DNA from: Jatrophihabitans sp.
GTDB lineage: Bacteria > Actinomycetota > Actinomycetes > Mycobacteriales > Jatrophihabitantaceae
NCBI GenBank assembly: GCA_036399055.1
Contig: DASWNX010000021.1
Coordinates: 96,841 to 160,840 of the forward strand
Reading direction: 5' to 3'
Length of the DNA stretch: 64,000 nt
Shown here: positions 1 to 64,000 of the stretch, piece by piece
Layout: each line of letters opens with the position of its first letter
Position numbering within the stretch: position 1 is the stretch's first letter
The notes under the pieces: generated by a model
Told to the model about the DNA's origin: nothing
What the model saw: only the letters and a program-made list of their open reading frames with translations
The model's database searches: none
Position numbers and translations under genes: made by a program

Positions 1-1733
1 ACTCCAACGACAACTGGCAGGTGCACTTTCGCGACACCATGCGCGGGGGCAAGTTCCTGAACAACCCGCGGATGGCCGAGTTGCACGCCAAGGAGGCCCC
101 GCAGCGCGTCTGGGAGCTCGAGACCTACGGCGCGCTGTTCGACCGGACGCCCGACGGCCGGATCAGCCAGCGCAACTTCGGAGGGCATGAGTACCCGCGA
201 CTGGCCCACGTCGGTGACCGCACCGGCCTGGAGCTGATCCGGACCCTGCAGCAGAAGATCGTGTCGCTGCAGCAGGACGACGGCGGCGGGGTGGCCTCCG
301 ACGACAAGCTCAAGGTGTTCGCCGAGCTGACCGTCACCGAGTTGCTGCACGACGACAGCGGCGCCATCGCCGGAGTCTTCGCGTACTGGCGCGAGTCGGG
401 CAAGTTCGTGGTGTTCCGGACCCCGGCCGTGGTGCTGGCCACCGGCGGCATCGGCAAGTCCTTCAAGACCACTTCCAACTCCTGGGAGTACACCGGCGAC
501 GGGCACGCCCTGGCGCTGCGGGCCGGCTCGAACCTGGTCAACATGGAGTTCGTGCAGTTCCACCCGACCGGCATGGTCTGGCCGCCCTCGGTCAAGGGCA
601 TCCTGGTGACCGAGTCGGTCCGCGGCGACGGCGGGGTGCTGCGCAACTCCGACGGCGAGCGGTTCATGTTCAACTACGTGCCCGACGTGTTCCGCAAGAA
701 CTACGCCCAGAGCGAGGACGAAGCCGACCGCTGGTACAAAGACCCCGAGAACAACAAGCGCCCGCCGGAGTTGCTGCCCCGCGACGAGGTCGCCCGGGCG
801 ATCAACTCCGAGGTCAAGGCCGGTCGCGGCTCGCCGCACGGCGGGGTGTTTCTCGACGTCTCGACCCGGTTGCCGGCCGAGGAGATCATCCGCCGGCTTC
901 CCTCGATGTGGCACCAGTTCAAGGAACTGGCCGACGTCGACATCACCAAGGAGCCGATGGAGGTCGGCCCGACCTGTCACTACGTGATGGGCGGCGTCCA
1001 GGTCGACCCGGACACCGCGGCCGCCGACGGCGTCCCCGGCCTGTTCGCCGCCGGCGAGGTGGCCGGTGGCATGCACGGCTCGAACCGGCTCGGCGGCAAC
1101 TCGCTGTCTGACCTGCTGGTCTTCGGCCGGCGGGCCGGCATCGGCGCGGCCGAGTACGTGGCCTCGCTGGGGGGCTCGTACCCGCTGATCAACGACAAGG
1201 CGCTGGACGCGGCCTCAGAGGCCGCGCTCAGGCCGTTCCAGACCGAGTCCGGCGAGAACCCCTACACCGTGCACCAGGAACTGCAGCAGACCATGAACGA
1301 CCTGGTCGGCATCATCCGCACGGAGCCTGAGATGCAGCAGGCGCTGGACCGGCTGGTCGAGCTCAAGGCACGCGCCCGGCAGGTCAGCGTCGAGGGCCAC
1401 CGGCAGTTCAACCCGGGCTGGCACCTGGCGCTGGACCTGCAGAACATGATCGCGGTCAGCGAGTGCGTGGCCCGAGCCGCGCTGATCCGGCAGGAGAGCC
1501 GTGGCGGGCACACGCGCGACGACTTCCCGGCGATGAGCTCGGACTGGCGCCAGCGCAACCTGCTCTGCGCGCTCACCCACGACGCCGACGGGATGGGCGC
1601 GGTCACCGTCACCGAGAAGCCCACGCCCACGATGCGACCCGACCTGCTCGAGCTCTTCGAGCGGGACGAGCTGGCCAAGTACCTGACCGAGCCCGAACTT
1701 CCCGTGACGGCAGCTAACGAAGGAAACCGATGA
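1..1733 (+). CDS. sdhA: Succinate dehydrogenase/fumarate reductase flavoprotein subunit, 5' truncated by the window
   Basis: The reading frame is open from base 3, so the gene starts upstream; the GTG at 21 is internal. About 576 residues are visible. The family oxidises succinate to fumarate through a covalent FAD at the membrane. Visible hallmarks are MEFVQFHPTG (about 543-572), GPTCHYVMGG (about 968-997) and the C-terminal FAD-binding stretch GEVAGGMHGSNRLGG (about 1055-1099). The N-terminal dinucleotide fold and the FAD-linking histidine lie outside the window. Overall size and the sdhB that follows resemble the mycobacterial Sdh1 type (Rv0248c/Rv0247c). The TGA stop overlaps the ATG of a 29-codon mini-ORF leading into sdhB. 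Confidence 0.96.
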   Translation, partial: SNDNWQVHFRDTMRGGKFLNNPRMAELHAKEAPQRVWELETYGALFDRTPDGRISQRNFGGHEYPRLAHVGDRTGLELIRTLQQKIVSLQQDDGGGVASDDKLKVFAELTVTELLHDDSGAIAGVFAYWRESGKFVVFRTPAVVLATGGIGKSFKTTSNSWEYTGDGHALALRAGSNLVNMEFVQFHPTGMVWPPSVKGILVTESVRGDGGVLRNSDGERFMFNYVPDVFRKNYAQSEDEADRWYKDPENNKRPPELLPRDEVARAINSEVKAGRGSPHGGVFLDVSTRLPAEEIIRRLPSMWHQFKELADVDITKEPMEVGPTCHYVMGGVQVDPDTAAADGVPGLFAAGEVAGGMHGSNRLGGNSLSDLLVFGRRAGIGAAEYVASLGGSYPLINDKALDAASEAALRPFQTESGENPYTVHQELQQTMNDLVGIIRTEPEMQQALDRLVELKARARQVSVEGHRQFNPGWHLALDLQNMIAVSECVARAALIRQESRGGHTRDDFPAMSSDWRQRNLLCALTHDADGMGAVTVTEKPTPTMRPDLLELFERDELAKYLTEPELPVTAANEGNR

Positions 1734-1819
1734 GCGAGGATCGCAGCGAGCGTCAGCGAGCGAGGACCGGAGCGAAATCAGTGATGAGCGCTTGCGCGAA
1801 GAACGAGGGAAACCGATGA
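1716..1819 (+). repeat. MIRU-like intergenic element flanked by an 18-bp direct repeat
   Basis: Two 18-bp copies (1716-1733 and 1802-1819) differ at one base; both read AACGA(A/G)GGAAACCGATGA and carry a ribosome-binding purine tract and an ATGA stop-start. Between them lies about 68 bp rich in GAGCG/CAGCGAGCG motifs. Mycobacterial interspersed repetitive units are known to sit in operons and regenerate ATGA overlaps at both ends, which is the arrangement seen here. Assignment to that class is inference; a simple 86-bp tandem duplication that later diverged is the alternative. Confidence 0.6.
1730..1819 (+). CDS. 29-codon mini-ORF coupling sdhA to sdhB
   Basis: Starts at ATG 1730, which overlaps the sdhA stop, and ends at TGA 1817-1819, which overlaps the sdhB ATG at 1816. 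Its last residues (NEGNR) repeat the last residues of SdhA because the flanking repeat is in register. No function for the peptide is suggested; keeping ribosomes moving from sdhA into sdhB is the likely role. Confidence 0.45.
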   Translation: MSEDRSERQRARTGAKSVMSACAKNEGNR

Positions 1820-2568
1820 CCTACGACGCGAAGTTCCGAGTGTGGCGCGGCGACTCCGACAACGGTGAGCTGCGTGATTTCACCGTCGAGGTCAACGAGG
1901 GCGAGGTCGTCCTGGACATCATCCACCGGTTGCAGGCCACCCAGGCCTCGGACCTGGCCGTCCGGTGGAACTGCAAGGCCGGCAAGTGCGGCTCGTGCAG
2001 CGCCGAGATCAACGGCCGGCCGCGGCTGCTGTGCATGACCCGGATGTCGACGTTCACCGAGGCCGAGACGATCACCGTCACGCCGTTGCGAGCCTTCCCG
2101 GTGATCCGCGACCTGGTCACCGACGTCTCGTTCAACTACCAGAAGGCCCGCGAGATCCCGTCCTTCGAGCCGCCGCTGGGCCTGGCGCCCGGCGAGTACC
2201 GGATGCAGCAGATCGACGTCGAGCGCTCGCAGGAGTTCCGCAAGTGCATCGAGTGCTTCCTGTGCCAGGACACCTGCCACGTCGTGCGCGACCACGAGGA
2301 GAACAAGAGCTCCTTCGCCGGGCCGCGGTACCTGATGCGGATCGCCGAGTTGGACATGCACCCGCTGGACGCCCGGGACCGCCAGCGCGAGGCGCAGGAG
2401 GAGCACGGCCTGGGTTACTGCAACATCACCAAGTGCTGTAGCGACGTCTGCCCCGAGCACATCAAGATCACCGACAACGCCTTGATCCCGATGAAGGAAC
2501 GGGTCGCCGACCGCAAGTACGACCCGCTGGTCTGGCTCGGCAGCAAGATCATGCGCCGCGACATCTAG
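1816..2568 (+). CDS. sdhB: Succinate dehydrogenase iron-sulfur subunit
   Basis: 250 residues. It carries electrons from the FAD of SdhA to the membrane anchor. The N-terminal [2Fe-2S] ferredoxin domain has Cys53, Cys58, Cys61 and Cys73; the C-terminal domain has CIECFLCQDTC and CNITKCCSDVCP, ligands of the other iron-sulfur clusters. The ATG at 1816 is chosen over the in-frame TTG at 1792 because AGGGA sits just upstream, it forms ATGA with the preceding mini-ORF, and the length then matches mycobacterial Rv0247c (about 248). No membrane-anchor gene follows; in this operon type it is normally upstream of sdhA. Confidence 0.95.
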   Translation: MTYDAKFRVWRGDSDNGELRDFTVEVNEGEVVLDIIHRLQATQASDLAVRWNCKAGKCGSCSAEINGRPRLLCMTRMSTFTEAETITVTPLRAFPVIRDLVTDVSFNYQKAREIPSFEPPLGLAPGEYRMQQIDVERSQEFRKCIECFLCQDTCHVVRDHEENKSSFAGPRYLMRIAELDMHPLDARDRQREAQEEHGLGYCNITKCCSDVCPEHIKITDNALIPMKERVADRKYDPLVWLGSKIMRRDI

Positions 2569-2583
2569 CGCCCAGGGTCCCGG

Positions 2584-2604
2584 GGCTGAGGCCGCACCTC
2601 AGCC
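2584..2604. terminator. Hairpin between convergent sdhB and the MoxR operon
   Basis: A perfect 8-bp stem, GGCTGAGG/CCTCAGCC, with a 5-nt loop in the 30-bp gap between the converging genes, just overlapping the stop of the minus-strand gene. There is no T-tract, common for actinobacterial terminators. It could serve both directions. Confidence 0.55.
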
Positions 2605-3168
2605 GCGGGACCGGTGCGCCAGCAGCACCGGAATGCCGACCAGCACCAGCACGCCGAGCAGCCCGAGCAGTTGCAGCGCGCTGGTGCTGCCAGGCCGGCC
2701 CAGGCCGTAGCTGGCGCCCGCCAGCGCCGCCGCGACGGCCAGTTCGACCGCGCAGCGCCCTGTCCAGCGGCGCAGCACCGGGCCTCGCAGCCGCGCGCTC
2801 AGGGGAACGGCCGCGGCCAGCGCGGTGCTGGTGTGCAGCAGGTACAGGGCGAGCGCGAAGCCGGCTGTGGCGGCCAGCGGCGGCGTGGCGTGCCAGCCGT
2901 AGGCGGCAAACCAGTTGCCGATCCCCGCCCCGAGCGCGAGCCCGGCGCCGGCGCGATCCGGGCTGGCGACCGCGACCAGCACGCCTGCCACCGTGAGCAG
3001 GACCCACCAGGGATGGCTTCCGGGCGCGATCACCAGCACCGCCAGCCCGGCCAGCAGGGTCACCAGCCGCACTCCCAGCGCGGCCACCGGATAGCGGCGC
3101 CACGCCGGTGGGCCCGAGTCCCCCACGGGCAGCCCACCGCCGCCCAGCTTCACCGCCGGCCTGCTCAT
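2599..3168 (-). CDS. Polytopic membrane protein, last gene of the MoxR-DUF58 operon
   Basis: 189 residues with about five hydrophobic segments after a short cytoplasmic N-terminus: about 28-45, 49-66, 72-90, 96-115, and two near the C-terminus. I recognise no specific family. Its ATG overlaps the stop of the DUF58 gene (ATGA at 3165-3168), so it is translationally coupled and probably works with the MoxR/DUF58 module in the membrane. Confidence 0.8.
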   Translation of the reverse strand: MSRPAVKLGGGGLPVGDSGPPAWRRYPVAALGVRLVTLLAGLAVLVIAPGSHPWWVLLTVAGVLVAVASPDRAGAGLALGAGIGNWFAAYGWHATPPLAATAGFALALYLLHTSTALAAAVPLSARLRGPVLRRWTGRCAVELAVAAALAGASYGLGRPGSTSALQLLGLLGVLVLVGIPVLLAHRSRG

Positions 3169-4519
3169 CGCCGCACCCTGGCAGCCCGGGCGGTCCTGCT
3201 GAGCCCGGCCAGCACCTGGTCCAGGCTGCCACTGCCCAACCAGGGCACCACGGGCACGCCGTGATCGGCCAGCGCCCCCACCAGGCCTCTGCGTTCGGCC
3301 AGCTGCACCCGCCAGGCCAGCTCGAGCCAGGGCCCGCGCTCGGGCAGCGCCACGTCAGCCGGCAGCGTGTCCACGACCAGCACCGAGCGGCCGGCCCGCG
3401 ACAGCCCCGCCGCCTCTATCGCCACCTCGGCGCTGAGCAGCGGGCTCAACACGATCACCAGGGCCCGACCGGAGATCCTGGCCATCGCCCGGTTGGCGGC
3501 CAGCTCGCTGACCGGAGCGCTGCGCACGTCCAGCAGCACGTCCATGATCTGAAACAGGTGCGCCTGGCCGGTTCGGGGCCGGATCGGCCGACCCGCCCTG
3601 CCCAGGTCAAGCACCGCCACCCGGTCACCGTGGCGCAGGTAGTGCTCGGCGATCGAGGCCGTCGCGCGCACCGCGACGTCGAGGTTGCTGGCAGTGCCCG
3701 GGCCGGCGCCAGCGCCCACCTCGAAGGCGGTGTCGAGCACCAGCACCACCTCGGTGTCGCGGTCTGAGTAGGTGGCGGTGACATGCAGGTCCCCGGTCCG
3801 CAGTGACACCGGCCAGTTGATCCGTCGCAACCGGTCGCCGGCGACGAAGGGACGCACCCCTGCCGGATCGACTCCCTCTCCGACCCGCCGGGATCGGTGC
3901 GCCCCGACGATGCCCGGGGCCGCCGGCAACAGGTCGGTGGCCGAGAACTCGGCGCGCAGCGGAAAGGTGGCCAGCGTCGCCACCTCGTCGCCGGTCACGG
4001 TGGTGCGCAGCAGGCCGTGGGCGGCGGTGACATCCATGCTCACCGGGCCGATCCGGCTACGCCCCCAGCGGGGCGCTGCCAGCCGATGGTCGAGGATGAC
4101 GTCGGAGTCCCGGCCAGCCGTCGCGCACACGTCCTGGCCGCCCTCAGCCAGCTCCGCCCGGCCTTCCAGGCGGGTTCGCAGCCTGATGACGTCGACCGCG
4201 TCGGGGGCGTGGAGCTGCTGGCTCACAGTGGTCGACTGGCCCTCGAACAGGGTGGCGCTCGCGGTGCGCAGCCGCACCACCGGCGCTCTCCAGGCGCGGT
4301 CGGCCAGCGGCAGCACGGCGCCCACCGCCAGCGGCAGCGCCAGCAGCAACAGGTCCTGGCGTCCCAGCAGCGCCGCCAATGCCAGCAGCACCGCGGCGGC
4401 GCCCACCGCCGGACCCAGCGCCACGGTCGGTGACCACCGCGCCGGCGGGACCGCGGCCCGCCGGGACTCCCGGTCCTCTGGACTCATGGCCGGCTCTGGG
4501 CTCATGGCCGGCTCTGGGC

Positions 4520-4523
<4 letters not shown>
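3165..4523 (-). CDS. DUF58 domain protein (von Willebrand A-like partner of MoxR)
   Basis: 452 residues from the start at 4523. Two transmembrane segments follow a proline-rich N-terminus (about 35-70). The conserved DUF58 signature is seen as RPFVAGDRLRRINWPVSLRT, followed by a VWA-like fold with VVLVLDTAFEVG. In the family this acts with a MoxR AAA ATPase in cell-envelope maturation; the substrate is unknown. Start choice: ATG at 4523 overlaps the moxR stop (ATGA). An 18-bp tandem repeat supplies two further in-frame ATGs at 4505 and 4487, so the true start could be any of the three. Confidence 0.9.

Positions 4524-4532
<9 letters not shown>
4483..4532. repeat. 18-bp tandem repeat (2.8 copies) triplicating the DUF58 start codon
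   Basis: Unit CTCATGGCCGGCTCTGGG on the plus strand, encoding repeated MSPEPA at the N-terminus of the DUF58 protein. Each unit brings an in-frame ATG; the one at 4521-4523 also forms the overlap with the moxR stop. Confidence 0.9.
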
Positions 4533-5505
<973 letters not shown>

Positions 5506-5506
<1 letters not shown>

Positions 5507-6024
5507 CACAACGCCTCGATCTGGTCCAGCAGCGCGCTCAGCTGGGCGTGGCTGGGCGCCGGGCTGGCCGGCGTCGGCGGGGCGATCGTCAGCGACCACA
5601 ACTGCTCTCCTAGCACTTCTCTGGCCTGGATGGGCTGGCTGACCGGGTCGAGCCCGTACTTCTGGCGCAACCGCTCGACGGCCAGTCGGGCAAGCACCGG
5701 ACGGACATTGCGGTCGTACTTCGAACCGTCCCGGCTGGCCGCTTCGAGCCGGCGTTCGGACTGCCGCAGCCTGCTGAGGTACTCCCCGCCGGCCGGCGCA
5801 GGCGGGTCGACAGGCGCTGGCGGCGGTGGTTCGGCGGCCGTCTCACGCACCAACTGAACCAGCACCGCAGCCGCCACGCCTATCCCGGCGCACAGCTCCG
5901 GCCGCGGGCTCAGGCCCGCGGCGAGGCTGGCCAGCAGCACGATGACGCCTGCCCCCAGCCCCAGCCCGGCGGCCAGCGCCAGCCGAGCCGGCAACCGCGA
6001 CCGCCAGCTGACCGGCTCAGTCAT
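5506..6024 (-). CDS. Two-TM membrane protein of the MoxR operon
   Basis: 172 residues: two hydrophobic helices (about 13-34 and 43-60), a proline-rich linker (PPPPAPVDPPAP), then a soluble helical domain rich in Arg and Leu. I do not recognise a named family. The start overlaps the DUF4129 gene by 8 nt and its stop overlaps moxR, so it belongs to the same coupled unit. Confidence 0.8.
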
Positions 6025-6751
6025 GCCCTGCTCGGACCGGCGGTCCGGCGGCTCTGGCCGCCTCGAGCTCCGAGCGCAGCCGGGCGAGGTCGGCGCGGGC
6101 CTGCGTGACCGCCTCGGCCGGTATCGGATGGCTGGAGAACCGGGCTTCGCGGTACAGGGCGGCCAGCCGGTCCAGCGGCGCCTGGCTCAGCGGCAGCGTG
6201 GACAGCAACCGCTCGGCCAAGTCGGAGGAGGTCTCAGACGGCAGGCGAGGCAGGCCGGCTGCCTCGGCGGCCTGCTCCAGCCGGTGCCAGCACAGGATCA
6301 CCCCGTCCCGGATCTGGCCCTGTGCCACGTCGGTCACCGGCGCGCGCAGCCTGTCCGGGACCCGCCTGAGGACTTCTTCACGCGCCGGCTCGACCGGCCG
6401 CGCGGTCCTGGAGGCAGCCCGCCGCGAACGCAGCCAGGCGATCAGCCGCGGTCCGAGAACGACCGCGAGCCCGAGCACCGCGAGCAGCAGCGCGCCGAGG
6501 AGGACCCACTGGATGAGCGACCAGGGCACCCGGAAGTCGCCAGTGGCCTCCGGGGGCGGCGTGGTCCATTGATCGGGCTGGGGGACGGCGGTGGTCGCAG
6601 CCTCTCGAGGGCCGCCCGACCGGACGGCGCTCGGAGCGCCTGACTGCTCCGGCTCGGCCCGCGCGGCCAGCCCGACCAGCAGAAAACCGGCCAGCGCCGC
6701 CGCCGCCAGCCCCCCGTTGCCGGCGTTGAACCTCACGGCGCGGCCCGCCAC
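6017..6751 (-). CDS. DUF4129 domain membrane protein, first gene of the MoxR operon
   Basis: 244 residues: an N-terminal signal/TM (about 12-32), an extracytoplasmic Pro/Thr segment, a TM at about 78-100, then a cytoplasmic DUF4129 domain with RDGVILCWHRLEQAAEAAG and LYREARFSSHPI. DUF4129 proteins commonly sit with MoxR and DUF58 in actinobacteria. No gene is coupled upstream; metB ends 42 nt away on the same strand, so the operon promoter may lie within or beyond metB. Confidence 0.85.
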   Translation of the reverse strand: MAGRAVRFNAGNGGLAAAALAGFLLVGLAARAEPEQSGAPSAVRSGGPREAATTAVPQPDQWTTPPPEATGDFRVPWSLIQWVLLGALLLAVLGLAVVLGPRLIAWLRSRRAASRTARPVEPAREEVLRRVPDRLRAPVTDVAQGQIRDGVILCWHRLEQAAEAAGLPRLPSETSSDLAERLLSTLPLSQAPLDRLAALYREARFSSHPIPAEAVTQARADLARLRSELEAARAAGPPVRAGHD

Positions 6752-6793
6752 CGTCGAACCCGTCTGCCAGCCGGACGCCGATCGCGAGCCGGC

Positions 6794-7966
6794 TCAGGCC
6801 AGCGCCGCGGTGAGGTCTGCCAGCAGATCCTCGATGTCCTCGATGCCGACCGACAGCCGGATCAGGTCGCCCGGGACCTCCAGCGGTGAGCCCGCCACGC
6901 TGGCGTGCGTCATCCGCGCCGGGTGCTCGATGAGCGACTCGATGCCGCCCAGCGACTCGCCGAGGGTGAACATCTGAGTCAGCTCGCACACCTTCAGCGC
7001 CGCCTCTTCACCGCCGCGCATCCGGAAGGACACCATGCCGCCGAAGCCGCTCATCTGCCGGGCGGCGACCTCATGGTTGGGATGGTTGGGCAGGCCCGGG
7101 TACAGCACGCTCGAGACCGCCGGGTGCTGACCGAGGAACCGCACGATCTGCGCGGCGTTGGAGCAGTGCCGGTCCATCCGCACGCCCAGGGTCTTGATGC
7201 CGCGCATCACCAGCCAAGCGTCGAACGGGCCGCAGATGGCGCCCATCGAGTTCTGGTAGAAGGCCACCTGCTCACCGACCTCGGCGTCGCGGGTGACCAC
7301 CGCCCCGCCGACCACGTCGGAGTGCCCGCCGAGGTACTTGGTGGTCGAGTGCACCACGACGTCGGCGCCCAGAGCCAGCGGCTGCTGCAGGTAGGGCGAG
7401 GCGAAGGTGTTGTCGACGACCATCATCGTCTGGTGCTGCCGCGAGACCTCGGCCAGCGCCGCGATGTCGACGATGTTGAGCAGCGGGTTGGTGGGCGTCT
7501 CCACCCAGATGACGCGGGTGTTGGGCTGGATCGCGGCAGCCACCGCGGCGGTGTCGTGCATGTGGACGGCGGTGAACTCCACGCCCCATCGGCTCAGCAC
7601 CCGGGCGACCAGCCGGTAAGTGCCGCCATAGGCGTCATCGGGCAGCAGCATGTGGTCACCGGGAGAGCAGAGCGCCCGCAGCAAGGTGTCCTCGGCTGCC
7701 AAGCCCGAGGCGAAGGCCAGCCCTCGCGCGCCGCCCTCCAGAGCCGCCAAGCACTCCTCCAGCGCCGTCCTGGTCGGGTTTCCGGACCGGCTGTACTCAT
7801 AGCCGTTACGCAGGCCCCCGACGCCGTCCTGCTTGTACGTGGAGGTCTGGTAGATCGGCACCGCGACCGCTCCGGTCAGTGGGTCCGGTTCCTGCCCGGC
7901 GTGGATCGCCCGGGAGTTGAAACCGAGCCGGCCCAGCGCGCTGCTGTCATTCATCGAGTTGCCCAT
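6794..7966 (-). CDS. metB: Cystathionine gamma-synthase (trans-sulfuration PLP enzyme)
   Basis: 390 residues. Cys/Met-metabolism PLP enzyme; it joins O-acyl-homoserine and cysteine to cystathionine. The PLP lysine is K210 in HSTTKYLGGHSD; YEYSRSGNPTR and the SGLAAEDTLL phosphate-binding region are conserved. A cystathionine gamma-lyase activity cannot be excluded. It neighbours cbs, as in M. tuberculosis (Rv1077/Rv1079). The ATG at 7966 fits a leaderless start (TAATCT seven bases upstream); ATG 7954 is the alternative. Confidence 0.92.
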   Translation of the reverse strand: MGNSMNDSSALGRLGFNSRAIHAGQEPDPLTGAVAVPIYQTSTYKQDGVGGLRNGYEYSRSGNPTRTALEECLAALEGGARGLAFASGLAAEDTLLRALCSPGDHMLLPDDAYGGTYRLVARVLSRWGVEFTAVHMHDTAAVAAAIQPNTRVIWVETPTNPLLNIVDIAALAEVSRQHQTMMVVDNTFASPYLQQPLALGADVVVHSTTKYLGGHSDVVGGAVVTRDAEVGEQVAFYQNSMGAICGPFDAWLVMRGIKTLGVRMDRHCSNAAQIVRFLGQHPAVSSVLYPGLPNHPNHEVAARQMSGFGGMVSFRMRGGEEAALKVCELTQMFTLGESLGGIESLIEHPARMTHASVAGSPLEVPGDLIRLSVGIEDIEDLLADLTAALA

Positions 7967-7973
7967 AGCGCTC

Positions 7974-7979
7974 AGATTA
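7974..7979 (-). promoter_or_regulatory. Putative -10 element of a leaderless metB transcript
   Basis: TAATCT on the minus strand with 7 nt to the ATG at 7966, which would place transcription at or next to the start codon. No purine-rich ribosome-binding site precedes this ATG. Confidence 0.5.
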
Positions 7980-8073
7980 CTGCCCGTTCTGACCCGCTGA
8001 CGGCCGTATGCAACGAAGCGGCGCCCACTGCGTCTAGCTCACGAGGACCAGCCATCTGAGAGGAACGCCAACC

Positions 8074-9060
8074 ATGCCCAGAGCACCGATGAGCCGGGGC
8101 GTCGCGGTCCTGCTGCTCGCAGCCGTCCTGCTGACGGTGGCCTGGGTGAGCGGCCGGCCTTGGACGGCCGCTCACCGCGCTCTGGAGGCCGCGCCGCGCC
8201 TGGCGGTGGCCGGCGGTTCGCCAATGGTCACCGCGGCGCCGGCCGGGGTTGCCGCAGCGCCGGCCGGGGCTGCCGCGACGGCGCCGGCCGGGGTTGCGGC
8301 AGCGCCGGCCGGGGTTGCCGCGACGGCGCCGCTGCCGGCCCGGCCGAGCGCCGCCCAGCAGGCCGGCTGCCTGAACAGGCTGTTCGGCGGTGGCGGTGAC
8401 TCCTACTCCGTCGCCGCGCTGGATCTGTCCACCGGCAGGTCTGTCCGTCTCGGAGCCGGCGGCGGCATGGTCGCGGCCAGCCTCGTCAAGCTCGATTTCC
8501 TCCAGGCCCTGCTTCACCAGCATCAGCTGAGCGGACGGCCGCTGTCGCCGAGCCAGCATCATGACGCGCGCGCCATGATGCGGCGCAGTGACAACGCCGC
8601 TGCCGACCGCATCTGGGCGGCGGTGGGTGGGAACACCGGCCTGCGCCGTTACAACTCGTTGCTCGGCCTGCGCGACACGGTCTTCGACGCCGACGGCAGA
8701 TGGGGGCTGTCGACCACCTCGGCCGATGATCAGATGCTCCTGCTGCAGGCGCTGACCTCGACGAGCTCGCCGCTGGAGGCAGCCTCCCGGCGGTACGCGC
8801 TGGAGCTGATGGGCCAGGTCCAGTCCGACCAGCGCTGGGGTGTCAGCGCGGCCGGGGACCCGGGCAGCGACCCGGCGATCAAGAACGGCTGGTTAGGCGT
8901 CGACGCCGACGGCGGGCGGTGGGTCGCCAACAGCGCCGGCGTGCTCCAGGTGGGCGGCCGTCAGGTTCTGATGGTGGTGCTGAGCCAGCACCAGCCCGGG
9001 TACTCCACCGCGGTGGCCCGGGTGCGGCAGGCAGCCCTTGACGTGGCTGCCGGCCTGTGA
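8074..9060 (+). CDS. Secreted or membrane-anchored class A beta-lactamase-like serine hydrolase
   Basis: 328 residues. N-terminal hydrophobic segment (about 9-26), then an Ala-Pro-Gly low-complexity linker (about 53-90) encoded by near-repeats of GCGCCGGCCGGGGTTGCC, then a beta-lactamase/transpeptidase fold. Catalytic motifs: S136-L-V-K139 (SxxK), S172-D-N174 (SDN) and K270-N-G272 in place of KTG. I see no clear class A Glu166 region, so a peptidoglycan-related hydrolase is as likely as drug hydrolysis. It lies alone on the plus strand between divergent metB and convergent cbs. Confidence 0.82.
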   Translation: MPRAPMSRGVAVLLLAAVLLTVAWVSGRPWTAAHRALEAAPRLAVAGGSPMVTAAPAGVAAAPAGAAATAPAGVAAAPAGVAATAPLPARPSAAQQAGCLNRLFGGGGDSYSVAALDLSTGRSVRLGAGGGMVAASLVKLDFLQALLHQHQLSGRPLSPSQHHDARAMMRRSDNAAADRIWAAVGGNTGLRRYNSLLGLRDTVFDADGRWGLSTTSADDQMLLLQALTSTSSPLEAASRRYALELMGQVQSDQRWGVSAAGDPGSDPAIKNGWLGVDADGGRWVANSAGVLQVGGRQVLMVVLSQHQPGYSTAVARVRQAALDVAAGL

Positions 9061-9074
9061 GCACCCGGGCCCCT

Positions 9075-9119
9075 GCGGCTACTTGCTGAGCGGCTATCTG
9101 GTGAGCGGCTACTTGCTGA
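9075..9119. repeat. 15-bp tandem repeat (3 copies) across the cbs stop codon
   Basis: Units GCGGCTACTTGCTGA, GCGGCTATCTGGTGA and GCGGCTACTTGCTGA. Because the unit is a multiple of three, the cbs TAG stop (9109-9111) is repeated in frame at 9094-9096 and 9079-9081. Confidence 0.9.
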
Positions 9120-10500
9120 CGAGGTAGCCCAGCAGGTCCTGCCGGGTCACGACCCCGGCGGGCTTGCCGTCGACGTGCACCAGCAACGCGTCCGCCCCGC
9201 CCAGCGCCTCGACCGCCCGGCGGACCGGCTCGCCCGAGCCGATGATGGGCAGCATCGCCGACATGTGCTTCTCCAGCGGGTCCGACAGCGAGGCCTCGCC
9301 GGCGAACAGGGCGTCCAGCAGCGCCTTCTCCGACACCGACCCGACCACCTCACCGGCGGTCACCGGCGGCTCGGCGCCGACCACCGGCATCTGGGACACC
9401 CCGTACTCGCGCAGGATGTCGATCGCCTCCCGGACGGTCTCGTTCGGGTGCCCGTGCACCAGGGCCGGAGTCTGGCCGCTCTTGGCGGTCAGCACCTCAC
9501 CGACGGTGGTCTCGGCGCTGGTGTCCAGGAAGCCGTAGTCGCTCATCCACTTGTCCGAGAAGACCTTGGACAGGTAGCCCCGGCCGCCGTCGGGCAGCAG
9601 CACCACGATCACGTCGTCAGGTCCCGCGCGCTCGGCGACCCGCAGTGCCGCCGCGGCCGCCATGCCGCACGAGCCGCCTACCAGCAGGCCCTCCTCGCGG
9701 GCCAGCCGGCGGGTGATCTCGAAGGACGTCGAGTCCGACACCGCGATGATCTCGTCGGGCACCGACGGGTCGTAGTTCGCCGGCCAGAAGTCCTCGCCGA
9801 CCCCCTCGACGAGGTAGGGGCGCCCGGTGCCTCCGGAGTACACCGACCCCTCGGGGTCGGCGCCGATCACCCGCACCGGGCCCCCGGCACGATCGGCCGA
9901 CATCTCCTTGAGGTAGCGTCCGGTGCCCGAGATGGTGCCGCCGGTGCCCACGCCGGCCACGAAGTGGGTGATCCGTCCCTCGGTCTGCTCCCAGATCTCC
10001 GGGCCGGTGCCCTTGTAGTGGGCGAGGGAGTTGTTCACGTTGGCGTACTGGTTCGGCTTCCAGGCGCCAGGCACCTCACGGGCCAGCCGGTCAGAGACCT
10101 GGTAGTAGGAGCGCGGGTCCTCCGGCGCCACCGCGGTCGGGCAGACCACCACCTCGGCGCCGTAGGCCTTGAGGAGGTTGATCTTCTCCGGGGCGACCTT
10201 GTCCGGCAGCACGAAGATGCAGGAGTAACCGCGCTGCTGGGCGACGATCGCCAGGCCGACCCCGGTGTTGCCCGACGTCGGTTCCACGATCGTGCCACCG
10301 GGCTTGAGCTCGCCGGCCCGCTCCGCGGCTTCGATCATCGGAAGCGCGATCCGGTCCTTGCTCGATCCGCCGGGGTTGAAGTACTCGACCTTGGCCAGCA
10401 CCAGCGGCGCGGTGGCGGGATCGAGGTGCCGGGTGACGCTGCGGAGCTGGATCAGCGGGGTGTTGCCGATCAGGTCAATGAGTGAGGTGTAGTAGCGCAT
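9109..10500 (-). CDS. cbs: Cystathionine beta-synthase
   Basis: 463 residues. Condenses serine (or O-acetylserine) with homocysteine to cystathionine. The PLP lysine is K48 in NPGGSSKDR; the phosphate-binding/asparagine loop is EPTSGNTGVGLA (about 73-84). The C-terminal 120 residues form two CBS domains (GEVVGSVSEKALL and ADALLVHVDGKPAGVVTRQDLL), possibly an adenosyl-ligand sensor. The ATG at 10500 follows a leaderless-type -10. With metB it completes forward and reverse trans-sulfuration. Confidence 0.94.
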   Translation of the reverse strand: MRYYTSLIDLIGNTPLIQLRSVTRHLDPATAPLVLAKVEYFNPGGSSKDRIALPMIEAAERAGELKPGGTIVEPTSGNTGVGLAIVAQQRGYSCIFVLPDKVAPEKINLLKAYGAEVVVCPTAVAPEDPRSYYQVSDRLAREVPGAWKPNQYANVNNSLAHYKGTGPEIWEQTEGRITHFVAGVGTGGTISGTGRYLKEMSADRAGGPVRVIGADPEGSVYSGGTGRPYLVEGVGEDFWPANYDPSVPDEIIAVSDSTSFEITRRLAREEGLLVGGSCGMAAAAALRVAERAGPDDVIVVLLPDGGRGYLSKVFSDKWMSDYGFLDTSAETTVGEVLTAKSGQTPALVHGHPNETVREAIDILREYGVSQMPVVGAEPPVTAGEVVGSVSEKALLDALFAGEASLSDPLEKHMSAMLPIIGSGEPVRRAVEALGGADALLVHVDGKPAGVVTRQDLLGYLVSK

Positions 10501-10507
10501 GGGGCAA

Positions 10508-10513
10508 AGGCTA
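10508..10513 (-). promoter_or_regulatory. Putative -10 element of a leaderless cbs transcript
   Basis: TAGCCT on the minus strand, 7 nt from the ATG at 10500, with no ribosome-binding site in between. Confidence 0.5.
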
Positions 10514-10566
10514 ACCTCGCCTCTACGATTCGCGACATCGAACGGGTCAATTCTGGAGGTAGCCGC

Positions 10567-11601
10567 ATGAGCCGGGCTTCACGCGCGCGTCGGGTGGTGA
10601 CCGCGGCCGCCTTCGGAACGGGCAGCCTCGGCGCGCTCAGCGCCGCGGCGGCCGGCGTCGTCTACGGCCAGACCAAGCTGGCCCGGCGCCGGATTCAGCC
10701 GGCCGAGACCGACCCGCCGCGGGCCGACGGGGTGTGGCTGGCGCCCGGCGCCCGGGCCGACGAGCCGCCGTTGAGGCTGGCGATGCTCGGCGACTCCTCG
10801 GCCGCCGGCTTCGGCGTGCACACCGACTCCGAGACCCCGGCCGCGCAGATCGCGATGGGGCTCTCGGCACTGGCCCGGCGACCGGTCCAGCTGCGCAACG
10901 TCGCGGTGGTAGGCGCTCAGAGCTCGGCGCTGCCGCGGCAGGTCGGGCTGGTGCTGGCCGAGCGGCCCGACCTGGTGGTGATCATGATCGGGGCCAACGA
11001 CGTCACCCACCGGGTCCGGGCCTCAGAGTCGGTCCGCCATCTCAGCGCTGCGCTGAGCATCCTGGCCGAGCACGACGTGCCGGTGGTGATGGGCACCTGC
11101 CCGGACCTGGGGACGATCCGCCCGATCGCGCAGCCGCTGCGCTGGCTGGCCCGCCGGATGTCGCGGACGCTGGCCGCGGCCCAGGCGGTCACGGTGGTGG
11201 CCGCAGGCGGCCGGGCCGTCAGCCTGGGCGACCTCCTGGGCCCTGAGTTCGCCAGCAGCCTGGATTACTTCTCCGCCGACCAGTTCCATCCCTCGGCGAT
11301 CGGCTACGCCCGGGCCGCCGAGGTGCTGCTGCCCTCGGCGGCGGCGGCGCTGGGCCTGAGCACGGTGTCCGAGGCAGCCGCGCCGTTCACCTCGACCCGG
11401 GCCCGGCCGGTGGCCAAGGCCGCGGCCCGAGCGGCCGGCCTGCCGGGCACCGAGGTGCAGCCGGCCCAGGTGCACGGCCAGTCAGCCGGCCGCCGGGGTC
11501 CGTGGGCCCGGCTCATCCGCCGCCGGGCGAGCACCGTGATACCGCCCACGTCCAGCGGCCAGGAAAACTTCACCCCTGCCACCATGGTGGGTAGTGACTA
11601 G
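10567..11601 (+). CDS. SGNH/GDSL family hydrolase, exported or membrane-bound
   Basis: 344 residues with an N-terminal hydrophobic segment (about 9-32). SGNH blocks: GDSSAAG with Ser77, GAND with Asn144, and DQFHPS with Asp238/His241. Esterases/lipases of this fold act on acyl esters; the substrate is unknown. GGAGG lies about 8 nt upstream of the ATG. Divergent from cbs and followed 39 nt later by the thiolase, matching the order of Rv1074c-Rv1077 in M. tuberculosis (Rv1075c is the equivalent). The Pro/Arg-rich C-terminal 90 residues look disordered. Confidence 0.88.
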   Translation: MSRASRARRVVTAAAFGTGSLGALSAAAAGVVYGQTKLARRRIQPAETDPPRADGVWLAPGARADEPPLRLAMLGDSSAAGFGVHTDSETPAAQIAMGLSALARRPVQLRNVAVVGAQSSALPRQVGLVLAERPDLVVIMIGANDVTHRVRASESVRHLSAALSILAEHDVPVVMGTCPDLGTIRPIAQPLRWLARRMSRTLAAAQAVTVVAAGGRAVSLGDLLGPEFASSLDYFSADQFHPSAIGYARAAEVLLPSAAAALGLSTVSEAAAPFTSTRARPVAKAAARAAGLPGTEVQPAQVHGQSAGRRGPWARLIRRRASTVIPPTSSGQENFTPATMVGSD

Positions 11602-11640
11602 CCCGTTTGGGCAGCTTCGACAGCTTCACAAGGAGATCCG

Positions 11641-12870
11641 ATGCCAAGCACTCCTCAGGCCGTCATCGTCGCCACCGCCCGGTCGCCGATCGGCCGGGCC
11701 GGCAAGGGCTCGCTGGTCAGCATGCGGGCCGATGACATGGTCGCGCAGATGATCACCGCCGCCCTGGCCAAGGTGCCCGAGCTCGACCCGCGCCAGATCG
11801 ATGACCTGCTGCTGGGCTGCGGCATGCCCGGCGGCGAGCAGGGCTACAACATGGCCAAGATCGTGGCCACCCTGCTGGGACACGACTACCTGCCGGGCGC
11901 GACCGTCACCCGGTACTGCGCGTCCTCGCTGCAGACCACCCGGATGGCGATGCACGCGATCCGGGCCGGCGAGGGCGAGGTGTTCATCTCCGCCGGCGTC
12001 GAGATGGTCTCGCGGTTCGTCAAGGGCTCCTCCGACGGCCTGCCCGACACCAAGAACCCGCTGTTCGCCGAGGCGCAGGAGCGCACCGCCAAGGTCGCAG
12101 CCGAAGGCGCCGACGGCTGGCAGGACCCGCGCGAGCGCGGTGACCTGCCAGACCCCTACATCCCGATGGGCCAGACGGCCGAGAACCTCGCCCGGGTGAT
12201 GGGCGTCAGCCGGGAAGAGATGGACCACTTCGGGGTCCGGTCGCAGAACCTGGCCGAGAAGTCGATCGCCAACGGCTTCTGGGCCAAGGAGATCACCCCG
12301 GTGACGCTGCCCTCCGGCGAGGTGGTGAGCGCCGATGACGGACCGCGGGCCGGGGTCACCTACGAGGCGGTCTCCCAGCTCAAGCCGGTGTTCCGCCCGG
12401 ACGGGCTGGTCACCGCGGGCAACTGCTGCCCGCTCAACGACGGGGCCGCGGCGCTGATCATCATGAGCGACACCAAGGCCGCCGAGCTGGGTGTGACGCC
12501 GCTGGCCCGGATCGTGTCGACCGGAGTCACCGGCCTGTCACCGGAGATCATGGGCCTGGGGCCGGTGGAGGCGTCGCGGCAGGCGCTGGCCCGGGCCGGC
12601 ATGTCAGTCTCTGACATCGACCTGGTGGAGCTCAACGAGGCCTTCGCCGCCCAGGTGATCCCGTCGTACCAGCAGCTGGGCTTCGACCTCGACCAGGTCA
12701 ACGTCAACGGCGGCTCCATCGCCGTCGGCCACCCGTTCGGCATGACCGGGGCGCGGATCGCCACCACGCTGATCAACTCGCTGCAGACCCACGACAAGCA
12801 GTTCGGCCTGGAGACGATGTGCGTCGGCGGCGGCCAGGGCATGGCGATGATCCTGGAGCGGCTGTCCTAG
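11641..12870 (+). CDS. fadA: Acetyl-CoA C-acyltransferase (thiolase)
   Basis: 409 residues. Thiolase family: cleaves 3-ketoacyl-CoA or condenses two acetyl-CoA. Nucleophile Cys93 in RYCASSLQ; His364 in AVGHPFGMTG; Cys394 in MCVGGGQG. A strong AAGGAG precedes the ATG by 5 nt. It resembles the FadA3 position of mycobacteria (Rv1074c). Degradative versus biosynthetic direction cannot be told from sequence. Confidence 0.93.
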   Translation: MPSTPQAVIVATARSPIGRAGKGSLVSMRADDMVAQMITAALAKVPELDPRQIDDLLLGCGMPGGEQGYNMAKIVATLLGHDYLPGATVTRYCASSLQTTRMAMHAIRAGEGEVFISAGVEMVSRFVKGSSDGLPDTKNPLFAEAQERTAKVAAEGADGWQDPRERGDLPDPYIPMGQTAENLARVMGVSREEMDHFGVRSQNLAEKSIANGFWAKEITPVTLPSGEVVSADDGPRAGVTYEAVSQLKPVFRPDGLVTAGNCCPLNDGAAALIIMSDTKAAELGVTPLARIVSTGVTGLSPEIMGLGPVEASRQALARAGMSVSDIDLVELNEAFAAQVIPSYQQLGFDLDQVNVNGGSIAVGHPFGMTGARIATTLINSLQTHDKQFGLETMCVGGGQGMAMILERLS

Positions 12871-12894
12871 CCGCCATCCAGTCCGACAGTCGTC

Positions 12895-12934
12895 GTCATG
12901 CTCAGCGGTCGCTCCAGCGCTCGGAGAGCATGAC
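12895..12934 (+). terminator. Hairpin downstream of the thiolase gene
   Basis: Inverted repeat GTCATGCTC (12895-12903) and GAGCATGAC (12926-12934), with AGCG/CGCT extending the stem, 25 nt after the thiolase stop. No T-tract. Confidence 0.5.
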
Positions 12935-13020
12935 GCTGGCTGCCCCGCACTCGCATGCCCACGCGACTTCACCGGTCTGCGCGGCATGCCCACGCGAGTT
13001 CATATGCCCACATCATCTTC

Positions 13021-13092
13021 CGAACCTGGACGACGCACGCGGCCCCGCCCCACGGGTTGAGGGACGGGGCCGCGTGCGCGATGCCAGGTTCG
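13021..13092. terminator. Long two-part hairpin between convergent genes
   Basis: Outer stem CGAACCTGG/CCAGGTTCG (13021-13029 with 13084-13092) and inner 14-bp perfect stem CGCACGCGGCCCCG/CGGGGCCGCGTGCG (13034-13047 with 13065-13078). It abuts the stop codon of the Bax-inhibitor gene and faces the thiolase, so it can terminate both transcripts. Upstream, 12950-13010 holds a loose direct repeat of GCATGCCCACGCGA. Confidence 0.7.
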
Positions 13093-13093
13093 C

Positions 13094-13927
13094 TTAGTCG
13101 CGTCCGCTGAAGTAGCTGAGCAGCCGCAGGATCTCCAGGTACAGCCAGACCAGGGTCACCAGCACGCCCCAGGACAGGTACCAGCCGACCTTCTCGTCCA
13201 CCCCGCGCCGGACCGACTGCTCGATCATGTCGAAGTCCATGATCAGGTTCGAGGCCGCGATGACGATGCACAGCAGGCTGAAGCCGATGGCCAGCGCCCC
13301 ACCGTCACGCAGGCCCAGACCGCCCTCGGTGAAGAAGCCGGCGACCAGGTTGACCAGCATCAGCCCGACGACGCCCAGCGTCGAGGCGAACACGATCTTG
13401 GTGAACTTCGGGGTGACCCGGACCGCGCCAGTCTTGTAGACCACCAGCACGCCACCGGCGACCATGATCGTTCCGGTGATCGCCTGCACGACGATGCCGT
13501 TGAACCGGTCGTTGAAGAACTCGCTGATGCCACCCAGCGCCAGGCCCTGCAGGCCGGCGTAGACGGTGGCGGTGACGGCGTTCGCCTTGCCCGAGAAGGC
13601 CATGTAAAGCCCGAGGCCGAGCGAGCCGAGCACGCTGACCAGCAGGACGGCGCCGATGGTCGAGTCCGGCACGATGAACCAGGCCACGCCCGCTGCCACC
13701 AGCAGGGTCCCGAGCAGCACCATGGAACGGGTTACGACGTCATCCAGGGTCAGGTACCGCGACGGCGCCGCGGGCGGGGCCGCCTGACCGTAAGCCGGTT
13801 GGTTGTACCACTCGTTGAGCTGGCCGGCCGAGGGCGGCGGCGGCACGACCGGGCCGCTGGGGCCCTGGGATGCCGCACCTGGTCGTCCGGTCTTCTCAAA
13901 ACCCCGCAAGACAGGGTTACTGGCCAC
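13094..13927 (-). CDS. Bax inhibitor-1/YccA family membrane protein
   Basis: 277 residues with about seven transmembrane helices after a 65-residue Pro/Gln-rich cytoplasmic tail. The family is linked to proton-dependent calcium leak in eukaryotes and bacterial YetJ; the bacterial role is unsettled. The C-terminal VRRGVDEKVGWYLSWG region with two acidic residues is typical. The GTG at 13927 is preferred to the upstream in-frame start at 13954 because GGAGG sits 6 nt upstream and the resulting VASNPVLRGFEK matches family N-termini. Confidence 0.9.
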   Translation of the reverse strand: MASNPVLRGFEKTGRPGAASQGPSGPVVPPPPSAGQLNEWYNQPAYGQAAPPAAPSRYLTLDDVVTRSMVLLGTLLVAAGVAWFIVPDSTIGAVLLVSVLGSLGLGLYMAFSGKANAVTATVYAGLQGLALGGISEFFNDRFNGIVVQAITGTIMVAGGVLVVYKTGAVRVTPKFTKIVFASTLGVVGLMLVNLVAGFFTEGGLGLRDGGALAIGFSLLCIVIAASNLIMDFDMIEQSVRRGVDEKVGWYLSWGVLVTLVWLYLEILRLLSYFSGRD

Positions 13928-14339
13928 TTTGCGCCTCCACCTCGATATCCACACCGGTTGTTCCCGGTGCGCATGTTGACATCAGCTACAACGCCCGACG
14001 GTGCACGGGTAGTTCCCGCGCCACGCCGAACGCCATGGAGCAGCGCTGAACGAGCACCCGCCTACTTCTCCGGATCTACCGCCAAGGCTCTGTCCCGCCG
14101 ACCCGAATTGGCTAGGGGTCCGCCTGGAGCCGACATCAGGCAGGCTTCATTTCGATGCCAGGAGGGGGCGTCCGCACGGTCGCCACCGCGGGCCGGTAAT
14201 GATCAAGACAGGGAACATCACCGATGACCACGTTCGCCGCAACCCTATAGGCTAAAGAAGCCGCCAGCAGCTCCTCGCACCACCCTAATAGTCCACGAGA
14301 ACTCCTATGTTGACTGCACCTGCCCCGCCCATTGTGGGG
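13928..14339. other. Intergenic region at the edge of the AT-rich NACHT segment
   Basis: 412 nt between the Bax-inhibitor start and the NACHT stop. The left part should hold the promoter of the Bax-inhibitor gene. From about 14,200 the sequence becomes AT-richer. A small GCCCC/GGGGC hairpin (about 14324-14344) overlaps the NACHT stop and may terminate that gene. I find no RNA gene, integrase remnant or convincing ORF. Confidence 0.5.
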
Positions 14340-17006
14340 CTACAAACTAGCGCGAATCTCGTCAAGCCCATTCAAATTAGACTGATATTTCCGCCGCATC
14401 GATCGGCGAAATAAACGCATTCCTACGGAAATAAGGCTTGTCCCCGGTACGAAATCGACAAAGAACGAATTCTCTATTTTATCCAGATCCACGACAAGTT
14501 CGCGTGCGCCTGCCTTAAATGGATTGGCGACGATATTCAACAATGCGGCATAGACGAATCGCATCGCGGTGATATAACTATAAATTAAGACGGCGGGGAG
14601 CATTGCGGCGTATATCCAAGCTACGCTTATGACCATTCCCGCAAACGAGTCTATACCGTTGGAACGTAACGGGGTTATAGCAATAGCAACAATGAATACG
14701 ACTAATGCGGTCAGTCTGACCGCATTACGACGGATGCGTAACCGGCGCCAGCTAGGCAGGTCAGCCAGCCGAACTAAGCATTCATACACACTATCAAGCT
14801 GCGCGCTTCTATTTGCATTAACGTGGGCAACTCCGATCGAGACCGCCTCGCGGACCAGCTTCGAAACACCCGGGAAGTCACCCCACCTATCAATAGATCG
14901 AATCGATAAATAATGTTTAGTCCATTCGGGATTAAATGAAACTTGCCGACTTAAGTCGGCATTAACTGATTTATAGCGGAGTGCCGCCTCCGCTAGCATC
15001 GTTGCCCACTCTGCCATATCAACAGAACTAGTACTAAGATGATCGTAAACCATTGAAGCAAATACAGGCTCCGACATACTTGAAATCAAAACTTCCGGGG
15101 ATTCGCGTAACAGATCAACACCAGCTTGCCTGGCCAATCTAAATGCCGACGATGGTTCTTGACGTGCTATTGACGAAAACATGGTAATAAGCCGCGACCG
15201 CTGATCCCGAACCAGTTCGTTGTAAAACTGCTCCAGGGAAACTGAAGGGACTTCAAAATTTTGAACCCCGGCTACGCGCGTTGCATCTTCTACAACTACT
15301 GACGCAAGGCGTAATCGGTTGAACCACTCAGCACCCCACTGGTTTTCGGGAGTTGACGCCAACTCGTCGAGTTCGGCCTCAAGTTTTGATCGCCATTTCG
15401 TGTTGATGTACGCCTGTGTTTCGAGTAAGCACCGAGCGATTGAAGGCCAAGAGAACTTATCGAGAATAATCTCGAAGGCGTTGAGTCTATTTGCCCGGGG
15501 CGTCAAACCCATAGCAAATGGCAGCACCTCAAGAAGCCGAGATCTAACTTCTGGCGCAGCCCGTTTAGAGAAATAATCGCATCTATCGATTACGAGTTCA
15601 AGACCGCCGATTCTTCCACGGATTGCTTCAACAGCTGCCATAAATTCACAGAATGTTAGGTGGATGAAGCGAATCGATTGCCCCTCCCGCTCTACTTCAA
15701 AGAGGCCCGTCTCCTTCATGAGGAGATTCAAAAATGCAATAGCGTCCGCTTCGCCGCAATGCAGCTTTTCTTGTGTAGTAGAAACAGCGACTGCCCAAGA
15801 CAGTGAATTGGCCGACTGGGTCTCGTCAAGCATATGCGTTAAAGCCAGACTGCCTAACAATGACTCACGTTGTTCGCGTAGTGCTGTTCTTGCCATTATA
15901 GTGGTTCCCTGCCGTCCACGTCTAAGCACGAGTAACTCTTCCACTACTCGTTCATAGAATTGGGTTCGGGTTTCGGGGCCAACTGCCGATTCCGCCCCAG
16001 TTAGTTCGCCATGACTGACATACATAGCCAATATCAACGGATTGCTACACATCTCACGAAGCGTCGGTCGGTCGGTTAATTCACGATGTATGCGTCCCGC
16101 ATTCTTATAAACTTCGCGAGAGTCGCCGAACGGCCACTTCAATAAGAATTCAAAAATATCCCCCGAAGTGAGCGGTCTGACGTATAATACTTCGGGAAAA
16201 GTCTCGGTCAGGTCTAACGCAACTTGGTGGTAATATGATGAACGCATTGTTATGACAATACGGTTGTTCTCCCCCGCGGCATCCAACATTTCGGAAAGTA
16301 ATCCTATAGCTTCGAGGCATTGTCGATACGACTCTGAGGATACTTCATCAAGTCCATCGAGGAGAACAACAACTCCAGTTACCTGCAAACAAGTTTTCAA
16401 TAACTCTATAGGTTCATAGCTGGGGGACTTTCGCAGTTCCTCCTCTAGGCGTTTCCCGGCCCACGACGGCGTACCGTCGAATGGTGTCTTCGAGTCGAGT
16501 AGCCGCGGAAGGGGTATAAGTATGGGAAGTAGACTCCGAGTAGGTCGCCGGAGGGCCTGAGTGGCACAGTCGCGATATAGCCGCTTAACTAGCGAAGACT
16601 TGCCCGACCCTGGATCGCCAACTACAAGTATACGGTTGCCCGCTTCTAGGATGTTTTCGCTACTATAGGACTTTTGGGATCGGAGCGTTCCCGTTAAGAG
16701 CAGCGGAACAAACACTTCATCGGTCTTGAGTTTCACGTCTCGCAAACCTGGGACGGTCAACCACTGACTGGGCCCACGAATGGCGTACTTGCAGTAGTCC
16801 CGCATACTTATCCGCCCAGCCAATGAATGCATGACAGTTCGGCCAACCAAGCGCAGAGTCCAGTCAATTAGATATTTAACTAACCGAAGAGTAAATTTAC
16901 CTACACGCCTCAGCGCGAAATATACAATGGGTGCCAGAAAGATTGACACGACGGCGGTTTTAAAATCCAAACCAGTATCCAACATTCCGGTCGCCCGAAC
17001 TCTCAT
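14340..17006 (-). CDS. NACHT-family STAND NTPase with membrane segments
   Basis: 888 residues. NACHT P-loop domain: Walker A GDPGSGKSS (130-138), Walker B VVLLDGLDEVS (about 213-223), sensor-like VITMRSSYY and a PL.LAMY winged-helix motif. There is one hydrophobic helix at about 17-31 and two or three near the C-terminus (about 765-815). The middle (450-760) is helical without recognisable repeats. Bacterial NACHT proteins are known antiphage sensors; a membrane-acting effector role here is inference. The gene is far more AT-rich than its neighbours and uses A/T-ending codons, so recent transfer is likely. ATG 17006 is used; ATG 16985 is an alternative. Confidence 0.88.
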   Translation of the reverse strand: MRVRATGMLDTGLDFKTAVVSIFLAPIVYFALRRVGKFTLRLVKYLIDWTLRLVGRTVMHSLAGRISMRDYCKYAIRGPSQWLTVPGLRDVKLKTDEVFVPLLLTGTLRSQKSYSSENILEAGNRILVVGDPGSGKSSLVKRLYRDCATQALRRPTRSLLPILIPLPRLLDSKTPFDGTPSWAGKRLEEELRKSPSYEPIELLKTCLQVTGVVVLLDGLDEVSSESYRQCLEAIGLLSEMLDAAGENNRIVITMRSSYYHQVALDLTETFPEVLYVRPLTSGDIFEFLLKWPFGDSREVYKNAGRIHRELTDRPTLREMCSNPLILAMYVSHGELTGAESAVGPETRTQFYERVVEELLVLRRGRQGTTIMARTALREQRESLLGSLALTHMLDETQSANSLSWAVAVSTTQEKLHCGEADAIAFLNLLMKETGLFEVEREGQSIRFIHLTFCEFMAAVEAIRGRIGGLELVIDRCDYFSKRAAPEVRSRLLEVLPFAMGLTPRANRLNAFEIILDKFSWPSIARCLLETQAYINTKWRSKLEAELDELASTPENQWGAEWFNRLRLASVVVEDATRVAGVQNFEVPSVSLEQFYNELVRDQRSRLITMFSSIARQEPSSAFRLARQAGVDLLRESPEVLISSMSEPVFASMVYDHLSTSSVDMAEWATMLAEAALRYKSVNADLSRQVSFNPEWTKHYLSIRSIDRWGDFPGVSKLVREAVSIGVAHVNANRSAQLDSVYECLVRLADLPSWRRLRIRRNAVRLTALVVFIVAIAITPLRSNGIDSFAGMVISVAWIYAAMLPAVLIYSYITAMRFVYAALLNIVANPFKAGARELVVDLDKIENSFFVDFVPGTSLISVGMRLFRRSMRRKYQSNLNGLDEIRASL

Positions 17007-17083
17007 TCAGCACCCCAATCATCAATATGAATTGAGCCCGGGAATGAGTCGCGAGTCCAGGCCATCTCAGGTCTAGGAATATA

Positions 17084-17106
17084 CCGGGTGGACCCGGACA
17101 TTTTTT
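17084..17106 (+). terminator. Short hairpin followed by a T-run
   Basis: CCGGG-TGGA-CCCGG followed by ACATTTTTT (17101-17106), the form of a rho-independent terminator reading on the plus strand. It lies at the junction between the NACHT gene and the pseudo-tRNA, with no obvious plus-strand gene upstream. Confidence 0.4.
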
Positions 17107-17109
17107 CGG

Positions 17110-17182
17110 TGCCCCCAGTCGACCTCGAACCGCCACTGTGGGGATTTTTAAGTCCGCTGCCTCTGCCATTGGGCTATGGGAC
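17110..17182 (-). pseudogene. Decayed tRNA copy
   Basis: A 73-nt sequence clearly homologous to the intact tRNA at 18790-18865; the D-arm and the 5' side of the anticodon arm are identical. The acceptor stem no longer pairs (GTCCCAT against TGGGGGC), the anticodon loop has an extra A, the 3' anticodon stem is altered, the T-arm is broken and the terminal CCA is CCG. It cannot fold as a functional tRNA. Confidence 0.85.
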
Positions 17183-17286
17183 GTGCCAGCGGAGTTTAGA
17201 CCCGCCTTATCGGCTGCGCCTCACGCCAGGGGCCTGCCAGCCGAGCAACCGTTTACGTCACAGCCGGCTAAGTCACGGCAGGGTGA

Positions 17287-17405
17287 GTCAGGACGCGCTG
17301 GCCCGCTCGAGTCATAGGGGGCGATTGCAGCTGGCCGAGCGACACCACCTCGCGGGGGAGAACAGCGCGGCGGTCCAGTCGGTGAGCACCCCCGCCTTGC
17401 GGTTG
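17287..17405 (-). pseudogene. Fragment of the 3' end of ndh
   Basis: About 119 bp aligning at roughly 90% by eye to the last 40 codons of the NADH dehydrogenase gene (18951-19072), including its stop, but with single-base deletions that break the frame. With the pseudo-tRNA and the spacer between them it forms one duplicated block in the same order and orientation as the intact copies. Confidence 0.85.
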
Positions 17406-17645
17406 CACCGAGACCCGCGTCACCGCCGCCCAGGATCGTTTCCGAGCCGAAATATGGTGCTCGCCGCCTGGCGCTTTCCCCGGGGTGCGGAGCCGATCAG
17501 GTTCCGGCAGCCCGCTTGTGACCCGTGGAGGTCGCTGATCTCAATGGGCCGCCGCCTGCAGTATCCAGCTTTGAGGGATGATTGCAAGATCCGTACCGCC
17601 CACTCCTTGGGCACAGCACGTGACGATCAATCAGAGGACAGACAG

Positions 17646-17720
17646 ATGACCCCCCATGACCTGGCGTCGCGAGCCGACCACCGCGCTCTGCCCGCCGTGC
17701 GCACCGGACTGCGCAGCTGA
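17646..17720 (+). CDS. 24-residue ORF coupled to the luciferase-like gene
   Basis: ATG at 17646 is preceded by AGAGGACAG and the TGA overlaps the ATG of the next gene (TGATG at 17718-17722). The peptide ends ALPAVRTGLRS and has no cysteine or membrane segment. The good ribosome-binding site and exact coupling suggest a translated leader or a means of delivering ribosomes; no independent function is evident. Confidence 0.5.
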   Translation: MTPHDLASRADHRALPAVRTGLRS

Positions 17721-18709
17721 TGAGCAACCTGCGGTTGTCCGTGCTGGACCAGTCACCGGTGCCGGCCGGCGGCTCACCGGCCGAAGCGCTCCGCAGCTCG
17801 CTGCGGTTGGCGACCATCCTCGACAACCGGGGGTTCGTCCGGTACTGGTTCGCCGAGCACCACCACAGCGCGAGCTTCGCCGGCACCACTCCCGAGGTGC
17901 TGATCGCCGCGGCGCTGGAGCGGACCACGCAGTTGCGCATCGGCAGCGGCGGCGTGCTGCTGCCCCGCTATAACCCCGTCAAGGTCGCAGAGGTCTTCGG
18001 GGTGCTGTCGGCGCTGCACGGTCACCGGCTCGATCTCGGGCTGGGACGATCCGGCGACAACGGCGACTTCCCCCGGCAACTGATCGAGCTGCATCACCAC
18101 ATCGACGCCCAGGTCGAGCAAGGCGGCCTTCGGCCGATGATCTGGCTGCTCGGCACGGGCACGGGCTCCTCGACCTTGGCCTCGCGGTTCGGCACCGGCT
18201 TCGCCTACGGGCACTTTCTGAATCCGTCGAATCCGGCCAACGCCAGGCAGGCGCTGCTTCACTACCAGAGTCAGTTCCAGCCCTCACCGCAACAGCCCCG
18301 GCCCACCACCATCATCACGGTGCGTGCCGTCGTGGCCGAGTCCGAGTCCAGGGCGGCCGAGCTCGCCAACAGCTTCGTGCTGTGGCGCACCCGCAGGGAC
18401 CTCGGCATGGACGTGCCCTTCCCCACCCCCGAGCAGGCCCGCCAGCACAGCTGGACCCTCGCCGAGAACCGCACCCGCGAAGGCCACGCCCAAGCGTTGA
18501 TCTCCGGGTCGGCCGAGCAGGTGCGCGCGGAGCTGCTGGCGCTGATCGACGGCCTGGGCGTCGAGGAGATCATGGTGAACACGCCGCTGGCCGACGTAGA
18601 GGACCGGGTGGAGTCCCACCTCGCCCTGGCCGATGCCTTCGGGCTGGGTCAGTCCGCCGGCTCGACGCCGGACCTTCGTGCCAGCGCGGTCGAGCCTCAG
18701 CTCAGCTGA
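17720..18709 (+). CDS. LLM-class flavin-dependent oxidoreductase (luciferase-like, MsnO8 type)
   Basis: 329 residues. A TIM-barrel luciferase-like monooxygenase that would use reduced FMN or F420. It opens with LSVLDQSPV, the start of the 'luciferase family oxidoreductase group 1' subfamily; YWFAEHHH and LRIGSGGVLLPRYNP are conserved flavin/substrate-pocket segments. The substrate is unknown. It lies between the decayed and intact copies of the tRNA-ndh block, so it may have arrived with that rearrangement. Confidence 0.88.
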   Translation: MSNLRLSVLDQSPVPAGGSPAEALRSSLRLATILDNRGFVRYWFAEHHHSASFAGTTPEVLIAAALERTTQLRIGSGGVLLPRYNPVKVAEVFGVLSALHGHRLDLGLGRSGDNGDFPRQLIELHHHIDAQVEQGGLRPMIWLLGTGTGSSTLASRFGTGFAYGHFLNPSNPANARQALLHYQSQFQPSPQQPRPTTIITVRAVVAESESRAAELANSFVLWRTRRDLGMDVPFPTPEQARQHSWTLAENRTREGHAQALISGSAEQVRAELLALIDGLGVEEIMVNTPLADVEDRVESHLALADAFGLGQSAGSTPDLRASAVEPQLS

Positions 18710-18712
18710 GGC
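18694..18712 (+). terminator. Palindromic hairpin at the end of the luciferase-like gene
   Basis: GCCTCAGCT-C-AGCTGAGGC overlaps the stop codon; a 9-bp inverted repeat with minimal loop (the inner pairs would open). Possible terminator; no T-tract. Confidence 0.4.
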
Positions 18713-18789
18713 GCCTCCCCGGCCAGCCCCCCGCCGCCCCATAGGGCGTCAGAACTCGCGCCGTGTCGAGCGCCTACTGCCGATGTCTC

Positions 18790-18865
18790 TGGTGCCCCCG
18801 GTCGGACTCGAACCGACACTTGGCGGATTTTAAGTCCGCTGCCTCTGCCATTGGGCTACGGGGGC
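18790..18865 (-). tRNA. tRNA with UAA anticodon and short variable loop (nominally Leu)
   Basis: 76 nt including an encoded CCA. Acceptor GCCCCCG/CGGGGGC, anticodon stem GCGGA/TCCGC with loop CTTAAAA (anticodon UAA), variable loop CAAGT (5 nt), T-stem GTCGG/CCGAC with loop TTCGAGT, discriminator A. Folding is complete, but bacterial tRNA-Leu is normally class II with a long variable arm. The codon read would be UUA, rare in this genome. What amino acid is attached cannot be told from sequence. Confidence 0.85.
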
Positions 18866-18951
18866 CGCGCCAGCAGAGTATCGGCCCGGCTCCTCGGGCT
18901 GGGGCCGGCGGCTTGCCGGCCGGGCGAGCGTCGCCGTCCCGACCACCCAGG

Positions 18952-20262
18952 TCAGGACGCGCTGGCCCGCTCGAAGTCATGACGGGGCGATTGCAGCTGG
19001 CCCAGCGACACCACCTCGCGGCGGAAGAACAGCGCTGCGGTCCAGTCGGCGAGCACCCGCACCTTGCGGTTGAAGGTCGGCACCCGGGACAGGTGATAGG
19101 TGCGGTGGATGAACCAGGCCAGCGGGCCCCGCACCTTGACGCCGTAGAGCTCAGCCACCCCCCGGTACAGCCCCAGCGAGGCGACTGAGCCGGCGTAGGC
19201 GTGCTTGTAGTCCTCCAGCGCCTGGCCGTTGACCGCCCGCGCCAGGTTGTCGGCGAGAACCTTGGCCTGCCGGACGGCGTGTTGGGCCGACGGGCCGCAC
19301 AGGGCGTTCGGGTCGTCCTTGGACAGGTCCGGCACGGCCGCGGTGTCGCCGGCGGAGAACACTCCCTCGACCCCCTTGACCGTCAGGTTGGCCCGGCAGG
19401 TCAGCCGGCCCTTGTCATCCACCGGCAATCCCGACCGGGCGGCCAGCGGGTGCGCCTTCACCCCGGCCGTCCAGACCAGGGTGTCGGCCTCGAAGGACTC
19501 GCCGTCGGACAGCTCGATGCGGCCGTCCACCGCCGAGACGAGCCGGGTGGCGAGCCGGACGTCGATCGAGCGTTGCTTCAACCGCTTGGCGGTGTAGGCC
19601 GACAGCCCCACCGACACCTCGGGCATGATCCGGTTCGATGCCTCGACCAGCACCCAGCGCAGGTCCGCCGAGGTGAGGTTGGGGTAGTAGCGGCAGGCGT
19701 AGCGGGCCATGTCCTCAAGCTCGGCCAGCGCTTCGACCCCGGCGTAGCCGCCGCCGACGAAGACGAAACTCAGCGCCCGGCGCTTGAGCGCCGGATCCTC
19801 GGTGGATGAGGCGAAATCCAGCCGGGACAGCACGTGGTTGCGGATGTAGATCGCCTCGCCGATGGTCTTGAATCCGATGCCCTGTTCGGCCAGGCCCGGG
19901 ATCGGCAGCGTCCGGGCAATGGAGCCCGGCGCCACCACCAACAGGTCGTAGCTCAGCTGGTAGACATCCCCGGTCTCCTGCTCCACCGTGACCGAGCGCC
20001 GGCCGTGGTCGATGGCGCTCACCCGTCCGGTGATCACCCGGCACTTCTTCAACACCCGCCGCAACGGCACCACCACATGCCGCGGCTCGACGCTGCCGGC
20101 CGCGGCCTCGGGCAGGAACGGCTGGTAGGTCATGTTGGGCTGCGGGTCGATCACCACGATCTCGGCCCGGCCGCGAGACAGCTTTTTCTGCGCCCGCAAG
20201 GCGGTGTACATGCCGACGTAACCACCGCCGACGATCAGGATTCGCGTAGGTCCACCACTCAT
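18952..20262 (-). CDS. ndh: Type II NADH dehydrogenase
   Basis: 436 residues. A single-subunit flavoprotein passing electrons from NADH to quinone at the inner face of the membrane. Two dinucleotide folds: IVGGGYVGMYTA (10-21) for FAD and FVGGGYAGVEALAEL (169-183) for NADH; GVFSAGDTAAVP is the second FAD motif. The C-terminal amphipathic region may hold it to the membrane. ATG 20262 gives the usual N-terminus just before the first fold and has GAGGG upstream; the longer frame to 20385 is not supported. Its last 120 bp are duplicated at 17287-17405. Confidence 0.92.
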   Translation of the reverse strand: MSGGPTRILIVGGGYVGMYTALRAQKKLSRGRAEIVVIDPQPNMTYQPFLPEAAAGSVEPRHVVVPLRRVLKKCRVITGRVSAIDHGRRSVTVEQETGDVYQLSYDLLVVAPGSIARTLPIPGLAEQGIGFKTIGEAIYIRNHVLSRLDFASSTEDPALKRRALSFVFVGGGYAGVEALAELEDMARYACRYYPNLTSADLRWVLVEASNRIMPEVSVGLSAYTAKRLKQRSIDVRLATRLVSAVDGRIELSDGESFEADTLVWTAGVKAHPLAARSGLPVDDKGRLTCRANLTVKGVEGVFSAGDTAAVPDLSKDDPNALCGPSAQHAVRQAKVLADNLARAVNGQALEDYKHAYAGSVASLGLYRGVAELYGVKVRGPLAWFIHRTYHLSRVPTFNRKVRVLADWTAALFFRREVVSLGQLQSPRHDFERASAS

Positions 20263-20402
20263 CAGCTCAGCCCTCTCCCTTGGCGATTTCCACGCTACCG
20301 ACCAGGCGCCACTGACCCGGCCGCCCCGGTGACCGCCCCGGACGCGACCTAGACTCATCCTTGAGGCCCGGCGAGCAGGGCTCACGACGATGGGGGTGGC
20401 AC

Positions 20403-20741
20403 ATGGCTGGCGCAGCGAGCAGGTTCGCGTTCAAATTGGTGGCGGTCGCGGTGGCGGTGCCGGTCGGCAAGGTGGTCAGCTCGGCCTCCTCGAAGGCCTG
20501 GACGGCGGCCCGACCCGGCCGGGCGCCGGTGAACCCGCGCGATGCCGACACCAACTGGAAGGACGCCCTGATCTGGGCGTCCTTGACCGGTGTGGGGGCG
20601 GCGGTGGCCCAGCTGGCCACCACCAAGGGCGCCGACACGGTCTGGCGGGCGATGACCGGCCATCCGTCGCCGCGTCCGAAGCAGATCAGCGACGACAAGG
20701 GCCCCAAGGCGCCGAGCGCGCTGACCGCCATCAACACCTGA
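20403..20741 (+). CDS. DUF4235 small membrane-associated protein
   Basis: 112 residues: hydrophobic N-terminal stretch (FKLVAVAVAVPVGKVVSSASSKAW), conserved TNWKDALIWASLTGVGAAVAQL, and a short polar tail. DUF4235 proteins are common in actinobacteria and have no known function. Divergent from ndh and convergent with ppx. Confidence 0.82.
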   Translation: MAGAASRFAFKLVAVAVAVPVGKVVSSASSKAWTAARPGRAPVNPRDADTNWKDALIWASLTGVGAAVAQLATTKGADTVWRAMTGHPSPRPKQISDDKGPKAPSALTAINT

Positions 20742-20798
20742 TCACCGGCCGGACCGGTCAGCGCCGGGTTAGCGAGCTCAGCGAGGCCCGTTTGCGGG

Positions 20799-21782
20799 TC
20801 AGCCGTCCAGCAGGCTCAGCGCGATGCCGTCGAGGATGTCGTGCTCGCTGGCGATCACCTCGCGGGCGCCGACTGCCTCCATCACGGTGCGCAGCACCAG
20901 CGCCCCGCCGCCGATCACGTCCACCCGGCCGGGATGCATCACCGGCAGGGCGGCTCGCTCGGCCCGGCTCATCTTGAGCAGCCTGTCGGTGACCTCGCTG
21001 ACCTGCAGGTAGTCGATCACCGAACCGTGGATCGCCTCAGGGTCATAGCCGGGCAGCTCCAGCGCCAGCGCGGCGATGGTGGTCACGGTGCCCGCCACTC
21101 CGACGAACGCGGCGGCCTGACCGATCGGCACGTCGGCCGTGGCGGCCTGCAGCGCCAGCCGCAGGTCGGCCAGTGCCGCCTGGATCTGGTCCTCGGTCGG
21201 CGGGTCGTCGTGCAGGCGCCGCTCGGTCATCCGGACGCAGCCGACGTCCATGCTGTGCGCGGCGATGACCTGCGGCTTGACCGGCTGGGTCAGCGACGTG
21301 GCAGGAACGAGCGAGGAGCCGGCCGGCGACGTGGCTGACACAGTGCCCAGCACCAGCTCGGTGGAGCCGCCGCCGATGTCGGCCACCAGCAGCGGGTCCG
21401 CCACCCCGGGCAGCCCGGCCACCGCCCCCAGGAAGGACAGCTGCGCCTCGGCCAGTCCGGTGATCACCTCAGGCTCGACTCCCAGGACCTGGCTGACCAC
21501 CTTCCGGAACTCGTCGGCGTTGTCGGCGTCGCGCGAGGCGGAGGTGGCGACCATCCGCACCTGCGTCGCCCCTGAGGACCGGATGATCCCGGCGTAGTCC
21601 ACCAGCGCCAGCCGGGTGCGCTCGATCGCCGCCGGCGCCAGCCGGCCGGTCTGATCGACGCCTTCACCGAGCCGGACCACCCGCATCTGGCGGTGCACGT
21701 CGCGCAGTCCGGCCGGGCTGCCGTCGGCGATCAGCAGCCGGATGGAGTTCGTGCCGCAGTCGATGGCCGCCACCCGTCTCAC
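20799..21782 (-). CDS. ppx: Exopolyphosphatase/guanosine pentaphosphatase family protein
   Basis: 327 residues. Ppx/GppA phosphatase in the ASKHA (actin-like ATPase) fold. Phosphate-1 motif AAIDCGTNSIRLLIAD near the N-terminus, phosphate-2 LVADIGGGSTELVLG and a C-terminal DVIGGGALVL. It corresponds to mycobacterial Rv1026. The GTG at 21782 overlaps the DUF501 stop (GTGA); the longer frame adds a low-complexity stretch and is rejected. Confidence 0.92.
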   Translation of the reverse strand: MRRVAAIDCGTNSIRLLIADGSPAGLRDVHRQMRVVRLGEGVDQTGRLAPAAIERTRLALVDYAGIIRSSGATQVRMVATSASRDADNADEFRKVVSQVLGVEPEVITGLAEAQLSFLGAVAGLPGVADPLLVADIGGGSTELVLGTVSATSPAGSSLVPATSLTQPVKPQVIAAHSMDVGCVRMTERRLHDDPPTEDQIQAALADLRLALQAATADVPIGQAAAFVGVAGTVTTIAALALELPGYDPEAIHGSVIDYLQVSEVTDRLLKMSRAERAALPVMHPGRVDVIGGGALVLRTVMEAVGAREVIASEHDILDGIALSLLDG

Positions 21783-22306
21783 GAGGACTGCGCTTCCGGC
21801 GGGGCCACGCACCGGCCCTGTTGCCACCAGTCCCCCAGCGCGGCCAGCGCCTCGTCGCCGAGCGGGTTCACTCCGGGCCCCGCGGCCAGCGAGTGGGCCA
21901 CCAGGACGTGCAGGCACTTGACCCGGGTGGGCATCCCCCCGGCTGAGACGTCACTGATCTCAGGCGCCGGCCCGTGCCGCTCGCGCTCAGCCAGATAGGC
22001 CTCATGCGCGGCCCGGTAGTCGGCTGCCAGCGTGGCGTCACAGCCCAGCCGCTCCGTCATCTGGCGCATCAACCCGGACGCCTCCAGCGTCGACACCAGG
22101 GAGGTCGCCTTCGGGCAGGTCAGGTAGTACAGCGTCGGGAACGGGGTGCCGTCGGGCAGCCGGGACGCGGTCTCGACGACGTCGGGGTTGCCGCACGGGC
22201 ACCGGTGGGCGATGGCGCGGATGGCGCGCGGCGGCCGGCCCAGCTGCGCGTGGACGATCTCGGCGTCCTCGGCGCTCACCGCCTCGCCGGAGGGAACAGC
22301 GGTCAC
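21779..22306 (-). CDS. DUF501 domain protein
   Basis: 175 residues. Conserved segments LGRPPRAIRAIAHRCPCGNP, FPTLYYLTCP and MPTRVKCLHVLVAHSLA are typical of DUF501; the CPC and TCP cysteines could bind metal. Function unknown; the family is almost always beside divIC, eno and ppx in actinobacteria (Rv1025). GTG 22306 overlaps the divIC stop (GTGA). Confidence 0.9.
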   Translation of the reverse strand: MTAVPSGEAVSAEDAEIVHAQLGRPPRAIRAIAHRCPCGNPDVVETASRLPDGTPFPTLYYLTCPKATSLVSTLEASGLMRQMTERLGCDATLAADYRAAHEAYLAERERHGPAPEISDVSAGGMPTRVKCLHVLVAHSLAAGPGVNPLGDEALAALGDWWQQGRCVAPPEAQSS

Positions 22307-22770
22307 TGCGAGGCGTCGGTGTTCTGCACGCTGGTCCACAGCACGGTGTTCCAGCTGGGCCGGTGATCGACCCGGGTGGCCTTCTCGGCGGCGGCAGCCG
22401 CCGGTGGCGGTCCGAGCGGGTTTCCGTGGGCGTCCAGCACGGTGTACAGGGTGTCACCCGGGCGGATGTACTGCAGCCTGATCCGTGCCTGGCGGGCCAC
22501 GAAGGCGGGGTCCTGCCACTGCTCGCTCTGGCGCCTGAGCTCGGCCAGCTGGGCGGTGAGCTGCCGTTGCTGGCGCTCGGAGTCGGCGACCGAGGCCCGC
22601 CGGCTCAGATAGGTCTGAAACGGCGAGGCCAGCACGACCACCAGGAACAGCGCCATCGCCGCCACCATCATCCGGCGGCCGGTCAACTTCGGCGCGTGCG
22701 CCCAAGCCGGCCGCCGGCCGGTGCGGCCGGCGGGCCGGCCTTCGCCGGCCACCCGGGCTCGATCTGCCAT
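22303..22770 (-). CDS. divIC: FtsB/DivIC family septum formation protein
   Basis: 155 residues: a basic cytoplasmic N-terminus, one transmembrane helix (about 34-50), a coiled coil (about 58-84) and a short extracytoplasmic tail with the conserved ARIRLQYIRPGDTLY. It would act in the FtsQLB-type divisome complex. It starts 3 nt after the eno stop and is coupled to DUF501, equivalent to Rv1024. Confidence 0.9.
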   Translation of the reverse strand: MADRARVAGEGRPAGRTGRRPAWAHAPKLTGRRMMVAAMALFLVVVLASPFQTYLSRRASVADSERQQRQLTAQLAELRRQSEQWQDPAFVARQARIRLQYIRPGDTLYTVLDAHGNPLGPPPAAAAAEKATRVDHRPSWNTVLWTSVQNTDASQ

Positions 22771-22773
22771 CGC

Positions 22774-24096
<1,323 letters not shown>

Positions 24097-24185
24097 TCAG
24101 GTCGGTTCGCAGCCCACGCGCGCCACGCTGCGCCGGGCGGGCTCTTCTGCCCAGCCTATCGGGCGGTCCTGCTGATCCGGCGCAG

Positions 24186-24959
24186 CTACTCGCCCGTCGC
24201 GCCGTCGATCAGCTCGCTTGCCAGGCCGCCCGGCCCGCCGGTCCGTTCCCCTGCTCGAATCGCCTCCCGGTAGTCGCGCGCGCTCTGGCGCAGCGCCTGC
24301 TCAGGATCCACGCCGGCCCGCACCGCGTCGCCGACGACGGCCAGCAACCGCTCGCCGATCCCGTCGCCGGCCGGCAACGGCACCGACAACCCGGCCCGGG
24401 AGGACCGGCTGACCAGCTTGGCGGCCAGCGCCAGCGCCGGTTGGCCCGAGGCGATCCCGTCGGTCACCGACTCGCGCTGCTTCTCCACTTTCTTGATCGC
24501 GTCCCAGTTGACCTGCTGCTGGTCAGCCGACGGGCCCTGCGCTCCGTCACCGGGCTCGGCGAAGACGTGCGGGTGCCGGCGGATCAGCTTGGCGACCAGG
24601 TCGGCGGCGACGTCGTCGATGGTGAACCGCTGGCCGGCGGCGGCCTCTTCGGCCAGCCGGGCGTGAAAGAGCACCTGCAGCAGCAGGTCGCCCAGCTCTT
24701 CCCGAAGTGCGACCAGATCGGCGGTCTCGATCGCCTCGAGGGTCTCGTAGGCCTCTTCGATCAGGTACGGCGCCAGCGAGGAGTGCGTCTGCTCGGCGTC
24801 CCAGGGGCAGCCGCCGGGCGAGCGCAGCCGGTCCATGATCTGGACCGCCCGCACCAGCTGCGTGCCTAGCTCGGCGGACCCTAGCTGGGCGGACCCTAGC
24901 TCGGCGGACCCCAGCTCGGCGGGCCCCAGCTCAGCAGGCTCGGCGGCGGGCTCGGTCAC
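24186..24959 (-). CDS. mazG: Nucleoside triphosphate pyrophosphohydrolase MazG
   Basis: 257 residues. Hydrolyses (d)NTPs to monophosphates. One MazG domain with the metal-binding pattern IEEAYETLEAI then EELGDLLLQVLFHARLAEE, and a second, poorer copy toward the C-terminus. The first 30 residues are an AELGS repeat encoded by a 15-bp tandem repeat and are probably dispensable. GTG 24959 overlaps the stop of the lipoprotein gene (GTGA). Confidence 0.92.
   Translation of the reverse strand: MTEPAAEPAELGPAELGSAELGSAQLGSAELGTQLVRAVQIMDRLRSPGGCPWDAEQTHSSLAPYLIEEAYETLEAIETADLVALREELGDLLLQVLFHARLAEEAAAGQRFTIDDVAADLVAKLIRRHPHVFAEPGDGAQGPSADQQQVNWDAIKKVEKQRESVTDGIASGQPALALAAKLVSRSSRAGLSVPLPAGDGIGERLLAVVGDAVRAGVDPEQALRQSARDYREAIRAGERTGGPGGLASELIDGATGE
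24865..24939. repeat. 15-bp tandem repeat (5 copies) at the mazG 5' end
   Basis: Units such as CCTAGCTCGGCGGAC and CCTAGCTGGGCGGAC, encoding five AELG(S/P) or AQLGS pentapeptides at the N-terminus of MazG. In frame, likely length-variable between strains. Confidence 0.9.
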
Positions 24960-25576
24960 TGCTGGGTCGGCTGCTTCACGTCGCCGGGAAGCGTCTGGTC
25001 GAAGGACAGCACGGAGGGCAGCTGCTTCTTGCCCAGGTTGGTCACCGACAGGCTGGTCGGGTCCCAGCTGCCGTAGCGCGGGCTGATCGAGACCTTGTCC
25101 TTGACCTTGGCCAGGGCGTCGTTGATCTGCTTGTCGGTGGTCAGCTTGGAGCGCAGCACGGCCAGCAGCTGGCGATTGCGCAGCACCACCGGCTCGAACC
25201 GGTCGCTGAGGCCGGAGGCGACGATCTGCTGGGTCAGCTCACGTTCGGTGGTGCCCTCCAGCGCCGCTGCCTTGGTGGCCTCGAGCTGGGCCTCGGTCAC
25301 CGGTGAGCCAGCCGCGGCCAGCAGCATCGGAAACACCTCGTTGCGCACCAGGAACTGCAGCACGAAGTTCTTGGCCGGAGTGCTCGCGCCCTGCCCGGCC
25401 GGGATCGGCTGGGCATTGCCGGGGACGTAGCGCGAGAGCTCCTTCTCGGTGATCCGGTGGCCGTCGACCACGGCGGCGGTGCCGGCCTTGGAGTCACAAG
25501 CCACCAGGCTCAGGCAGCTGAGCGCCAGCACCGGCAGCACGGCCAGCGAGCGGGCCCTTGGCGAACGGATCTTCAC
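24956..25576 (-). CDS. SurA-like peptidyl-prolyl isomerase family lipoprotein
   Basis: 206 residues. Signal peptide with lipobox LVAC (lipidated Cys27), then AAVVDGHRITEKELSRYV, the beginning of a SurA/PrsA N-terminal chaperone domain; no parvulin domain is evident. It would act outside the membrane in protein folding. The GTG at 25576 follows GGAG and gives a clean signal peptide; the longer upstream frame does not. Coupled to mazG. The corresponding M. tuberculosis place is held by lpqU, a different lipoprotein. Confidence 0.85.
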   Translation of the reverse strand: MKIRSPRARSLAVLPVLALSCLSLVACDSKAGTAAVVDGHRITEKELSRYVPGNAQPIPAGQGASTPAKNFVLQFLVRNEVFPMLLAAAGSPVTEAQLEATKAAALEGTTERELTQQIVASGLSDRFEPVVLRNRQLLAVLRSKLTTDKQINDALAKVKDKVSISPRYGSWDPTSLSVTNLGKKQLPSVLSFDQTLPGDVKQPTQQ

Positions 25577-25750
25577 GTTTTCGATCTCCGAGTTCGTCTG
25601 CGGTGCTTCGTCTGCGGTGGTGAGGAGAGGGATGACGACGCTCACGCCGAGCGCCCACCCACTCGAACGCCACCATTTTGGCACGGGCGCAAAACCAGCT
25701 GCCCAGGGCAGCACGGCGCGCCGGCCAGGGCTGTGCTAAACCTGGCATCG

Positions 25751-26095
25751 ATGGACAGTGACGACGCACTGCGCTACGCCCTCGGCAAGCCCGGCGCCTG
25801 GGCCGACAGCCCGTGGGGAGAGAACCACGATCTGGCCAAGGTGGGCAGCAAGATCTTCCTGTTTCCGGGCCGGGTGGAGGACAAGAGCACCGTCGCCGTG
25901 AAGAACACCGAGACGGCGGTGGCCGAGCTCAAGCAGCGTTATCCGGAGCTGGCCGGGCCGGCGCCGTACTTGGACAAGCGGCTGTGGGTGCGGGTGCGGA
26001 TCGACGAGCTGCCCGACGACGAGGTCTGCGAACTCATCGACGACTCATACGACCAGGTGGTGGCCAAGCTGCCGAAGTCCCAGCGACCCGGCTGA
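25751..26095 (+). CDS. MmcQ/YjbR family DNA-binding-fold protein
   Basis: 114 residues. KPGAWADSPWGENHDLAKVGSKIFLF and a C-terminal helix SYDQVVAKLPKSQR are typical of the MmcQ/YjbR (CyaY-like) family. Function unsettled. ATG 25751 is chosen because family members begin directly before the MDSDDALRYALG segment. First gene of the accessory block on the mfd-ward side of the mazG group. Confidence 0.87.
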   Translation: MDSDDALRYALGKPGAWADSPWGENHDLAKVGSKIFLFPGRVEDKSTVAVKNTETAVAELKQRYPELAGPAPYLDKRLWVRVRIDELPDDEVCELIDDSYDQVVAKLPKSQRPG

Positions 26096-26182
26096 GGTGA
26101 CCCACACCGCTCTCGGCGGTGGACAAGCCGAAGCGTGCGGCACGGCAGGCAACGCTGCCAAGCCGCGCTCCGGACACTTCGC

Positions 26183-26188
26183 TAACCT
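26183..26188 (+). promoter_or_regulatory. Putative -10 of a leaderless transcript
   Basis: TAACCT followed by 7 nt and the GTG at 26196; no ribosome-binding site lies between them. Confidence 0.45.
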
Positions 26189-26195
26189 CGGCGTC

Positions 26196-27404
26196 GTGAC
26201 CGACGCACCGGTGCTCGACGACGCCGAGCAACGCGTGCTCGGCAGCCTCTTGGAGAAGGAGGTCACCGTCCCGGCGTCGTATCCGATGAGCGTCACCTCG
26301 GTGCGCGCCGCCTGTAACCAGACCACTAGCCGAGAGCCCGTCGTCGACTACGACGAGGAACTGGTGCATCGGACGCTGCGGGCGCTCAAGGACAAGGGAC
26401 TCGTGGCGCCGACCTGGCAGGGCGCGGGCAGTCGCGTGGTGAAGTACGCGCAGACATTCGCGCAGCGCCGCGGCCTCGCGCCGGACGAGCGGGCACTGCT
26501 GACCATGCTGCTGCTGCGCGGGCCGCAGTCCGCCGGAGAGCTCAAGACCCGCACCGAACGGCTGCACCGCTTCTCTGACCGCACCGAGGTGCAGGCGTGC
26601 CTTGCTCGGATGGCCGATGGGCAGACCCCGCTGGCGCGCGAGCTCCCGCGCCGACCGGGCCAGCAGGACAGCCGTTGGATCCACCTGCTCGGCCCGGTCG
26701 AGTCGCCCGAGGCGACTGCCGCCCCGGCGCCCGTCGACCGCGAGTCGGTGCTCGACGCCGGGCCCGAGGCGCGCGATGACAAGATCCGAGCGGCGTACGC
26801 CGCGGTCGCCGGGCCCTATGCCGAGCAATTCAGCGATGAGCTCGCCGGCCTGCCGTTCGAGTCGTGGTTGCTACGCCGGGTGGTCGAGCTGTCCGAGGGC
26901 GCGCCCGTGATCGAGGTGGGCTCCGGCCCAGGTCACGTCACCGCGTTCCTGGCCGAGGCGGGGGCTGAGGCGACTGGTCTCGACCTCACCCCGGAGATGG
27001 TGGACCAAGCCCGCCGCCGCCACCCCGGCGTCGTTTACCAGGTCGGCGACCTGCGCCAGCTGATGCGCCCCGCCACCCACGACGGGTGGGGCGCGGTGCT
27101 GGCGTGGTACTCACTCATCCACCTCGCCGCCTCAGAACTGCCAGCGGCGATCGCCTCGCTCGCGCGACCGCTGCGCGCGAACGGCTGGCTCGTGCTCGCC
27201 CTCCACACCGGCGCCGACATACGCACCGTCACTGACTGGTTCGACCGAGAGATCGACCTCGACTTCGTCCTGCACGACCCAGCCGAGATCGTGGCTGTCG
27301 TTGAGCGAGCCGGCCTGCTCGACATCGAGTGGTACCACCGCGGCCCGTTCACCTCCCGCGGCGAGACCACCCAGCGCCTGTACGTCATCGCCCGCAAGGC
27401 GTGA
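26196..27404 (+). CDS. YceH (DUF480) protein fused to a class I SAM methyltransferase
   Basis: 402 residues from the GTG at 26196. Residues 1-200 are DUF480 (two winged helices: LDDAEQRVLGSLLEKEVTVP..YPMS and ALLTMLLLRGPQSAGELKTRTERLHRF). Residues 215-402 are a Rossmann methyltransferase with VIEVGSGPGHVTAFLAEAGAEATGLD (glycine-rich SAM loop). YceH alone is a conserved protein of unknown role; the fusion joins a DNA-binding-type module to a methyltransferase. The longer frame from 26097 is not supported. Confidence 0.87.
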   Translation: MTDAPVLDDAEQRVLGSLLEKEVTVPASYPMSVTSVRAACNQTTSREPVVDYDEELVHRTLRALKDKGLVAPTWQGAGSRVVKYAQTFAQRRGLAPDERALLTMLLLRGPQSAGELKTRTERLHRFSDRTEVQACLARMADGQTPLARELPRRPGQQDSRWIHLLGPVESPEATAAPAPVDRESVLDAGPEARDDKIRAAYAAVAGPYAEQFSDELAGLPFESWLLRRVVELSEGAPVIEVGSGPGHVTAFLAEAGAEATGLDLTPEMVDQARRRHPGVVYQVGDLRQLMRPATHDGWGAVLAWYSLIHLAASELPAAIASLARPLRANGWLVLALHTGADIRTVTDWFDREIDLDFVLHDPAEIVAVVERAGLLDIEWYHRGPFTSRGETTQRLYVIARKA

Positions 27405-27432
27405 CTCAGCTGATCACAAAGGCGGAACGCCG

Positions 27433-28155
27433 ATGACTTCTCACCTGCTCGCGCTCTGCGTCGAGGCGAACGACCCGCCGCGTCTGGCGCGCTTCTGGGC
27501 CGGCGTCCTGGGCTGGGAGCGGGCGGATGACCCCCGCGAGGGCATCGCGTTGTTGCCGAGCGACGACACCGGGTTTCGCGTCCGGTTTCTTCTGACCCAG
27601 GCGCAGAAGGCCGGCAAGAACCGGATGCACTTCGATCTGACGAGCACGTCCCTGGCCGGCCAGCAGCAGACGGTGGCGCGGTCGCTCGAACTCGGCGCCC
27701 GGCACATCGACATCGGTCAACGACCCGACGAGCCTCATGTGGTGCTCGCCGACCCCGAAGGCAATGAGTTCTGCGTCATCGAGCCGGGCAACGGCTTCCT
27801 CGCTGACTGCGGGTTTCTGGGAGCGGTCGCGTGCGACGGCTCCCAGGACGTCGGGTACTTCTGGGGCCAGGCGCTGGGCTGGCCGTTGGTCTGGGACCAG
27901 GACCAGGAGACCGCTATCCGCTCGCCTCACGGCGGCCCGAAGATCACCTGGGGCGGTCCGCCGCTGACGCCCAAGGCCGGGAAGAACCGCCTGCACTTCG
28001 ATATCGCGCCACCGGTCGACGGCGATCAGCAGGCAGAGGTCGAGCGTCTGGTCTCCCTCGGCGCGACTCGACTCGACATCGGACAGGGCGAGGTCAGCTG
28101 GGTGGTGATGGCCGACCCCGACGGCAATGAGTTCTGCGTGCTGACCCCTCGGTAG
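27433..28155 (+). CDS. Two-domain VOC (glyoxalase/dioxygenase fold) protein
   Basis: 240 residues: two tandem vicinal-oxygen-chelate domains (about 1-115 and 122-240), each closing with ADP(E/D)GNEFCV. The duplicated KAGKNR(M/L)HFD segments point to internal duplication. These proteins range from lyases to drug-binding proteins; the substrate is unknown. ATG 27433 has AGGCGGA upstream. Follows the methyltransferase fusion by 28 nt and may share its transcript. Confidence 0.88.
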   Translation: MTSHLLALCVEANDPPRLARFWAGVLGWERADDPREGIALLPSDDTGFRVRFLLTQAQKAGKNRMHFDLTSTSLAGQQQTVARSLELGARHIDIGQRPDEPHVVLADPEGNEFCVIEPGNGFLADCGFLGAVACDGSQDVGYFWGQALGWPLVWDQDQETAIRSPHGGPKITWGGPPLTPKAGKNRLHFDIAPPVDGDQQAEVERLVSLGATRLDIGQGEVSWVVMADPDGNEFCVLTPR

Positions 28156-28231
28156 CGCAGCCGGACCGAGCCAGCGGCGGCGACCCTCCGATTAATGAAA
28201 CGTGTGACTCGTTGCCGACACGATCGGCTGC

Positions 28232-28435
28232 CTAGGCCAGATCGTGGGCTTGGGTCCCCACACATGCGGTGCGTTGATCTGGCTCCTCGGCCCCTGCCAC
28301 CAGATCGACCCCAGACGCGGCAGCTTCTGAGAGAACTCGCCAGTCACCGAACCGGGACGGTTGATTGACATCTCGCCTCGGGCGCGACCCAGTCAGGGTG
28401 CCGACGCGTCGAATCAGACGATGCGCCGACGCCAT
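28232..28435 (-). CDS. Possible 67-residue ORF downstream of the micro-ORFs
   Basis: ATG 28435 has AAAGG 8 nt upstream and lies about 70 nt downstream of the second micro-ORF on the same strand. The protein is Arg/Ala-rich, without recognised motifs, signal or membrane segment. It may be chance in GC-rich DNA; a same-length frame exists on the other strand. Confidence 0.25.
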   Translation of the reverse strand: MASAHRLIRRVGTLTGSRPRRDVNQPSRFGDWRVLSEAAASGVDLVAGAEEPDQRTACVGTQAHDLA

Positions 28436-28504
28436 GACCGGTACCTTTTGCTAACGATGTTAAGCACGCTATGTACTGGTCACATGGCGAGCTGCCTAGC
28501 TAGG

Positions 28505-28528
28505 TCAGTGCCATTCGACGTTGCGCAT
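28505..28528 (-). CDS. Seven-codon micro-ORF MRNVEWH
   Basis: ATG CGC AAC GTC GAA TGG CAC TGA on the minus strand. A consensus AGGAGG (28537-28542) lies 8 nt upstream of the ATG, stronger than almost any other ribosome-binding site in the window. See the partner ORF at 28574. Function unknown: a minimal modified-peptide precursor or a regulatory leader are the options. Confidence 0.5.
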   Translation of the reverse strand: MRNVEWH

Positions 28529-28573
28529 CGGTGTCACCTCCTGTTCCTGGATCAGCGTGACTGATTAGCTAGG

Positions 28574-28597
28574 TCAGTGCCATTCGTAGTTGCGCAT
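28574..28597 (-). CDS. Seven-codon micro-ORF MRNYEWH
   Basis: ATG CGC AAC TAC GAA TGG CAC TGA on the minus strand with AGGAGG (28605-28610) 7 nt upstream. It differs from the second copy only at residue 4 (Tyr/Val). The MR...H form with aromatic residues recalls biarylitide precursors (MRYYH), the shortest known ribosomal peptide precursors, but no P450 gene is within this window. The divergent neighbour is the SUMF1-fold gene at 28788. Confidence 0.5.
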   Translation of the reverse strand: MRNYEWH

Positions 28598-28787
28598 GGT
28601 GTCACCTCCTGTTCCTGACCGGTCCATAGCCCACAGTCACTGCGCCACCGGGCGGCTCTGCTGGGACTGCGCCGGACGCCCGTCCATACGGTGGGCGCAT
28701 CCACGCCCGGGGACCGGAGGGCGAGGATTGTCGTGCAACCGGTCGCTACCGGTGTGTCAGTACGAAAATCGGTAGCATCACCGAATC

Positions 28788-29474
28788 GTGGGCATCGGCA
28801 CGGGAATCACCATGGTCGCTGTTCCGTCTGGGGACGTGACGATCTCGGATCGACGAACGCAGAGCAGCTGGAATGTCGGCGTCAAGGCTTACCTCCTCGG
28901 CGCTCATCCCATCACCCGGGCGACCTATTCCCAGGTCGCCGGTAGTCGACCGGGCAGCGCCCAGGCAGATCAACTGCCGGTCGAGACCGTCTCGTGGTTC
29001 AACGCGATTCGTTTCTGCAATGCCCTGTCCGAGCGGGAGGGGCTTGTGCCGGCCTATGACGTGCGCGCTCAGGATGGGCATGTCGAATGGGATGCCGAGG
29101 CTGACGGCTTTCGCCTGCCGACCGAGCCCGAATGGGAACACGCTTGTCGGGCCGGCACGACCGGCGCACGGTACGGCGAGCTCGACGACATCGCCTGGCA
29201 CCGCGCCAATTCCCATGGGCGAGCACACGATGTGGGCGGCAAGCAACCCAACGCCTGGGGCCTGTACGACATGCTCGGCAACGTCTGGGAATGGTGCTGG
29301 GACACTTACGATCCCGAGGTCTACGGCGACTACCGGGTGCTGCGTGGCGGCGGATGGTTCGATGAACACTGGAGCTGCCGAGCCTCGGTGCGGCGCCGCA
29401 GCCACCCCACATTCCAGATAGACGACGTCGGCTTTCGGGTCGCGCGAAGTGTCGCGCTGCCGTTCGCCCGTTGA
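28788..29474 (+). CDS. SUMF1/formylglycine-generating-enzyme fold protein
   Basis: 228 residues. An FGE-sulfatase domain: VSWFNAIRFCNALSEREGL, FRLPTEPEWEHACRAG, GLYDMLGNVWEWCWD, and C-terminal VLRGGGWFDEHWSCRAS...DVGFRVAR. In true formylglycine-generating enzymes two nearby cysteines bind copper; here only one (WSCRAS) is present, so another C-type-lectin-fold role is more likely. GTG 28788 is preceded by TAGCAT (28773-28778) and could be leaderless; ATG 28812 with CGGGA is the alternative. Divergent from the micro-ORFs. Confidence 0.85.
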   Translation: MGIGTGITMVAVPSGDVTISDRRTQSSWNVGVKAYLLGAHPITRATYSQVAGSRPGSAQADQLPVETVSWFNAIRFCNALSEREGLVPAYDVRAQDGHVEWDAEADGFRLPTEPEWEHACRAGTTGARYGELDDIAWHRANSHGRAHDVGGKQPNAWGLYDMLGNVWEWCWDTYDPEVYGDYRVLRGGGWFDEHWSCRASVRRRSHPTFQIDDVGFRVARSVALPFAR

Positions 29475-29683
29475 TCGCTAGTCGCGTGCTGCGAACGGGC
29501 TCATGTCGTGCATCACCAGGCGTCGGCTGACGCCCAGCCAACCCTTCGCGCGGCATCCTCCTAGCCGGATTGCAGGCTCGGTCTGCCCGGAGGCAAACCG
29601 ACCTGGAACCAGCGGGCTACGCCACGCTCGAACGGGTCCGGACGGCGAGCTAGCGGTCGGTGCTGGAGGTGCCGGCGCAGGGG

Positions 29684-30937
29684 CTATCCGAGCTCGTCGC
29701 GGCGGCGGGTCAGGTAGGCGGTTTCGGCGCTGTTGCCCGCCAGGTCGATGGCCCTGTCATACGCCGCGCGCGCGTCCTGGATGTGTCCCAGCCGGCGCAG
29801 CAGAGCGGCGCGGGTCGCGTGGTAGGCGTGATAGCCGGCCAACGGGCCTTCAAGACGGTCCACGGCCGCCAGGGCCACCTGCGGGCCGTCAAGCTCGGCG
29901 ACCGCGACGGCTCGATTGAGGGCGATGATGGGCGAGGCGTCGAGGCGGACGAGCTGGTCGTAGAGAGCGACGACCTGCGACCAGTCGGTGTCGCGGGCTG
30001 CGCGGGCGGAGGTGTGCACGGCGTTGATCGCCGCGAGGATCTGGTAGCGGCCCGGAGCCACCCCGGCGGCGCTGGCTGCTAGGCGCTCGCGCACCAGCCG
30101 GTGGCCCTCGGCGATCAGGTCTGAGTCCCAGGCCCCGCGGTCCTGCTCGTCGAGGGTGACCAGTTCACCGCTGGCCGAGACCCGGGCGGGGCGGCGGGCC
30201 TCGGTGAGCAGCATCAGCGCCAGCAGTCCGGCCACCTCCCCGTCGTCGGGCAGCAGTGCGCGGATCAAGCGAGTGAGCCGGATCGCCTCGGCGGTCAGGT
30301 CCGAACGCACGGGATCGGTGTCGGGGCCGGTCGCCAGGTAGCCCTCGTTGAAGACGAGGAAGAGGACGGCGAGCACGCCGGAGACGCGTGCCGGGAGCTC
30401 CTGCGCGGACGGCACTCGATAAGGGATGCCCGCCGCCTTGACCTTGGCCTTCGCACGGGTGATCCGCTGGGCCATGGTGGCCTCTTGCGCCAGGAAGGCA
30501 CGGGCGATCTCGGGCACGGACAGACCGCCGACCATGCGCAGCGTCAGCGCCACGCGGGCCTGCATCGCCAGCGCCGGGTGACAGCAGGTGAAGATCAGCC
30601 GGAGTCGCTCGTCGTCGATGGCGCCGGCGGCATCGGGAGGCTCTGCTGCGTTGTCCTCGTACAACATCTGAGCCTCCTTCTGCTTGTCGTAGCGCTTGCT
30701 CTCGCGGCGGATCCGGTCGATGGCCTTGCGGTTGGCGGTGGTGGTCAGCCACGCGCCCGGGTTGGGCGGTACGCCGTCGGCCGGCCACCGCACGACGGCG
30801 GTCGCGAACGCCTCGGCCGCGGCCTCCTCGGCGATGTCAAGGTCACCGAAGCGCCTGGTCAGGGCGGCGACCACCCGCGCCCACTCCTCGCGGTGGGCCT
30901 GGCTGATCGCCTCCTGGACGTCGGGCACGCCGCTCAC
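29684..30937 (-). CDS. ECF sigma factor with large C-terminal domain (ECF42-like)
   Basis: 417 residues. Sigma-70 region 2 (about 10-80: FGDLDIAEEAAAEAFATAVVRWP, NPGAWLTTTANRKAIDRIRR), region 4 (about 120-165: LSVPEIARAFLAQEATMAQRITRAKAK) and a long C-terminal helical/TPR-like domain (about 190-417). This architecture with an adjacent YCII/DGPF protein defines the ECF42 group, which lacks a classical anti-sigma factor; the C-terminal domain is thought to control activity. GTG 30937 overlaps the YCII stop (GTGA). Confidence 0.9.
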   Translation of the reverse strand: MSGVPDVQEAISQAHREEWARVVAALTRRFGDLDIAEEAAAEAFATAVVRWPADGVPPNPGAWLTTTANRKAIDRIRRESKRYDKQKEAQMLYEDNAAEPPDAAGAIDDERLRLIFTCCHPALAMQARVALTLRMVGGLSVPEIARAFLAQEATMAQRITRAKAKVKAAGIPYRVPSAQELPARVSGVLAVLFLVFNEGYLATGPDTDPVRSDLTAEAIRLTRLIRALLPDDGEVAGLLALMLLTEARRPARVSASGELVTLDEQDRGAWDSDLIAEGHRLVRERLAASAAGVAPGRYQILAAINAVHTSARAARDTDWSQVVALYDQLVRLDASPIIALNRAVAVAELDGPQVALAAVDRLEGPLAGYHAYHATRAALLRRLGHIQDARAAYDRAIDLAGNSAETAYLTRRRDELG

Positions 30938-31257
30938 AGGAACGGCCGCACCTCGATCTTGCGGTTGCACGCCTTCGACCCTTGAGTGGCGAGCTTGAGC
31001 GCCGCGTCGAGGTCGGCGGCCTCGATGATCCACAAGCCGGCGAGGTACTCCTTCGACTCCACGAAGGGCCCGTCGGTGACTATCGCCTCGCCACCTCGGT
31101 TGTCGATGACGGTGGCCGTGTCGGTCGCTCCAAGGCCACCAGCGAAAACCCAATGGCCTTCGGCCTTGAGCCGGTCATTGAACGCGTCGATGGCGGCCTC
31201 CTCGGTCGGGGTGTCCGGGCCGGTGCCGTCGTCGATCACGGAAACCAGGAACTGCAT
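30934..31257 (-). CDS. YCII-related (DGPF) protein, sigma-factor partner
   Basis: 107 residues. YCII-like fold with the DGPF motif in VTDGPFVESKEYLAG and a C-terminal IEVRPFL. Always found with ECF42 sigma factors; proposed to act in their signalling, mechanism unclear. AGGAG lies about 10 nt upstream of ATG 31257; the gene is translationally coupled to the sigma factor. Confidence 0.9.
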   Translation of the reverse strand: MQFLVSVIDDGTGPDTPTEEAAIDAFNDRLKAEGHWVFAGGLGATDTATVIDNRGGEAIVTDGPFVESKEYLAGLWIIEAADLDAALKLATQGSKACNRKIEVRPFL

Positions 31258-31410
31258 CTGAAGATCATCTCCTCTGGACCAGAGCGCCCCTCGCAGGCGC
31301 CGCTCACCCCTACTACGAACACCGCTCCCCCGATCCGACACCGTCGTCCGGAGATCTTTCAAGCACTTTCCTGCATCCGCTGGTCGAATGGTTGTGCGAG
31401 CATCGCAGCC

Positions 31411-31977
31411 ATGCTGGAGGAGCGACGCATTCGGACCCGGACGCCCGAGTGGCGAGCTGTTTACGACCGCATCCACGTCGCGATGGAACTGACCTCGCGT
31501 CTGAATGTGCTGCCATTCAGCGACATCGCCTCTCGACGTGCCTTGCTCGTCGAGCTTCTCGGTAAGCCGTTGCCCGAGACAGCCGTCGTCCACCCGCCGT
31601 TCTACAGCACCTACGGACTCGGGATCCAGCTCGGCGATCAGAGCTTCATCGGTCAGGCATGCTCGTTCCTCGACCTCGGCGGCATCACCATCGGCGACCG
31701 GGTGATGATCTCTCCGAAGGTCACTCTCGTCACGGAGGGGCATCCGGTCGTGCCTGCCGAGCGGTATGAGTTCATCACGGTGGCGCCGATCGTCATCGAA
31801 GCCGGCGCCTGGATCGGCGCGGCGGCCACCATCCTTCCTGGGGTGAGGATCGGTCATGACTCGGTCGTCGGAGCGGGTGCTGTCGTGGCCAAGGACGTGC
31901 CTCCGCTGACTGTCGTCTCGGCAGCTGGCTACGTCGAGCGCAGGCAGCTGGAGCCCGCGCCCGACTTACAGCTCTGA
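31411..31977 (+). CDS. Left-handed beta-helix acetyltransferase (maltose/galactoside O-acetyltransferase type)
   Basis: 188 residues. Hexapeptide repeats (IGQACSFLDLGGITIGDRVMISPKVTLV, VIEAGAWIGAAATILPGVRIGHDSVVGAGAVVAKDVP). The catalytic histidine is in TEGHPV. Uses acetyl-CoA to O-acetylate a sugar or small hydroxyl acceptor; here the acceptor is unknown. Divergent from the sigma/YCII pair. ATG 31411 is chosen by family N-terminus; there is no strong ribosome-binding site. Confidence 0.87.
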   Translation: MLEERRIRTRTPEWRAVYDRIHVAMELTSRLNVLPFSDIASRRALLVELLGKPLPETAVVHPPFYSTYGLGIQLGDQSFIGQACSFLDLGGITIGDRVMISPKVTLVTEGHPVVPAERYEFITVAPIVIEAGAWIGAAATILPGVRIGHDSVVGAGAVVAKDVPPLTVVSAAGYVERRQLEPAPDLQL

Positions 31978-32007
31978 GGCCAGGCGACGACTGGTTGCAG
32001 CACTACG

Positions 32008-32790
32008 GTGTCAGATGTGAATGAGCGGGTAACCGTCCCTGACCTGGCGCGATTGCTTGGGATGAGCCCAAGTGCCGTTCGCAAGGGCCTTCGCGAGCTG
32101 GCGCGCGCGTCCGATCCAGCCGTTGTCGGGCACGGGAGGGGACAGCCTTGGACATTAAATCCTGAGGACGCCGATGCGGTCGTGGCCCGGCTCAGTCCCC
32201 GAGCTGCCCAGTCGAAAGCTGCCCCGCGAACCGTTGAACTAACCACGGACCATCCGTCGCCGGGTGACGTGTCGGAGGCCCTCGCCACGTCAGCGCCCAG
32301 ATCTGCCGGCAGTCTTGATCGAGCGGCCGTGCCGGATCGAGCAGGCCTTTATGCGTGGTGGTCCGAGCCGACAGTGTTCGCCGACATCATTCACCGCCCC
32401 AGCGGCCCCACGACTAATCGCGGCTTGGAACTGGTCTACATCGGAATCGCGCGATCACTGCGTGAGCGCATCGATAACCACCTAGGCAGACACACCGGGA
32501 GGAGCACGCTTCGCCGTGTCCTGGGAGCGTGGATGGCCGGGTCACGGGGCTGGGACACCGAAGTTCGGGCCGGACGCCGACAACACGTTCCCGAATCCGA
32601 AGCTCTGCTCACCGAGTGGATGGGACGCACGCTCGCCCTAACCTGGACCTTGCACGAACGTCCAGCCGCTGTTGAGCGCGACGTCATTGCCTCGATGGGG
32701 CCGCCTCTCAACTTCGCCCACAATCGCGGACATCCAAACTGGCAACAGGTCGCGGAGCGCCGCCAGCAGTGGAACGAAGGATCCACATAG
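32008..32790 (+). CDS. Helix-turn-helix plus GIY-YIG nuclease-like protein
   Basis: 260 residues. N-terminal HTH (about 5-50: VPDLARLLGMSPSAVRKGLRELA), linker, then a GIY-YIG domain (about 110-250): GLYAWW and LVYIGIA form the two GIY-YIG strands, RERIDNHL the helix, and MGPPLNFAHN the C-terminal signature. Standalone proteins of this kind are uncharacterised; DNA binding with possible cleavage is inference. The start at 32008 (GTG) is uncertain. Confidence 0.78.
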   Translation: MSDVNERVTVPDLARLLGMSPSAVRKGLRELARASDPAVVGHGRGQPWTLNPEDADAVVARLSPRAAQSKAAPRTVELTTDHPSPGDVSEALATSAPRSAGSLDRAAVPDRAGLYAWWSEPTVFADIIHRPSGPTTNRGLELVYIGIARSLRERIDNHLGRHTGRSTLRRVLGAWMAGSRGWDTEVRAGRRQHVPESEALLTEWMGRTLALTWTLHERPAAVERDVIASMGPPLNFAHNRGHPNWQQVAERRQQWNEGST

Positions 32791-32957
32791 CCAGGCGGGA
32801 ACCGTCGATCGCGCACGTCGCGTTCGGCGGACCAGTGTGCAGGTCGGTCCGTGTGCGGCGGTCGAGCCGGGTTGGCCCGAGCTCGGACTCATCGGATGTA
32901 TGAGTCTTCGGTTCTACGCAAAAGCGGGCCGGACGCTGGAACCTGGCTCGACGTTGG

Positions 32958-35453
32958 TCAGGTACGACGCTTGGTGCGCGCGGTCGCCTCGGCGGTCAAC
33001 GGGTCCTCGGGCCACGGGTGCTTGGGGTAGCGAGCCCGCAGGTCGGCGCGCACCTGTGGGTAGCCCTGCCGCCAGAACGACGCCAGGTCCGCGGTGATAG
33101 CCACCGTGCGGCCGGCGGGCGAGAGCAGGTGCAGGACGACCGGGGCGCGCCCGTCCGCCAGCGCCGGAGTCTGGGTCCACCCGAAGGTCTCCTGCAGTTT
33201 CACCGCCACCACCGGCGGCTCGGCGCCGTCGTAGGCGACGCGGACCCGGGACCCGGACGGCACGAGCAGTCGCTCCGGCGCGAGCTCGTCCAACCGAGTC
33301 GCCGCCGGCCACGGCAGCAATCGGCGCAGCGCGGTGAGCACGTCGACGCGGCGCAGGTCGGCACTGCGCCGCACCGCGCTGATGTCCAGCCACTGGTCCA
33401 GACGCTCGAGCAGCGCGGCGTCGCCGACGTCGGGCCACGGGTCGCCGAGCACCGCGTGCAGAAAGCCGAGCCGGGCGCGCAGGTCGCGAGCGGCGTCGCT
33501 CCAGGTCAGCGCGGCCAAACCCCCGGCGCCCTGCGCGCGCAGCCCCTCGCGCACCGCGGCTTGCACGCGCAGCGGATCGGGGTTGCGCAGCGAGGCGGCC
33601 GATAGCTCGATCGCGCCGAAGCGTTCCACCCGTCGCGCGACGATGACGCCGTTGACCCAATCGATCTCCTCGGACGTGCTCAGCAGGTCGGCGGCCACGG
33701 CCCGGGCCGTGGACTCGTCGATCGGCGCCGCAGCCCGCACTCGCGCTTCGGCGCGGCCGGGCTGGCGGTCGGCCACAGCGATCGCGAGCCACGGTGCGCC
33801 TCGCAACGGTGATGATTCGGCAAGTTGCGCGCCGGTGCCGCCGGTCATCTGATAGCTGGCCGCGTCCGCCGCACGGGCACGCGCGATGCGATCGGGATAG
33901 GCCAGGCCGACGACGGCGCCCACCGCGAGGTCGTCCGACATCGCGGCCCGGCCCGGCCCGCCGCTGCCGAGCCGGCGCGCCTCCTGCCGCCACCGGCGCG
34001 CGGCGTCGCGGTCATGACCTTGGCGAAGTTCCCGGTAGCGGGCGGCTAAATCGTCGCCGCGACCGGTCAGCGAGTCGTCGGACAGCAGCGCCACCACCTC
34101 CCGCGCCCGCTCGGCGCCGACGAGTTCGGCGCCGTCGAGGACGGCGCGGGCCAGCCGCGGGTGCGCGCCCACAGCGGCCATCCGCTGGCCACGAGCGGTG
34201 ATGCGGCCTTGCGTGTCGGTCGCGTCGAGGCGGCGCAGCAGCCCGGTCGCGGCGTCAAGGGCAGCGGCCGGCGGCGGGTCGAGCAGTGCCAGCCCTTCGC
34301 CGCCCGGCGCTCCCCATGCGGCGGTCGTCAACGCGAACCCGGCAAGGTCGGCCGTGGCGATCTCGGGCAGCGCATGCGCCGCGAGGTGAACGTGCTCCTC
34401 GGGTGACCAGCAGCGGTAGGCGCGGCCCGGCGCCTCGCGTCCCGCCCGGCCGGCGCGCTGATCGGCCGACGCCTTCGACACTCGCGTGGTGATCAACGCG
34501 CCGAGCCCGCGTGCCTGGTCCGTGCGTGGCTCGCGCGCCAGCCCGGCGTCCACGACGGCTCGCACGCCGGGCACGGTCAACGAGCTCTCGGCCACCGACG
34601 TGGTGACGACGATTCTCCGCCTTGGCCCGGCGGTGAGCGCGAGGTCCTGCTCGGCGCGTGCCTGACGCCCAAACAGCGGGCGTACGTCGGCGTCCACTCC
34701 GTGCAGCGCCCGGGCGACGATGGCGATCTCCCGCTCGCCCGGCACGAAGACGAGCACGTCCCCATCGCCTTCGGCGAGCGCACGCCGGGTGACGTCGGCG
34801 ACGTGGTCGAGCAGTCGCGGGTCGACGCGCGAACCCGGCAGCAGCGGCAGCGGGCGCGACGGCGGGGCCCAAATCTTGTCAACCGGGTGCGTCGCCGCGG
34901 TCGCGGTGATGACGGGCGCGTCGAGCGCGCGGGTGAGCGCAGCCGTGTCCGGTGTCGCCGAGGTCGCCACCAGCGCGAGGTCGGCGCGCAGCGTGGCGCG
35001 GACGTCGACGCAGAAGGCCAGCAACAAGTCGGCGTCCAGATGGCGCTCGTGGCACTCGTCGATCACCACGGCGGCGACACCAGGCAGCTCGGGATCGCGC
35101 TGCATGCGCTGGACGAGCAGCCCGGTCGTCACCACCTCGATCCGCGTCTGCGCACCACCGACCTTCTCACCGCGCATGGCGTAACCGACGCGCCCGCCGG
35201 GCTGCTCGCCTAGCAGCTCGGCCAGCCTTCGGGCTGCGGCGCGGGTCGCGATCCGGCGCGGTTCGGCGACCACGATGTGTCCGTCGAAAGAGTCGGCGAG
35301 CGCGAGCGGCAGGAGTGAGGTCTTGCCAGATCCAGGTGGGGAGACAAGGACCGCTTTACCGGTGCTGTGAAGGGCGGAGATCGTCTCCGGCAGCACCGCC
35401 CGAACCGGGAGATCCGCGCCGGGCACTTCGGGCGGTGGCAGCAAGGACGGCAC
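32958..35453 (-). CDS. hrpB: ATP-dependent helicase HrpB
   Basis: 831 residues. DEAH-family helicase: Walker A PPGSGKTS near residue 40, DECHER motif II, ATSATPD motif III, VTTSVAESSLT, QRAGRAGR motif VI, and the HrpB C-terminal domain (final 130 residues with WP..TRLDELAPERLLVPSG). Role unknown, often linked to RNA metabolism. GTG 35453 is preceded by TAGCCT at leaderless distance. Confidence 0.93.
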   Translation of the reverse strand: MPSLLPPPEVPGADLPVRAVLPETISALHSTGKAVLVSPPGSGKTSLLPLALADSFDGHIVVAEPRRIATRAAARRLAELLGEQPGGRVGYAMRGEKVGGAQTRIEVVTTGLLVQRMQRDPELPGVAAVVIDECHERHLDADLLLAFCVDVRATLRADLALVATSATPDTAALTRALDAPVITATAATHPVDKIWAPPSRPLPLLPGSRVDPRLLDHVADVTRRALAEGDGDVLVFVPGEREIAIVARALHGVDADVRPLFGRQARAEQDLALTAGPRRRIVVTTSVAESSLTVPGVRAVVDAGLAREPRTDQARGLGALITTRVSKASADQRAGRAGREAPGRAYRCWSPEEHVHLAAHALPEIATADLAGFALTTAAWGAPGGEGLALLDPPPAAALDAATGLLRRLDATDTQGRITARGQRMAAVGAHPRLARAVLDGAELVGAERAREVVALLSDDSLTGRGDDLAARYRELRQGHDRDAARRWRQEARRLGSGGPGRAAMSDDLAVGAVVGLAYPDRIARARAADAASYQMTGGTGAQLAESSPLRGAPWLAIAVADRQPGRAEARVRAAAPIDESTARAVAADLLSTSEEIDWVNGVIVARRVERFGAIELSAASLRNPDPLRVQAAVREGLRAQGAGGLAALTWSDAARDLRARLGFLHAVLGDPWPDVGDAALLERLDQWLDISAVRRSADLRRVDVLTALRRLLPWPAATRLDELAPERLLVPSGSRVRVAYDGAEPPVVAVKLQETFGWTQTPALADGRAPVVLHLLSPAGRTVAITADLASFWRQGYPQVRADLRARYPKHPWPEDPLTAEATARTKRRT

Positions 35454-35459
35454 ACCGCG

Positions 35460-35465
35460 AGGCTA
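35460..35465 (-). promoter_or_regulatory. Putative -10 of a leaderless hrpB transcript
   Basis: TAGCCT on the minus strand with 6 nt to the GTG at 35453. The same hexamer precedes cbs at nearly the same distance. Confidence 0.45.
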
Positions 35466-35724
35466 GCCGTGCGGCGCAAGGCGCTAGCCGGCTAGCCTCG
35501 CGTGCGCCCGGCAGCCGTATTTCCACTTGCGGAGATGCTGGTACCCGCCAGCACGCCTGAACCCACTCATTAGCGTAAACACGAGCCTGCCCGTCGATAG
35601 AGCGCATTTCGCTTGGTTTGATAACCCTTATCATGCACGCGGCGGGCCTATTTTTCCCCCACGCTTGGGTGTGTGTTAGAAGAGGTAGGTCTCCTATACT
35701 CCGTCGCAAGCCCGGGAGAACCGG

Positions 35725-35835
35725 ATGGCATTTGACGTCGGATTGCATCCGTGGTTGATGCACTCTCTTCAGCAACATCCGTACCAGCAGCCGGGCACTG
35801 GTTTTCTGCGGTTGCACGTCGAGCCTGCAGGGTAA
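35725..35835 (+). CDS. Possible 36-residue ORF
   Basis: ATG with GGGAGAACC immediately upstream and a TATACT hexamer (35695-35700) about 25 nt before the start. The peptide is His/Gln/Pro-rich with no recognised motif. It ends within the operator-like repeat before the next gene. The rest of the 410-nt gap after hrpB (35454-35863) shows nothing else convincing. Confidence 0.3.
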   Translation: MAFDVGLHPWLMHSLQQHPYQQPGTGFLRLHVEPAG

Positions 35836-35857
35836 CGAGTGATTACCATTGTAGGTT
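35831..35857 (+). promoter_or_regulatory. Inverted repeat and -10 upstream of the 178-residue gene
   Basis: GGTAA (35831-35835) and TTACC (35843-35847) form a small operator-like inverted repeat; TAGGTT (35852-35857) then lies 6 nt from the ATG at 35864, suggesting a leaderless transcript controlled by a repressor or activator. Confidence 0.4.
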
Positions 35858-35863
35858 TGCGAC

Positions 35864-36400
35864 ATGGGACTACACTTCACCGAACTCGACGATGCGACGC
35901 GTCGCTACATGGTCGCTGAGTTCGACGCCGATTTGATAAGTGGCGACCTCTACAACAGCGTGTGGTTCACCGACCGAGCCCGTATCGACTACCCGGAGCT
36001 CTGCCGGATTGCCCTGACGTCCGGAACCGATGACAGTCTCACCACTGTGCTTAGCGTGCCCGGGATGTTTGTTACGGACTATCAGAAACGAAAGCCAAAA
36101 GGCGGCTTCACGACCGCCTCTGTCCCTTTCACTGCACCTGCGACCTTCGCCGAAGGCGAGTTCGGCCGATTTTACCTGCGTGGTTTGTGCCTGAGGTTGC
36201 TCGATGAGGGAACCGATCAGGTCGAGATTTATCGGGCGAAACAGGTAGCTAATCCCCGATCGGCATCGAATCTGTTGATTGGTACCGCTGTCGATCCCAC
36301 CGCTCTCCTGGCCGACCTGCGGACCAGCACCGGTATTGATACGGCACTAGGCCTCCCACCGGGCCCAAACTCGGGCCTGAGCGGCATGCGACGCCAGTGA
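35864..36400 (+). CDS. Conserved-looking protein of unknown function
   Basis: 178 residues, soluble, no signal or TM. It opens FTELDDATRRYMVAEFDADL and contains SVWFTDRARIDYPELC and a domain ending LLADLRTSTGID. Codon use and composition fit a real gene, slightly less GC-rich than the housekeeping regions. I recognise no family. It lies at the edge of the Ubl island, transcribed toward it. Confidence 0.65.
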   Translation: MGLHFTELDDATRRYMVAEFDADLISGDLYNSVWFTDRARIDYPELCRIALTSGTDDSLTTVLSVPGMFVTDYQKRKPKGGFTTASVPFTAPATFAEGEFGRFYLRGLCLRLLDEGTDQVEIYRAKQVANPRSASNLLIGTAVDPTALLADLRTSTGIDTALGLPPGPNSGLSGMRRQ

Positions 36401-36501
36401 CGTTTTCCCCTCTCTGCCAGCGAGGCCCGTACGGCACTTTGCCTTGATGAGTTGTTTGAGCAACTGCATCGGCGCGGTTGCGTTCATGCCGCCAGGGTGG
36501 C

Positions 36502-36720
36502 TTAGCCGTCACTAATGATTGTGAAGCGCACTATCTGCTCAAGGACGTCGGCGACCACCGATGCCCCGGCAGATCCGTCGTGTTCCCCTGGCGGTGTCGA
36601 GATCGCGGAAGAGCTCGATGATGTATGAGTTCGACCGGTAGAGGAAGAAGGCTGGCTCCTCGCCCAGTCGTCACCACCTCGGGTGGCTGGCCGCGGCACG
36701 CGCAGATCGGGCCACCTTCA
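36502..36720 (-). pseudogene. Possible decayed gene fragment
   Basis: Two minus-strand frames each carry protein-like pieces that join only through frameshifts: EEPAFFLYRSNSYIIELFRDLDT in one frame and SAGASVVADVLEQIVRFTIISDG ending at a stop (36502) in the other. No start codon is usable for the first piece. Looks like the C-terminus of a lost protein; identity unknown. Confidence 0.35.
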
Positions 36721-36939
36721 GAGACCGAGTTCGCCTAATACCTTCGCGACAGGCATGTCGTACTCGGCGTGCATCCACATCGCTCCACCGGCGGCGAGGA
36801 TGGTGTAGACGCCGGAGTTCCTGCGGATGCCGAAGATCCCGACGATGACATAGCTCGCGACGACAGCTGCGACGACGGCAACAGCTGCGTGGGCCAGGCC
36901 TTTTGCGAAGGCGTCGGGCTGGGACTGATCCTTGGCCAT
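36718..36939 (-). CDS. Small two-TM membrane protein
   Basis: 73 residues: helix at about 17-38 (AHAAVAVVAAVVASYVIVG) and a second at about 43-58. No family recognised. The ATG at 36939 has GAGAGA about 8 nt upstream. It lies 292 nt downstream of the JAB-E1 gene on the same strand, so membership in the Ubl operon is possible but unproven; the gap (36940-37231) holds no convincing ORF or hairpin. Confidence 0.65.
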   Translation of the reverse strand: MAKDQSQPDAFAKGLAHAAVAVVAAVVASYVIVGIFGIRRNSGVYTILAAGGAMWMHAEYDMPVAKVLGELGL

Positions 36940-37231
36940 GGTGGTATCTCTCTTTCTGGGGTCAGGACTTGGGGGCGTGGCGGCGTGGATGAAGACGGTG
37001 CTGAGTTCTTGGGCGCGTTGGGTGACTAGCTAGGTGAAGTTGCATCGTCGTGTCGTGGCATAGCAGTACGCCTGCGAAAAGGCCAAGCGAGGATGGTTCC
37101 GACCTGTCGGATCACTCTGACGGGTTGGGGACCGATCGCTAGCAATGAGTTAGGTAGCCACCCCGAAAGCGTCGGCTCCGTTCACGGCTGGGCTCCGCGG
37201 TGTCCTTGTATTAGCCGAGGGGCCGTGGCGC

Positions 37232-38713
37232 TCACCTGAGTCGCACCCCGGCTATTGGCTGGCTGCCGCCGCGGGCGAAGGCCGAGGTCGTGTTCGTCGA
37301 ACATGTCGTGCACATCTCCGAGCGCCGGGGGGCGATGCGCGCCCACTTGCCGCGGCGGGCGATGAGCCGGTGGTGCACGACATCCGTCTGCTCACTGAGG
37401 CCGGTCAGCGACATCATCAGCTCCGAGACGGCCGGGGCGACGGCGAGCGCGTTGAGCGCCGCGACCGCTGGGGCTGGCTCGCCCGTTCCGTAGTCGGCCG
37501 CGCGGCGCAGGGAGTCCGGAAGGGCCTCCCGAGCCAGCGCGGTGTGGTCGATGAGACCCTGGCAATCCAGGCATCCGGTCTCGGGCATCACCATGCGGCT
37601 CACGGCGTGGACGATGCCGATGACTCCGTCCTGGTCGACGTCGACCTTGACGCCGACCTGGGTGGCGGGAATCAAGTACTGGTGCACGAGCTTGTTCACG
37701 ACCAGCCGAGCCGTCGCGGTGTCTGCGGCGAGCATGATCCAGTCGCAAGTCGTGAGCGCGGCGGCTGCCTCGGGCTCGGATACGTCGAACTGGTACTGCT
37801 TAACCCGCACGGTCGGGTTGGCCCGACGGGCGGCGCGCGCTGCGATCGACGTCTTAAATCTGGTCCGGTTACCCAGCCACCGACGTGCCGGGGCCGGCAG
37901 CAAGTTCCAGGGGCGGCGGGTGAGCCATGTGAACGCGTCGAGAGGGCGAGAGCCGATGAGCCGCGGCAGGTTGTGAATCTCAACCCTGTCGTCGTCGATG
38001 ACCACGATCTCGCCGACGCCGAGCCGGGCGAGCAGTTCAACGATGAGGCTTCCGGCTCCGCCGGCGCCGACGACGCCAATTCTGGTGCGGGCGAGGATGG
38101 CGCGGCCAGCGACGCCGAACAGGCGCGCCTGGCGGTCGTCACCGACGTTGTCGTTGAGCCCGGGCCGAGGCGAGGGGTACAGCGTCCTGATATTCGGCCC
38201 AATGACGGTGGTCATCGCGAGCGAAGCCCGGCCGCCGTCGGGCTGCCAGATGTCCCCGGCGACGGCGTGGTCAGTGATGACTAGGGCTCCGACGGGCAGG
38301 CCACCTGCGATGTCGAGCAGGGCGCCGTAGCCGCTTTCGTGGGAGTCGAAGTCGACGGAGCTGAATCCCACGGACTGGCCGTGGTTGCCGTGGCCATGGA
38401 CCATGAGGACCGTCCAGCTCTCGCGGCGGGCGCGCTTGGTCATTCGGGTGAGGAAGGCGGGCGTGAGCGCCCGGTATCCAGTCGTGCCGGGGACGTAGTC
38501 GACGCCGTCAACAGCAGGAACGAACTCACGGGCGAGGAGTACCGGCCCTTCGGGTCGATCGGCGATACCACAAATCAGGACACCGCCGTGCTCGTCGTGG
38601 TCGCCGCGGTTGATGTACTCGGCCATCGCATTCCAGACGCCCTGTCCGATGCGTAAGGACCACGAAGGTGCGGACATGGCGGGAATGCGGTCGTCGTCGA
38701 ACGGTTCGGTCAT
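37232..38713 (-). CDS. JAB/MPN peptidase fused to an E1-like ThiF adenylyltransferase
   Basis: 493 residues. Residues about 15-165: JAB domain with EHGGVLICG and the metal site region MVHGHGNHG...SSVDFDS. Residues about 205-470: E1/ThiF domain with GVVGAGGAGSLIVELLARLG and IVVIDDDRVEIHNLPR (ATP-binding), and two CxxC pairs (CLDC, CTTC) expected to hold zinc. It would adenylate the C-terminus of the Ubl and also trim or remove it. Its ATG overlaps the E2 stop (ATGA at 38710-38713). Fused JAB-E1 proteins are known from predicted bacterial Ubl operons. Confidence 0.9.
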   Translation of the reverse strand: MTEPFDDDRIPAMSAPSWSLRIGQGVWNAMAEYINRGDHDEHGGVLICGIADRPEGPVLLAREFVPAVDGVDYVPGTTGYRALTPAFLTRMTKRARRESWTVLMVHGHGNHGQSVGFSSVDFDSHESGYGALLDIAGGLPVGALVITDHAVAGDIWQPDGGRASLAMTTVIGPNIRTLYPSPRPGLNDNVGDDRQARLFGVAGRAILARTRIGVVGAGGAGSLIVELLARLGVGEIVVIDDDRVEIHNLPRLIGSRPLDAFTWLTRRPWNLLPAPARRWLGNRTRFKTSIAARAARRANPTVRVKQYQFDVSEPEAAAALTTCDWIMLAADTATARLVVNKLVHQYLIPATQVGVKVDVDQDGVIGIVHAVSRMVMPETGCLDCQGLIDHTALAREALPDSLRRAADYGTGEPAPAVAALNALAVAPAVSELMMSLTGLSEQTDVVHHRLIARRGKWARIAPRRSEMCTTCSTNTTSAFARGGSQPIAGVRLR

Positions 38714-39213
38714 CCCGAGTTCCTGACGGTGGCGAGCACGCGCGCGAGCTTGCGGGCAGGGGAGTCGATGTTAGGGTCGCGACCGTTACTGCTGAGGCTG
38801 ACCATCACCGCAGGCTCGGTGAACCAGGACTGGTTCTGGTGCATGAAGTTTTGGCCGGCGGCGTTGGTCTTGCCGATCGGGCCACCGTCGATCCGAGCGA
38901 GGTCCGGGCGCACCCAGACTGGGTAGATGTCGCCGTCCGGCACCGTGTGCGGGACGTGGAACGCGACCCATGTGACCGATTGCTCGAAGGGCACACCTAG
39001 GTCGATGCTTTCGATGAACACGTGGGCACCACCGTTCCCGTCGGGCCAGTGGATCAAGTGACCGGGCACCTGCTGCTCGATCGCGGTGATCGCTGACTCG
39101 ACGGCTGGCGTGATCGCGGCGGCCGGCGCGGCGGCCGCGAGCGTACCGACGCGCTGCGCGGTCGCCACACACACGTCGTCAGCTGCGCTGGTGGAGGCGA
39201 TGGCGATGGTCAT
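38710..39213 (-). CDS. Prokaryotic E2-like (UBC-fold) protein
   Basis: 167 residues. The central pattern GAHVFIESIDLGVPFEQSVTW..FHVPHTVPDGDIYPVWVRPDLARIDG, followed by PAVMVSLSSNGRDP, matches prokaryotic E2 families. It should accept the activated Ubl from the E1. The only cysteine is residue 15, outside the fold core. It starts 5 nt after the Ubl stop and overlaps the JAB-E1 start, so the three are one translational unit. Confidence 0.8.
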   Translation of the reverse strand: MTIAIASTSAADDVCVATAQRVGTLAAAAPAAAITPAVESAITAIEQQVPGHLIHWPDGNGGAHVFIESIDLGVPFEQSVTWVAFHVPHTVPDGDIYPVWVRPDLARIDGGPIGKTNAAGQNFMHQNQSWFTEPAVMVSLSSNGRDPNIDSPARKLARVLATVRNSG

Positions 39214-39218
39214 GATCG

Positions 39219-39638
39219 TCAGGAGTTGTCGTCGGGCTTGACGGCGGTGAAGCAGTCGCCGTCGTGGACGGTCCAGTACTCGTCGTCGCCGATGGTGTGC
39301 TCGGCGTCCTTGCCGGCCCGCTCGACGGTGAGGTGGAAGTTGAGCTGGATGTTGGGGATGACGGCGGTGATCGCCTGCTCCTTGATCTCAAGGCCGGTCA
39401 GCCGCACGCCGTGCAGCGTGAGCGGGTGGTAGTTCATCTCCACCCGATGCTCGTGCTTCGGCGAGGGCCGAGGGTGGTCGTGCTGCAGGTCACGCGCGAA
39501 CTGCTTTTCGTCACGATCAAGTTCGGCCCCGACTTGCCGCAGGTGTTCCTCGTCGCGCTCGATGGCGCGCGGGTCGTCCTCGACGCGCCGGCCTGAGTTG
39601 TGGACCGGATCGAAGTCGGGCTGGGATGCTGCATTCAT
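39219..39638 (-). CDS. Ubiquitin-like protein of the multiubiquitin family
   Basis: 139 residues: a charged N-terminal half (about 15-55, likely coiled coil, ERDEEHLRQVGAELDRDEKQ) and one beta-grasp domain (about 62-139) with GLEIKEQAI, IQLNFHLTVER and the ending FTAVKPDDNS, typical of multiubiquitin domains. There is no terminal Gly-Gly; the conjugated residue is unknown. AGGAGA lies 8 nt upstream of ATG 39638. First gene of the Ubl-E2-JAB/E1 operon. Confidence 0.85.
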   Translation of the reverse strand: MNAASQPDFDPVHNSGRRVEDDPRAIERDEEHLRQVGAELDRDEKQFARDLQHDHPRPSPKHEHRVEMNYHPLTLHGVRLTGLEIKEQAITAVIPNIQLNFHLTVERAGKDAEHTIGDDEYWTVHDGDCFTAVKPDDNS

Positions 39639-39679
39639 GATCTTGTTCTCCTGTACTTGACGGGGTCCGAATCTTCATC

Positions 39680-39703
39680 GGTTTCATCGTACTCCATGAA
39701 ACC
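39680..39703. promoter_or_regulatory. Operator between the Ubl operon and the GHKL/STAS pair
   Basis: A perfect inverted repeat GGTTTCAT-8 nt-ATGAAACC in the 101-bp divergent intergenic region, with an additional TTCATCG direct repeat on its left. On the plus strand it ends 1 nt before TAGAAT (39705-39710), a likely -10; TTTCAT at 39682-39687 could be the -35, so the bound protein would occlude that promoter, and it also lies in the region expected to hold the Ubl promoter. Confidence 0.7.
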
Positions 39704-39739
39704 GTAGAATATGATTCCTCTCGTGTCAAAACAGCGTCG

Positions 39740-40663
39740 ATGCGGCGGCATCTCCTCAATGCGAGGGACACTTCTGCGGTGGAACTGGTGTTAGTCGGGG
39801 ACCGGCCTCTCGCCGAGGCCGCGTTTTTGTCTGGCTCCGGGACGGATAACCTCGTAATCGACGCGGCGAAGTTGAGCTTCGCGTGCCCCCTGGACCTGGC
39901 TGGCATAGTCGCTACCGCGCATTGGGCCGCCGGCGGCGCAATCCGCGTCACCCTAAAGCTCCCGTCTGATCCGGCGGCGACGGCCTACCTGCAACGTATG
40001 GACGTCCTGCGCCAGATGCCTGCGCGTACGCAGATCGTGGGCCGAGTCCCACCAGATGCTCGGACGGACCATCACGGCAGTCTCATGGAAGTAACTGCGC
40101 TCAACGAGAGGAACGTCGACGACCTGTCCGAGCGACTCGGCCCGCTCGTGACCGGGTTCTATAAGGATGGCTCCAAAGCGGGCGCGGCGGTGTTTCGAGC
40201 GTGCAGCGAACTCATGAGCAATGCAACGGAACACGGGCTTAGCGAGCGGGGAGCCTTCATGGCCGTCCAACTCCACACCGGGCGCACTACCGGGTCGCCT
40301 CGACTGGAGTTCGCGGTGTGCGACACGGGCATTGGGGTCATGAACCACCTGCGCCAGAACCCCAGGCATGCGCACCTCACTAGAGATGAGGTGGCGATCG
40401 CGAAGGCTATTCGAGCAGGCGTGAGCGGGGTCAAGTCAGAGCTGCGTGGCAACGGCTTGAGTGACGCCATCTCAGACACCAGCCGCTACGGACGCGTCGA
40501 CTTCCAGATCCGCTCCGGGAAGGGCGAGGTCAGGGTCGCGGGCGGCCCCGAAAGTCGTAGAACATCATCGAGCGGCCGTCCCGATCAGACGAGCGGTACC
40601 TGGGCGTGGCTCACCCACCACTTGCCGAGCGAGCGTCAGACTGTGGTTCAATCGAGACAATGA
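39740..40663 (+). CDS. GHKL-type ATP-binding protein (anti-sigma/histidine-kinase ATPase fold)
   Basis: 307 residues. Residues 1-120: STAS-like region; 120-260: HATPase with N-box E157..N161 (ACSELMSNATEHG), G1 box CDTGIG (194-199) and G2 RGNGL. No phospho-acceptor histidine domain. Paired with the STAS/DUF4325 gene 13 nt downstream, a recurring couple in accessory DNA, probably a signalling switch. The C-terminal 40 residues, overlying the second operator, look unstructured. Confidence 0.82.
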   Translation: MRRHLLNARDTSAVELVLVGDRPLAEAAFLSGSGTDNLVIDAAKLSFACPLDLAGIVATAHWAAGGAIRVTLKLPSDPAATAYLQRMDVLRQMPARTQIVGRVPPDARTDHHGSLMEVTALNERNVDDLSERLGPLVTGFYKDGSKAGAAVFRACSELMSNATEHGLSERGAFMAVQLHTGRTTGSPRLEFAVCDTGIGVMNHLRQNPRHAHLTRDEVAIAKAIRAGVSGVKSELRGNGLSDAISDTSRYGRVDFQIRSGKGEVRVAGGPESRRTSSSGRPDQTSGTWAWLTHHLPSERQTVVQSRQ

Positions 40664-40667
40664 AACC
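40645..40667. promoter_or_regulatory. Second operator copy upstream of the STAS-winged-helix gene
   Basis: GGTTCAAT-7 nt-ATGAAACC, the same right half-site as the operator at 39680 and a one-indel variant of the left half. It overlaps the end of the GHKL gene and ends 9 nt before the ATG at 40677, so it could control that gene separately. Confidence 0.6.
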
Positions 40668-40676
40668 GGAGAAGCC

Positions 40677-41255
40677 ATGACTCAGTCAGCCAGTTTCGAT
40701 GTCGTGCAACTTGCTAACTGGCCGGCCACGCGCGGCCTTGGGCAGGATGGCCGAGCCCGCCTAGATGATCTTTTGGGCGAGCGCGAAGGCGTCGATCTGG
40801 TGATCGACTTCGCCGGCGTAGAGGCCATGAACATCAGCTTCGCGGACGAGTTCCTTGGGAAGTTCCTCGCGTCTCATGACTTCTCGACCAACGGCACGAC
40901 TGTCAAGCTCGCCGGTTTGAACGCGGACAACCTCTATACCGTGGTCGTCTGCGTCGAACGGCGTGGGACGCAGGTAGTCGTAGTAGAGCCAGATGGCAAC
41001 CTTGCCCTCGTTGGCGAGAAGATGCTAGCTGATACCTTCGACAAGGCTCTAACGCTTGGGAAGTTCAAGGCGAATGACCTCGCCGTTGCACTGTCGCTCA
41101 CCGCGCAAAACGCCAACAACCGCCTGAAGCGGTTGGCTCAAGCCGGTGCGATCCGCAAGGCCCAGGTGACGGGGTCCACCCGCGGTGGCAGGGAGTACAT
41201 GTACGAAGTCCTGCCGTCCGAGGTAGCAGACCCCGCACAGCTCACGTCCGCCTAA
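40677..41255 (+). CDS. STAS-like (DUF4325) protein with C-terminal winged helix
   Basis: 192 residues. N-terminal STAS-like domain (about 5-100: VDLVIDFAGVEAMNISFADEFLG) and a winged helix-turn-helix (about 125-180: ALSLTAQNANNRLKRLAQAGAIRKA, then RGGREYMYEVL). Likely the DNA-binding partner of the GHKL ATPase and the best candidate to bind the two operators. The ATG at 40677 has GGAGA 5 nt upstream; the longer frame is not supported. Confidence 0.82.
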   Translation: MTQSASFDVVQLANWPATRGLGQDGRARLDDLLGEREGVDLVIDFAGVEAMNISFADEFLGKFLASHDFSTNGTTVKLAGLNADNLYTVVVCVERRGTQVVVVEPDGNLALVGEKMLADTFDKALTLGKFKANDLAVALSLTAQNANNRLKRLAQAGAIRKAQVTGSTRGGREYMYEVLPSEVADPAQLTSA

Positions 41256-41565
41256 GCGAGCCCTCTCAAAGCTAATTGACATTGTTCGCGTCGGGTAGTG
41301 ACGGACGCGTCCTGGTAGCCAGCGCGCATAACGAGGCCTTCGCCCGCGATACCGGCAAACGTGAGTGAGCGCGTAGTCGGTGTTATGCGCGTGAGGCTGT
41401 GCCTGAACCGCACTCCGATCCGTGAGCCGATCAGGTGCCGTCCGCGATTCCACGGTGCCCGCCATGTGCTGAACTTCGGACAACTTCGAATCCGGCGGCT
41501 CGAAGTGGGGACAACAGCCACTCCAACCTAACGGCATCCAGCCGGCAGCATTGAGCAAGCCCGGC
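41256..41565. other. Intergenic region between the Ubl-island regulator and mfd
   Basis: 310 nt between convergent genes. It contains a pair of similar CTTCGAA/CTCGAAG-GGGACAAC segments (about 41476-41519) that look like worn repeat ends, but no inverted repeat, transposase or ORF. I see no clear terminator. Confidence 0.4.
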
Positions 41566-44500
41566 TCAGTTGGCCAGCACGGCCCGCAGCACCGGCCCGA
41601 GAATGGCCTCCAGCAAATCAGCGCACCAGGTCAGCAGCGGCTGGTCGCGCAACGGCTCGCCGCCGAACTTGGCCTCGGCCCAGCTGCCGTCGGGCTTGAC
41701 CACGCCCTTGGGACGAGCAGCCGCCATGGTCGACACCGCCGGCTTGTAGACGGTCTTCTCATACGTGCGCTGCAGCCGGACCTGAGCCGACTCGGGCAGC
41801 AGCACCGGCGAGAACCGCACCGACTGGCCCTGCAGCGACACCTCGGTGATGCCGAACTTGCGGCACACCACCTTGAACCGGGCCACCGCCAGCAGGTTGT
41901 CCACCTCCAGCGGCATCGGGCCGAACCGGTCCAGCAGCTCCAGCCGCACCGCGTCGACCGCCTCGTCGGTGGTGGCGTTGGCCAGCGCCCGGTAGGCCTC
42001 CAGCCGCAGCCGCTCGCCGGGCAGGTAGTCCTGCGGCAGGTTGGCGTTGACCGGCAGGTCGACCTTGACCTCGCTGAACTGCTCCTGCTCCTCGCCGCGG
42101 AACTCCGAGACCGCCTCGCCGACCAGCCGGACGTAGAGGTCGAAGCCCACCCCGGCGATGTGGCCGGACTGCTCGCCACCTAAAAGGTTCCCGGCTCCGC
42201 GTATTTCCAAGTCCTTCATCGCCACCTGCATGCCGGCGCCGAGCTCGGTGTGCTGGGCGATGGTGGCCAGCCGGTCATGGGCCAGCTCGGTGAGCGGCTT
42301 CTCCGGCGGGTAGAGGAAGTAGGCGTAGCCGCGTTCGCGGGCCCGGCCGACCCGGCCGCGCATCTGGTGCAGCTGGGACAGCCCGAAGGTGTCGGCCCGG
42401 TCCACGATCAGGGTGTTGGCGTTGGGGATGTCCAGGCCGGACTCGACGATGGTCGTCGAGACCAGCACGTCGAAGTCGTTCTGCCAGAACCCCACCATGA
42501 TCTTCTCCAGCGCGTCCTGGCCCATCTGCCCGTGCGCCACGGCGATCCGGGCCTCGGGAACGAGCTCGGCGAGCTTGGCCGCAGTGCGGTTGATGGACTC
42601 GACCCGGTTGTGGATGAAGAACACCTGGCCGTCACGCAGCAGCTCGCGCCGGATCGCCGCCGAGATCTGGCGCGGGTCATAGGCGCCGACGAAGGTCAGG
42701 ATCGGGTGCCGCTCCTCCGGCGGCGTGAGGATCGTGGTCATCTCCCGGATGCCGGTCAGCGACATCTCCAGGGTCCGCGGGATCGGGGTCGCCGACATCG
42801 TCAGCACGTCGACGGCGGTGCGCATCGACTTCAGGTACTCCTTGTGCTCCACCCCGAAGCGCTGCTCCTCATCCACCACGACCAGGCCCAGGTCCTTGAA
42901 CCGGACGGTCTGCTGCAACAGCCGGTGGGTGCCGATCACGATGTCGACGCTGCCGTCGGCGATGCCGGCCAGGATCTGGTCGACGTCGGCGGCGTGGGTG
43001 AACCGGGACAGCTCCTTGATGGTCACCGGGAACTGGTTCATCCGGCCGGCGAAGGTCTGGATGTGCTGGTGGGCCAGCAGCGTCGTCGGCACCAGCACGG
43101 CCACCTGCTTGCCGTCCTGCACGGCCTTGAACGCCGCCCGCACCGCGACCTCCGTCTTGCCGTAGCCGACGTCGCCGCAAATCACCCGGTCCATCGGCAG
43201 CTCTTTCTCCATGTCTGCCTTGACCTCGTCGATGGCCGCCATCTGATCAGGCGTCTCGACATAGGGAAACGCGTCTTCGAGTTCGCGCTGCCACGGGGTG
43301 TCCGGGCCGAAGGCGTAGCCCCGGGTGGCCATCCGCGCCGAGTACAGCCGGATCAGCTCGGCGGCGATCTCCTTGACGGCCTTGCGGGCCCGGCCCTTGG
43401 TCTTGGCCCAGTCCGCGCCGCCGAGCCGCGACAGCGAGGGCGCCTCGCCGCCGACGTACTTGGTGACCTGGTCCAGAGAGTCGGTCGGCACGAACAGCCG
43501 GTCACCCGGCTGGCCCTTCTTGGCCGCGGCGTACTCGATGATCAAGTACTCGCGCTCGCCGCCGTTGACGGTGCGGCGCACCATCTCGACGTAGCGGCCC
43601 ACCCCGTGCTGCTCGTGCACCACGAAGTCCCCGGAGGCCAGCTGGATCGGGTCGATCGCGTTGCGCCGCCGGGACGGCATCCGGGACTTGTCCATCGCCG
43701 TGGTGCCGCGCTGGCCGGTCAGGTCGGACTCGGTGAGGATGGCCAGCTTCAGCTCGGCCGAGACCAGCCCGGACTCCAGCTGGCCGGTGGTGACGGTGAC
43801 AACGCCGGCGTCGAGCTTGTCGATGCCGGGCGCCATCCGGGCCGCGATGTCGGCGGCGAGCAGCCGTTCCAGTGCCCGCTCGGCGCTGCCGTGGCCCTGG
43901 AAGACCAGTGCCAGCCGCCAGCCCTCGCGGGCCCAGTCGCCGATGTCGCCGAGCAGCGACTCGGTGTCGCCGCGGTAGGTCGGGGCCGCTTCGAAGGACG
44001 AGTCGACGGCGGCGATGCTCTGGATGTCGGAGCCGGCGACCAGCTCGTTGTCGGTGCTGAACGGCGACAGCGACCACCACGGGATGCCCAGCTCGATAGC
44101 CGCGTCGCGGACCTCGTCCAGCGAGCGCAGCGACGCCGAGCCGAGATCGACCGGCGCCTTGCCGCCGCCGGCGGCAGCGGCCCAGGACGCGGCCAGGAAC
44201 TCCTCCGAGGTCGCGACCAGGTCAGCCGCCCGGGCCCGGACCCGTTCGGGGTCGCAGACCAGCACCGAGGCGCCAGGCGGAAACTCCTCGAGCACCAGGC
44301 GCAGCTCGTCGACCAGGACCGGGGCGAGGGACTCCATGCCCTCTACCTGGATGCCCAGGCTGATCGGCTCGAGCAGCTCGCCGAGTTCGGGATGCTCGGT
44401 CAGCAACGCCGCGGCGCGGGCCCGGACCGACTCGGTCAGCATCATCTCCCGGCACGGCGGCGCCCACACCCCGCCAGTGGCGATCTCGAGCGAGCGCTGG

Positions 44501-45162
44501 TCGGCGACCTTGAAGTAACGGATCTCCTCGACCTCGTCGCCCCAGAACTCCACCCGCAGCGGATGCTCCTCGGTCGGCGGGAACACATCGAGGATGCCGC
44601 CGCGGACGGCGAAGTCACCGCGCTTCTCGACCAGTTCGACCCGTGCGTAGCCGGCGGCCGCCAGCGCCGCGACGATCTCTTCCAGTTCGCGGCCGGAGTC
44701 ACCGATCGAGATGCTGACCGGCTCCAGGTCGCCCAGGTCGGGAACCTGCGGCTGCAGGACCGAACGCACCGGGGCGACCACCACGCTCAGCGGGCCGGTG
44801 CTCGGATCGCGAGGGTCGGGATGGCGCAGCCGGCGCAGCACCGCCAACCTGCGGCCGATGGTGTCGGCGCGGGGCGAGAGCCGCTCGTGCGGCAGCGTCT
44901 CCCAGCCCGGGTACAGCGCCACCGTGTCCGGCGGCAGCAGGCACTGCAGGCTGGCCAGCAGGTCTTCGGCCTCGCGGCCGGTGCTGGTGACAGCGAGGAC
45001 GGTGCGCCCGCCCCGTCCGGCCAGGGTGGCGATCGCCAGCGGCCCGAGGGCGGCCGGGCCCGACAAGGTGAGCGGCCGGGCGCCGCTTCGGCCGGCTGCC
45101 TCGATCACAGTGGCAAGGGCTGGGTCATCAAGGGCGGCGTCGACAAGTCCCGCCAAGCTCAT
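41566..45162 (-). CDS. mfd: Transcription-repair coupling factor
   Basis: 1198 residues. Displaces stalled RNA polymerase and recruits UvrA. UvrB-homology region at the N-terminus, RNA-polymerase interaction domain near 485-560 (GDFVVHEQHGVGRYVEM), translocase motifs GDVGYGKTEVAVRAAF (I), DEEQRFGV (II), MSATPIPRTL (III) and QMRGRVGRARERGYAY (VI), then the TRCF C-terminal domain. In M. tuberculosis mfd is next to mazG; here 16 kb of accessory DNA separate them. Confidence 0.96.
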   Translation of the reverse strand: MSLAGLVDAALDDPALATVIEAAGRSGARPLTLSGPAALGPLAIATLAGRGGRTVLAVTSTGREAEDLLASLQCLLPPDTVALYPGWETLPHERLSPRADTIGRRLAVLRRLRHPDPRDPSTGPLSVVVAPVRSVLQPQVPDLGDLEPVSISIGDSGRELEEIVAALAAAGYARVELVEKRGDFAVRGGILDVFPPTEEHPLRVEFWGDEVEEIRYFKVADQRSLEIATGGVWAPPCREMMLTESVRARAAALLTEHPELGELLEPISLGIQVEGMESLAPVLVDELRLVLEEFPPGASVLVCDPERVRARAADLVATSEEFLAASWAAAAGGGKAPVDLGSASLRSLDEVRDAAIELGIPWWSLSPFSTDNELVAGSDIQSIAAVDSSFEAAPTYRGDTESLLGDIGDWAREGWRLALVFQGHGSAERALERLLAADIAARMAPGIDKLDAGVVTVTTGQLESGLVSAELKLAILTESDLTGQRGTTAMDKSRMPSRRRNAIDPIQLASGDFVVHEQHGVGRYVEMVRRTVNGGEREYLIIEYAAAKKGQPGDRLFVPTDSLDQVTKYVGGEAPSLSRLGGADWAKTKGRARKAVKEIAAELIRLYSARMATRGYAFGPDTPWQRELEDAFPYVETPDQMAAIDEVKADMEKELPMDRVICGDVGYGKTEVAVRAAFKAVQDGKQVAVLVPTTLLAHQHIQTFAGRMNQFPVTIKELSRFTHAADVDQILAGIADGSVDIVIGTHRLLQQTVRFKDLGLVVVDEEQRFGVEHKEYLKSMRTAVDVLTMSATPIPRTLEMSLTGIREMTTILTPPEERHPILTFVGAYDPRQISAAIRRELLRDGQVFFIHNRVESINRTAAKLAELVPEARIAVAHGQMGQDALEKIMVGFWQNDFDVLVSTTIVESGLDIPNANTLIVDRADTFGLSQLHQMRGRVGRARERGYAYFLYPPEKPLTELAHDRLATIAQHTELGAGMQVAMKDLEIRGAGNLLGGEQSGHIAGVGFDLYVRLVGEAVSEFRGEEQEQFSEVKVDLPVNANLPQDYLPGERLRLEAYRALANATTDEAVDAVRLELLDRFGPMPLEVDNLLAVARFKVVCRKFGITEVSLQGQSVRFSPVLLPESAQVRLQRTYEKTVYKPAVSTMAAARPKGVVKPDGSWAEAKFGGEPLRDQPLLTWCADLLEAILGPVLRAVLAN

Positions 45163-45296
45163 AGGAACGAGCTTACGTGGCAGCCCCGACAGCTCGGCGC
45201 CACCTCACCCTCGGTAGCGGCAAACGTCCAATGTCAAACGCTTGTAAGTTGTCGCCCCCGACCGCTACATTACGGTCGCAGATTCGGGGGAATCAC

Positions 45297-45974
45297 ATGT
45301 TCGTCACACCGGGCGTAAAGAGCACGCCCCGCCAAGCTCGCAAGTGCCGCGTCGGGGCCGGATTCCGGCTTAGGGCGTCTTTCAGGCTTCTGATCGGCGG
45401 GCTGGTGCTGCTGACGAGCTGGTGGTCTCTCACCAGCGCCGCCCTGGCTCGCAGCTATCCACCCGCGCTCGGATGCGTGGTGCTGGCCAACGCGTCAGCC
45501 GACGGCAAGGTCCTCGATGTGCGCGGCATGGGCTTTCGAGCCGGCGCGACGGTGCTGGTCAGCGTGGCCGGCCGGCGAGCCGGCGGCGCGGTCGCCGATC
45601 CCGCCGGCTCCTTCGAAGCCGCCTGGCCCGTCGCCGGGCTGAGGCCCGGGGCGACGGTGGCCGCGGCCGATGGCGCGTGCGCCGTCACGAGCGTGCTGTC
45701 GGCCCACAACCAGCCGAGTCTGCGAAGTGAGATTCCACCGCCGCCACCGGCGGCGACGCTGCGCGGCAACCCGGTCCTCGCGGTGATCCCCCTGATCCCG
45801 CTGACCGGCCTGCCACCGCACCTGTTTCTGGGGCTGGCCGGCGCGCTGCTGCTCGCGGGCGTGGCGTTGACCGGCCTGACCGGTCGGTGGGGCCACCGCA
45901 GCGAGCGCCGGCCTGCCGCGGGCAGCTCGGCGTCCAGCGCCCTGCCGCTCATCTCGCCCCCGCCAACGCCCTGA
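45297..45974 (+). CDS. Secreted or surface-anchored protein of unknown function
   Basis: 225 residues. Signal peptide (hydrophobic core about 30-50, ending TSAALARS), an Ig-like globular domain with two cysteines (GCVVLANAS.. and DGACAV), a Pro-rich spacer, and a C-terminal transmembrane helix (about 180-200) followed by a basic tail. The ATG at 45297 has CGGGGGA upstream. It precedes the DUF4012 gene by 8 nt and probably shares its operon. Confidence 0.78.
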   Translation: MFVTPGVKSTPRQARKCRVGAGFRLRASFRLLIGGLVLLTSWWSLTSAALARSYPPALGCVVLANASADGKVLDVRGMGFRAGATVLVSVAGRRAGGAVADPAGSFEAAWPVAGLRPGATVAAADGACAVTSVLSAHNQPSLRSEIPPPPPAATLRGNPVLAVIPLIPLTGLPPHLFLGLAGALLLAGVALTGLTGRWGHRSERRPAAGSSASSALPLISPPPTP

Positions 45975-45982
45975 AGGATCGC

Positions 45983-47770
45983 ATGAAAGCCGTCGCGCCG
46001 GCGTCCGCTTCCGAGCGCCGGAGTCCGCAGCGTCAAGCGGTCCGCGCGCTGCGCGTGGCTGTGCTGGCCGGCTGCGCGCTGTCGCTGGTCGGCGTGCTCT
46101 GGCTCGCGGTGACCGCCGAGCTGGCCCGGCGCGAGGTGCAGGCCAGCCAGCAGTCGGCGAGCCGGCTCCGCACCGCGTTGGCCCAGGCCGACCTGCCGGC
46201 CGCCAGGAGCGCTGTCGACTCGCTGACCGGCCACGCCCGCTCGGCGCACCGGTTGACCACCGGGCCGGCGTGGTGGATCGGCGCGCGGGTCCCCTGGCTC
46301 GGCCGCCCGGCCCGCTCGATCCGCGTCTGCGCCGAGCAGTCCGACCAGCTGGGCTCGACGGTGCTCACGCCGCTGGTGCGCCTGGCCGACACCCTCACGC
46401 TGGCCGGAGTGCTCAACCACGGCTCGGTCCGGCTGCAGCCGCTCATCGAGGCCGCCCCGGTGCTGCGCCAGGCCGAGTCGCGGCTGCAGGCCGGCTCGCG
46501 CCAGCTCGACCGGCTGCCCCACGACACCTGGCTGGAGACGGCTGACCGATCCCGGAACAGCCTGCGCCTGAGCTTCGACAAGCTCGGAGCCCAGTTGCGG
46601 CCGGCCGGCCAGGCCGCCGACCTGCTGCCGCAGATGCTGGGCCGGGACGGCCCCAAGCGGTATTTCGTGGGGCTGCAGAACGAGGCCGAGTCGCGCGGGG
46701 TCGGCGGTATCCCGGGCGCCTTCGCGATCGTGACGGCCAGAGACGGCAGGCTCAGCTTCGACCGCTTCGAGAGCGACACCACCCTGAGCAAGGTCCGCAC
46801 CGACCTCGACCTGGGCCCTGAGTACCACCAGCGCTACCGGGCCGCGGACCCGGTGAACAACTTCCCCAACTCGACCATCAGCCCGGACTTCTCCGACGCG
46901 GGCAAGATCTGGGCGGCGATGTGGCACAAACACAGCGGTCAGCGGATCGACGGCGCCCTGGCCATCGACCCGACCGCCATCTCCTACCTGCTGCGGGTGA
47001 CCGGCGCCGCCACGCTGGCCGACGGCAGCACGGTGAGCGCGGGCGAGGTGGTCAGCCTGACCCAGCAGAGGCTCTATCGCACGCATCCGGACAAGGCCGC
47101 TCGCAAGGCCTACCTACTCGCGATCGCAAGGGCGATCTCGGTCCGGCTGATGTCGGTCCCCGGCTCGACCGGCCTCATCCAGGCCGCCGCCCAGGCGGTG
47201 AGTGAGCGGCGCATCGTGGTCTGGAGCGCCGAACCGGCCGTCCAGCAGCGGCTGGCAGCCGGCCCGGTCTCGGGAACCCTGCGCCCCGGTTCGGGCTACT
47301 TCGCCGGTTTCAGCACGGTGAACGCCACCGGCGGCAAGCTCGACTACTACCTGACCCGCGCCATGTCCTACTCCCGCCAGGGCTGCGGGGCCGGCAGCGT
47401 CAGCACCTCGACGTTCACCCTGGCCAACTCCGCGCCGGCCGGGCCGCTGCCCGCCTATGTCACCCTGCGGCTGGACTCGCCCGGCTACCGCACCCGGCCC
47501 GGCGACAACAAGGTGCTGCTCAGCTACTACGGAACACCCGGCTCGCAGATCGTCGGCGTCACCGTGGACGGCCGCCGGGCGGTGGCGATGCCGTCGTCCG
47601 AACGCGGGCTGACGGTGCTGACGCTGCCGCTGGAACTGGCCCGCGGATCGAGGCATGCGGTGACGGTGACCGCCATCGAGCCGGCTCGCTCGCCGGAGAC
47701 CGTGATCCTGCGGCAGCCGGCGGTGAACCCGGTGCGGGTCACCACCCGGTTGCCCGACTGCGGCACGTAG
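45983..47770 (+). CDS. DUF4012 domain protein
   Basis: 595 residues. One N-terminal TM helix (about 25-46), then a long extracytoplasmic DUF4012 domain: KRYFVGLQNEAESRGVGGIPGAFAIV, WAAMWHKHSGQRIDGALAIDPTAISYLL, and a C-terminal segment with Y..GDNKVLLSYYG. The family is distantly related to LytR-CpsA-Psr proteins and usually found in actinobacterial polysaccharide loci; a role in attaching polymer to the wall is plausible but unproven. AAGGA precedes ATG 45983. Confidence 0.88.
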   Translation: MKAVAPASASERRSPQRQAVRALRVAVLAGCALSLVGVLWLAVTAELARREVQASQQSASRLRTALAQADLPAARSAVDSLTGHARSAHRLTTGPAWWIGARVPWLGRPARSIRVCAEQSDQLGSTVLTPLVRLADTLTLAGVLNHGSVRLQPLIEAAPVLRQAESRLQAGSRQLDRLPHDTWLETADRSRNSLRLSFDKLGAQLRPAGQAADLLPQMLGRDGPKRYFVGLQNEAESRGVGGIPGAFAIVTARDGRLSFDRFESDTTLSKVRTDLDLGPEYHQRYRAADPVNNFPNSTISPDFSDAGKIWAAMWHKHSGQRIDGALAIDPTAISYLLRVTGAATLADGSTVSAGEVVSLTQQRLYRTHPDKAARKAYLLAIARAISVRLMSVPGSTGLIQAAAQAVSERRIVVWSAEPAVQQRLAAGPVSGTLRPGSGYFAGFSTVNATGGKLDYYLTRAMSYSRQGCGAGSVSTSTFTLANSAPAGPLPAYVTLRLDSPGYRTRPGDNKVLLSYYGTPGSQIVGVTVDGRRAVAMPSSERGLTVLTLPLELARGSRHAVTVTAIEPARSPETVILRQPAVNPVRVTTRLPDCGT

Positions 47771-47796
47771 CTTCCGAACAGGGCTTTCGGCTGAGG

Positions 47797-48249
47797 CTAG
47801 GCCCGCAGACCGAGCTCAATGTTCAGCGCCTGCCGCAGCATCGTCGAGGAGGTGTGCACCGTGTAGGGCAGGTAGAACACCTGCACGCCGACCTCGGCGA
47901 ACTCCCGCTCCAGCCGGATCCCCTTGTCGGTGCCGCGCCAGTCATCGCCCTTGATGATCACGTCGAAGCGCAGCCGCTCCCACATCTCAAGCTTGGTGGG
48001 GACGTTCTCCTCGACTGCCTCATCGACGTAGCGGATGCTGCTGACGATCTCCAACCGCTCAGCCAGCGGGATCACCGGGCTCTTGCCCTTGGCGCGCCGG
48101 CTCAGATCGTCGGAGACGACGCCGGCGATCAGGTAGTCACAGGCAAGCCGGGAATTGCGCAAGATGTTGAGATGGCCGATGTGGAACATGTCGTAGACGC
48201 CAGGGGCGTAACCGATCCGTCGGGGCCCTACTGAGTTCAACCCGGCCAT
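47797..48249 (-). CDS. Glycerol-3-phosphate cytidylyltransferase-like nucleotidyltransferase
   Basis: 150 residues. Nucleotidyltransferase fold with H23-x-G-H26 (YDMFHIGHLNILRNSR), RYVDEAV, IIKGDDWRGTDKG and C-terminal TVHTSSTMLR (the RTxGISTT equivalent). It would make CDP-glycerol or a similar CDP-polyol. It neighbours galE divergently and lies near a CDP-alcohol phosphotransferase, so the two could form a CDP-linked decoration pathway. Confidence 0.88.
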   Translation of the reverse strand: MAGLNSVGPRRIGYAPGVYDMFHIGHLNILRNSRLACDYLIAGVVSDDLSRRAKGKSPVIPLAERLEIVSSIRYVDEAVEENVPTKLEMWERLRFDVIIKGDDWRGTDKGIRLEREFAEVGVQVFYLPYTVHTSSTMLRQALNIELGLRA

Positions 48250-48387
48250 GGCTCCTCTTAGATCCTTCTCGCTCCCCGGCGCTACGTGCGAACAATGTTA
48301 AGATTAACCGATCCCCGCTCCCCCGTGTTGCTTTACGCTAACTTTATTAACGACACACCTGCAGACACCGGAGAGAACGGCTCGAAC

Positions 48388-49362
48388 ATGACGGACACCT
48401 GGCTGGTCACGGGCGGGGCAGGCTACATCGGCGCACATGTGGTGCGAAGCCTGCAGGCGGCAGGCGCCCAGGCGGTGGTGATCGATGACCTGAGCACTGG
48501 CGATCTGCGCCGGGTCGAGGTCCCCTTCGTCGAAGGAGACATCGCTGACCGCGAGTTGGTGGCCGACACCCTGCGGCAGCACCGGATCACCGGAGTGGTG
48601 CACCTGGCCGCTGACAAGCAGGTCGCCGAGTCGATGCGCCACCCGCTGGCCTACTACCGGCGCAATGTGTTCAATCTTATGCAATTACTGGACGCCATGG
48701 CTCAGGCCGGCGTCGCCAAGCTGGTCTTCTCCTCCAGCGCCGCGGTCTACGGCATGGTGGACTCCGCACAGGTCCGTGAGGACCACCCGACCCAGCCGAT
48801 CAATCCCTACGGTGAGACCAAGCTGATCGGGGAGTGGCTGATCCGCGACCAGGCCCGGGCCACCGGACTCCGGTTCGCGGCACTGCGTTACTTCAACGTC
48901 GCCGGCACGGCCGCCCCGGAACTCGGCGATCTCGGCCGGTCGAACCTGATCCCCATGGTGTTCGACGCGCTGGCCCGCGGCGACCAGCCGGTGATCTTCG
49001 GCGGCCGGCACCCGACCCCGGACGGGACCTGCGTCCGGGACTTCATCCACGTCCAGGACCTCGCCGACGCTCACGTCGCCGCGATCGCCACGCTGGACTC
49101 CCCCGGCGCCGGCCACGTCTTCAACGTCGGCTGCGGCCGCGGGTACTCGGTGCGCGAGGTCATCGAGATGGTCGCCGAGGTCTCCGGACGCAGCATCGCC
49201 CCGCTCGTGGGTGAGGCGCGCCCCGGCGATCCGGCGATGGTGGTGGCCGACACCGCGCACATCAGCGCGACGCTGGGCTGGCGCCCACGGCATGACCTTC
49301 GTGAGATGGTGAGAAGTGCCTGGCATGCCCAGCCTCAGCAGCTCAGCGCTGCGCAGAGCTAG
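48388..49362 (+). CDS. galE: UDP-glucose 4-epimerase
   Basis: 324 residues. Extended SDR fold: VTGGAGYIGAH (about 6-16), HLAADKQVAESM, SSSAAVYG, and the catalytic Y-x3-K in NPYGETK. Interconverts UDP-glucose and UDP-galactose for the polysaccharide. ATG 48388 starts just before the Rossmann motif; upstream sequence is AT-rich and likely holds the divergent promoter with the cytidylyltransferase gene. Confidence 0.92.
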   Translation: MTDTWLVTGGAGYIGAHVVRSLQAAGAQAVVIDDLSTGDLRRVEVPFVEGDIADRELVADTLRQHRITGVVHLAADKQVAESMRHPLAYYRRNVFNLMQLLDAMAQAGVAKLVFSSSAAVYGMVDSAQVREDHPTQPINPYGETKLIGEWLIRDQARATGLRFAALRYFNVAGTAAPELGDLGRSNLIPMVFDALARGDQPVIFGGRHPTPDGTCVRDFIHVQDLADAHVAAIATLDSPGAGHVFNVGCGRGYSVREVIEMVAEVSGRSIAPLVGEARPGDPAMVVADTAHISATLGWRPRHDLREMVRSAWHAQPQQLSAAQS

Positions 49363-49401
49363 CAGCCCAGACCACACCGGCCGTCAGTGACAAGGTTTCT
49401 C

Positions 49402-50256
49402 ATGGATGACAACGCCCTCGTGGCGAAGGACGGCTCCCTCGGGACCCGCTTTGACTACGCGCGTTCCCGGCTGGCCGGCGCCCAGAAGTCGACCGCCTCG
49501 GTGCCGGCCTACCTGCGCTTGGTCAACCGCAAGGCCGGCGGCCTGCTGGCCGCGGCAGGCTACGCGCTGCGGCTCACCCCGACCCAGGTCACGCTGCTGA
49601 GCTCGGCCATGTCCTTCGCCGGAATCGCCGTGCTGATCCTGCACCGCTCGTCGGCGCTGGCCGGCGTCGTGGTGTCACTGCTGCTGTTGCTGGGCTACGC
49701 CCTGGACTCGGCCGACGGTCAGCTGGCCCGGGTCCGGGGCGGGGGCAGCAAGGCCGGTGAGTGGCTTGACCACGTCACCGACATCGCCAAGATCAGCTCC
49801 CTGCACAGCGCGGTGGCGATCGCCGTCCTGCGCCACTTCGACCTGGAGTCGCTGCTGTACCTGGCGGTGCCGGTGATCTTCCTGGTCGCCAACGTGACCC
49901 AGTTCTTCGGAATGATGCTGCGCGACAAGCTCACGGTGGCCGACCGGTCGCAGCCCGGCTCTGCCGGATCGTCCTCGCTGCTGGTCGCGTTCGTGCTGCT
50001 GCCGCTGGATCACGGCACCCTGGCGCTGGCCTTCCTGGTGCTCGGAGCGCACACCCTGTTCCTGTGGTGCTACGGGTTCCTGGCGCTGTGCACCGTGCTG
50101 TTCTCGGTGCGCTCGCTGACCAAGGCCTACCGCGGGCTGCTGCGGGCCGAGCCCGCGGCTCTCCCTTCGGCCGGCGCCGCTCCGGCTGGCGCCACCCAAG
50201 CCGGCGCCACCCAGGCCGGCGGAGCAGCGTTCAGCCCGGCGCCGCAACGGCCATGA
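49402..50256 (+). CDS. CDP-alcohol phosphatidyltransferase family protein
   Basis: 284 residues, about six TM helices. The complete CDP-OH-P motif is D102-x2-D105-G-x2-A-R-x8-G119-x3-D123-x3-D127. It transfers a phosphoalcohol from a CDP-alcohol; in this locus it could prime or decorate a lipid carrier or glycan rather than make a common phospholipid. ATG 49402 (AAGG upstream) is preferred to GTG 49387. The tail is low-complexity AGATQAGATQ, encoded by a short repeat. Confidence 0.9.
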   Translation: MDDNALVAKDGSLGTRFDYARSRLAGAQKSTASVPAYLRLVNRKAGGLLAAAGYALRLTPTQVTLLSSAMSFAGIAVLILHRSSALAGVVVSLLLLLGYALDSADGQLARVRGGGSKAGEWLDHVTDIAKISSLHSAVAIAVLRHFDLESLLYLAVPVIFLVANVTQFFGMMLRDKLTVADRSQPGSAGSSSLLVAFVLLPLDHGTLALAFLVLGAHTLFLWCYGFLALCTVLFSVRSLTKAYRGLLRAEPAALPSAGAAPAGATQAGATQAGGAAFSPAPQRP

Positions 50257-51836
50257 GCGTGGCCAGCGCTGCCCAGCCGGCGGCCGGCCCGCTGGCCGGG
50301 GTCGCCCGCGGCGGCAGCTTCGCGGTGCTGGGGACCGGCGCCGGTTCGATCTTCGGCTTCGTGCTGACCCTGGTCCTGACCCACGGCCTGACCACCACCA
50401 CCGCCGGCCAGTTCTTCACCGCCACCGCCGTCTTCATCGTCCTGCAGACCTTCCTGTCCTTCGGGGTGGGCGCCGGCCTGGTCCGCTTCGTGCCGCGGTT
50501 CCAGGCGCTGGGCCGCCAGGCCGACGTGCCCGCGCTGCTGGTGGTCGCCTTCGTCCCGGTCATCGTCCTGGGCCTGGTGGGCAGCGTCGCGTTGTGGTTC
50601 GCCGCGCCGCTGCTGGCCTCGCACATCGGCCACGACAGCAACGACGCGGCACTGCACAGCATCCGCATCCTGGCGCTGCTGTTCCTGCCCGGCGTCGTCG
50701 AGGTGGGCCTCGTCGAGTGCACGCGGGCATTCGGCAGCGTCCGCAACTACGTGCTGCTGCAGCAGGTCGGCATACCGGCGGCCAGGCCGCTGCTGGTCGG
50801 CATCGCCATCGCGGCCGGCGCGCCGCTGTGGGGGGTGGTGCTGGCCTGGCTGATCCCGCTGTTGCTGGCCCTGCTGACCGCGGCCGCGCTGCTGGCTCAG
50901 CGGATGCGGGCACTGTTCGGCCGGCGCCTGGCCTGGCCGCAGCGAACCGCCTCGGTGCGCGAGGTCGCCGCCGAGTACTGGAGCTTCACCGGCGCCCGGG
51001 GGCTGGCCGGCGTCATGGAGATCCTGCTGACCTGGCTGGACGTGCTGCTGGTGGCGGCGCTGGCCTCACCGGCTGAAGCCGCGATCTACGCCGCCGCCAG
51101 CCGGTTCATCACCTCGGGAACCCTGGTGCTGCAGGCGCTTCGGGTGGCGATCGCCGGCGACGTCAGCGCGGCGCTGGCGCGCCGTGACACCGACCGGGTC
51201 AGCCAGATGTACTCGGCCGCCTCGCAGTGGGTGGTGTTGAGCTCCTGGCCGCTGTACCTGGTGATGGCGGCGTTCGCGCCGACGGTGCTTTCGATCTTCG
51301 GCGAGGACTACCCCTCCGGGGCGCACGCGCTGACCGTGCTCTGCCTGGCGATGTTGGTGTACCTGGCCGCCGGCAACGTCGGCACCGTGCTGCTGATGGG
51401 CGGCCGCAGCAGCTGGGTGCTGATGGACAAGGCAGCCAGCCTGGCCGTCAACGTGGTCGCCAACCTGGCGTTGGTGCCGCACTTGGGCATCACCGGCGCC
51501 GCGATCGCCTGGGCGGCCACCATCGTGCTCGACAGCGTGCTCGCCTTCTCCCAGGTCCGCTGGGGGATGCGGATCGGCGGCAGCTTGCGAGGCCTGGCGC
51601 TGGCGGCGGTGCTGGCCCTGGGCTGCTTCGGTGTGCTGCCGGTCATCGTCCGGCTCATCGCCGGCAGCTCGTGGGCAGCGATGTCGGTGGCGCTCGCGCT
51701 TTCGCTGAGCCTCTACCTACCGATGGTGTGGTTACGCCGGGACACTCTCGGCGTTCGGATCCTGATCGACGCGCTGTCGCCCCGCACCCGCTCGGCAACG
51801 ACCCGGACACGGGGAAAGCCGGGTGCGCGCGGCTGA
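50253..51836 (+). CDS. Wzx-type polysaccharide flippase
   Basis: 527 residues with about 14 TM helices, MATE/MOP superfamily: SFAVLGTGAGSIFGFVLTLVLTHGL at the N-terminus, GARGLAGVMEILLTWLDVLLVAAL at mid-protein, paired C-terminal helices. It would flip a lipid-linked oligosaccharide across the membrane. The ATG overlaps the stop of the CDP-alcohol transferase (ATGA at 50253-50256). Confidence 0.88.
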   Translation: MSVASAAQPAAGPLAGVARGGSFAVLGTGAGSIFGFVLTLVLTHGLTTTTAGQFFTATAVFIVLQTFLSFGVGAGLVRFVPRFQALGRQADVPALLVVAFVPVIVLGLVGSVALWFAAPLLASHIGHDSNDAALHSIRILALLFLPGVVEVGLVECTRAFGSVRNYVLLQQVGIPAARPLLVGIAIAAGAPLWGVVLAWLIPLLLALLTAAALLAQRMRALFGRRLAWPQRTASVREVAAEYWSFTGARGLAGVMEILLTWLDVLLVAALASPAEAAIYAAASRFITSGTLVLQALRVAIAGDVSAALARRDTDRVSQMYSAASQWVVLSSWPLYLVMAAFAPTVLSIFGEDYPSGAHALTVLCLAMLVYLAAGNVGTVLLMGGRSSWVLMDKAASLAVNVVANLALVPHLGITGAAIAWAATIVLDSVLAFSQVRWGMRIGGSLRGLALAAVLALGCFGVLPVIVRLIAGSSWAAMSVALALSLSLYLPMVWLRRDTLGVRILIDALSPRTRSATTRTRGKPGARG

Positions 51837-51886
51837 GCATCTGAAAGGCCGGCGGCGAAAGTAACCTAACTTGACAGCAGGAGCCA

Positions 51887-53638
51887 GTGACAGGCGTTGG
51901 GGGAAAGCGTGAGCACCATGTCGAATCGGAACACCGGGTGACCGGCGCGGCGCAGGCCGGTCCGCCGTACTCGGGCGCAGGGCCGTCGGTGGTCACGATC
52001 GGGCAGTTCTTCTCCACCCTGCACCGCCGCTGGCTGACGGTGACGGTGATGGTGATGCTGGGCCTGCTGGCCGCGGGCGCGCTGCTGTTGAACACCGCCA
52101 AGACCTACGAGGCGACCGCCGTGGTCGACATCTCGCCGACGTCCGGGGCTGCCGCCACGTCGATCAGCACCATCACCGAATCGCGGATCGTGACCTCCAC
52201 GTCGGTGGCCTCGGCTGCCCGGCAGACGCTGGCCTACACCGGCACCCCGACCGAGCTGGCCCGCCAGGTCACCGTGACGTCGCCGCTGGACAGCCTGGTC
52301 CTCTACATCAGCTTCGCCGCCGACACCGCCCAGGGCGCCGCGGACGGGGCCAACGCCTTCGCCAACGCCTACCTCGACTACCGGACGCTGATCGCGCAGA
52401 AGGACATCACGCTGCGGATCGGCCGCATCCAGTCCCAGGTCGCTGACCTGCAGAAGAGCCTGGCGACCCTCGGGACGAGCCAGAACGACCCCCGGCGGGA
52501 GCTGCTGCAGAACCAGATCCAGCAGCTGCAGAACCAGCTGAACACCTATCAGACCTCGGTCATCAGTCCGGGCCAGGTCGCCGGCGCCGCGGTCGTCCCC
52601 TCGTCGCCGAGCTCGCCCCGGCCCCCGCTCTACTTGGCCGGCGGCCTGCTGCTCGGGTTGCTGCTGGGCGTCATCCTGGCCGTGGTGCGCGACCGCCGGG
52701 ATGACCAGGTGCGCGATTCGGTGGATCTGGAGCACAGTCTGGGCGCGCCGGTGATCACCGAATTCGACGCTGACGAGGGCGGCCGGTCCCTGGGGCCGCT
52801 GGCCGCCACCGCGGCCACCCGCGGCGCCGAGGCCGACGCCTACCGCACGGTCACCACCGCGGTGACTTCGCACTCGGCCAGCAGCCGGACCGTGCTGCTG
52901 TGCGGCGCCGGTCACGAGGGCCTCAGCCGCGCCCCGTTGAACCTGGCGGCCACCTTCGCCAAGCAGGGACTGCGGACCGTGATCGCCGGCCCGGAGCGTG
53001 CCGTCGAGCCGGCCTACACCCTGCTCGGAGTCCAGGGCACGCCGACTTCGTGGGGCAGGCTGGCTGACCAGCTCGCGCCCACGACGGAGTTGCCGAATCT
53101 TCTGGTGCTGTCCCTGGGCGATGAGGTGTCGCTGGGGGCGACCCTGCGCGCCAACGACGACAGCCTGTCCGAGATCCTGGCCAAGGTCGACATCATCGTC
53201 CTGGACGGGGTGAACATCGAGCTGCCCAGCACCTCGCTGCGGCTGGGCCAGATCGCCAATGAGGCGATCGTGGTGGCCTACAAGAACCACTCGACCCATT
53301 CCGACATCGAACGGCTGGCCCGCCAACTGGCCCAGGTCAGCGTCACCGTGCTCGGCGGCATCCTGCTCAGCCGCCGGTCCGGCCTGCGCGGCAAGCTGTC
53401 CCGAGGGCGCCGGGACAAGCCCGCGTCGCGGCGATCGGCCGGCGGGGCCGGCCACCGTGATCTGGCCAAGGCTCAGCCCGGCCCCACCGCGCCGGTAGAG
53501 CCGCAGCCGGCCCGGGCGCCGGAGGCGGCGAACGTCACTTCCGGCGGCTCGGCCGCGGCGACCCAGCCCGCGGCGACCCTCGGGTCCGGTGGCGTCGGCT
53601 CGGCCTCGTCACGGCCGGCCACGGCCAGGAAGAGTTGA
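51887..53638 (+). CDS. Wzz/chain-length determinant protein with BY-kinase-like domain
   Basis: 583 residues. TM helices at about 51-70 and 247-268 flank an extracytoplasmic Wzz domain with a coiled coil (about 185-228, LLQNQIQQLQNQLN). The cytoplasmic part (about 275-510) resembles a BY-kinase fold, but the P-loop position reads LLCGAGHEGLSRAPL without the GK(S/T) lysine. It probably sets polymer length without kinase activity. GTG 51887 follows GGAG closely; the C-terminal 80 residues are disordered. Confidence 0.85.
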   Translation: MTGVGGKREHHVESEHRVTGAAQAGPPYSGAGPSVVTIGQFFSTLHRRWLTVTVMVMLGLLAAGALLLNTAKTYEATAVVDISPTSGAAATSISTITESRIVTSTSVASAARQTLAYTGTPTELARQVTVTSPLDSLVLYISFAADTAQGAADGANAFANAYLDYRTLIAQKDITLRIGRIQSQVADLQKSLATLGTSQNDPRRELLQNQIQQLQNQLNTYQTSVISPGQVAGAAVVPSSPSSPRPPLYLAGGLLLGLLLGVILAVVRDRRDDQVRDSVDLEHSLGAPVITEFDADEGGRSLGPLAATAATRGAEADAYRTVTTAVTSHSASSRTVLLCGAGHEGLSRAPLNLAATFAKQGLRTVIAGPERAVEPAYTLLGVQGTPTSWGRLADQLAPTTELPNLLVLSLGDEVSLGATLRANDDSLSEILAKVDIIVLDGVNIELPSTSLRLGQIANEAIVVAYKNHSTHSDIERLARQLAQVSVTVLGGILLSRRSGLRGKLSRGRRDKPASRRSAGGAGHRDLAKAQPGPTAPVEPQPARAPEAANVTSGGSAAATQPAATLGSGGVGSASSRPATARKS

Positions 53639-53643
53639 CCAGG

Positions 53644-54093
53644 ATGCGGATCTTGCTGGCCAGCTCCACCGGCGGCCATCTCGGGCAGCTTGACGCCTTG
53701 CGCCCGTGGTGGTCTGAGCACGAGCGGCACTGGATCACCTTCGACAAGCCCGACGCCCGGTCGATGCTGGTCGGCGAGGAGATCACCTGGGCCTACCACC
53801 CGACGACCCGCAACATCCCGAACCTGATCCGCAACTTCGGGGTCGCCTGGAAGGCGCTGCGCCGGTTCCGGCCGGAAGTCGTCGTCTCGACCGGGGCAGC
53901 CGTAGCGGTGCCGGTCTTCTACCTCGCGCGGCTGATGGGCATCCGCACCGTCTATGTCGAGGTCTATGACCGCATCGACACCGCGACCCTGACCGGCCGG
54001 CTGTGCCGGCCGGTGTCAGACCTGTTCCTGGTGCAGTGGGACGAGCAGCTCAAGCTCTATCCCAACGCCACCCTGATCGGCCAGCTGCTGTGA
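53644..54093 (+). CDS. Alg14/PssD-type glycosyltransferase subunit
   Basis: 149 residues. The membrane-associated half of a split GT28-like transferase: MRILLASSTGGHLGQL glycine-rich start, VVVSTGAAVAVPVFYLAR, and YVEVYDRIDTATLTGRL. It pairs with the next gene. The ATG at 53644 lies 9 nt from AGGAAG; a TTG at 53635 overlapping the previous stop is an alternative. Confidence 0.87.
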   Translation: MRILLASSTGGHLGQLDALRPWWSEHERHWITFDKPDARSMLVGEEITWAYHPTTRNIPNLIRNFGVAWKALRRFRPEVVVSTGAAVAVPVFYLARLMGIRTVYVEVYDRIDTATLTGRLCRPVSDLFLVQWDEQLKLYPNATLIGQLL

Positions 54094-54641
54094 GCACGGC
54101 GCGCCCGCTCAACGGCGTGGTCACCGTCGGCACCGACCACCACCGGTTCGACCGGCTGATGGACTGGCTGGAACGCTGGGACGCTGGCAACCCCGGCGCG
54201 GTGCGCTGGATCGTGCAGCACGGCTCGAGCCGGCCGATGAGCGGCGCCGACGGGTTCGCCATGACCTCGCGCGCCGAGCTGCTCGAGTTGTTGCGGGCCG
54301 CCGACGTGGTGGTGACCCAGGGCGGTCCGGGCGGCATCATGGACAGCCGGGAGTGCGGCACGATTCCGATCGTGGTGCCCCGGCTGGCCCGGCTCGACGA
54401 GGTGGTCGATGACCATCAGGTGGCCTTCGTCCGGCAGCTGGCCCGCGACGGCCGGCTGATCGCCGCCCAGTCCGAGACCGAGCTGCACGCCGCACTCGAT
54501 CGGGCGGTGCTCGATCCAGCGGCCCTGTCGGTCGGCGCTGACACCAGCGACGTGAGCCAGACGGTGGCGCGCTTCGCCGCGGCTGTCTCTCAGTTGCTGG
54601 CGAGCAAGCCGGCCCGCCTCAGCAGGCGCGCGGTCCGCTGA
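54090..54641 (+). CDS. Alg13/PssE-type glycosyltransferase subunit
   Basis: 183 residues. The catalytic half of the split transferase: VTVGTDHHRFDRLMDWLE, VVVTQGGPGGIMDSRECG and TIPIVVPRLARLDEVVDDHQ form the nucleotide-sugar binding part. GTG 54090 overlaps the stop of the Alg14-type gene (GTGA). Together they likely add a glucuronosyl- or other sugar residue to the lipid-linked unit. Confidence 0.87.
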   Translation: MSTARPLNGVVTVGTDHHRFDRLMDWLERWDAGNPGAVRWIVQHGSSRPMSGADGFAMTSRAELLELLRAADVVVTQGGPGGIMDSRECGTIPIVVPRLARLDEVVDDHQVAFVRQLARDGRLIAAQSETELHAALDRAVLDPAALSVGADTSDVSQTVARFAAAVSQLLASKPARLSRRAVR

Positions 54642-54659
54642 GCTGAGGCGCGCCCACGC

Positions 54660-54735
54660 GGGTCAGACTCGGGCAGGCGCCGGGTCAGACTCGGGCAGCA
54701 CGCCGGGGCAGGCACCGGGTCAGGATCGGGCAGCC
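54660..54735. repeat. Degenerate tandem repeat across the polymerase stop codon
   Basis: Three related units of GGGTCAGACTCGGGCAG / GGGTCAGGATCGGGCAG, the last one containing the stop of the minus-strand polymerase gene (54720-54722). Confidence 0.8.
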
Positions 54736-56021
54736 AGCTGCCGCGACGCCGAGCCGGCAGGGGCTGCGCGGCGCGCGGCGGCGGCCACCTCACCTCGGTA
54801 GGTCCGCAGCGCCATCGCGGCCGCGGCCATCACCACCGTCAGCTGGAGGCCGTCATAGCCGTAGTAGAAGAACGTGGCGAAGGCGACGAACAGCGTCGCG
54901 TGCACCCACAGGTCGGCCTGGCTGCGGGCCTGCCAGCTCTGCAGCACGACCAGGGCGAACCAGCCGAGAAAGAGGGCCAGCGCCACGAAGCCATAGCTGA
55001 ACATGACGTTCCACACCTGCCCCTGGGTGCCGATGGACACATCCAAGGTCTGGGACGGCTGCGGCGCGCCGTGGCCGAAGACCGGCGAGTCCACCGCCCC
55101 GTCGAACGCCTCCCGGTAGATGGTCGCCCGGCCCAGGTTGGTGCGGCTGTAATGCAGCCGCTCCTGCAGCCTGGCCACCACGCCGACCGACACCGCCACG
55201 GTCAGGCCCACCGAGGCTCCGCCCAGCACCACCGACAGCGGCAGCAACCGGCCACGCAAGGCCAACCGGATCGAGGCGTAGGCCAACACCAGCCCCAGGG
55301 CCAGGAACATCCCCCGGTTCAGGGTCGCGAACGCCGGCACGAGAGCCGCGGCCAGCAGCGCCGCTATCGCCAGCCGCGCGGCTGGGCGCCGGAAGGTCAT
55401 GATCGCGGCCACCATCAGCGGCGCCAGCAGAGCGACGTTGCATCCCCAGCTGTTGGTGTAGGGAAACGGAGCGCTCGGACGGTAGAAGGTGCGCGGCGAG
55501 CCGTAGGGCCGTTGCACCTCGGCGAAGGACGGGTGCACCAGGGTGCGCACGTACTCGTTGTTGGCGATATTCGCCGGCAGCAGGGATTGCATCGGGGTCG
55601 AGAAGTCCCCGCGCGGCGCCAGCACCCCCAGGTAGCCGCCGATGACCACGACGGCGAAGAACAGCACCAGGGCGCGCAGCACCGTGCGGTTGCTCAGCTG
55701 GTCCCGGCCGTTGTAGATGTAGAGAAAGACGATGCTGGAGCCGACGTAGTTGCCCATCCGGACGCTGAAGCCGATCAGGCGCGATCCGGAGGTCAGCGTG
55801 AGCGCGGCCACGCAGGCCCACACCACGAAGCCGATCCACAACCAGAACGCCGCCGGCACCTCGACGTTCCTGCGCTGGATCAGCAGCAGGAACATCGGGA
55901 TGGCGATGAGGATCACCGCGAACGCGCCCAGGCCCAGCAACCACCAGACCGGGAAGCCGGCGAACAGCGCGTACACCGGCCACGCCGGAAGCTGCCGCGT
56001 TCGGGCGAGCGGCCTGCTCAT
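54720..56021 (-). CDS. O-antigen ligase/polymerase-like membrane protein
   Basis: 433 residues with about 11 TM helices and a large extracytoplasmic loop (about 165-225) carrying NIANNEYVRTLVHPSFAEVQRPYGSPRTFY, then SRTNLGRATIYREAF, as expected of Wzy/WaaL proteins. It would polymerise or ligate repeat units outside the membrane. ATG 56021 begins 2 nt after the GT2 stop; the longer frame to 56153 overlaps GT2 and is not supported. Confidence 0.87.
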   Translation of the reverse strand: MSRPLARTRQLPAWPVYALFAGFPVWWLLGLGAFAVILIAIPMFLLLIQRRNVEVPAAFWLWIGFVVWACVAALTLTSGSRLIGFSVRMGNYVGSSIVFLYIYNGRDQLSNRTVLRALVLFFAVVVIGGYLGVLAPRGDFSTPMQSLLPANIANNEYVRTLVHPSFAEVQRPYGSPRTFYRPSAPFPYTNSWGCNVALLAPLMVAAIMTFRRPAARLAIAALLAAALVPAFATLNRGMFLALGLVLAYASIRLALRGRLLPLSVVLGGASVGLTVAVSVGVVARLQERLHYSRTNLGRATIYREAFDGAVDSPVFGHGAPQPSQTLDVSIGTQGQVWNVMFSYGFVALALFLGWFALVVLQSWQARSQADLWVHATLFVAFATFFYYGYDGLQLTVVMAAAAMALRTYRGEVAAAARRAAPAGSASRQLAARS

Positions 56022-56023
56022 GC

Positions 56024-56977
56024 TCAGATCCCGCGACCGAACCGGCGGGCTGTGGCCAGCACCCGGTCGGCGCTGGCCAGGCGGCTGGCCACCACCAGAG
56101 CCGCGTAACTCTGCCGGGCGCGGCGCGACTTGCGCAGTGACCGCAGCGCCCACTTCGCCGCCGAGGCGCGATTTCCCAATGCCGCGTGGGAGAACGCGAT
56201 CTGGCCTTCGATCCGGGCCAGGCCGGCCGGGTCCTGCGCGAACTCCGGCACCCGCTCAAGCAGGTAGGTCAGAGCGTCGTTGATGGTCTGCCAGCGGCTG
56301 GCGAAGAAGGACGAGTCATGCAGGTACACCCGCGACTGGGCCTGCTCGACGCAGACGATCGGGCCCTGCCGAGCTGCTCGCAACAGCAGCTCGTAGTCCT
56401 CGGCGTAGCTGCCCGGCAGCTGCTCGTCGACCAGGCCGATCACGCTGAGAAGCTCGGCGCGAGGGATGAGGTAGGTGGAGGCGTTGGCCTCGATGTGCCG
56501 GTCGTTGAGCAGGTCGGCGAACGTCAGAGCGGGCAAGGAGGCCAACCGGGGGATGTCTTTGCCCCGGTAGTGGTAGACGAAACCTGATGCCGCCGCGGAA
56601 GCCTCGGGGTGCTTGCGCAGCAGGTCGACCTGGGCGCGCAGCTTTCCGGGCAGCCATTCGTCATCGTCGTCACAGGAGCCCACCAGCTCACCCGTGGCGG
56701 CCACGTAGCCGGTGTTGCGGTTACCCGCCAGGCCGGGAGTCCGGTTGTTCACCAGCACCCGCACCGTGCGCCCGTCGCGGAGGGCGACCTCCGGCATGAC
56801 CGGCTCGGTGCCGTCATAGACGATCAGGCACTCGATGTCGCCCGGGTAATCCTGATCGATCACCGACTGGACGGCGCGAATCAGCAATTGCGGGCGGTTC
56901 ATGGTGGGCACGACCGCGGTGACCAACGGCCACACGGTCGCATCAGCTCGCCAGTCGGACATGCTCGTCAACGCCAT
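56024..56977 (-). CDS. GT2-family glycosyltransferase
   Basis: 317 residues. GT-A fold: VTAVVPTMNRPQLLIRAVQSVIDQ at the N-terminus, the metal-binding SCDDDDEW (DXD region), and GSYAEDYELLLRAARQG with the catalytic acidic residue; a helical tail follows. Transfers a sugar to the repeat unit; donor unknown. ATG 56977 has GAAGG 8 nt upstream and overlaps the GH16 gene by 10 nt; ATG 56962 is an alternative. Confidence 0.9.
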   Translation of the reverse strand: MALTSMSDWRADATVWPLVTAVVPTMNRPQLLIRAVQSVIDQDYPGDIECLIVYDGTEPVMPEVALRDGRTVRVLVNNRTPGLAGNRNTGYVAATGELVGSCDDDDEWLPGKLRAQVDLLRKHPEASAAASGFVYHYRGKDIPRLASLPALTFADLLNDRHIEANASTYLIPRAELLSVIGLVDEQLPGSYAEDYELLLRAARQGPIVCVEQAQSRVYLHDSSFFASRWQTINDALTYLLERVPEFAQDPAGLARIEGQIAFSHAALGNRASAAKWALRSLRKSRRARQSYAALVVASRLASADRVLATARRFGRGI

Positions 56978-57891
56978 TGAGACACCTTCACCCAGTCCAC
57001 CACCATGTCAGCCGGAAGTCCGGTCTCGGAGTTCGGGCTGCCGGGCCAGCGGCCGCCCACCGCGAGGTTGAGCCGGAGGAAGAACTCGCCGGCGAAAGCC
57101 TCGTCTATCCAGGGCGCGTTCGCCCGGTCGCGTTCAAAGGTCAACTGCCCGTCGACGTACCACCGCACCACGCCGGACTGCCATTCCGCGGCGTAGGTGT
57201 GGAACCCGCTCGCCGGACCGCCCTTGACCGGGGCGGAGTAGGACTGCTTGGCGAAGGTGCCCTTTCCGTCGTACCACAACGTGTGGTGCACCGACCCGGC
57301 TTCGGGGTCCTGGCTGTCCCCGGTGCCGATCGCCTCCATGATGTCGAGCTCGCCGTCGCCGGAGCCGTTGGCCGGACGCATCCAGAACGCCGGCCACAGT
57401 CCCTTGGACTTGCCGGCGGCCAGCGGCAGCTTGGCCCTCATCTCGAAACGGCCGTGGTGCCAGGCAGCTTTGCCTTCGGTGCTCAGCATCGCCGAGGTGT
57501 AGGAACGGCCACGGGGAAAGCGGGAGTCCTTGTCGCCGCAGATCACCGGTGGATTCTCCCGGGCGGCCCGCAGGGTGAGCATGCCCCCGGCCACCTCGAC
57601 GTTCTTCGAACGCTTCATCAGGCAGGCCAGCTCCAGATTTCCTTCTCCGAAAGTGGAATGGTCCTCAGCGTTCCACTTGGACTCATCCAGGGTTGATCCG
57701 TTGAAGTCATCAGACCAGACCAACTGCCAGCTCGCCTTGGAATCCTGACCGAACACCGCCGCCGCAGTGACCGTCGCGGCCAGGGCGAGCAGGGCCAGAA
57801 CTGCCACGGCCAACCAGCGGCCGGGCTTGCCGCGGCTGGGCGCGGGCGCCTCGGGAGCGCTGTCGTGCTGTGCTGATCTCAGATCATCCAT
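56968..57891 (-). CDS. Glycoside hydrolase family 16, membrane-anchored
   Basis: 307 residues. N-terminal TM anchor (about 26-47), then a GH16 beta-jelly-roll with the catalytic GELDIMEAIG (E..D..E). GH16 enzymes cut beta-1,3/1,4-glucans or galactans; specificity is not evident. Located outside the cell, directly before GT2 in the same operon, so it may trim the polymer the locus makes. Confidence 0.92.
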   Translation of the reverse strand: MDDLRSAQHDSAPEAPAPSRGKPGRWLAVAVLALLALAATVTAAAVFGQDSKASWQLVWSDDFNGSTLDESKWNAEDHSTFGEGNLELACLMKRSKNVEVAGGMLTLRAARENPPVICGDKDSRFPRGRSYTSAMLSTEGKAAWHHGRFEMRAKLPLAAGKSKGLWPAFWMRPANGSGDGELDIMEAIGTGDSQDPEAGSVHHTLWYDGKGTFAKQSYSAPVKGGPASGFHTYAAEWQSGVVRWYVDGQLTFERDRANAPWIDEAFAGEFFLRLNLAVGGRWPGSPNSETGLPADMVVDWVKVSQWR

Positions 57892-57987
57892 GTAAACGAC
57901 TCTGCCCCCGTGGGCCCGGTCCTTGGATCGCGGACCGGGACCACGGAAGCATATGTCAGCAGCTAGATCGCTGTTAGCCGCGGCTCG

Positions 57988-59475
57988 CTAGCCCAGCTGG
58001 TAAACCCGCACGTAGTCGATGACGAAGTCACTGGCGCCGAGCGGGGCGCCCTTGACCGGCAGTCCGTACCAGTTCGGCATGCTGCCACCGACCTGCAGGT
58101 TCAGCCGGATGTTCATCGGCTCGTTGAAGCTCGGGTCGAGCCAGGTGAGCTGCGACTGGGTCTTGGAGAACACCAGCCGGCCGTCGACGTACCACTTCAT
58201 GTAGCCGGGCTGACGGTCCACCGCGTAGGTGTGCCAGGTGCTGGTGTTGCCGCTGGGCAGGGTGTCCTCGTGCCCGGCCTTGGCCAGGTCGCCGTTGGTG
58301 GACTGGTGGACCGTCTGCACGGTCTGGTTCACCCGGCCGCCGACGGCCTCCATGATGTCGAGCTCACCGAGGGTGGTGTTGTTGCGCAACCAGAAGGCCG
58401 GCCACATTCCCTGGGCGGTGGGCAGCTTGGCGCGCATCTCGAAGCGGCCGTACTTCCAGGACCCGCGACCGATGGTGTCGAGGTAGCCGGAGGTGTACTG
58501 CCGGGTCGTGCTGCCGACGGTGTAGGTCTCGTTGATCGCCCGCATGGTCAGGGCGCCGCCGCTGACGAAGACGTTGTCCGACCGCGAGGTGACGATCGAC
58601 TCCTCGTTGCGTGCCCAGGAGTTGTTGCGGACGTTCCACTTGGTGCGGTCGATGCTGTTGAAGTCATCGTTGAAGACCAGCCGGTACCCGCTGGGAGCGG
58701 GAGCCGAGGTGGTCGGGGCCGGGGCCGGAGCCGAGGTGGTCGGAGCAGGGGCCGGAGCCGAGGTCGTCGGAGCCGGAGCCGGAGCCGAGGTCGTCGGAGC
58801 CGGAGCCGAGGTGGTCGGAGCCGGGGCCGGAGCCGAGGTGGTCGGCGCAGGAGCCGGCTTCTTCACCGGAGCGGGCTGGACCGGCTGGGACAGCAGCACC
58901 AGGCTGGGCTCGCTGACCAGCAGGCTCTTACCGCGGGGCAGGGACCAGGCGAGGATGTTGAAGTCGATCGTGCTCTGGTTCGCCTTGGCGGTGTAGTTGG
59001 CGCTGACCTTCACCCAGCCGGTGGTCCGCAGCCAGGCGCTGGCGCGGTTCTCCCCGCGGTACAGCAGGCGCTGGTACTCCATCATGCGTGCCGCCGCGGT
59101 GAGGCCAGGCGCGTCCGTCCGGATCCAGGCGCTGGCCTGGTAGGTCGCGCCGGCCTGGGTCGCGCGCACGGTGTTCACCTTGTCGTTGAGCGCCAGGGTG
59201 AGCGGGGCGGCGGTCTCGTTGCGCAGCCGGATCGCGCGGTGCCCGTCGTGGCCCGCGACGATGGCCAGCGAGCCGCCCGAGCGGGTGAACCAGCCGGCGG
59301 TGCCATTGCTCAGCGTGGGGTTGGCGACCAGGTTGACGGTGGAGGCGCTGGCCACCGCGGTCGTCGAGGACAGGTTCAGCGCGGTCACCGCGCCGGCGCC
59401 GACCAGGGCAACCAGTGACGCGCCGACCCAGGACCTTGTGTATGCGCTCTTACGAGCACTGTGGTGGCGACGCAT
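57988..59475 (-). CDS. Secreted GH16 glycoside hydrolase with N-terminal carbohydrate-binding-like domain
   Basis: 495 residues. Signal peptide (about 1-42); a beta-sandwich domain (about 45-200, NLVANPTLSNGTAGWFTRSGG) resembling carbohydrate-binding modules; an APAPTTS repeat linker (about 206-262); GH16 domain (about 265-495) with catalytic GELDIMEAVGG. Together with the anchored GH16 next door it gives one free and one membrane-held form. Confidence 0.92.
   Translation of the reverse strand: MRRHHSARKSAYTRSWVGASLVALVGAGAVTALNLSSTTAVASASTVNLVANPTLSNGTAGWFTRSGGSLAIVAGHDGHRAIRLRNETAAPLTLALNDKVNTVRATQAGATYQASAWIRTDAPGLTAAARMMEYQRLLYRGENRASAWLRTTGWVKVSANYTAKANQSTIDFNILAWSLPRGKSLLVSEPSLVLLSQPVQPAPVKKPAPAPTTSAPAPAPTTSAPAPTTSAPAPAPTTSAPAPAPTTSAPAPAPTTSAPAPSGYRLVFNDDFNSIDRTKWNVRNNSWARNEESIVTSRSDNVFVSGGALTMRAINETYTVGSTTRQYTSGYLDTIGRGSWKYGRFEMRAKLPTAQGMWPAFWLRNNTTLGELDIMEAVGGRVNQTVQTVHQSTNGDLAKAGHEDTLPSGNTSTWHTYAVDRQPGYMKWYVDGRLVFSKTQSQLTWLDPSFNEPMNIRLNLQVGGSMPNWYGLPVKGAPLGASDFVIDYVRVYQLG
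58695..58860. repeat. Tandem repeats encoding the APAPTTS linker
   Basis: Six or more near-identical units built from GGAGCCGAGGTGGTCGG and GGAGCCGGGGCCGGAGCC-type blocks, in frame, encoding the linker of the secreted GH16. Confidence 0.9.
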
Positions 59476-59759
59476 GATTACTCCTAGTAGTCGGTTAACG
59501 CCCTTATCGTCAGCGCCCCCGCCAAGCTGAGTGGTTACCGTACGTGTTTTTCAAACCACTGTCAGTACCTGAAAGTAATCAAGGGTGTGCCGATACAGCC
59601 CGTCATCTCTGGGACCAGGGCCTCGTAGCCGCCACCACGCGGGGCTTTACCAGCTAATTCATGATCGCGTGGAAATTTCTCGACATTTATGAAAATTAAT
59701 TACTTACAGTGATGTAACTAGGACTTTACATGCCGTGATCGGGGTAGACCTCACACGCG

Positions 59760-59796
59760 GCAAAGCCCCTCCTGAGGTACTCAGGAGGGGCTTTGC
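59760..59796. terminator. Strong 16-bp hairpin downstream of the large exoprotein gene
   Basis: GCAAAGCCCCTCCTGA and TCAGGAGGGGCTTTGC are perfectly complementary around a GGTAC loop, 36 nt after the stop of the minus-strand exoprotein gene. It separates that gene from the GH16 gene. The AT-rich stretch on its left (59476-59759) should hold the GH16 promoter; no ORF is seen there. Confidence 0.85.
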
Positions 59797-59831
59797 GGCC
59801 ATGGCTTTCGACGCTCGCGGCGCCGACGGGG

Positions 59832-62800
59832 TTACGGGGCGCTAGGGGCGTCCCACACGGCGAGATCGTCCAGGGAGACCGACTTGGCGCCCACGTTCGT
59901 CCCCCCGCGCACCACGGACAGGAACAGCTGCCCCGCGGCCGTCACGCCGGTGTCGGTGTTGGTCGACTTCCACGCCACCGGCTCGGCGGCCCCATCGGCC
60001 CAGATCTTGAACTGGATCGTTGAACCGCTCACCCGCAACCGCAGCCACTGCTTGCCAGTCGTCACAGCCTGAGCGCCGGCCACCGACTGCACCGTGCTGG
60101 TCACGCTGTTGACGTTCTTCTGCACCGTCACCGTCGCCGAGTTCGACTGCAACTGCAGCCCATAGCCATTGCGCGGCCGGTAACCGTTCTGCCACCCACC
60201 CCAACCCCGCAGATACACGCTCAGGTAACTCAACGCGGTGTTCGAGGACCAGGTGTAAGAAGTCAACACCTCACTGTCCGCCTGGACGGCCAAGCCGGTC
60301 AGTTGAGCCCGGCTGTACGCCCCGGACACATCCTCGACCGCCAGCCGGCCGGCCCCGCCCTGGATGTCGACGGCCCCGCTGCCCGCGGTAGCCGTCCAGG
60401 AGGGCGCCCACGGCGCACCGTCTGCGCCGCTGAAGGCGTCGGTGAACACCGGCGGGATCTCGGTCAGGGTGGTCACCGACACCGGGGCGCTGTCGGCTCC
60501 GACATTGCCCGCCGCGTCCACCGCCCGGACGGTGTAGCTGTAGGTGGCGCCGGGAGTAAGGCCGGTGTCGGTGAAGCTCAGCTCAGCGCTCTGGCCGACC
60601 TGCGTGCCGTCGCGCAGCACCTGGTACCCCGTCACCCCGCGATCGTCGGCAGCCGCAGTCCAGGCCAGCGTCGCGGCCGTGGTGGTCACCCCGGTGCTGC
60701 TCGGCGCGCCGGGCGCGCCGGGCGCGGTGGTGTCAGCCGGCACGTTCACGCTCACGCTCGCCGAGGTCGCGGTGTTGCCCGCGGCGTCACGTGCTCGCGC
60801 CTGCAAGGTGTGACTGCCCACCGCGGTGGCCGACCAGGTGAAGCTGTACGGCGCGGTCGTCGAGCTGGCCACCACCGTGCCGTCGACCAGCAGGTCCACC
60901 CCCGCCACGCCGGTGTCGTCAGAAGCGGTGGCCGTGACAGTGGTCGGGCCGTACACCGACGCGCCATCGGCCGGGCTGGTGATCGCCGCCGTCGGGGCGG
61001 TGGTGTCCGGCGGCAGCACGCTCAGCTTCGCCGAGGTGGCCGACCGGTTGCCGCCGTTGTCGACAGCCCGCACCCAGTAGTTCGCGGGCACCGAGCCGGT
61101 GGTGTCGATGTATGACAGGCCGGTGGTGGAGATGATCACCCGGTCATCGCGCAACACCTCGTAGCGCACCGATCCGGAGTTGTCGCTAGCGGCGTCCCAG
61201 CTGAGCTTGAGCCCGGTCGTGGCGGTGCTGGAGCGCAGGTTGGCCGGTGTGGTCGGCGCGGTCGAGTCGCGCTGGCAGAACTTGCCGAAGCCGCCGAGCC
61301 ACTGGTAACCGGAGCCCTGGTAGGAGCCCTGCTTGAAGTCGCCGCCGAACCACAGGCAGCCGTTGGAGTCAGGCGTCAACTCCCACCCGCCGATCCCGGA
61401 CCGGGTGTCCAGCCCGCTGGGGTAGAACTCGGGCAGGTACTCCCCGGTCTGGGCATCCCAGGCGCCGATGTACTTGATGTTGTGGACGTCGGCGGCGGTC
61501 GGGATCGTGTTGCTGTAGTCGAACGTGCCGGAGTAGCTGTAGTTGCCGCAGTGGCAGCTGGCGTAGAGCACGCCGTTGGAGATCCCGATGGTCTGGAGGT
61601 CCCCGCCGGACCGGGTGATGTGCGAGCTCTGGCGGGCGAAGGTGTCACGGGCGTACCGACTGAGGATGTGCTGAGAGCCGCCCACCCAGACGCCGTCGCC
61701 GTCTTCCTTGATGGCCTGCTGGTAGGTGTTGTCACCGGAGCCGAGGCTCGGCTGGTACTGCGCCAGGCCGGGAACCGACGCGGCGCCGGTGGCGGTGCTG
61801 ATGACGCCGACGTTGGGCGAGGCCACCCCGTTGACGTTGTTGAAGTAGCCGCTGAAGTAGACCCGGTCACCCTGGGCGCTGGCGTCGAGCTCGATGACCG
61901 AGCCGTCGAAGTTGGGCTTCCAGGCGCCGTCGGGCATGCCGTCAGAGACCCGCAGCCGAGCCGCGCGGCCGACCGTGACAGGGCCCTTGACCGGCACGCC
62001 GCCGGTGACCCGGTTGAACCGGCCGCCGATGTAGAGGTAGCCGTCCTGGTAGTCGATGGCCTTGACCTGCGCGCCGGCGCCGATCTCGGTGGTGACGAAG
62101 TCGACCGTCGCGGTCCAGCCTGCGACCGTCGCGCCGGTGATCGGGTCGAGCTCGGTGAGCCCGTTCACGCCGGCGACGCCGTTGACCATGGTGAACTCGC
62201 CGCCGACCACCAGCTTGCCGTCCGGAGTGGCCTGCAGGTCCCACACCATGCCGTTGAGACTCGGCCGGAAGCTGGACAGCCAGGCGCCGGTGTTGACGTC
62301 GAAGCCGGCCAGCCAGGGCTGGGCGATCGAATCGGCCGCTGCCGGGTTGGCGCCCTTCTGGACCTTCTGGAAGCCGCCGCCGACGTACATGACATCGCCG
62401 ATCTGGGCGAAGGTCTCGACCTCCATGTTCAGCTCGCTGACCGCGCCGGCGATGCCGGTGACACCCCAGGGGGTGTTGGGCGAGGTCGTCGAGGAGACCA
62501 TCGGGCGCACCGTGCTGGCCGGCAGCCCCTGATCCGGGATCGGCTGGAAGCCGGCCGTGGTCAGCTTCGGCCGGAGGAACACCTGGGTGAACGGCAGCGC
62601 CGACTTCTCACTGGCGTACTGCCAGAGGTAGCTGGTGGCGTTGTTCTGGCCGGCGATCGTGTTGCCGTAGGACCAGCCCATCTTGTAGTTGTGGGTCGAG
62701 GACTCGCTGGTGGTCAGCCGCAGCAGGCCCTGCTCTTTGCTGCTGCTGGCCCACGACTGGGTGTTGCCGCCTCCGTAGCTGGCGCCGTTGATCTTCATGC

Positions 62801-63401
62801 CGGAGAACAGCACGCCGCCGCCGACTGCCCAGGTCCAGGCGGAGCGGTTCGAGGCCATGATCCGCATCTCCTGGTAGGAGGTGCCGGTGAGGTTGGTGGC
62901 GCGGCGGACCCTGATGCCGTCAGTGAGGGCGTCGACCCGGCCGCCGCCCAGCAAGGCTTGCACGGTCGCGGACGGCAACGCCGCCGGAGCGAAGGCGCCA
63001 GTGCCGCTGGGGGTGGTGCGCAGCGTCGCCGCGCTGCCCTGGCCGGTGTGGCTCCAGCTCCAGCCCTCCCGGCCGCGCCCGACCAGAACCCAGCCGCCGC
63101 CATCGGTGGTCATGTCGCAGTAGAACTGCTCCGGCGCGAGGAGTTGCGTGGTCTGGAGCCAGTAGACGCCGTCTGCGCTGGCCGGCTTGAGCTGCTTGAC
63201 GGCCCAGCACGACGGCGCGGCCAGCGAGGACTGGGAGCCGTCCAGCGCTGAGTCGGGGGTGGCCGCGGCAGCATCGGGGATCCCGGTGAAGCCGCCGGCG
63301 AGCACGCCGGCTGCCAGCACCACGGCGCTTAGCAAAGCGCTGGCGCGCCGCGACAGCGGGCCGGTAGCGGTCAAACCCTGGGCATTGGCACTGCGGAGCA
63401 T
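59832..63401 (-). CDS. Large secreted multidomain protein: fibrinogen-like, beta-propeller, FN3 and Ig-like domains
   Basis: 1189 residues. Signal peptide (about 1-46); fibrinogen-C-like domain (about 60-265: SCWAVKQL..YWLQ, FYCDMTTDGGGWVLVGRG); beta-propeller-like repeats with DVMYVGGGF, KLVVGGEF, YLYIGGRF, VYFSGYF (about 310-720); FN3 (about 723-800); Ig-like (about 803-890, TAPTAAITSPADGASVYGP); FN3 (about 893-985); C-terminal LamG-like domain. Likely binds glycans at the cell surface. Four cysteines in the propeller (ASCHCG, CLWF, KFCQ) could form disulfides. Confidence 0.88.
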   Translation of the reverse strand: MLRSANAQGLTATGPLSRRASALLSAVVLAAGVLAGGFTGIPDAAAATPDSALDGSQSSLAAPSCWAVKQLKPASADGVYWLQTTQLLAPEQFYCDMTTDGGGWVLVGRGREGWSWSHTGQGSAATLRTTPSGTGAFAPAALPSATVQALLGGGRVDALTDGIRVRRATNLTGTSYQEMRIMASNRSAWTWAVGGGVLFSGMKINGASYGGGNTQSWASSSKEQGLLRLTTSESSTHNYKMGWSYGNTIAGQNNATSYLWQYASEKSALPFTQVFLRPKLTTAGFQPIPDQGLPASTVRPMVSSTTSPNTPWGVTGIAGAVSELNMEVETFAQIGDVMYVGGGFQKVQKGANPAAADSIAQPWLAGFDVNTGAWLSSFRPSLNGMVWDLQATPDGKLVVGGEFTMVNGVAGVNGLTELDPITGATVAGWTATVDFVTTEIGAGAQVKAIDYQDGYLYIGGRFNRVTGGVPVKGPVTVGRAARLRVSDGMPDGAWKPNFDGSVIELDASAQGDRVYFSGYFNNVNGVASPNVGVISTATGAASVPGLAQYQPSLGSGDNTYQQAIKEDGDGVWVGGSQHILSRYARDTFARQSSHITRSGGDLQTIGISNGVLYASCHCGNYSYSGTFDYSNTIPTAADVHNIKYIGAWDAQTGEYLPEFYPSGLDTRSGIGGWELTPDSNGCLWFGGDFKQGSYQGSGYQWLGGFGKFCQRDSTAPTTPANLRSSTATTGLKLSWDAASDNSGSVRYEVLRDDRVIISTTGLSYIDTTGSVPANYWVRAVDNGGNRSATSAKLSVLPPDTTAPTAAITSPADGASVYGPTTVTATASDDTGVAGVDLLVDGTVVASSTTAPYSFTWSATAVGSHTLQARARDAAGNTATSASVSVNVPADTTAPGAPGAPSSTGVTTTAATLAWTAAADDRGVTGYQVLRDGTQVGQSAELSFTDTGLTPGATYSYTVRAVDAAGNVGADSAPVSVTTLTEIPPVFTDAFSGADGAPWAPSWTATAGSGAVDIQGGAGRLAVEDVSGAYSRAQLTGLAVQADSEVLTSYTWSSNTALSYLSVYLRGWGGWQNGYRPRNGYGLQLQSNSATVTVQKNVNSVTSTVQSVAGAQAVTTGKQWLRLRVSGSTIQFKIWADGAAEPVAWKSTNTDTGVTAAGQLFLSVVRGGTNVGAKSVSLDDLAVWDAPSAP

Positions 63402-63763
63402 TGTCTCCCCAACCTGAGAGGCCGCGACGGGTGCGGTCCTGCGGAACGATCGTGGGGCCCGACAGCGCGTGGCGGCTGTGTAAGCCCTTAAGTACTCATG
63501 CTGCTATGAGCCGCTCGTAAAATCGGTGCTAAGCGACTGTTAAGAGAGTAGACGACAGCCGACGTGCTGTAAAGCTGGAATGAGTTGATATTAGCCTTAG
63601 TTTTCAAGGGCAAAGTCCGACTACGGCCTGTTATGAGACTCTTACGCTCTGCAGTCAATCCTCTCAGAATCGGCCACTCGCCCCGGTTGCTCGCCCATGG
63701 ACATCCGCCTCGCCCATGGACATCCGCCTCGCCAGGTGGGACGCTGCAAGCAGGGGGCGCGCG
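63402..63763. other. Divergent intergenic region
   Basis: 362 nt between the large exoprotein and the next secreted gene, AT-richer around 63480-63620; it should contain both promoters. I could not identify convincing -35/-10 pairs or a riboswitch. It includes the 19-bp tandem repeat at 63691-63733. Confidence 0.4.
63691..63733. repeat. 19-bp tandem repeat (2.3 copies)
   Basis: TCGCCCATGGACATCCGCC repeated at 63691-63709 and 63710-63728 with a partial third unit, 30 bp upstream of the start of the last gene. Confidence 0.9.
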
Positions 63764-64000
63764 ATGCCTACGAAGCTGACGACCATTGTCCTGATGAGTC
63801 TCGTGGTGCTTGTCGCACCTGCTGGGCCAGTGGCGGCGGAGCACTTGGACCAGACCACGACCAAAACCTCGGGCGTGCTGGCGGCCAGACCCGATCAGAT
63901 CGACTTCAAGTCCAAGAAGGTCGGGACCGAGAACTACAAGCGGACCAAGATCACCAACACCGGCCCGGTAGCCGTCCGCCTGCTGGTGAGCGCCGGCCTG
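63764..64000 (+). CDS. Secreted protein with an ASH/choice-of-anchor-like domain, 3' truncated by the window
   Basis: 79 residues visible. Signal peptide (LTTIVLMSLVVLVAPAGPVAA), then PDQIDFKSKKVGTENYKRTKITNTG, the beginning of an immunoglobulin-like domain of the ASPM-SPD2-Hydin or choice-of-anchor D type. GGGGG lies about 8 nt upstream of the ATG. The gene runs off the window end. Confidence 0.75.
   Translation, partial: MPTKLTTIVLMSLVVLVAPAGPVAAEHLDQTTTKTSGVLAARPDQIDFKSKKVGTENYKRTKITNTGPVAVRLLVSAGL

What the first reader, a model, noticed from the sequence alone, without database searches (positions are those of the whole stretch)
37232..39638. Compact ubiquitin-like conjugation operon: Ubl, E2 and fused JAB-E1
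Three tightly spaced genes encode a multiubiquitin-type Ubl (ending AVKPDDNS), a prokaryotic E2 and a JAB peptidase fused to an E1-type ThiF. Related bacterial systems (Bil, Bub and predicted operons) include antiphage functions. The one-protein combination of activating and deconjugating enzymes, the coiled-coil extension on the Ubl, and the regulator below make this a strong candidate for a poorly described variant.
Basis: partly seen in the sequence, partly recalled or inferred. Interest (0 to 1): 0.8.

Follow-up and report, generated by a model that had tools for sequence, protein, structure and literature searches.

The report
Ubiquitin-like operon with serine-ended tag
An actinobacterium carries a compact bacterial relative of the ubiquitin system whose small protein tag ends in serine instead of the usual glycine, beside a probable stress-sensing switch; the gene layout is known, but the serine ending, shared by relatives in several phyla, may be new and is easy to test.

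Summary
In detail: three minus-strand genes encode a ubiquitin-like protein (Ubl), a diverged Prok-E2_E protein and a JAB-ThiF (E1) fusion. JAB fused to the E1 N-terminus, with one to three Ubl domains and a cysteine-less E2, is operon type 6e of Iyer 2006, now called Bub; fused BubCD has solved structures and is the best PDB match (E 3.6e-19). The divergent neighbours are homologues of CapK and CapS, a published kinase-repressor pair found beside Bub operons. What looks new: the operon belongs to a distinct E1 group (15 loci, four phyla; split support 100/99) whose Ubls all end in serine (D[DE]NS in 14 of 15), where 16 of 16 readable Ubls that I fetched outside the group have glycine. The group lacks DUF6527 (0 of 15) and has no invariant cysteine beyond two CxxC pairs in the E1, so a thioester cascade is unlikely. 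CapS keeps its phospho-serine and DNA-contact residues; CapK keeps its kinase asparagine but not the published ssDNA-sensing tryptophan. Close CapK/CapS relatives flank Bil operons in two other actinobacteria. Conjugation, induction and phage defence are untested. The two key Bub papers were not held, so earlier description cannot be excluded.

The parts
39219..39638 (-). Ubl (BubA-like): about 60-residue charged N-terminal extension, then one beta-grasp-type domain
39222..39233 (-). codons of the conserved Ubl end D-D-N-S (residues 136-139)
   Evidence: Ser-ended in 15 of 15 group loci, D[DE]NS in 14
39483..39572 (-). predicted helix in the Ubl N-terminal extension (residues 23-52)
   Evidence: single-sequence model, block pLDDT 67-80
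38710..39213 (-). E2 (BubB-like, Prok-E2_E relative), no conserved cysteine
38797..38799 (-). codon of E2 Ser139, invariant in 15 of 15 group E2s and aligned with the Ser invariant in 7 non-group E2s
37232..38713 (-). JAB-E1 fusion (BubCD-like): JAB at about residues 25-127, ThiF at 193-441
39679..39704 (.). palindrome CGGTTTCAT-N8-ATGAAACCG between the divergent units, proposed CapS operator
39740..40663 (+). CapK-like STAS-GHKL kinase without the N-terminal HTH
40644..40667 (.). second, imperfect operator-like site (3 mismatches) just before capS
40677..41255 (+). CapS-like STAS-wHTH protein (Ser54, Asn145, Lys151, Gly170-Gly171)
26097..41566 (.). variable stretch beside mfd that holds the operon (0.7 to 4.4 kb in three congeners)

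Best explanation
A Bub-type (type 6e) ubiquitin-like conjugation operon of a distinct, serine-ended group, under a divergent CapK/CapS switch. Proposed working: at rest a CapS dimer holds the palindrome between the two transcription units and the site before capS and represses both. On stress, the GHKL domain of CapK phosphorylates CapS Ser54, the dimer parts, and the operon is expressed. The E1 domain adenylates the C-terminal carboxylate of the Ubl, which is a serine (Ubl residue 139). The acyl group passes to a hydroxyl of the E2, most likely E2 Ser139, since no cysteine is conserved there, and then to target proteins. The JAB domain of the same protein removes it. Shown here: gene order, family relationship, conserved residues, the serine end, the operator-like sequences. 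Inferred from published homologues: the kinase-repressor switch. Inferred only: every chemical step, the targets and the cellular role.
For: E1 matches BubCD along residues 24-435. H106, H108, S118, D121 of the JAB and G216, G219, G221, R251, K287, D324, D331 of the ThiF part are invariant in 21 E1s (14 group, 7 non-group). The Ubl ends in Ser in 15 of 15 group loci, each time 9 residues after a Phe/Tyr, and Ser is coded by TCN as well as AGY, so selection is on the protein. 16 of 16 readable non-group Ubls that I fetched have Gly there, at exactly Phe+9 in 13 (my reading of the tails printed). Only C381, C384, C468 and C471 are Cys in 14 of 14 complete group E1s; no Cys is shared in E2 or Ubl. 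CapS S54, N145, K151 and the GG pair and CapK N218 are conserved. The operator core has one perfect copy in 4,528,719 bases; a shorter copy of the palindrome lies in the same gap in Janibacter, and half-sites stand before capS in Janibacter and G453.
Against: No biochemistry. E2-like domains of type 6e were predicted to be inactive for want of cysteine. After E2 Ser139 the window has Leu where the 14 other group E2s have Arg. C323 of the E1 is Cys in 12 of 14. The JAMM glutamate E41 is not in the list of residues invariant over all 21 E1s, though all 12 group E1s aligned have it. CapK W68, K237, K239, tied or predicted to be tied to ssDNA in the published CapK, are P, T, R here. The published CapS half-site TTAA does not occur in 39600-40760. 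A perfect inverted repeat with arms of 9 or more and spacer up to 12 occurs in 4.1% of random 181-bp stretches of the window, so the palindrome alone is weak; its place and second copy carry the weight. G453 has no exact intergenic match.
Confidence: 0.55

Rival explanations
1. The Ubl is not conjugated. The E2 is a dead binding module and the Ubl works non-covalently or by self-assembly in a stress response.
For: No shared cysteine in E2; type 6e E2-like domains were predicted inactive; the usual terminal Gly is absent.
Against: E2 Ser139 is invariant inside and outside the group; JAB and adenylation residues are kept in all E1s compared, unexpected if nothing is attached or removed.
Confidence: 0.2
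2. The E1 modifies the Ubl end itself, in the way MccB modifies a peptide end or ThiF/MoeB serve sulfur carriers, and no transfer to proteins takes place.
For: ThiF and MccB are among the sequence matches of the E1; the end is conserved but not glycine.
Against: The full-length match is to BubCD, while ThiF/MccB match only the nucleotide-binding part; an E2 and a JAB are always present in the 15 loci. The MccB precedent is recalled.
Confidence: 0.1
3. The DDNS end is trimmed by the JAB domain and another residue is the one used.
For: JAB residues are intact; some non-group Ubls have tails after Gly (L010, L014, L064).
Against: 10 of 15 group Ubls have no Gly in their last 10 residues, and the end itself is the conserved part.
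Confidence: 0.1
4. The window copy is a decaying member of a working group.
For: Window E2 departs from the SR motif of the 14 others; window JAB loop is one residue longer than in most.
Against: All five ORFs are open; E1 invariant residues, the Ubl end, CapS and CapK kinase residues are kept.
Confidence: 0.05

Closest known systems
Bub (bacterial ubiquitination-like) operons; type 6e of Iyer 2006; solved Citrobacter BubCD and BubB
   Same: Ubl, E2-like and JAB-E1 in one operon; JAB at the E1 N-terminus; E2 without catalytic Cys; shared E2 Ser; stress-switch genes next door
   Different: Ubl ends in Ser, not Gly; no DUF6527 found (0 of 15 loci, against 6 of 7 non-group loci scanned); E1 on a long separate branch; E2 called 'hypothetical' in 9 of 9 group records shown
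CapK + CapS (PMC13373217)
   Same: STAS-GHKL and STAS-wHTH genes next to a Ubl operon; CapS Ser54 and DNA-contact residues; CapK Asn218; one site before the operon and one before capS
   Different: Divergent from the operon; no HTH on CapK; Trp68 is Pro; operator half-site TTTCAT/ATGAAA instead of TTAA
Bil operons (BilA-D)
   Same: Ubl, E2, JAB and E1 genes; the Janibacter and G453 Bil operons have close relatives of this CapK/CapS pair
   Different: Separate JAB and E1 proteins; window E1, E2 and Ubl show no useful match to the Janibacter E1, JAB and Ubl

Membership tests
Bub / type 6e | E1-like protein, usually with JAB fused at the N-terminus | tested here: met
Bub / type 6e | one to three Multi_ubiq-type Ubl domains | tested here: met
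   by profile only: hhalign 96.9%; no Pfam hit alone
Bub / type 6e | E2-like domain without the catalytic cysteine | tested here: met
Bub / type 6e | glycine at the Ubl end or before its tail | tested here: not met
   Ser in 15 of 15; Gly in 16 of 16 non-group Ubls read. I have no source that makes Gly a requirement for Bub
Bub / type 6e | additional zinc-finger-like gene (DUF6527), seen in many operons | tested here: not met
   0 of 15 group loci in the DNA held (window 31.0-46.0 kb); that DUF6527 is the 2006 zinc-finger gene is my inference
Bub / type 6e | covalent attachment of the Ubl | not testable with these tools
   needs biochemistry
CapK + CapS | CapS: STAS + wHTH with the phosphorylated Ser and DNA-contact residues | tested here: met
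CapK + CapS | CapK: STAS + GHKL kinase with active-site Asn | tested here: met
CapK + CapS | CapK: N-terminal HTH | tested here: not met
   absent; deleting it had no effect in the published assay
CapK + CapS | CapK: Trp68 needed for ssDNA activation | tested here: not met
   Pro in window and Janibacter in a three-row alignment
CapK + CapS | induction by DNA damage | not testable with these tools
   needs a reporter
known anti-phage systems | match to a named defence system | tested here: inconclusive
   only distant E1-E2 models for the E1; nothing for Ubl or E2

The most novel reading that the evidence does not exclude
A group of bacterial ubiquitin-like systems, found here in four phyla, has replaced the terminal glycine of its Ubl by serine and runs an E1-E2 cascade without cysteine on it; in this window it is wired to a CapK/CapS switch whose input differs from the published single-stranded-DNA pocket.
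Probability: 0.42. Interest if true: 0.75.

Novelty: new variant of a known kind. Interest (0 to 1): 0.52.

Why it matters
The activated Ubls that I know of nearly all end in glycine (recalled). A conserved serine-ended family with its own E1, E2 and JAB asks how strict that rule is, how an E1 pocket and a JAB accept a side chain, and whether hydroxyl acyl intermediates can carry a whole cascade. It is a small three-gene set that can be expressed and tested directly. The comparison also shows one switch module beside two different Ubl systems (Bub-type here, Bil in Janibacter and G453).

Tried and rejected
Tried without gain: E1 alignment against viral contigs (none confirmed); phage records (none); genome-contig scan (one distant Planctomycetota locus, L010); single-sequence Ubl model (mean pLDDT 51) and two-row E2 model (mean pLDDT 41), both too poor, so no fold search was run.

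Considered and rejected: (1) a long JAB loop (HxH-x8-S) as a mark of the group; the group has 8 (12 loci), 9 (window) and 11 (two), but non-group loops overlap these: 7 in most, also 6, 8 and 9, and one pattern match of 12. (2) Loss of DUF6527 as the reason for the tail change: L002 also lacks it and has Gly. (3) The JAB-E1 fusion as new.

Rows dropped before counts: L020 (same plasmid as L011), L025 (Nostoc commune, E1 match covers only its last two thirds), L024 from the E1 cysteine and invariance counts (short E1), L057 from the Gly count (Ubl not readable), L043 not used. The Ubl profile used 12 of 15 Ubls (L017, L022, L023 left out, L011 cut to its last domain). The tree and E1 counts used 7 non-group E1s; the 8 fetched later (L057-L064) and L041 were not added. 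The DUF6527 profile was built from six proteins, five of whose loci are among its six positives; only L039 is independent. 117 of 157 plasmid records were not listed and not looked at.

Papers seen: PMC13373217 (abstract, outline, sections 7, 9, 11, 12, passages of others); PMC1779556 (section 14 and passages); PMC12687455 (two passages). Ye 2026 and Gong 2025 on Bub are not held. Library searches that could have shown the serine-ended group; I saw their listings only, and nothing there named it.

Full report
What is there. Three minus-strand genes, Ubl (39219-39638), E2 (38710-39213) and JAB-E1 (37232-38713), are 5 bp apart and overlap by 4 bp. The E1 has a ThiF domain (E 2.9e-30) and a weak Prok-JAB match (E 0.042), and aligns over residues 24-435 with solved Citrobacter BubCD, a JAB-E1 fusion (E 3.6e-19). 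The E2 and the Ubl are not recognised on their own. As family profiles they match non-group Prok-E2_E (96.6%, E 5.8e-10) and Multi_ubiq sequences (96.9%, E 1.8e-10).

The layout is known. [quoted passage not shown] Later work uses the name Bub (PMC13373217).

Relatives. An E1 match at E 1e-20 or better occurs in 5 of 101 relatives, own genome included (one of them, G071/L014, turned out to be a non-group operon), and at 1e-40 in 5 of 394 genomes of the class, own included. Among plasmids 157 records match; of the 40 listed, ten lie at 38.2-47.1% identity and thirty at 31.4% or less. A search with the Nostoc E1 at E 1e-30 returns exactly those ten. I compared 15 loci of the close group: window, L011, L012, L013, L016-L019, L021-L024 and L030-L032. 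Nine of the 15 are plasmid-borne, but I searched a plasmid collection, so that is no rate. With seven more distant E1s the 15 form one side of a branch with support 100/99 and length 1.31; three outside rows have long branches and there is no outgroup, so this is a split, not a rooted clade.

The serine end. All 15 Ubls end in Ser, 14 in D[DE]NS and one in HEDS; Ser is coded by TCC, TCG, TCA, AGT and AGC, Asp and Asn codons vary, and Phe or Tyr stands at position -10 in all 15. Of 17 non-group Ubl rows fetched, 16 are readable and all 16 have Gly at or next to that place: at Phe+9 in 13, one residue off or doubtful in L061 and L064, and without a Phe to count from in L034 (my reading of the tails printed; not a scripted count). 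Seven of the 16 end exactly there, the others go on as a tail or a fused E2. In 10 of the 15 group Ubls the last ten residues hold no Gly. So the tail length is kept and the last residue is exchanged. The non-group sample is small and is not the whole family.

No thioester chemistry. In the 14 complete group E1s C381, C384, C468 and C471 are always Cys: two CxxC pairs, most likely zinc ligands. C323 is Cys in 12 of 14, and 7 of 14 have a Cys where the window has Ala95. No Cys is shared in E2 or Ubl. E2 Ser139 is invariant in 15 of 15 and aligns with the Ser invariant in seven non-group E2s. A hydroxyl acceptor is the natural guess. I recall, but could not read, a claim of ester intermediates for Bub; I do not count it as evidence.

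DUF6527. A profile built from six such proteins finds the gene at 6 of 7 non-group loci scanned (not L002) and at 0 of 15 group loci in the DNA held. Five of the six positives gave sequences to the profile; L039 is independent. By annotation it also stands in L041, L058-L060 and L062-L064, and is not listed in L057, L061 or L043.

The regulator. Plus-strand genes 39740-40663 and 40677-41255 encode a STAS-GHKL and a STAS-wHTH protein. The first matches the gene before WP_001567865 on an E. roggenkampii plasmid (26%, 1e-6); WP_001567865 is the CapS named in PMC13373217, and a Bub operon with DUF6527 follows it there. The second matches 9z71 (E 3.6e-5), 184 residues long as that CapS is. CapS S54, N145, K151 and the GG pair are kept, as is CapK N218; CapK W68, K237 and K239 are P, T and R (three-row alignment). 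The HTH is missing; in the published assay its loss had no effect. So the output side of the switch looks intact and the input side may differ.

Operator. Between the divergent units lies CGGTTTCAT-N8-ATGAAACCG (39679-39704). Its 24-base core has one perfect copy in 4,528,719 bases; four more sites have three mismatches, one of them at 40644-40667 just before capS; the backward control pattern has two. Janibacter has TTTCAT-N8-ATGAAA in the same gap and ATGAAACC before capS. G453 has the half-site before capS but no exact intergenic match. The published half-site is TTAA, absent here.

One switch, two systems. The nearest CapK relatives found, on a Janibacter melonis plasmid (63%) and in G453 (66%), stand divergent to Bil operons: BilA, BilC and BilD models match in Janibacter, and the G453 genes match the Janibacter ones at 54-60%. 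At E 1e-15 this CapK occurs in 2 of 394 genomes of the class and in 1 of 96 genomes around G453. Of the 14 other group loci, 12 have next to the Ubl a gene with an HEXXH motif, annotated ImmA/IrrE in several and mostly with an HTH gene or domain; L016 has an HTH gene only, and L023 a helicase that itself holds HEIGH. HEXXH alone does not prove a peptidase. The window is the only one of the 15 in which I found CapK/CapS.

Context. Between homologous blocks ending near window 26.1 kb and starting at the mfd end (41566) the window has 15.5 kb; the three congeners fetched (of eight) have about 0.7 kb (G007), 1.1 kb (G004) and 4.4 kb (G002, with an SNF2 helicase). The operon lies in a variable stretch beside mfd. 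Of ten proteins of this stretch scanned with PADLOC only the HrpB-type helicase had a hit, a weak GajB one.

Verdict. Real, ordinary in layout, unusual in its Ubl end. A role in defence or stress is open; PMC13373217 says that Bub operons have not been shown to protect against phage (passage).

Noticed in passing
L002 / L015 (G000 contig C29, about 278-280 kb): The same genome holds a second Bub-type operon (Multi_ubiq, Prok-E2_E, JAB-ThiF) with a Gly-ended Ubl and no DUF6527 found, just after an SMC-like ATPase gene that matches defence ATPase models.
   Followed up: partly
L033 2152-6498 and L067: Bil operons of a Janibacter melonis plasmid and of G453 have a divergent CapK/CapS pair of the window's subfamily.
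   Followed up: partly
window 26097-41566: Variable stretch next to mfd; a sister species has there an SNF2 helicase and a 559-aa protein without a Pfam match.
   Followed up: partly
L041, L042, L059, L064: Rhizobial non-group Bub operons carry a gene annotated 'phosphotransferase' between E1 and DUF6527.
   Followed up: no
L061 2339-5377: A haloarchaeal plasmid (Halorarius litoreus) encodes a protein that reads as Ubl fused to E2 after an acidic helical-looking stretch, then a ThiF protein and a KTSC-domain protein: a Bub-like layout in an archaeon.
   Followed up: no
window 36718-36939 (-): A 73-aa ORF downstream of the operon with a hydrophobic stretch and a weak SLATT_1 match (E 0.072); possibly a small membrane protein.
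   Followed up: no
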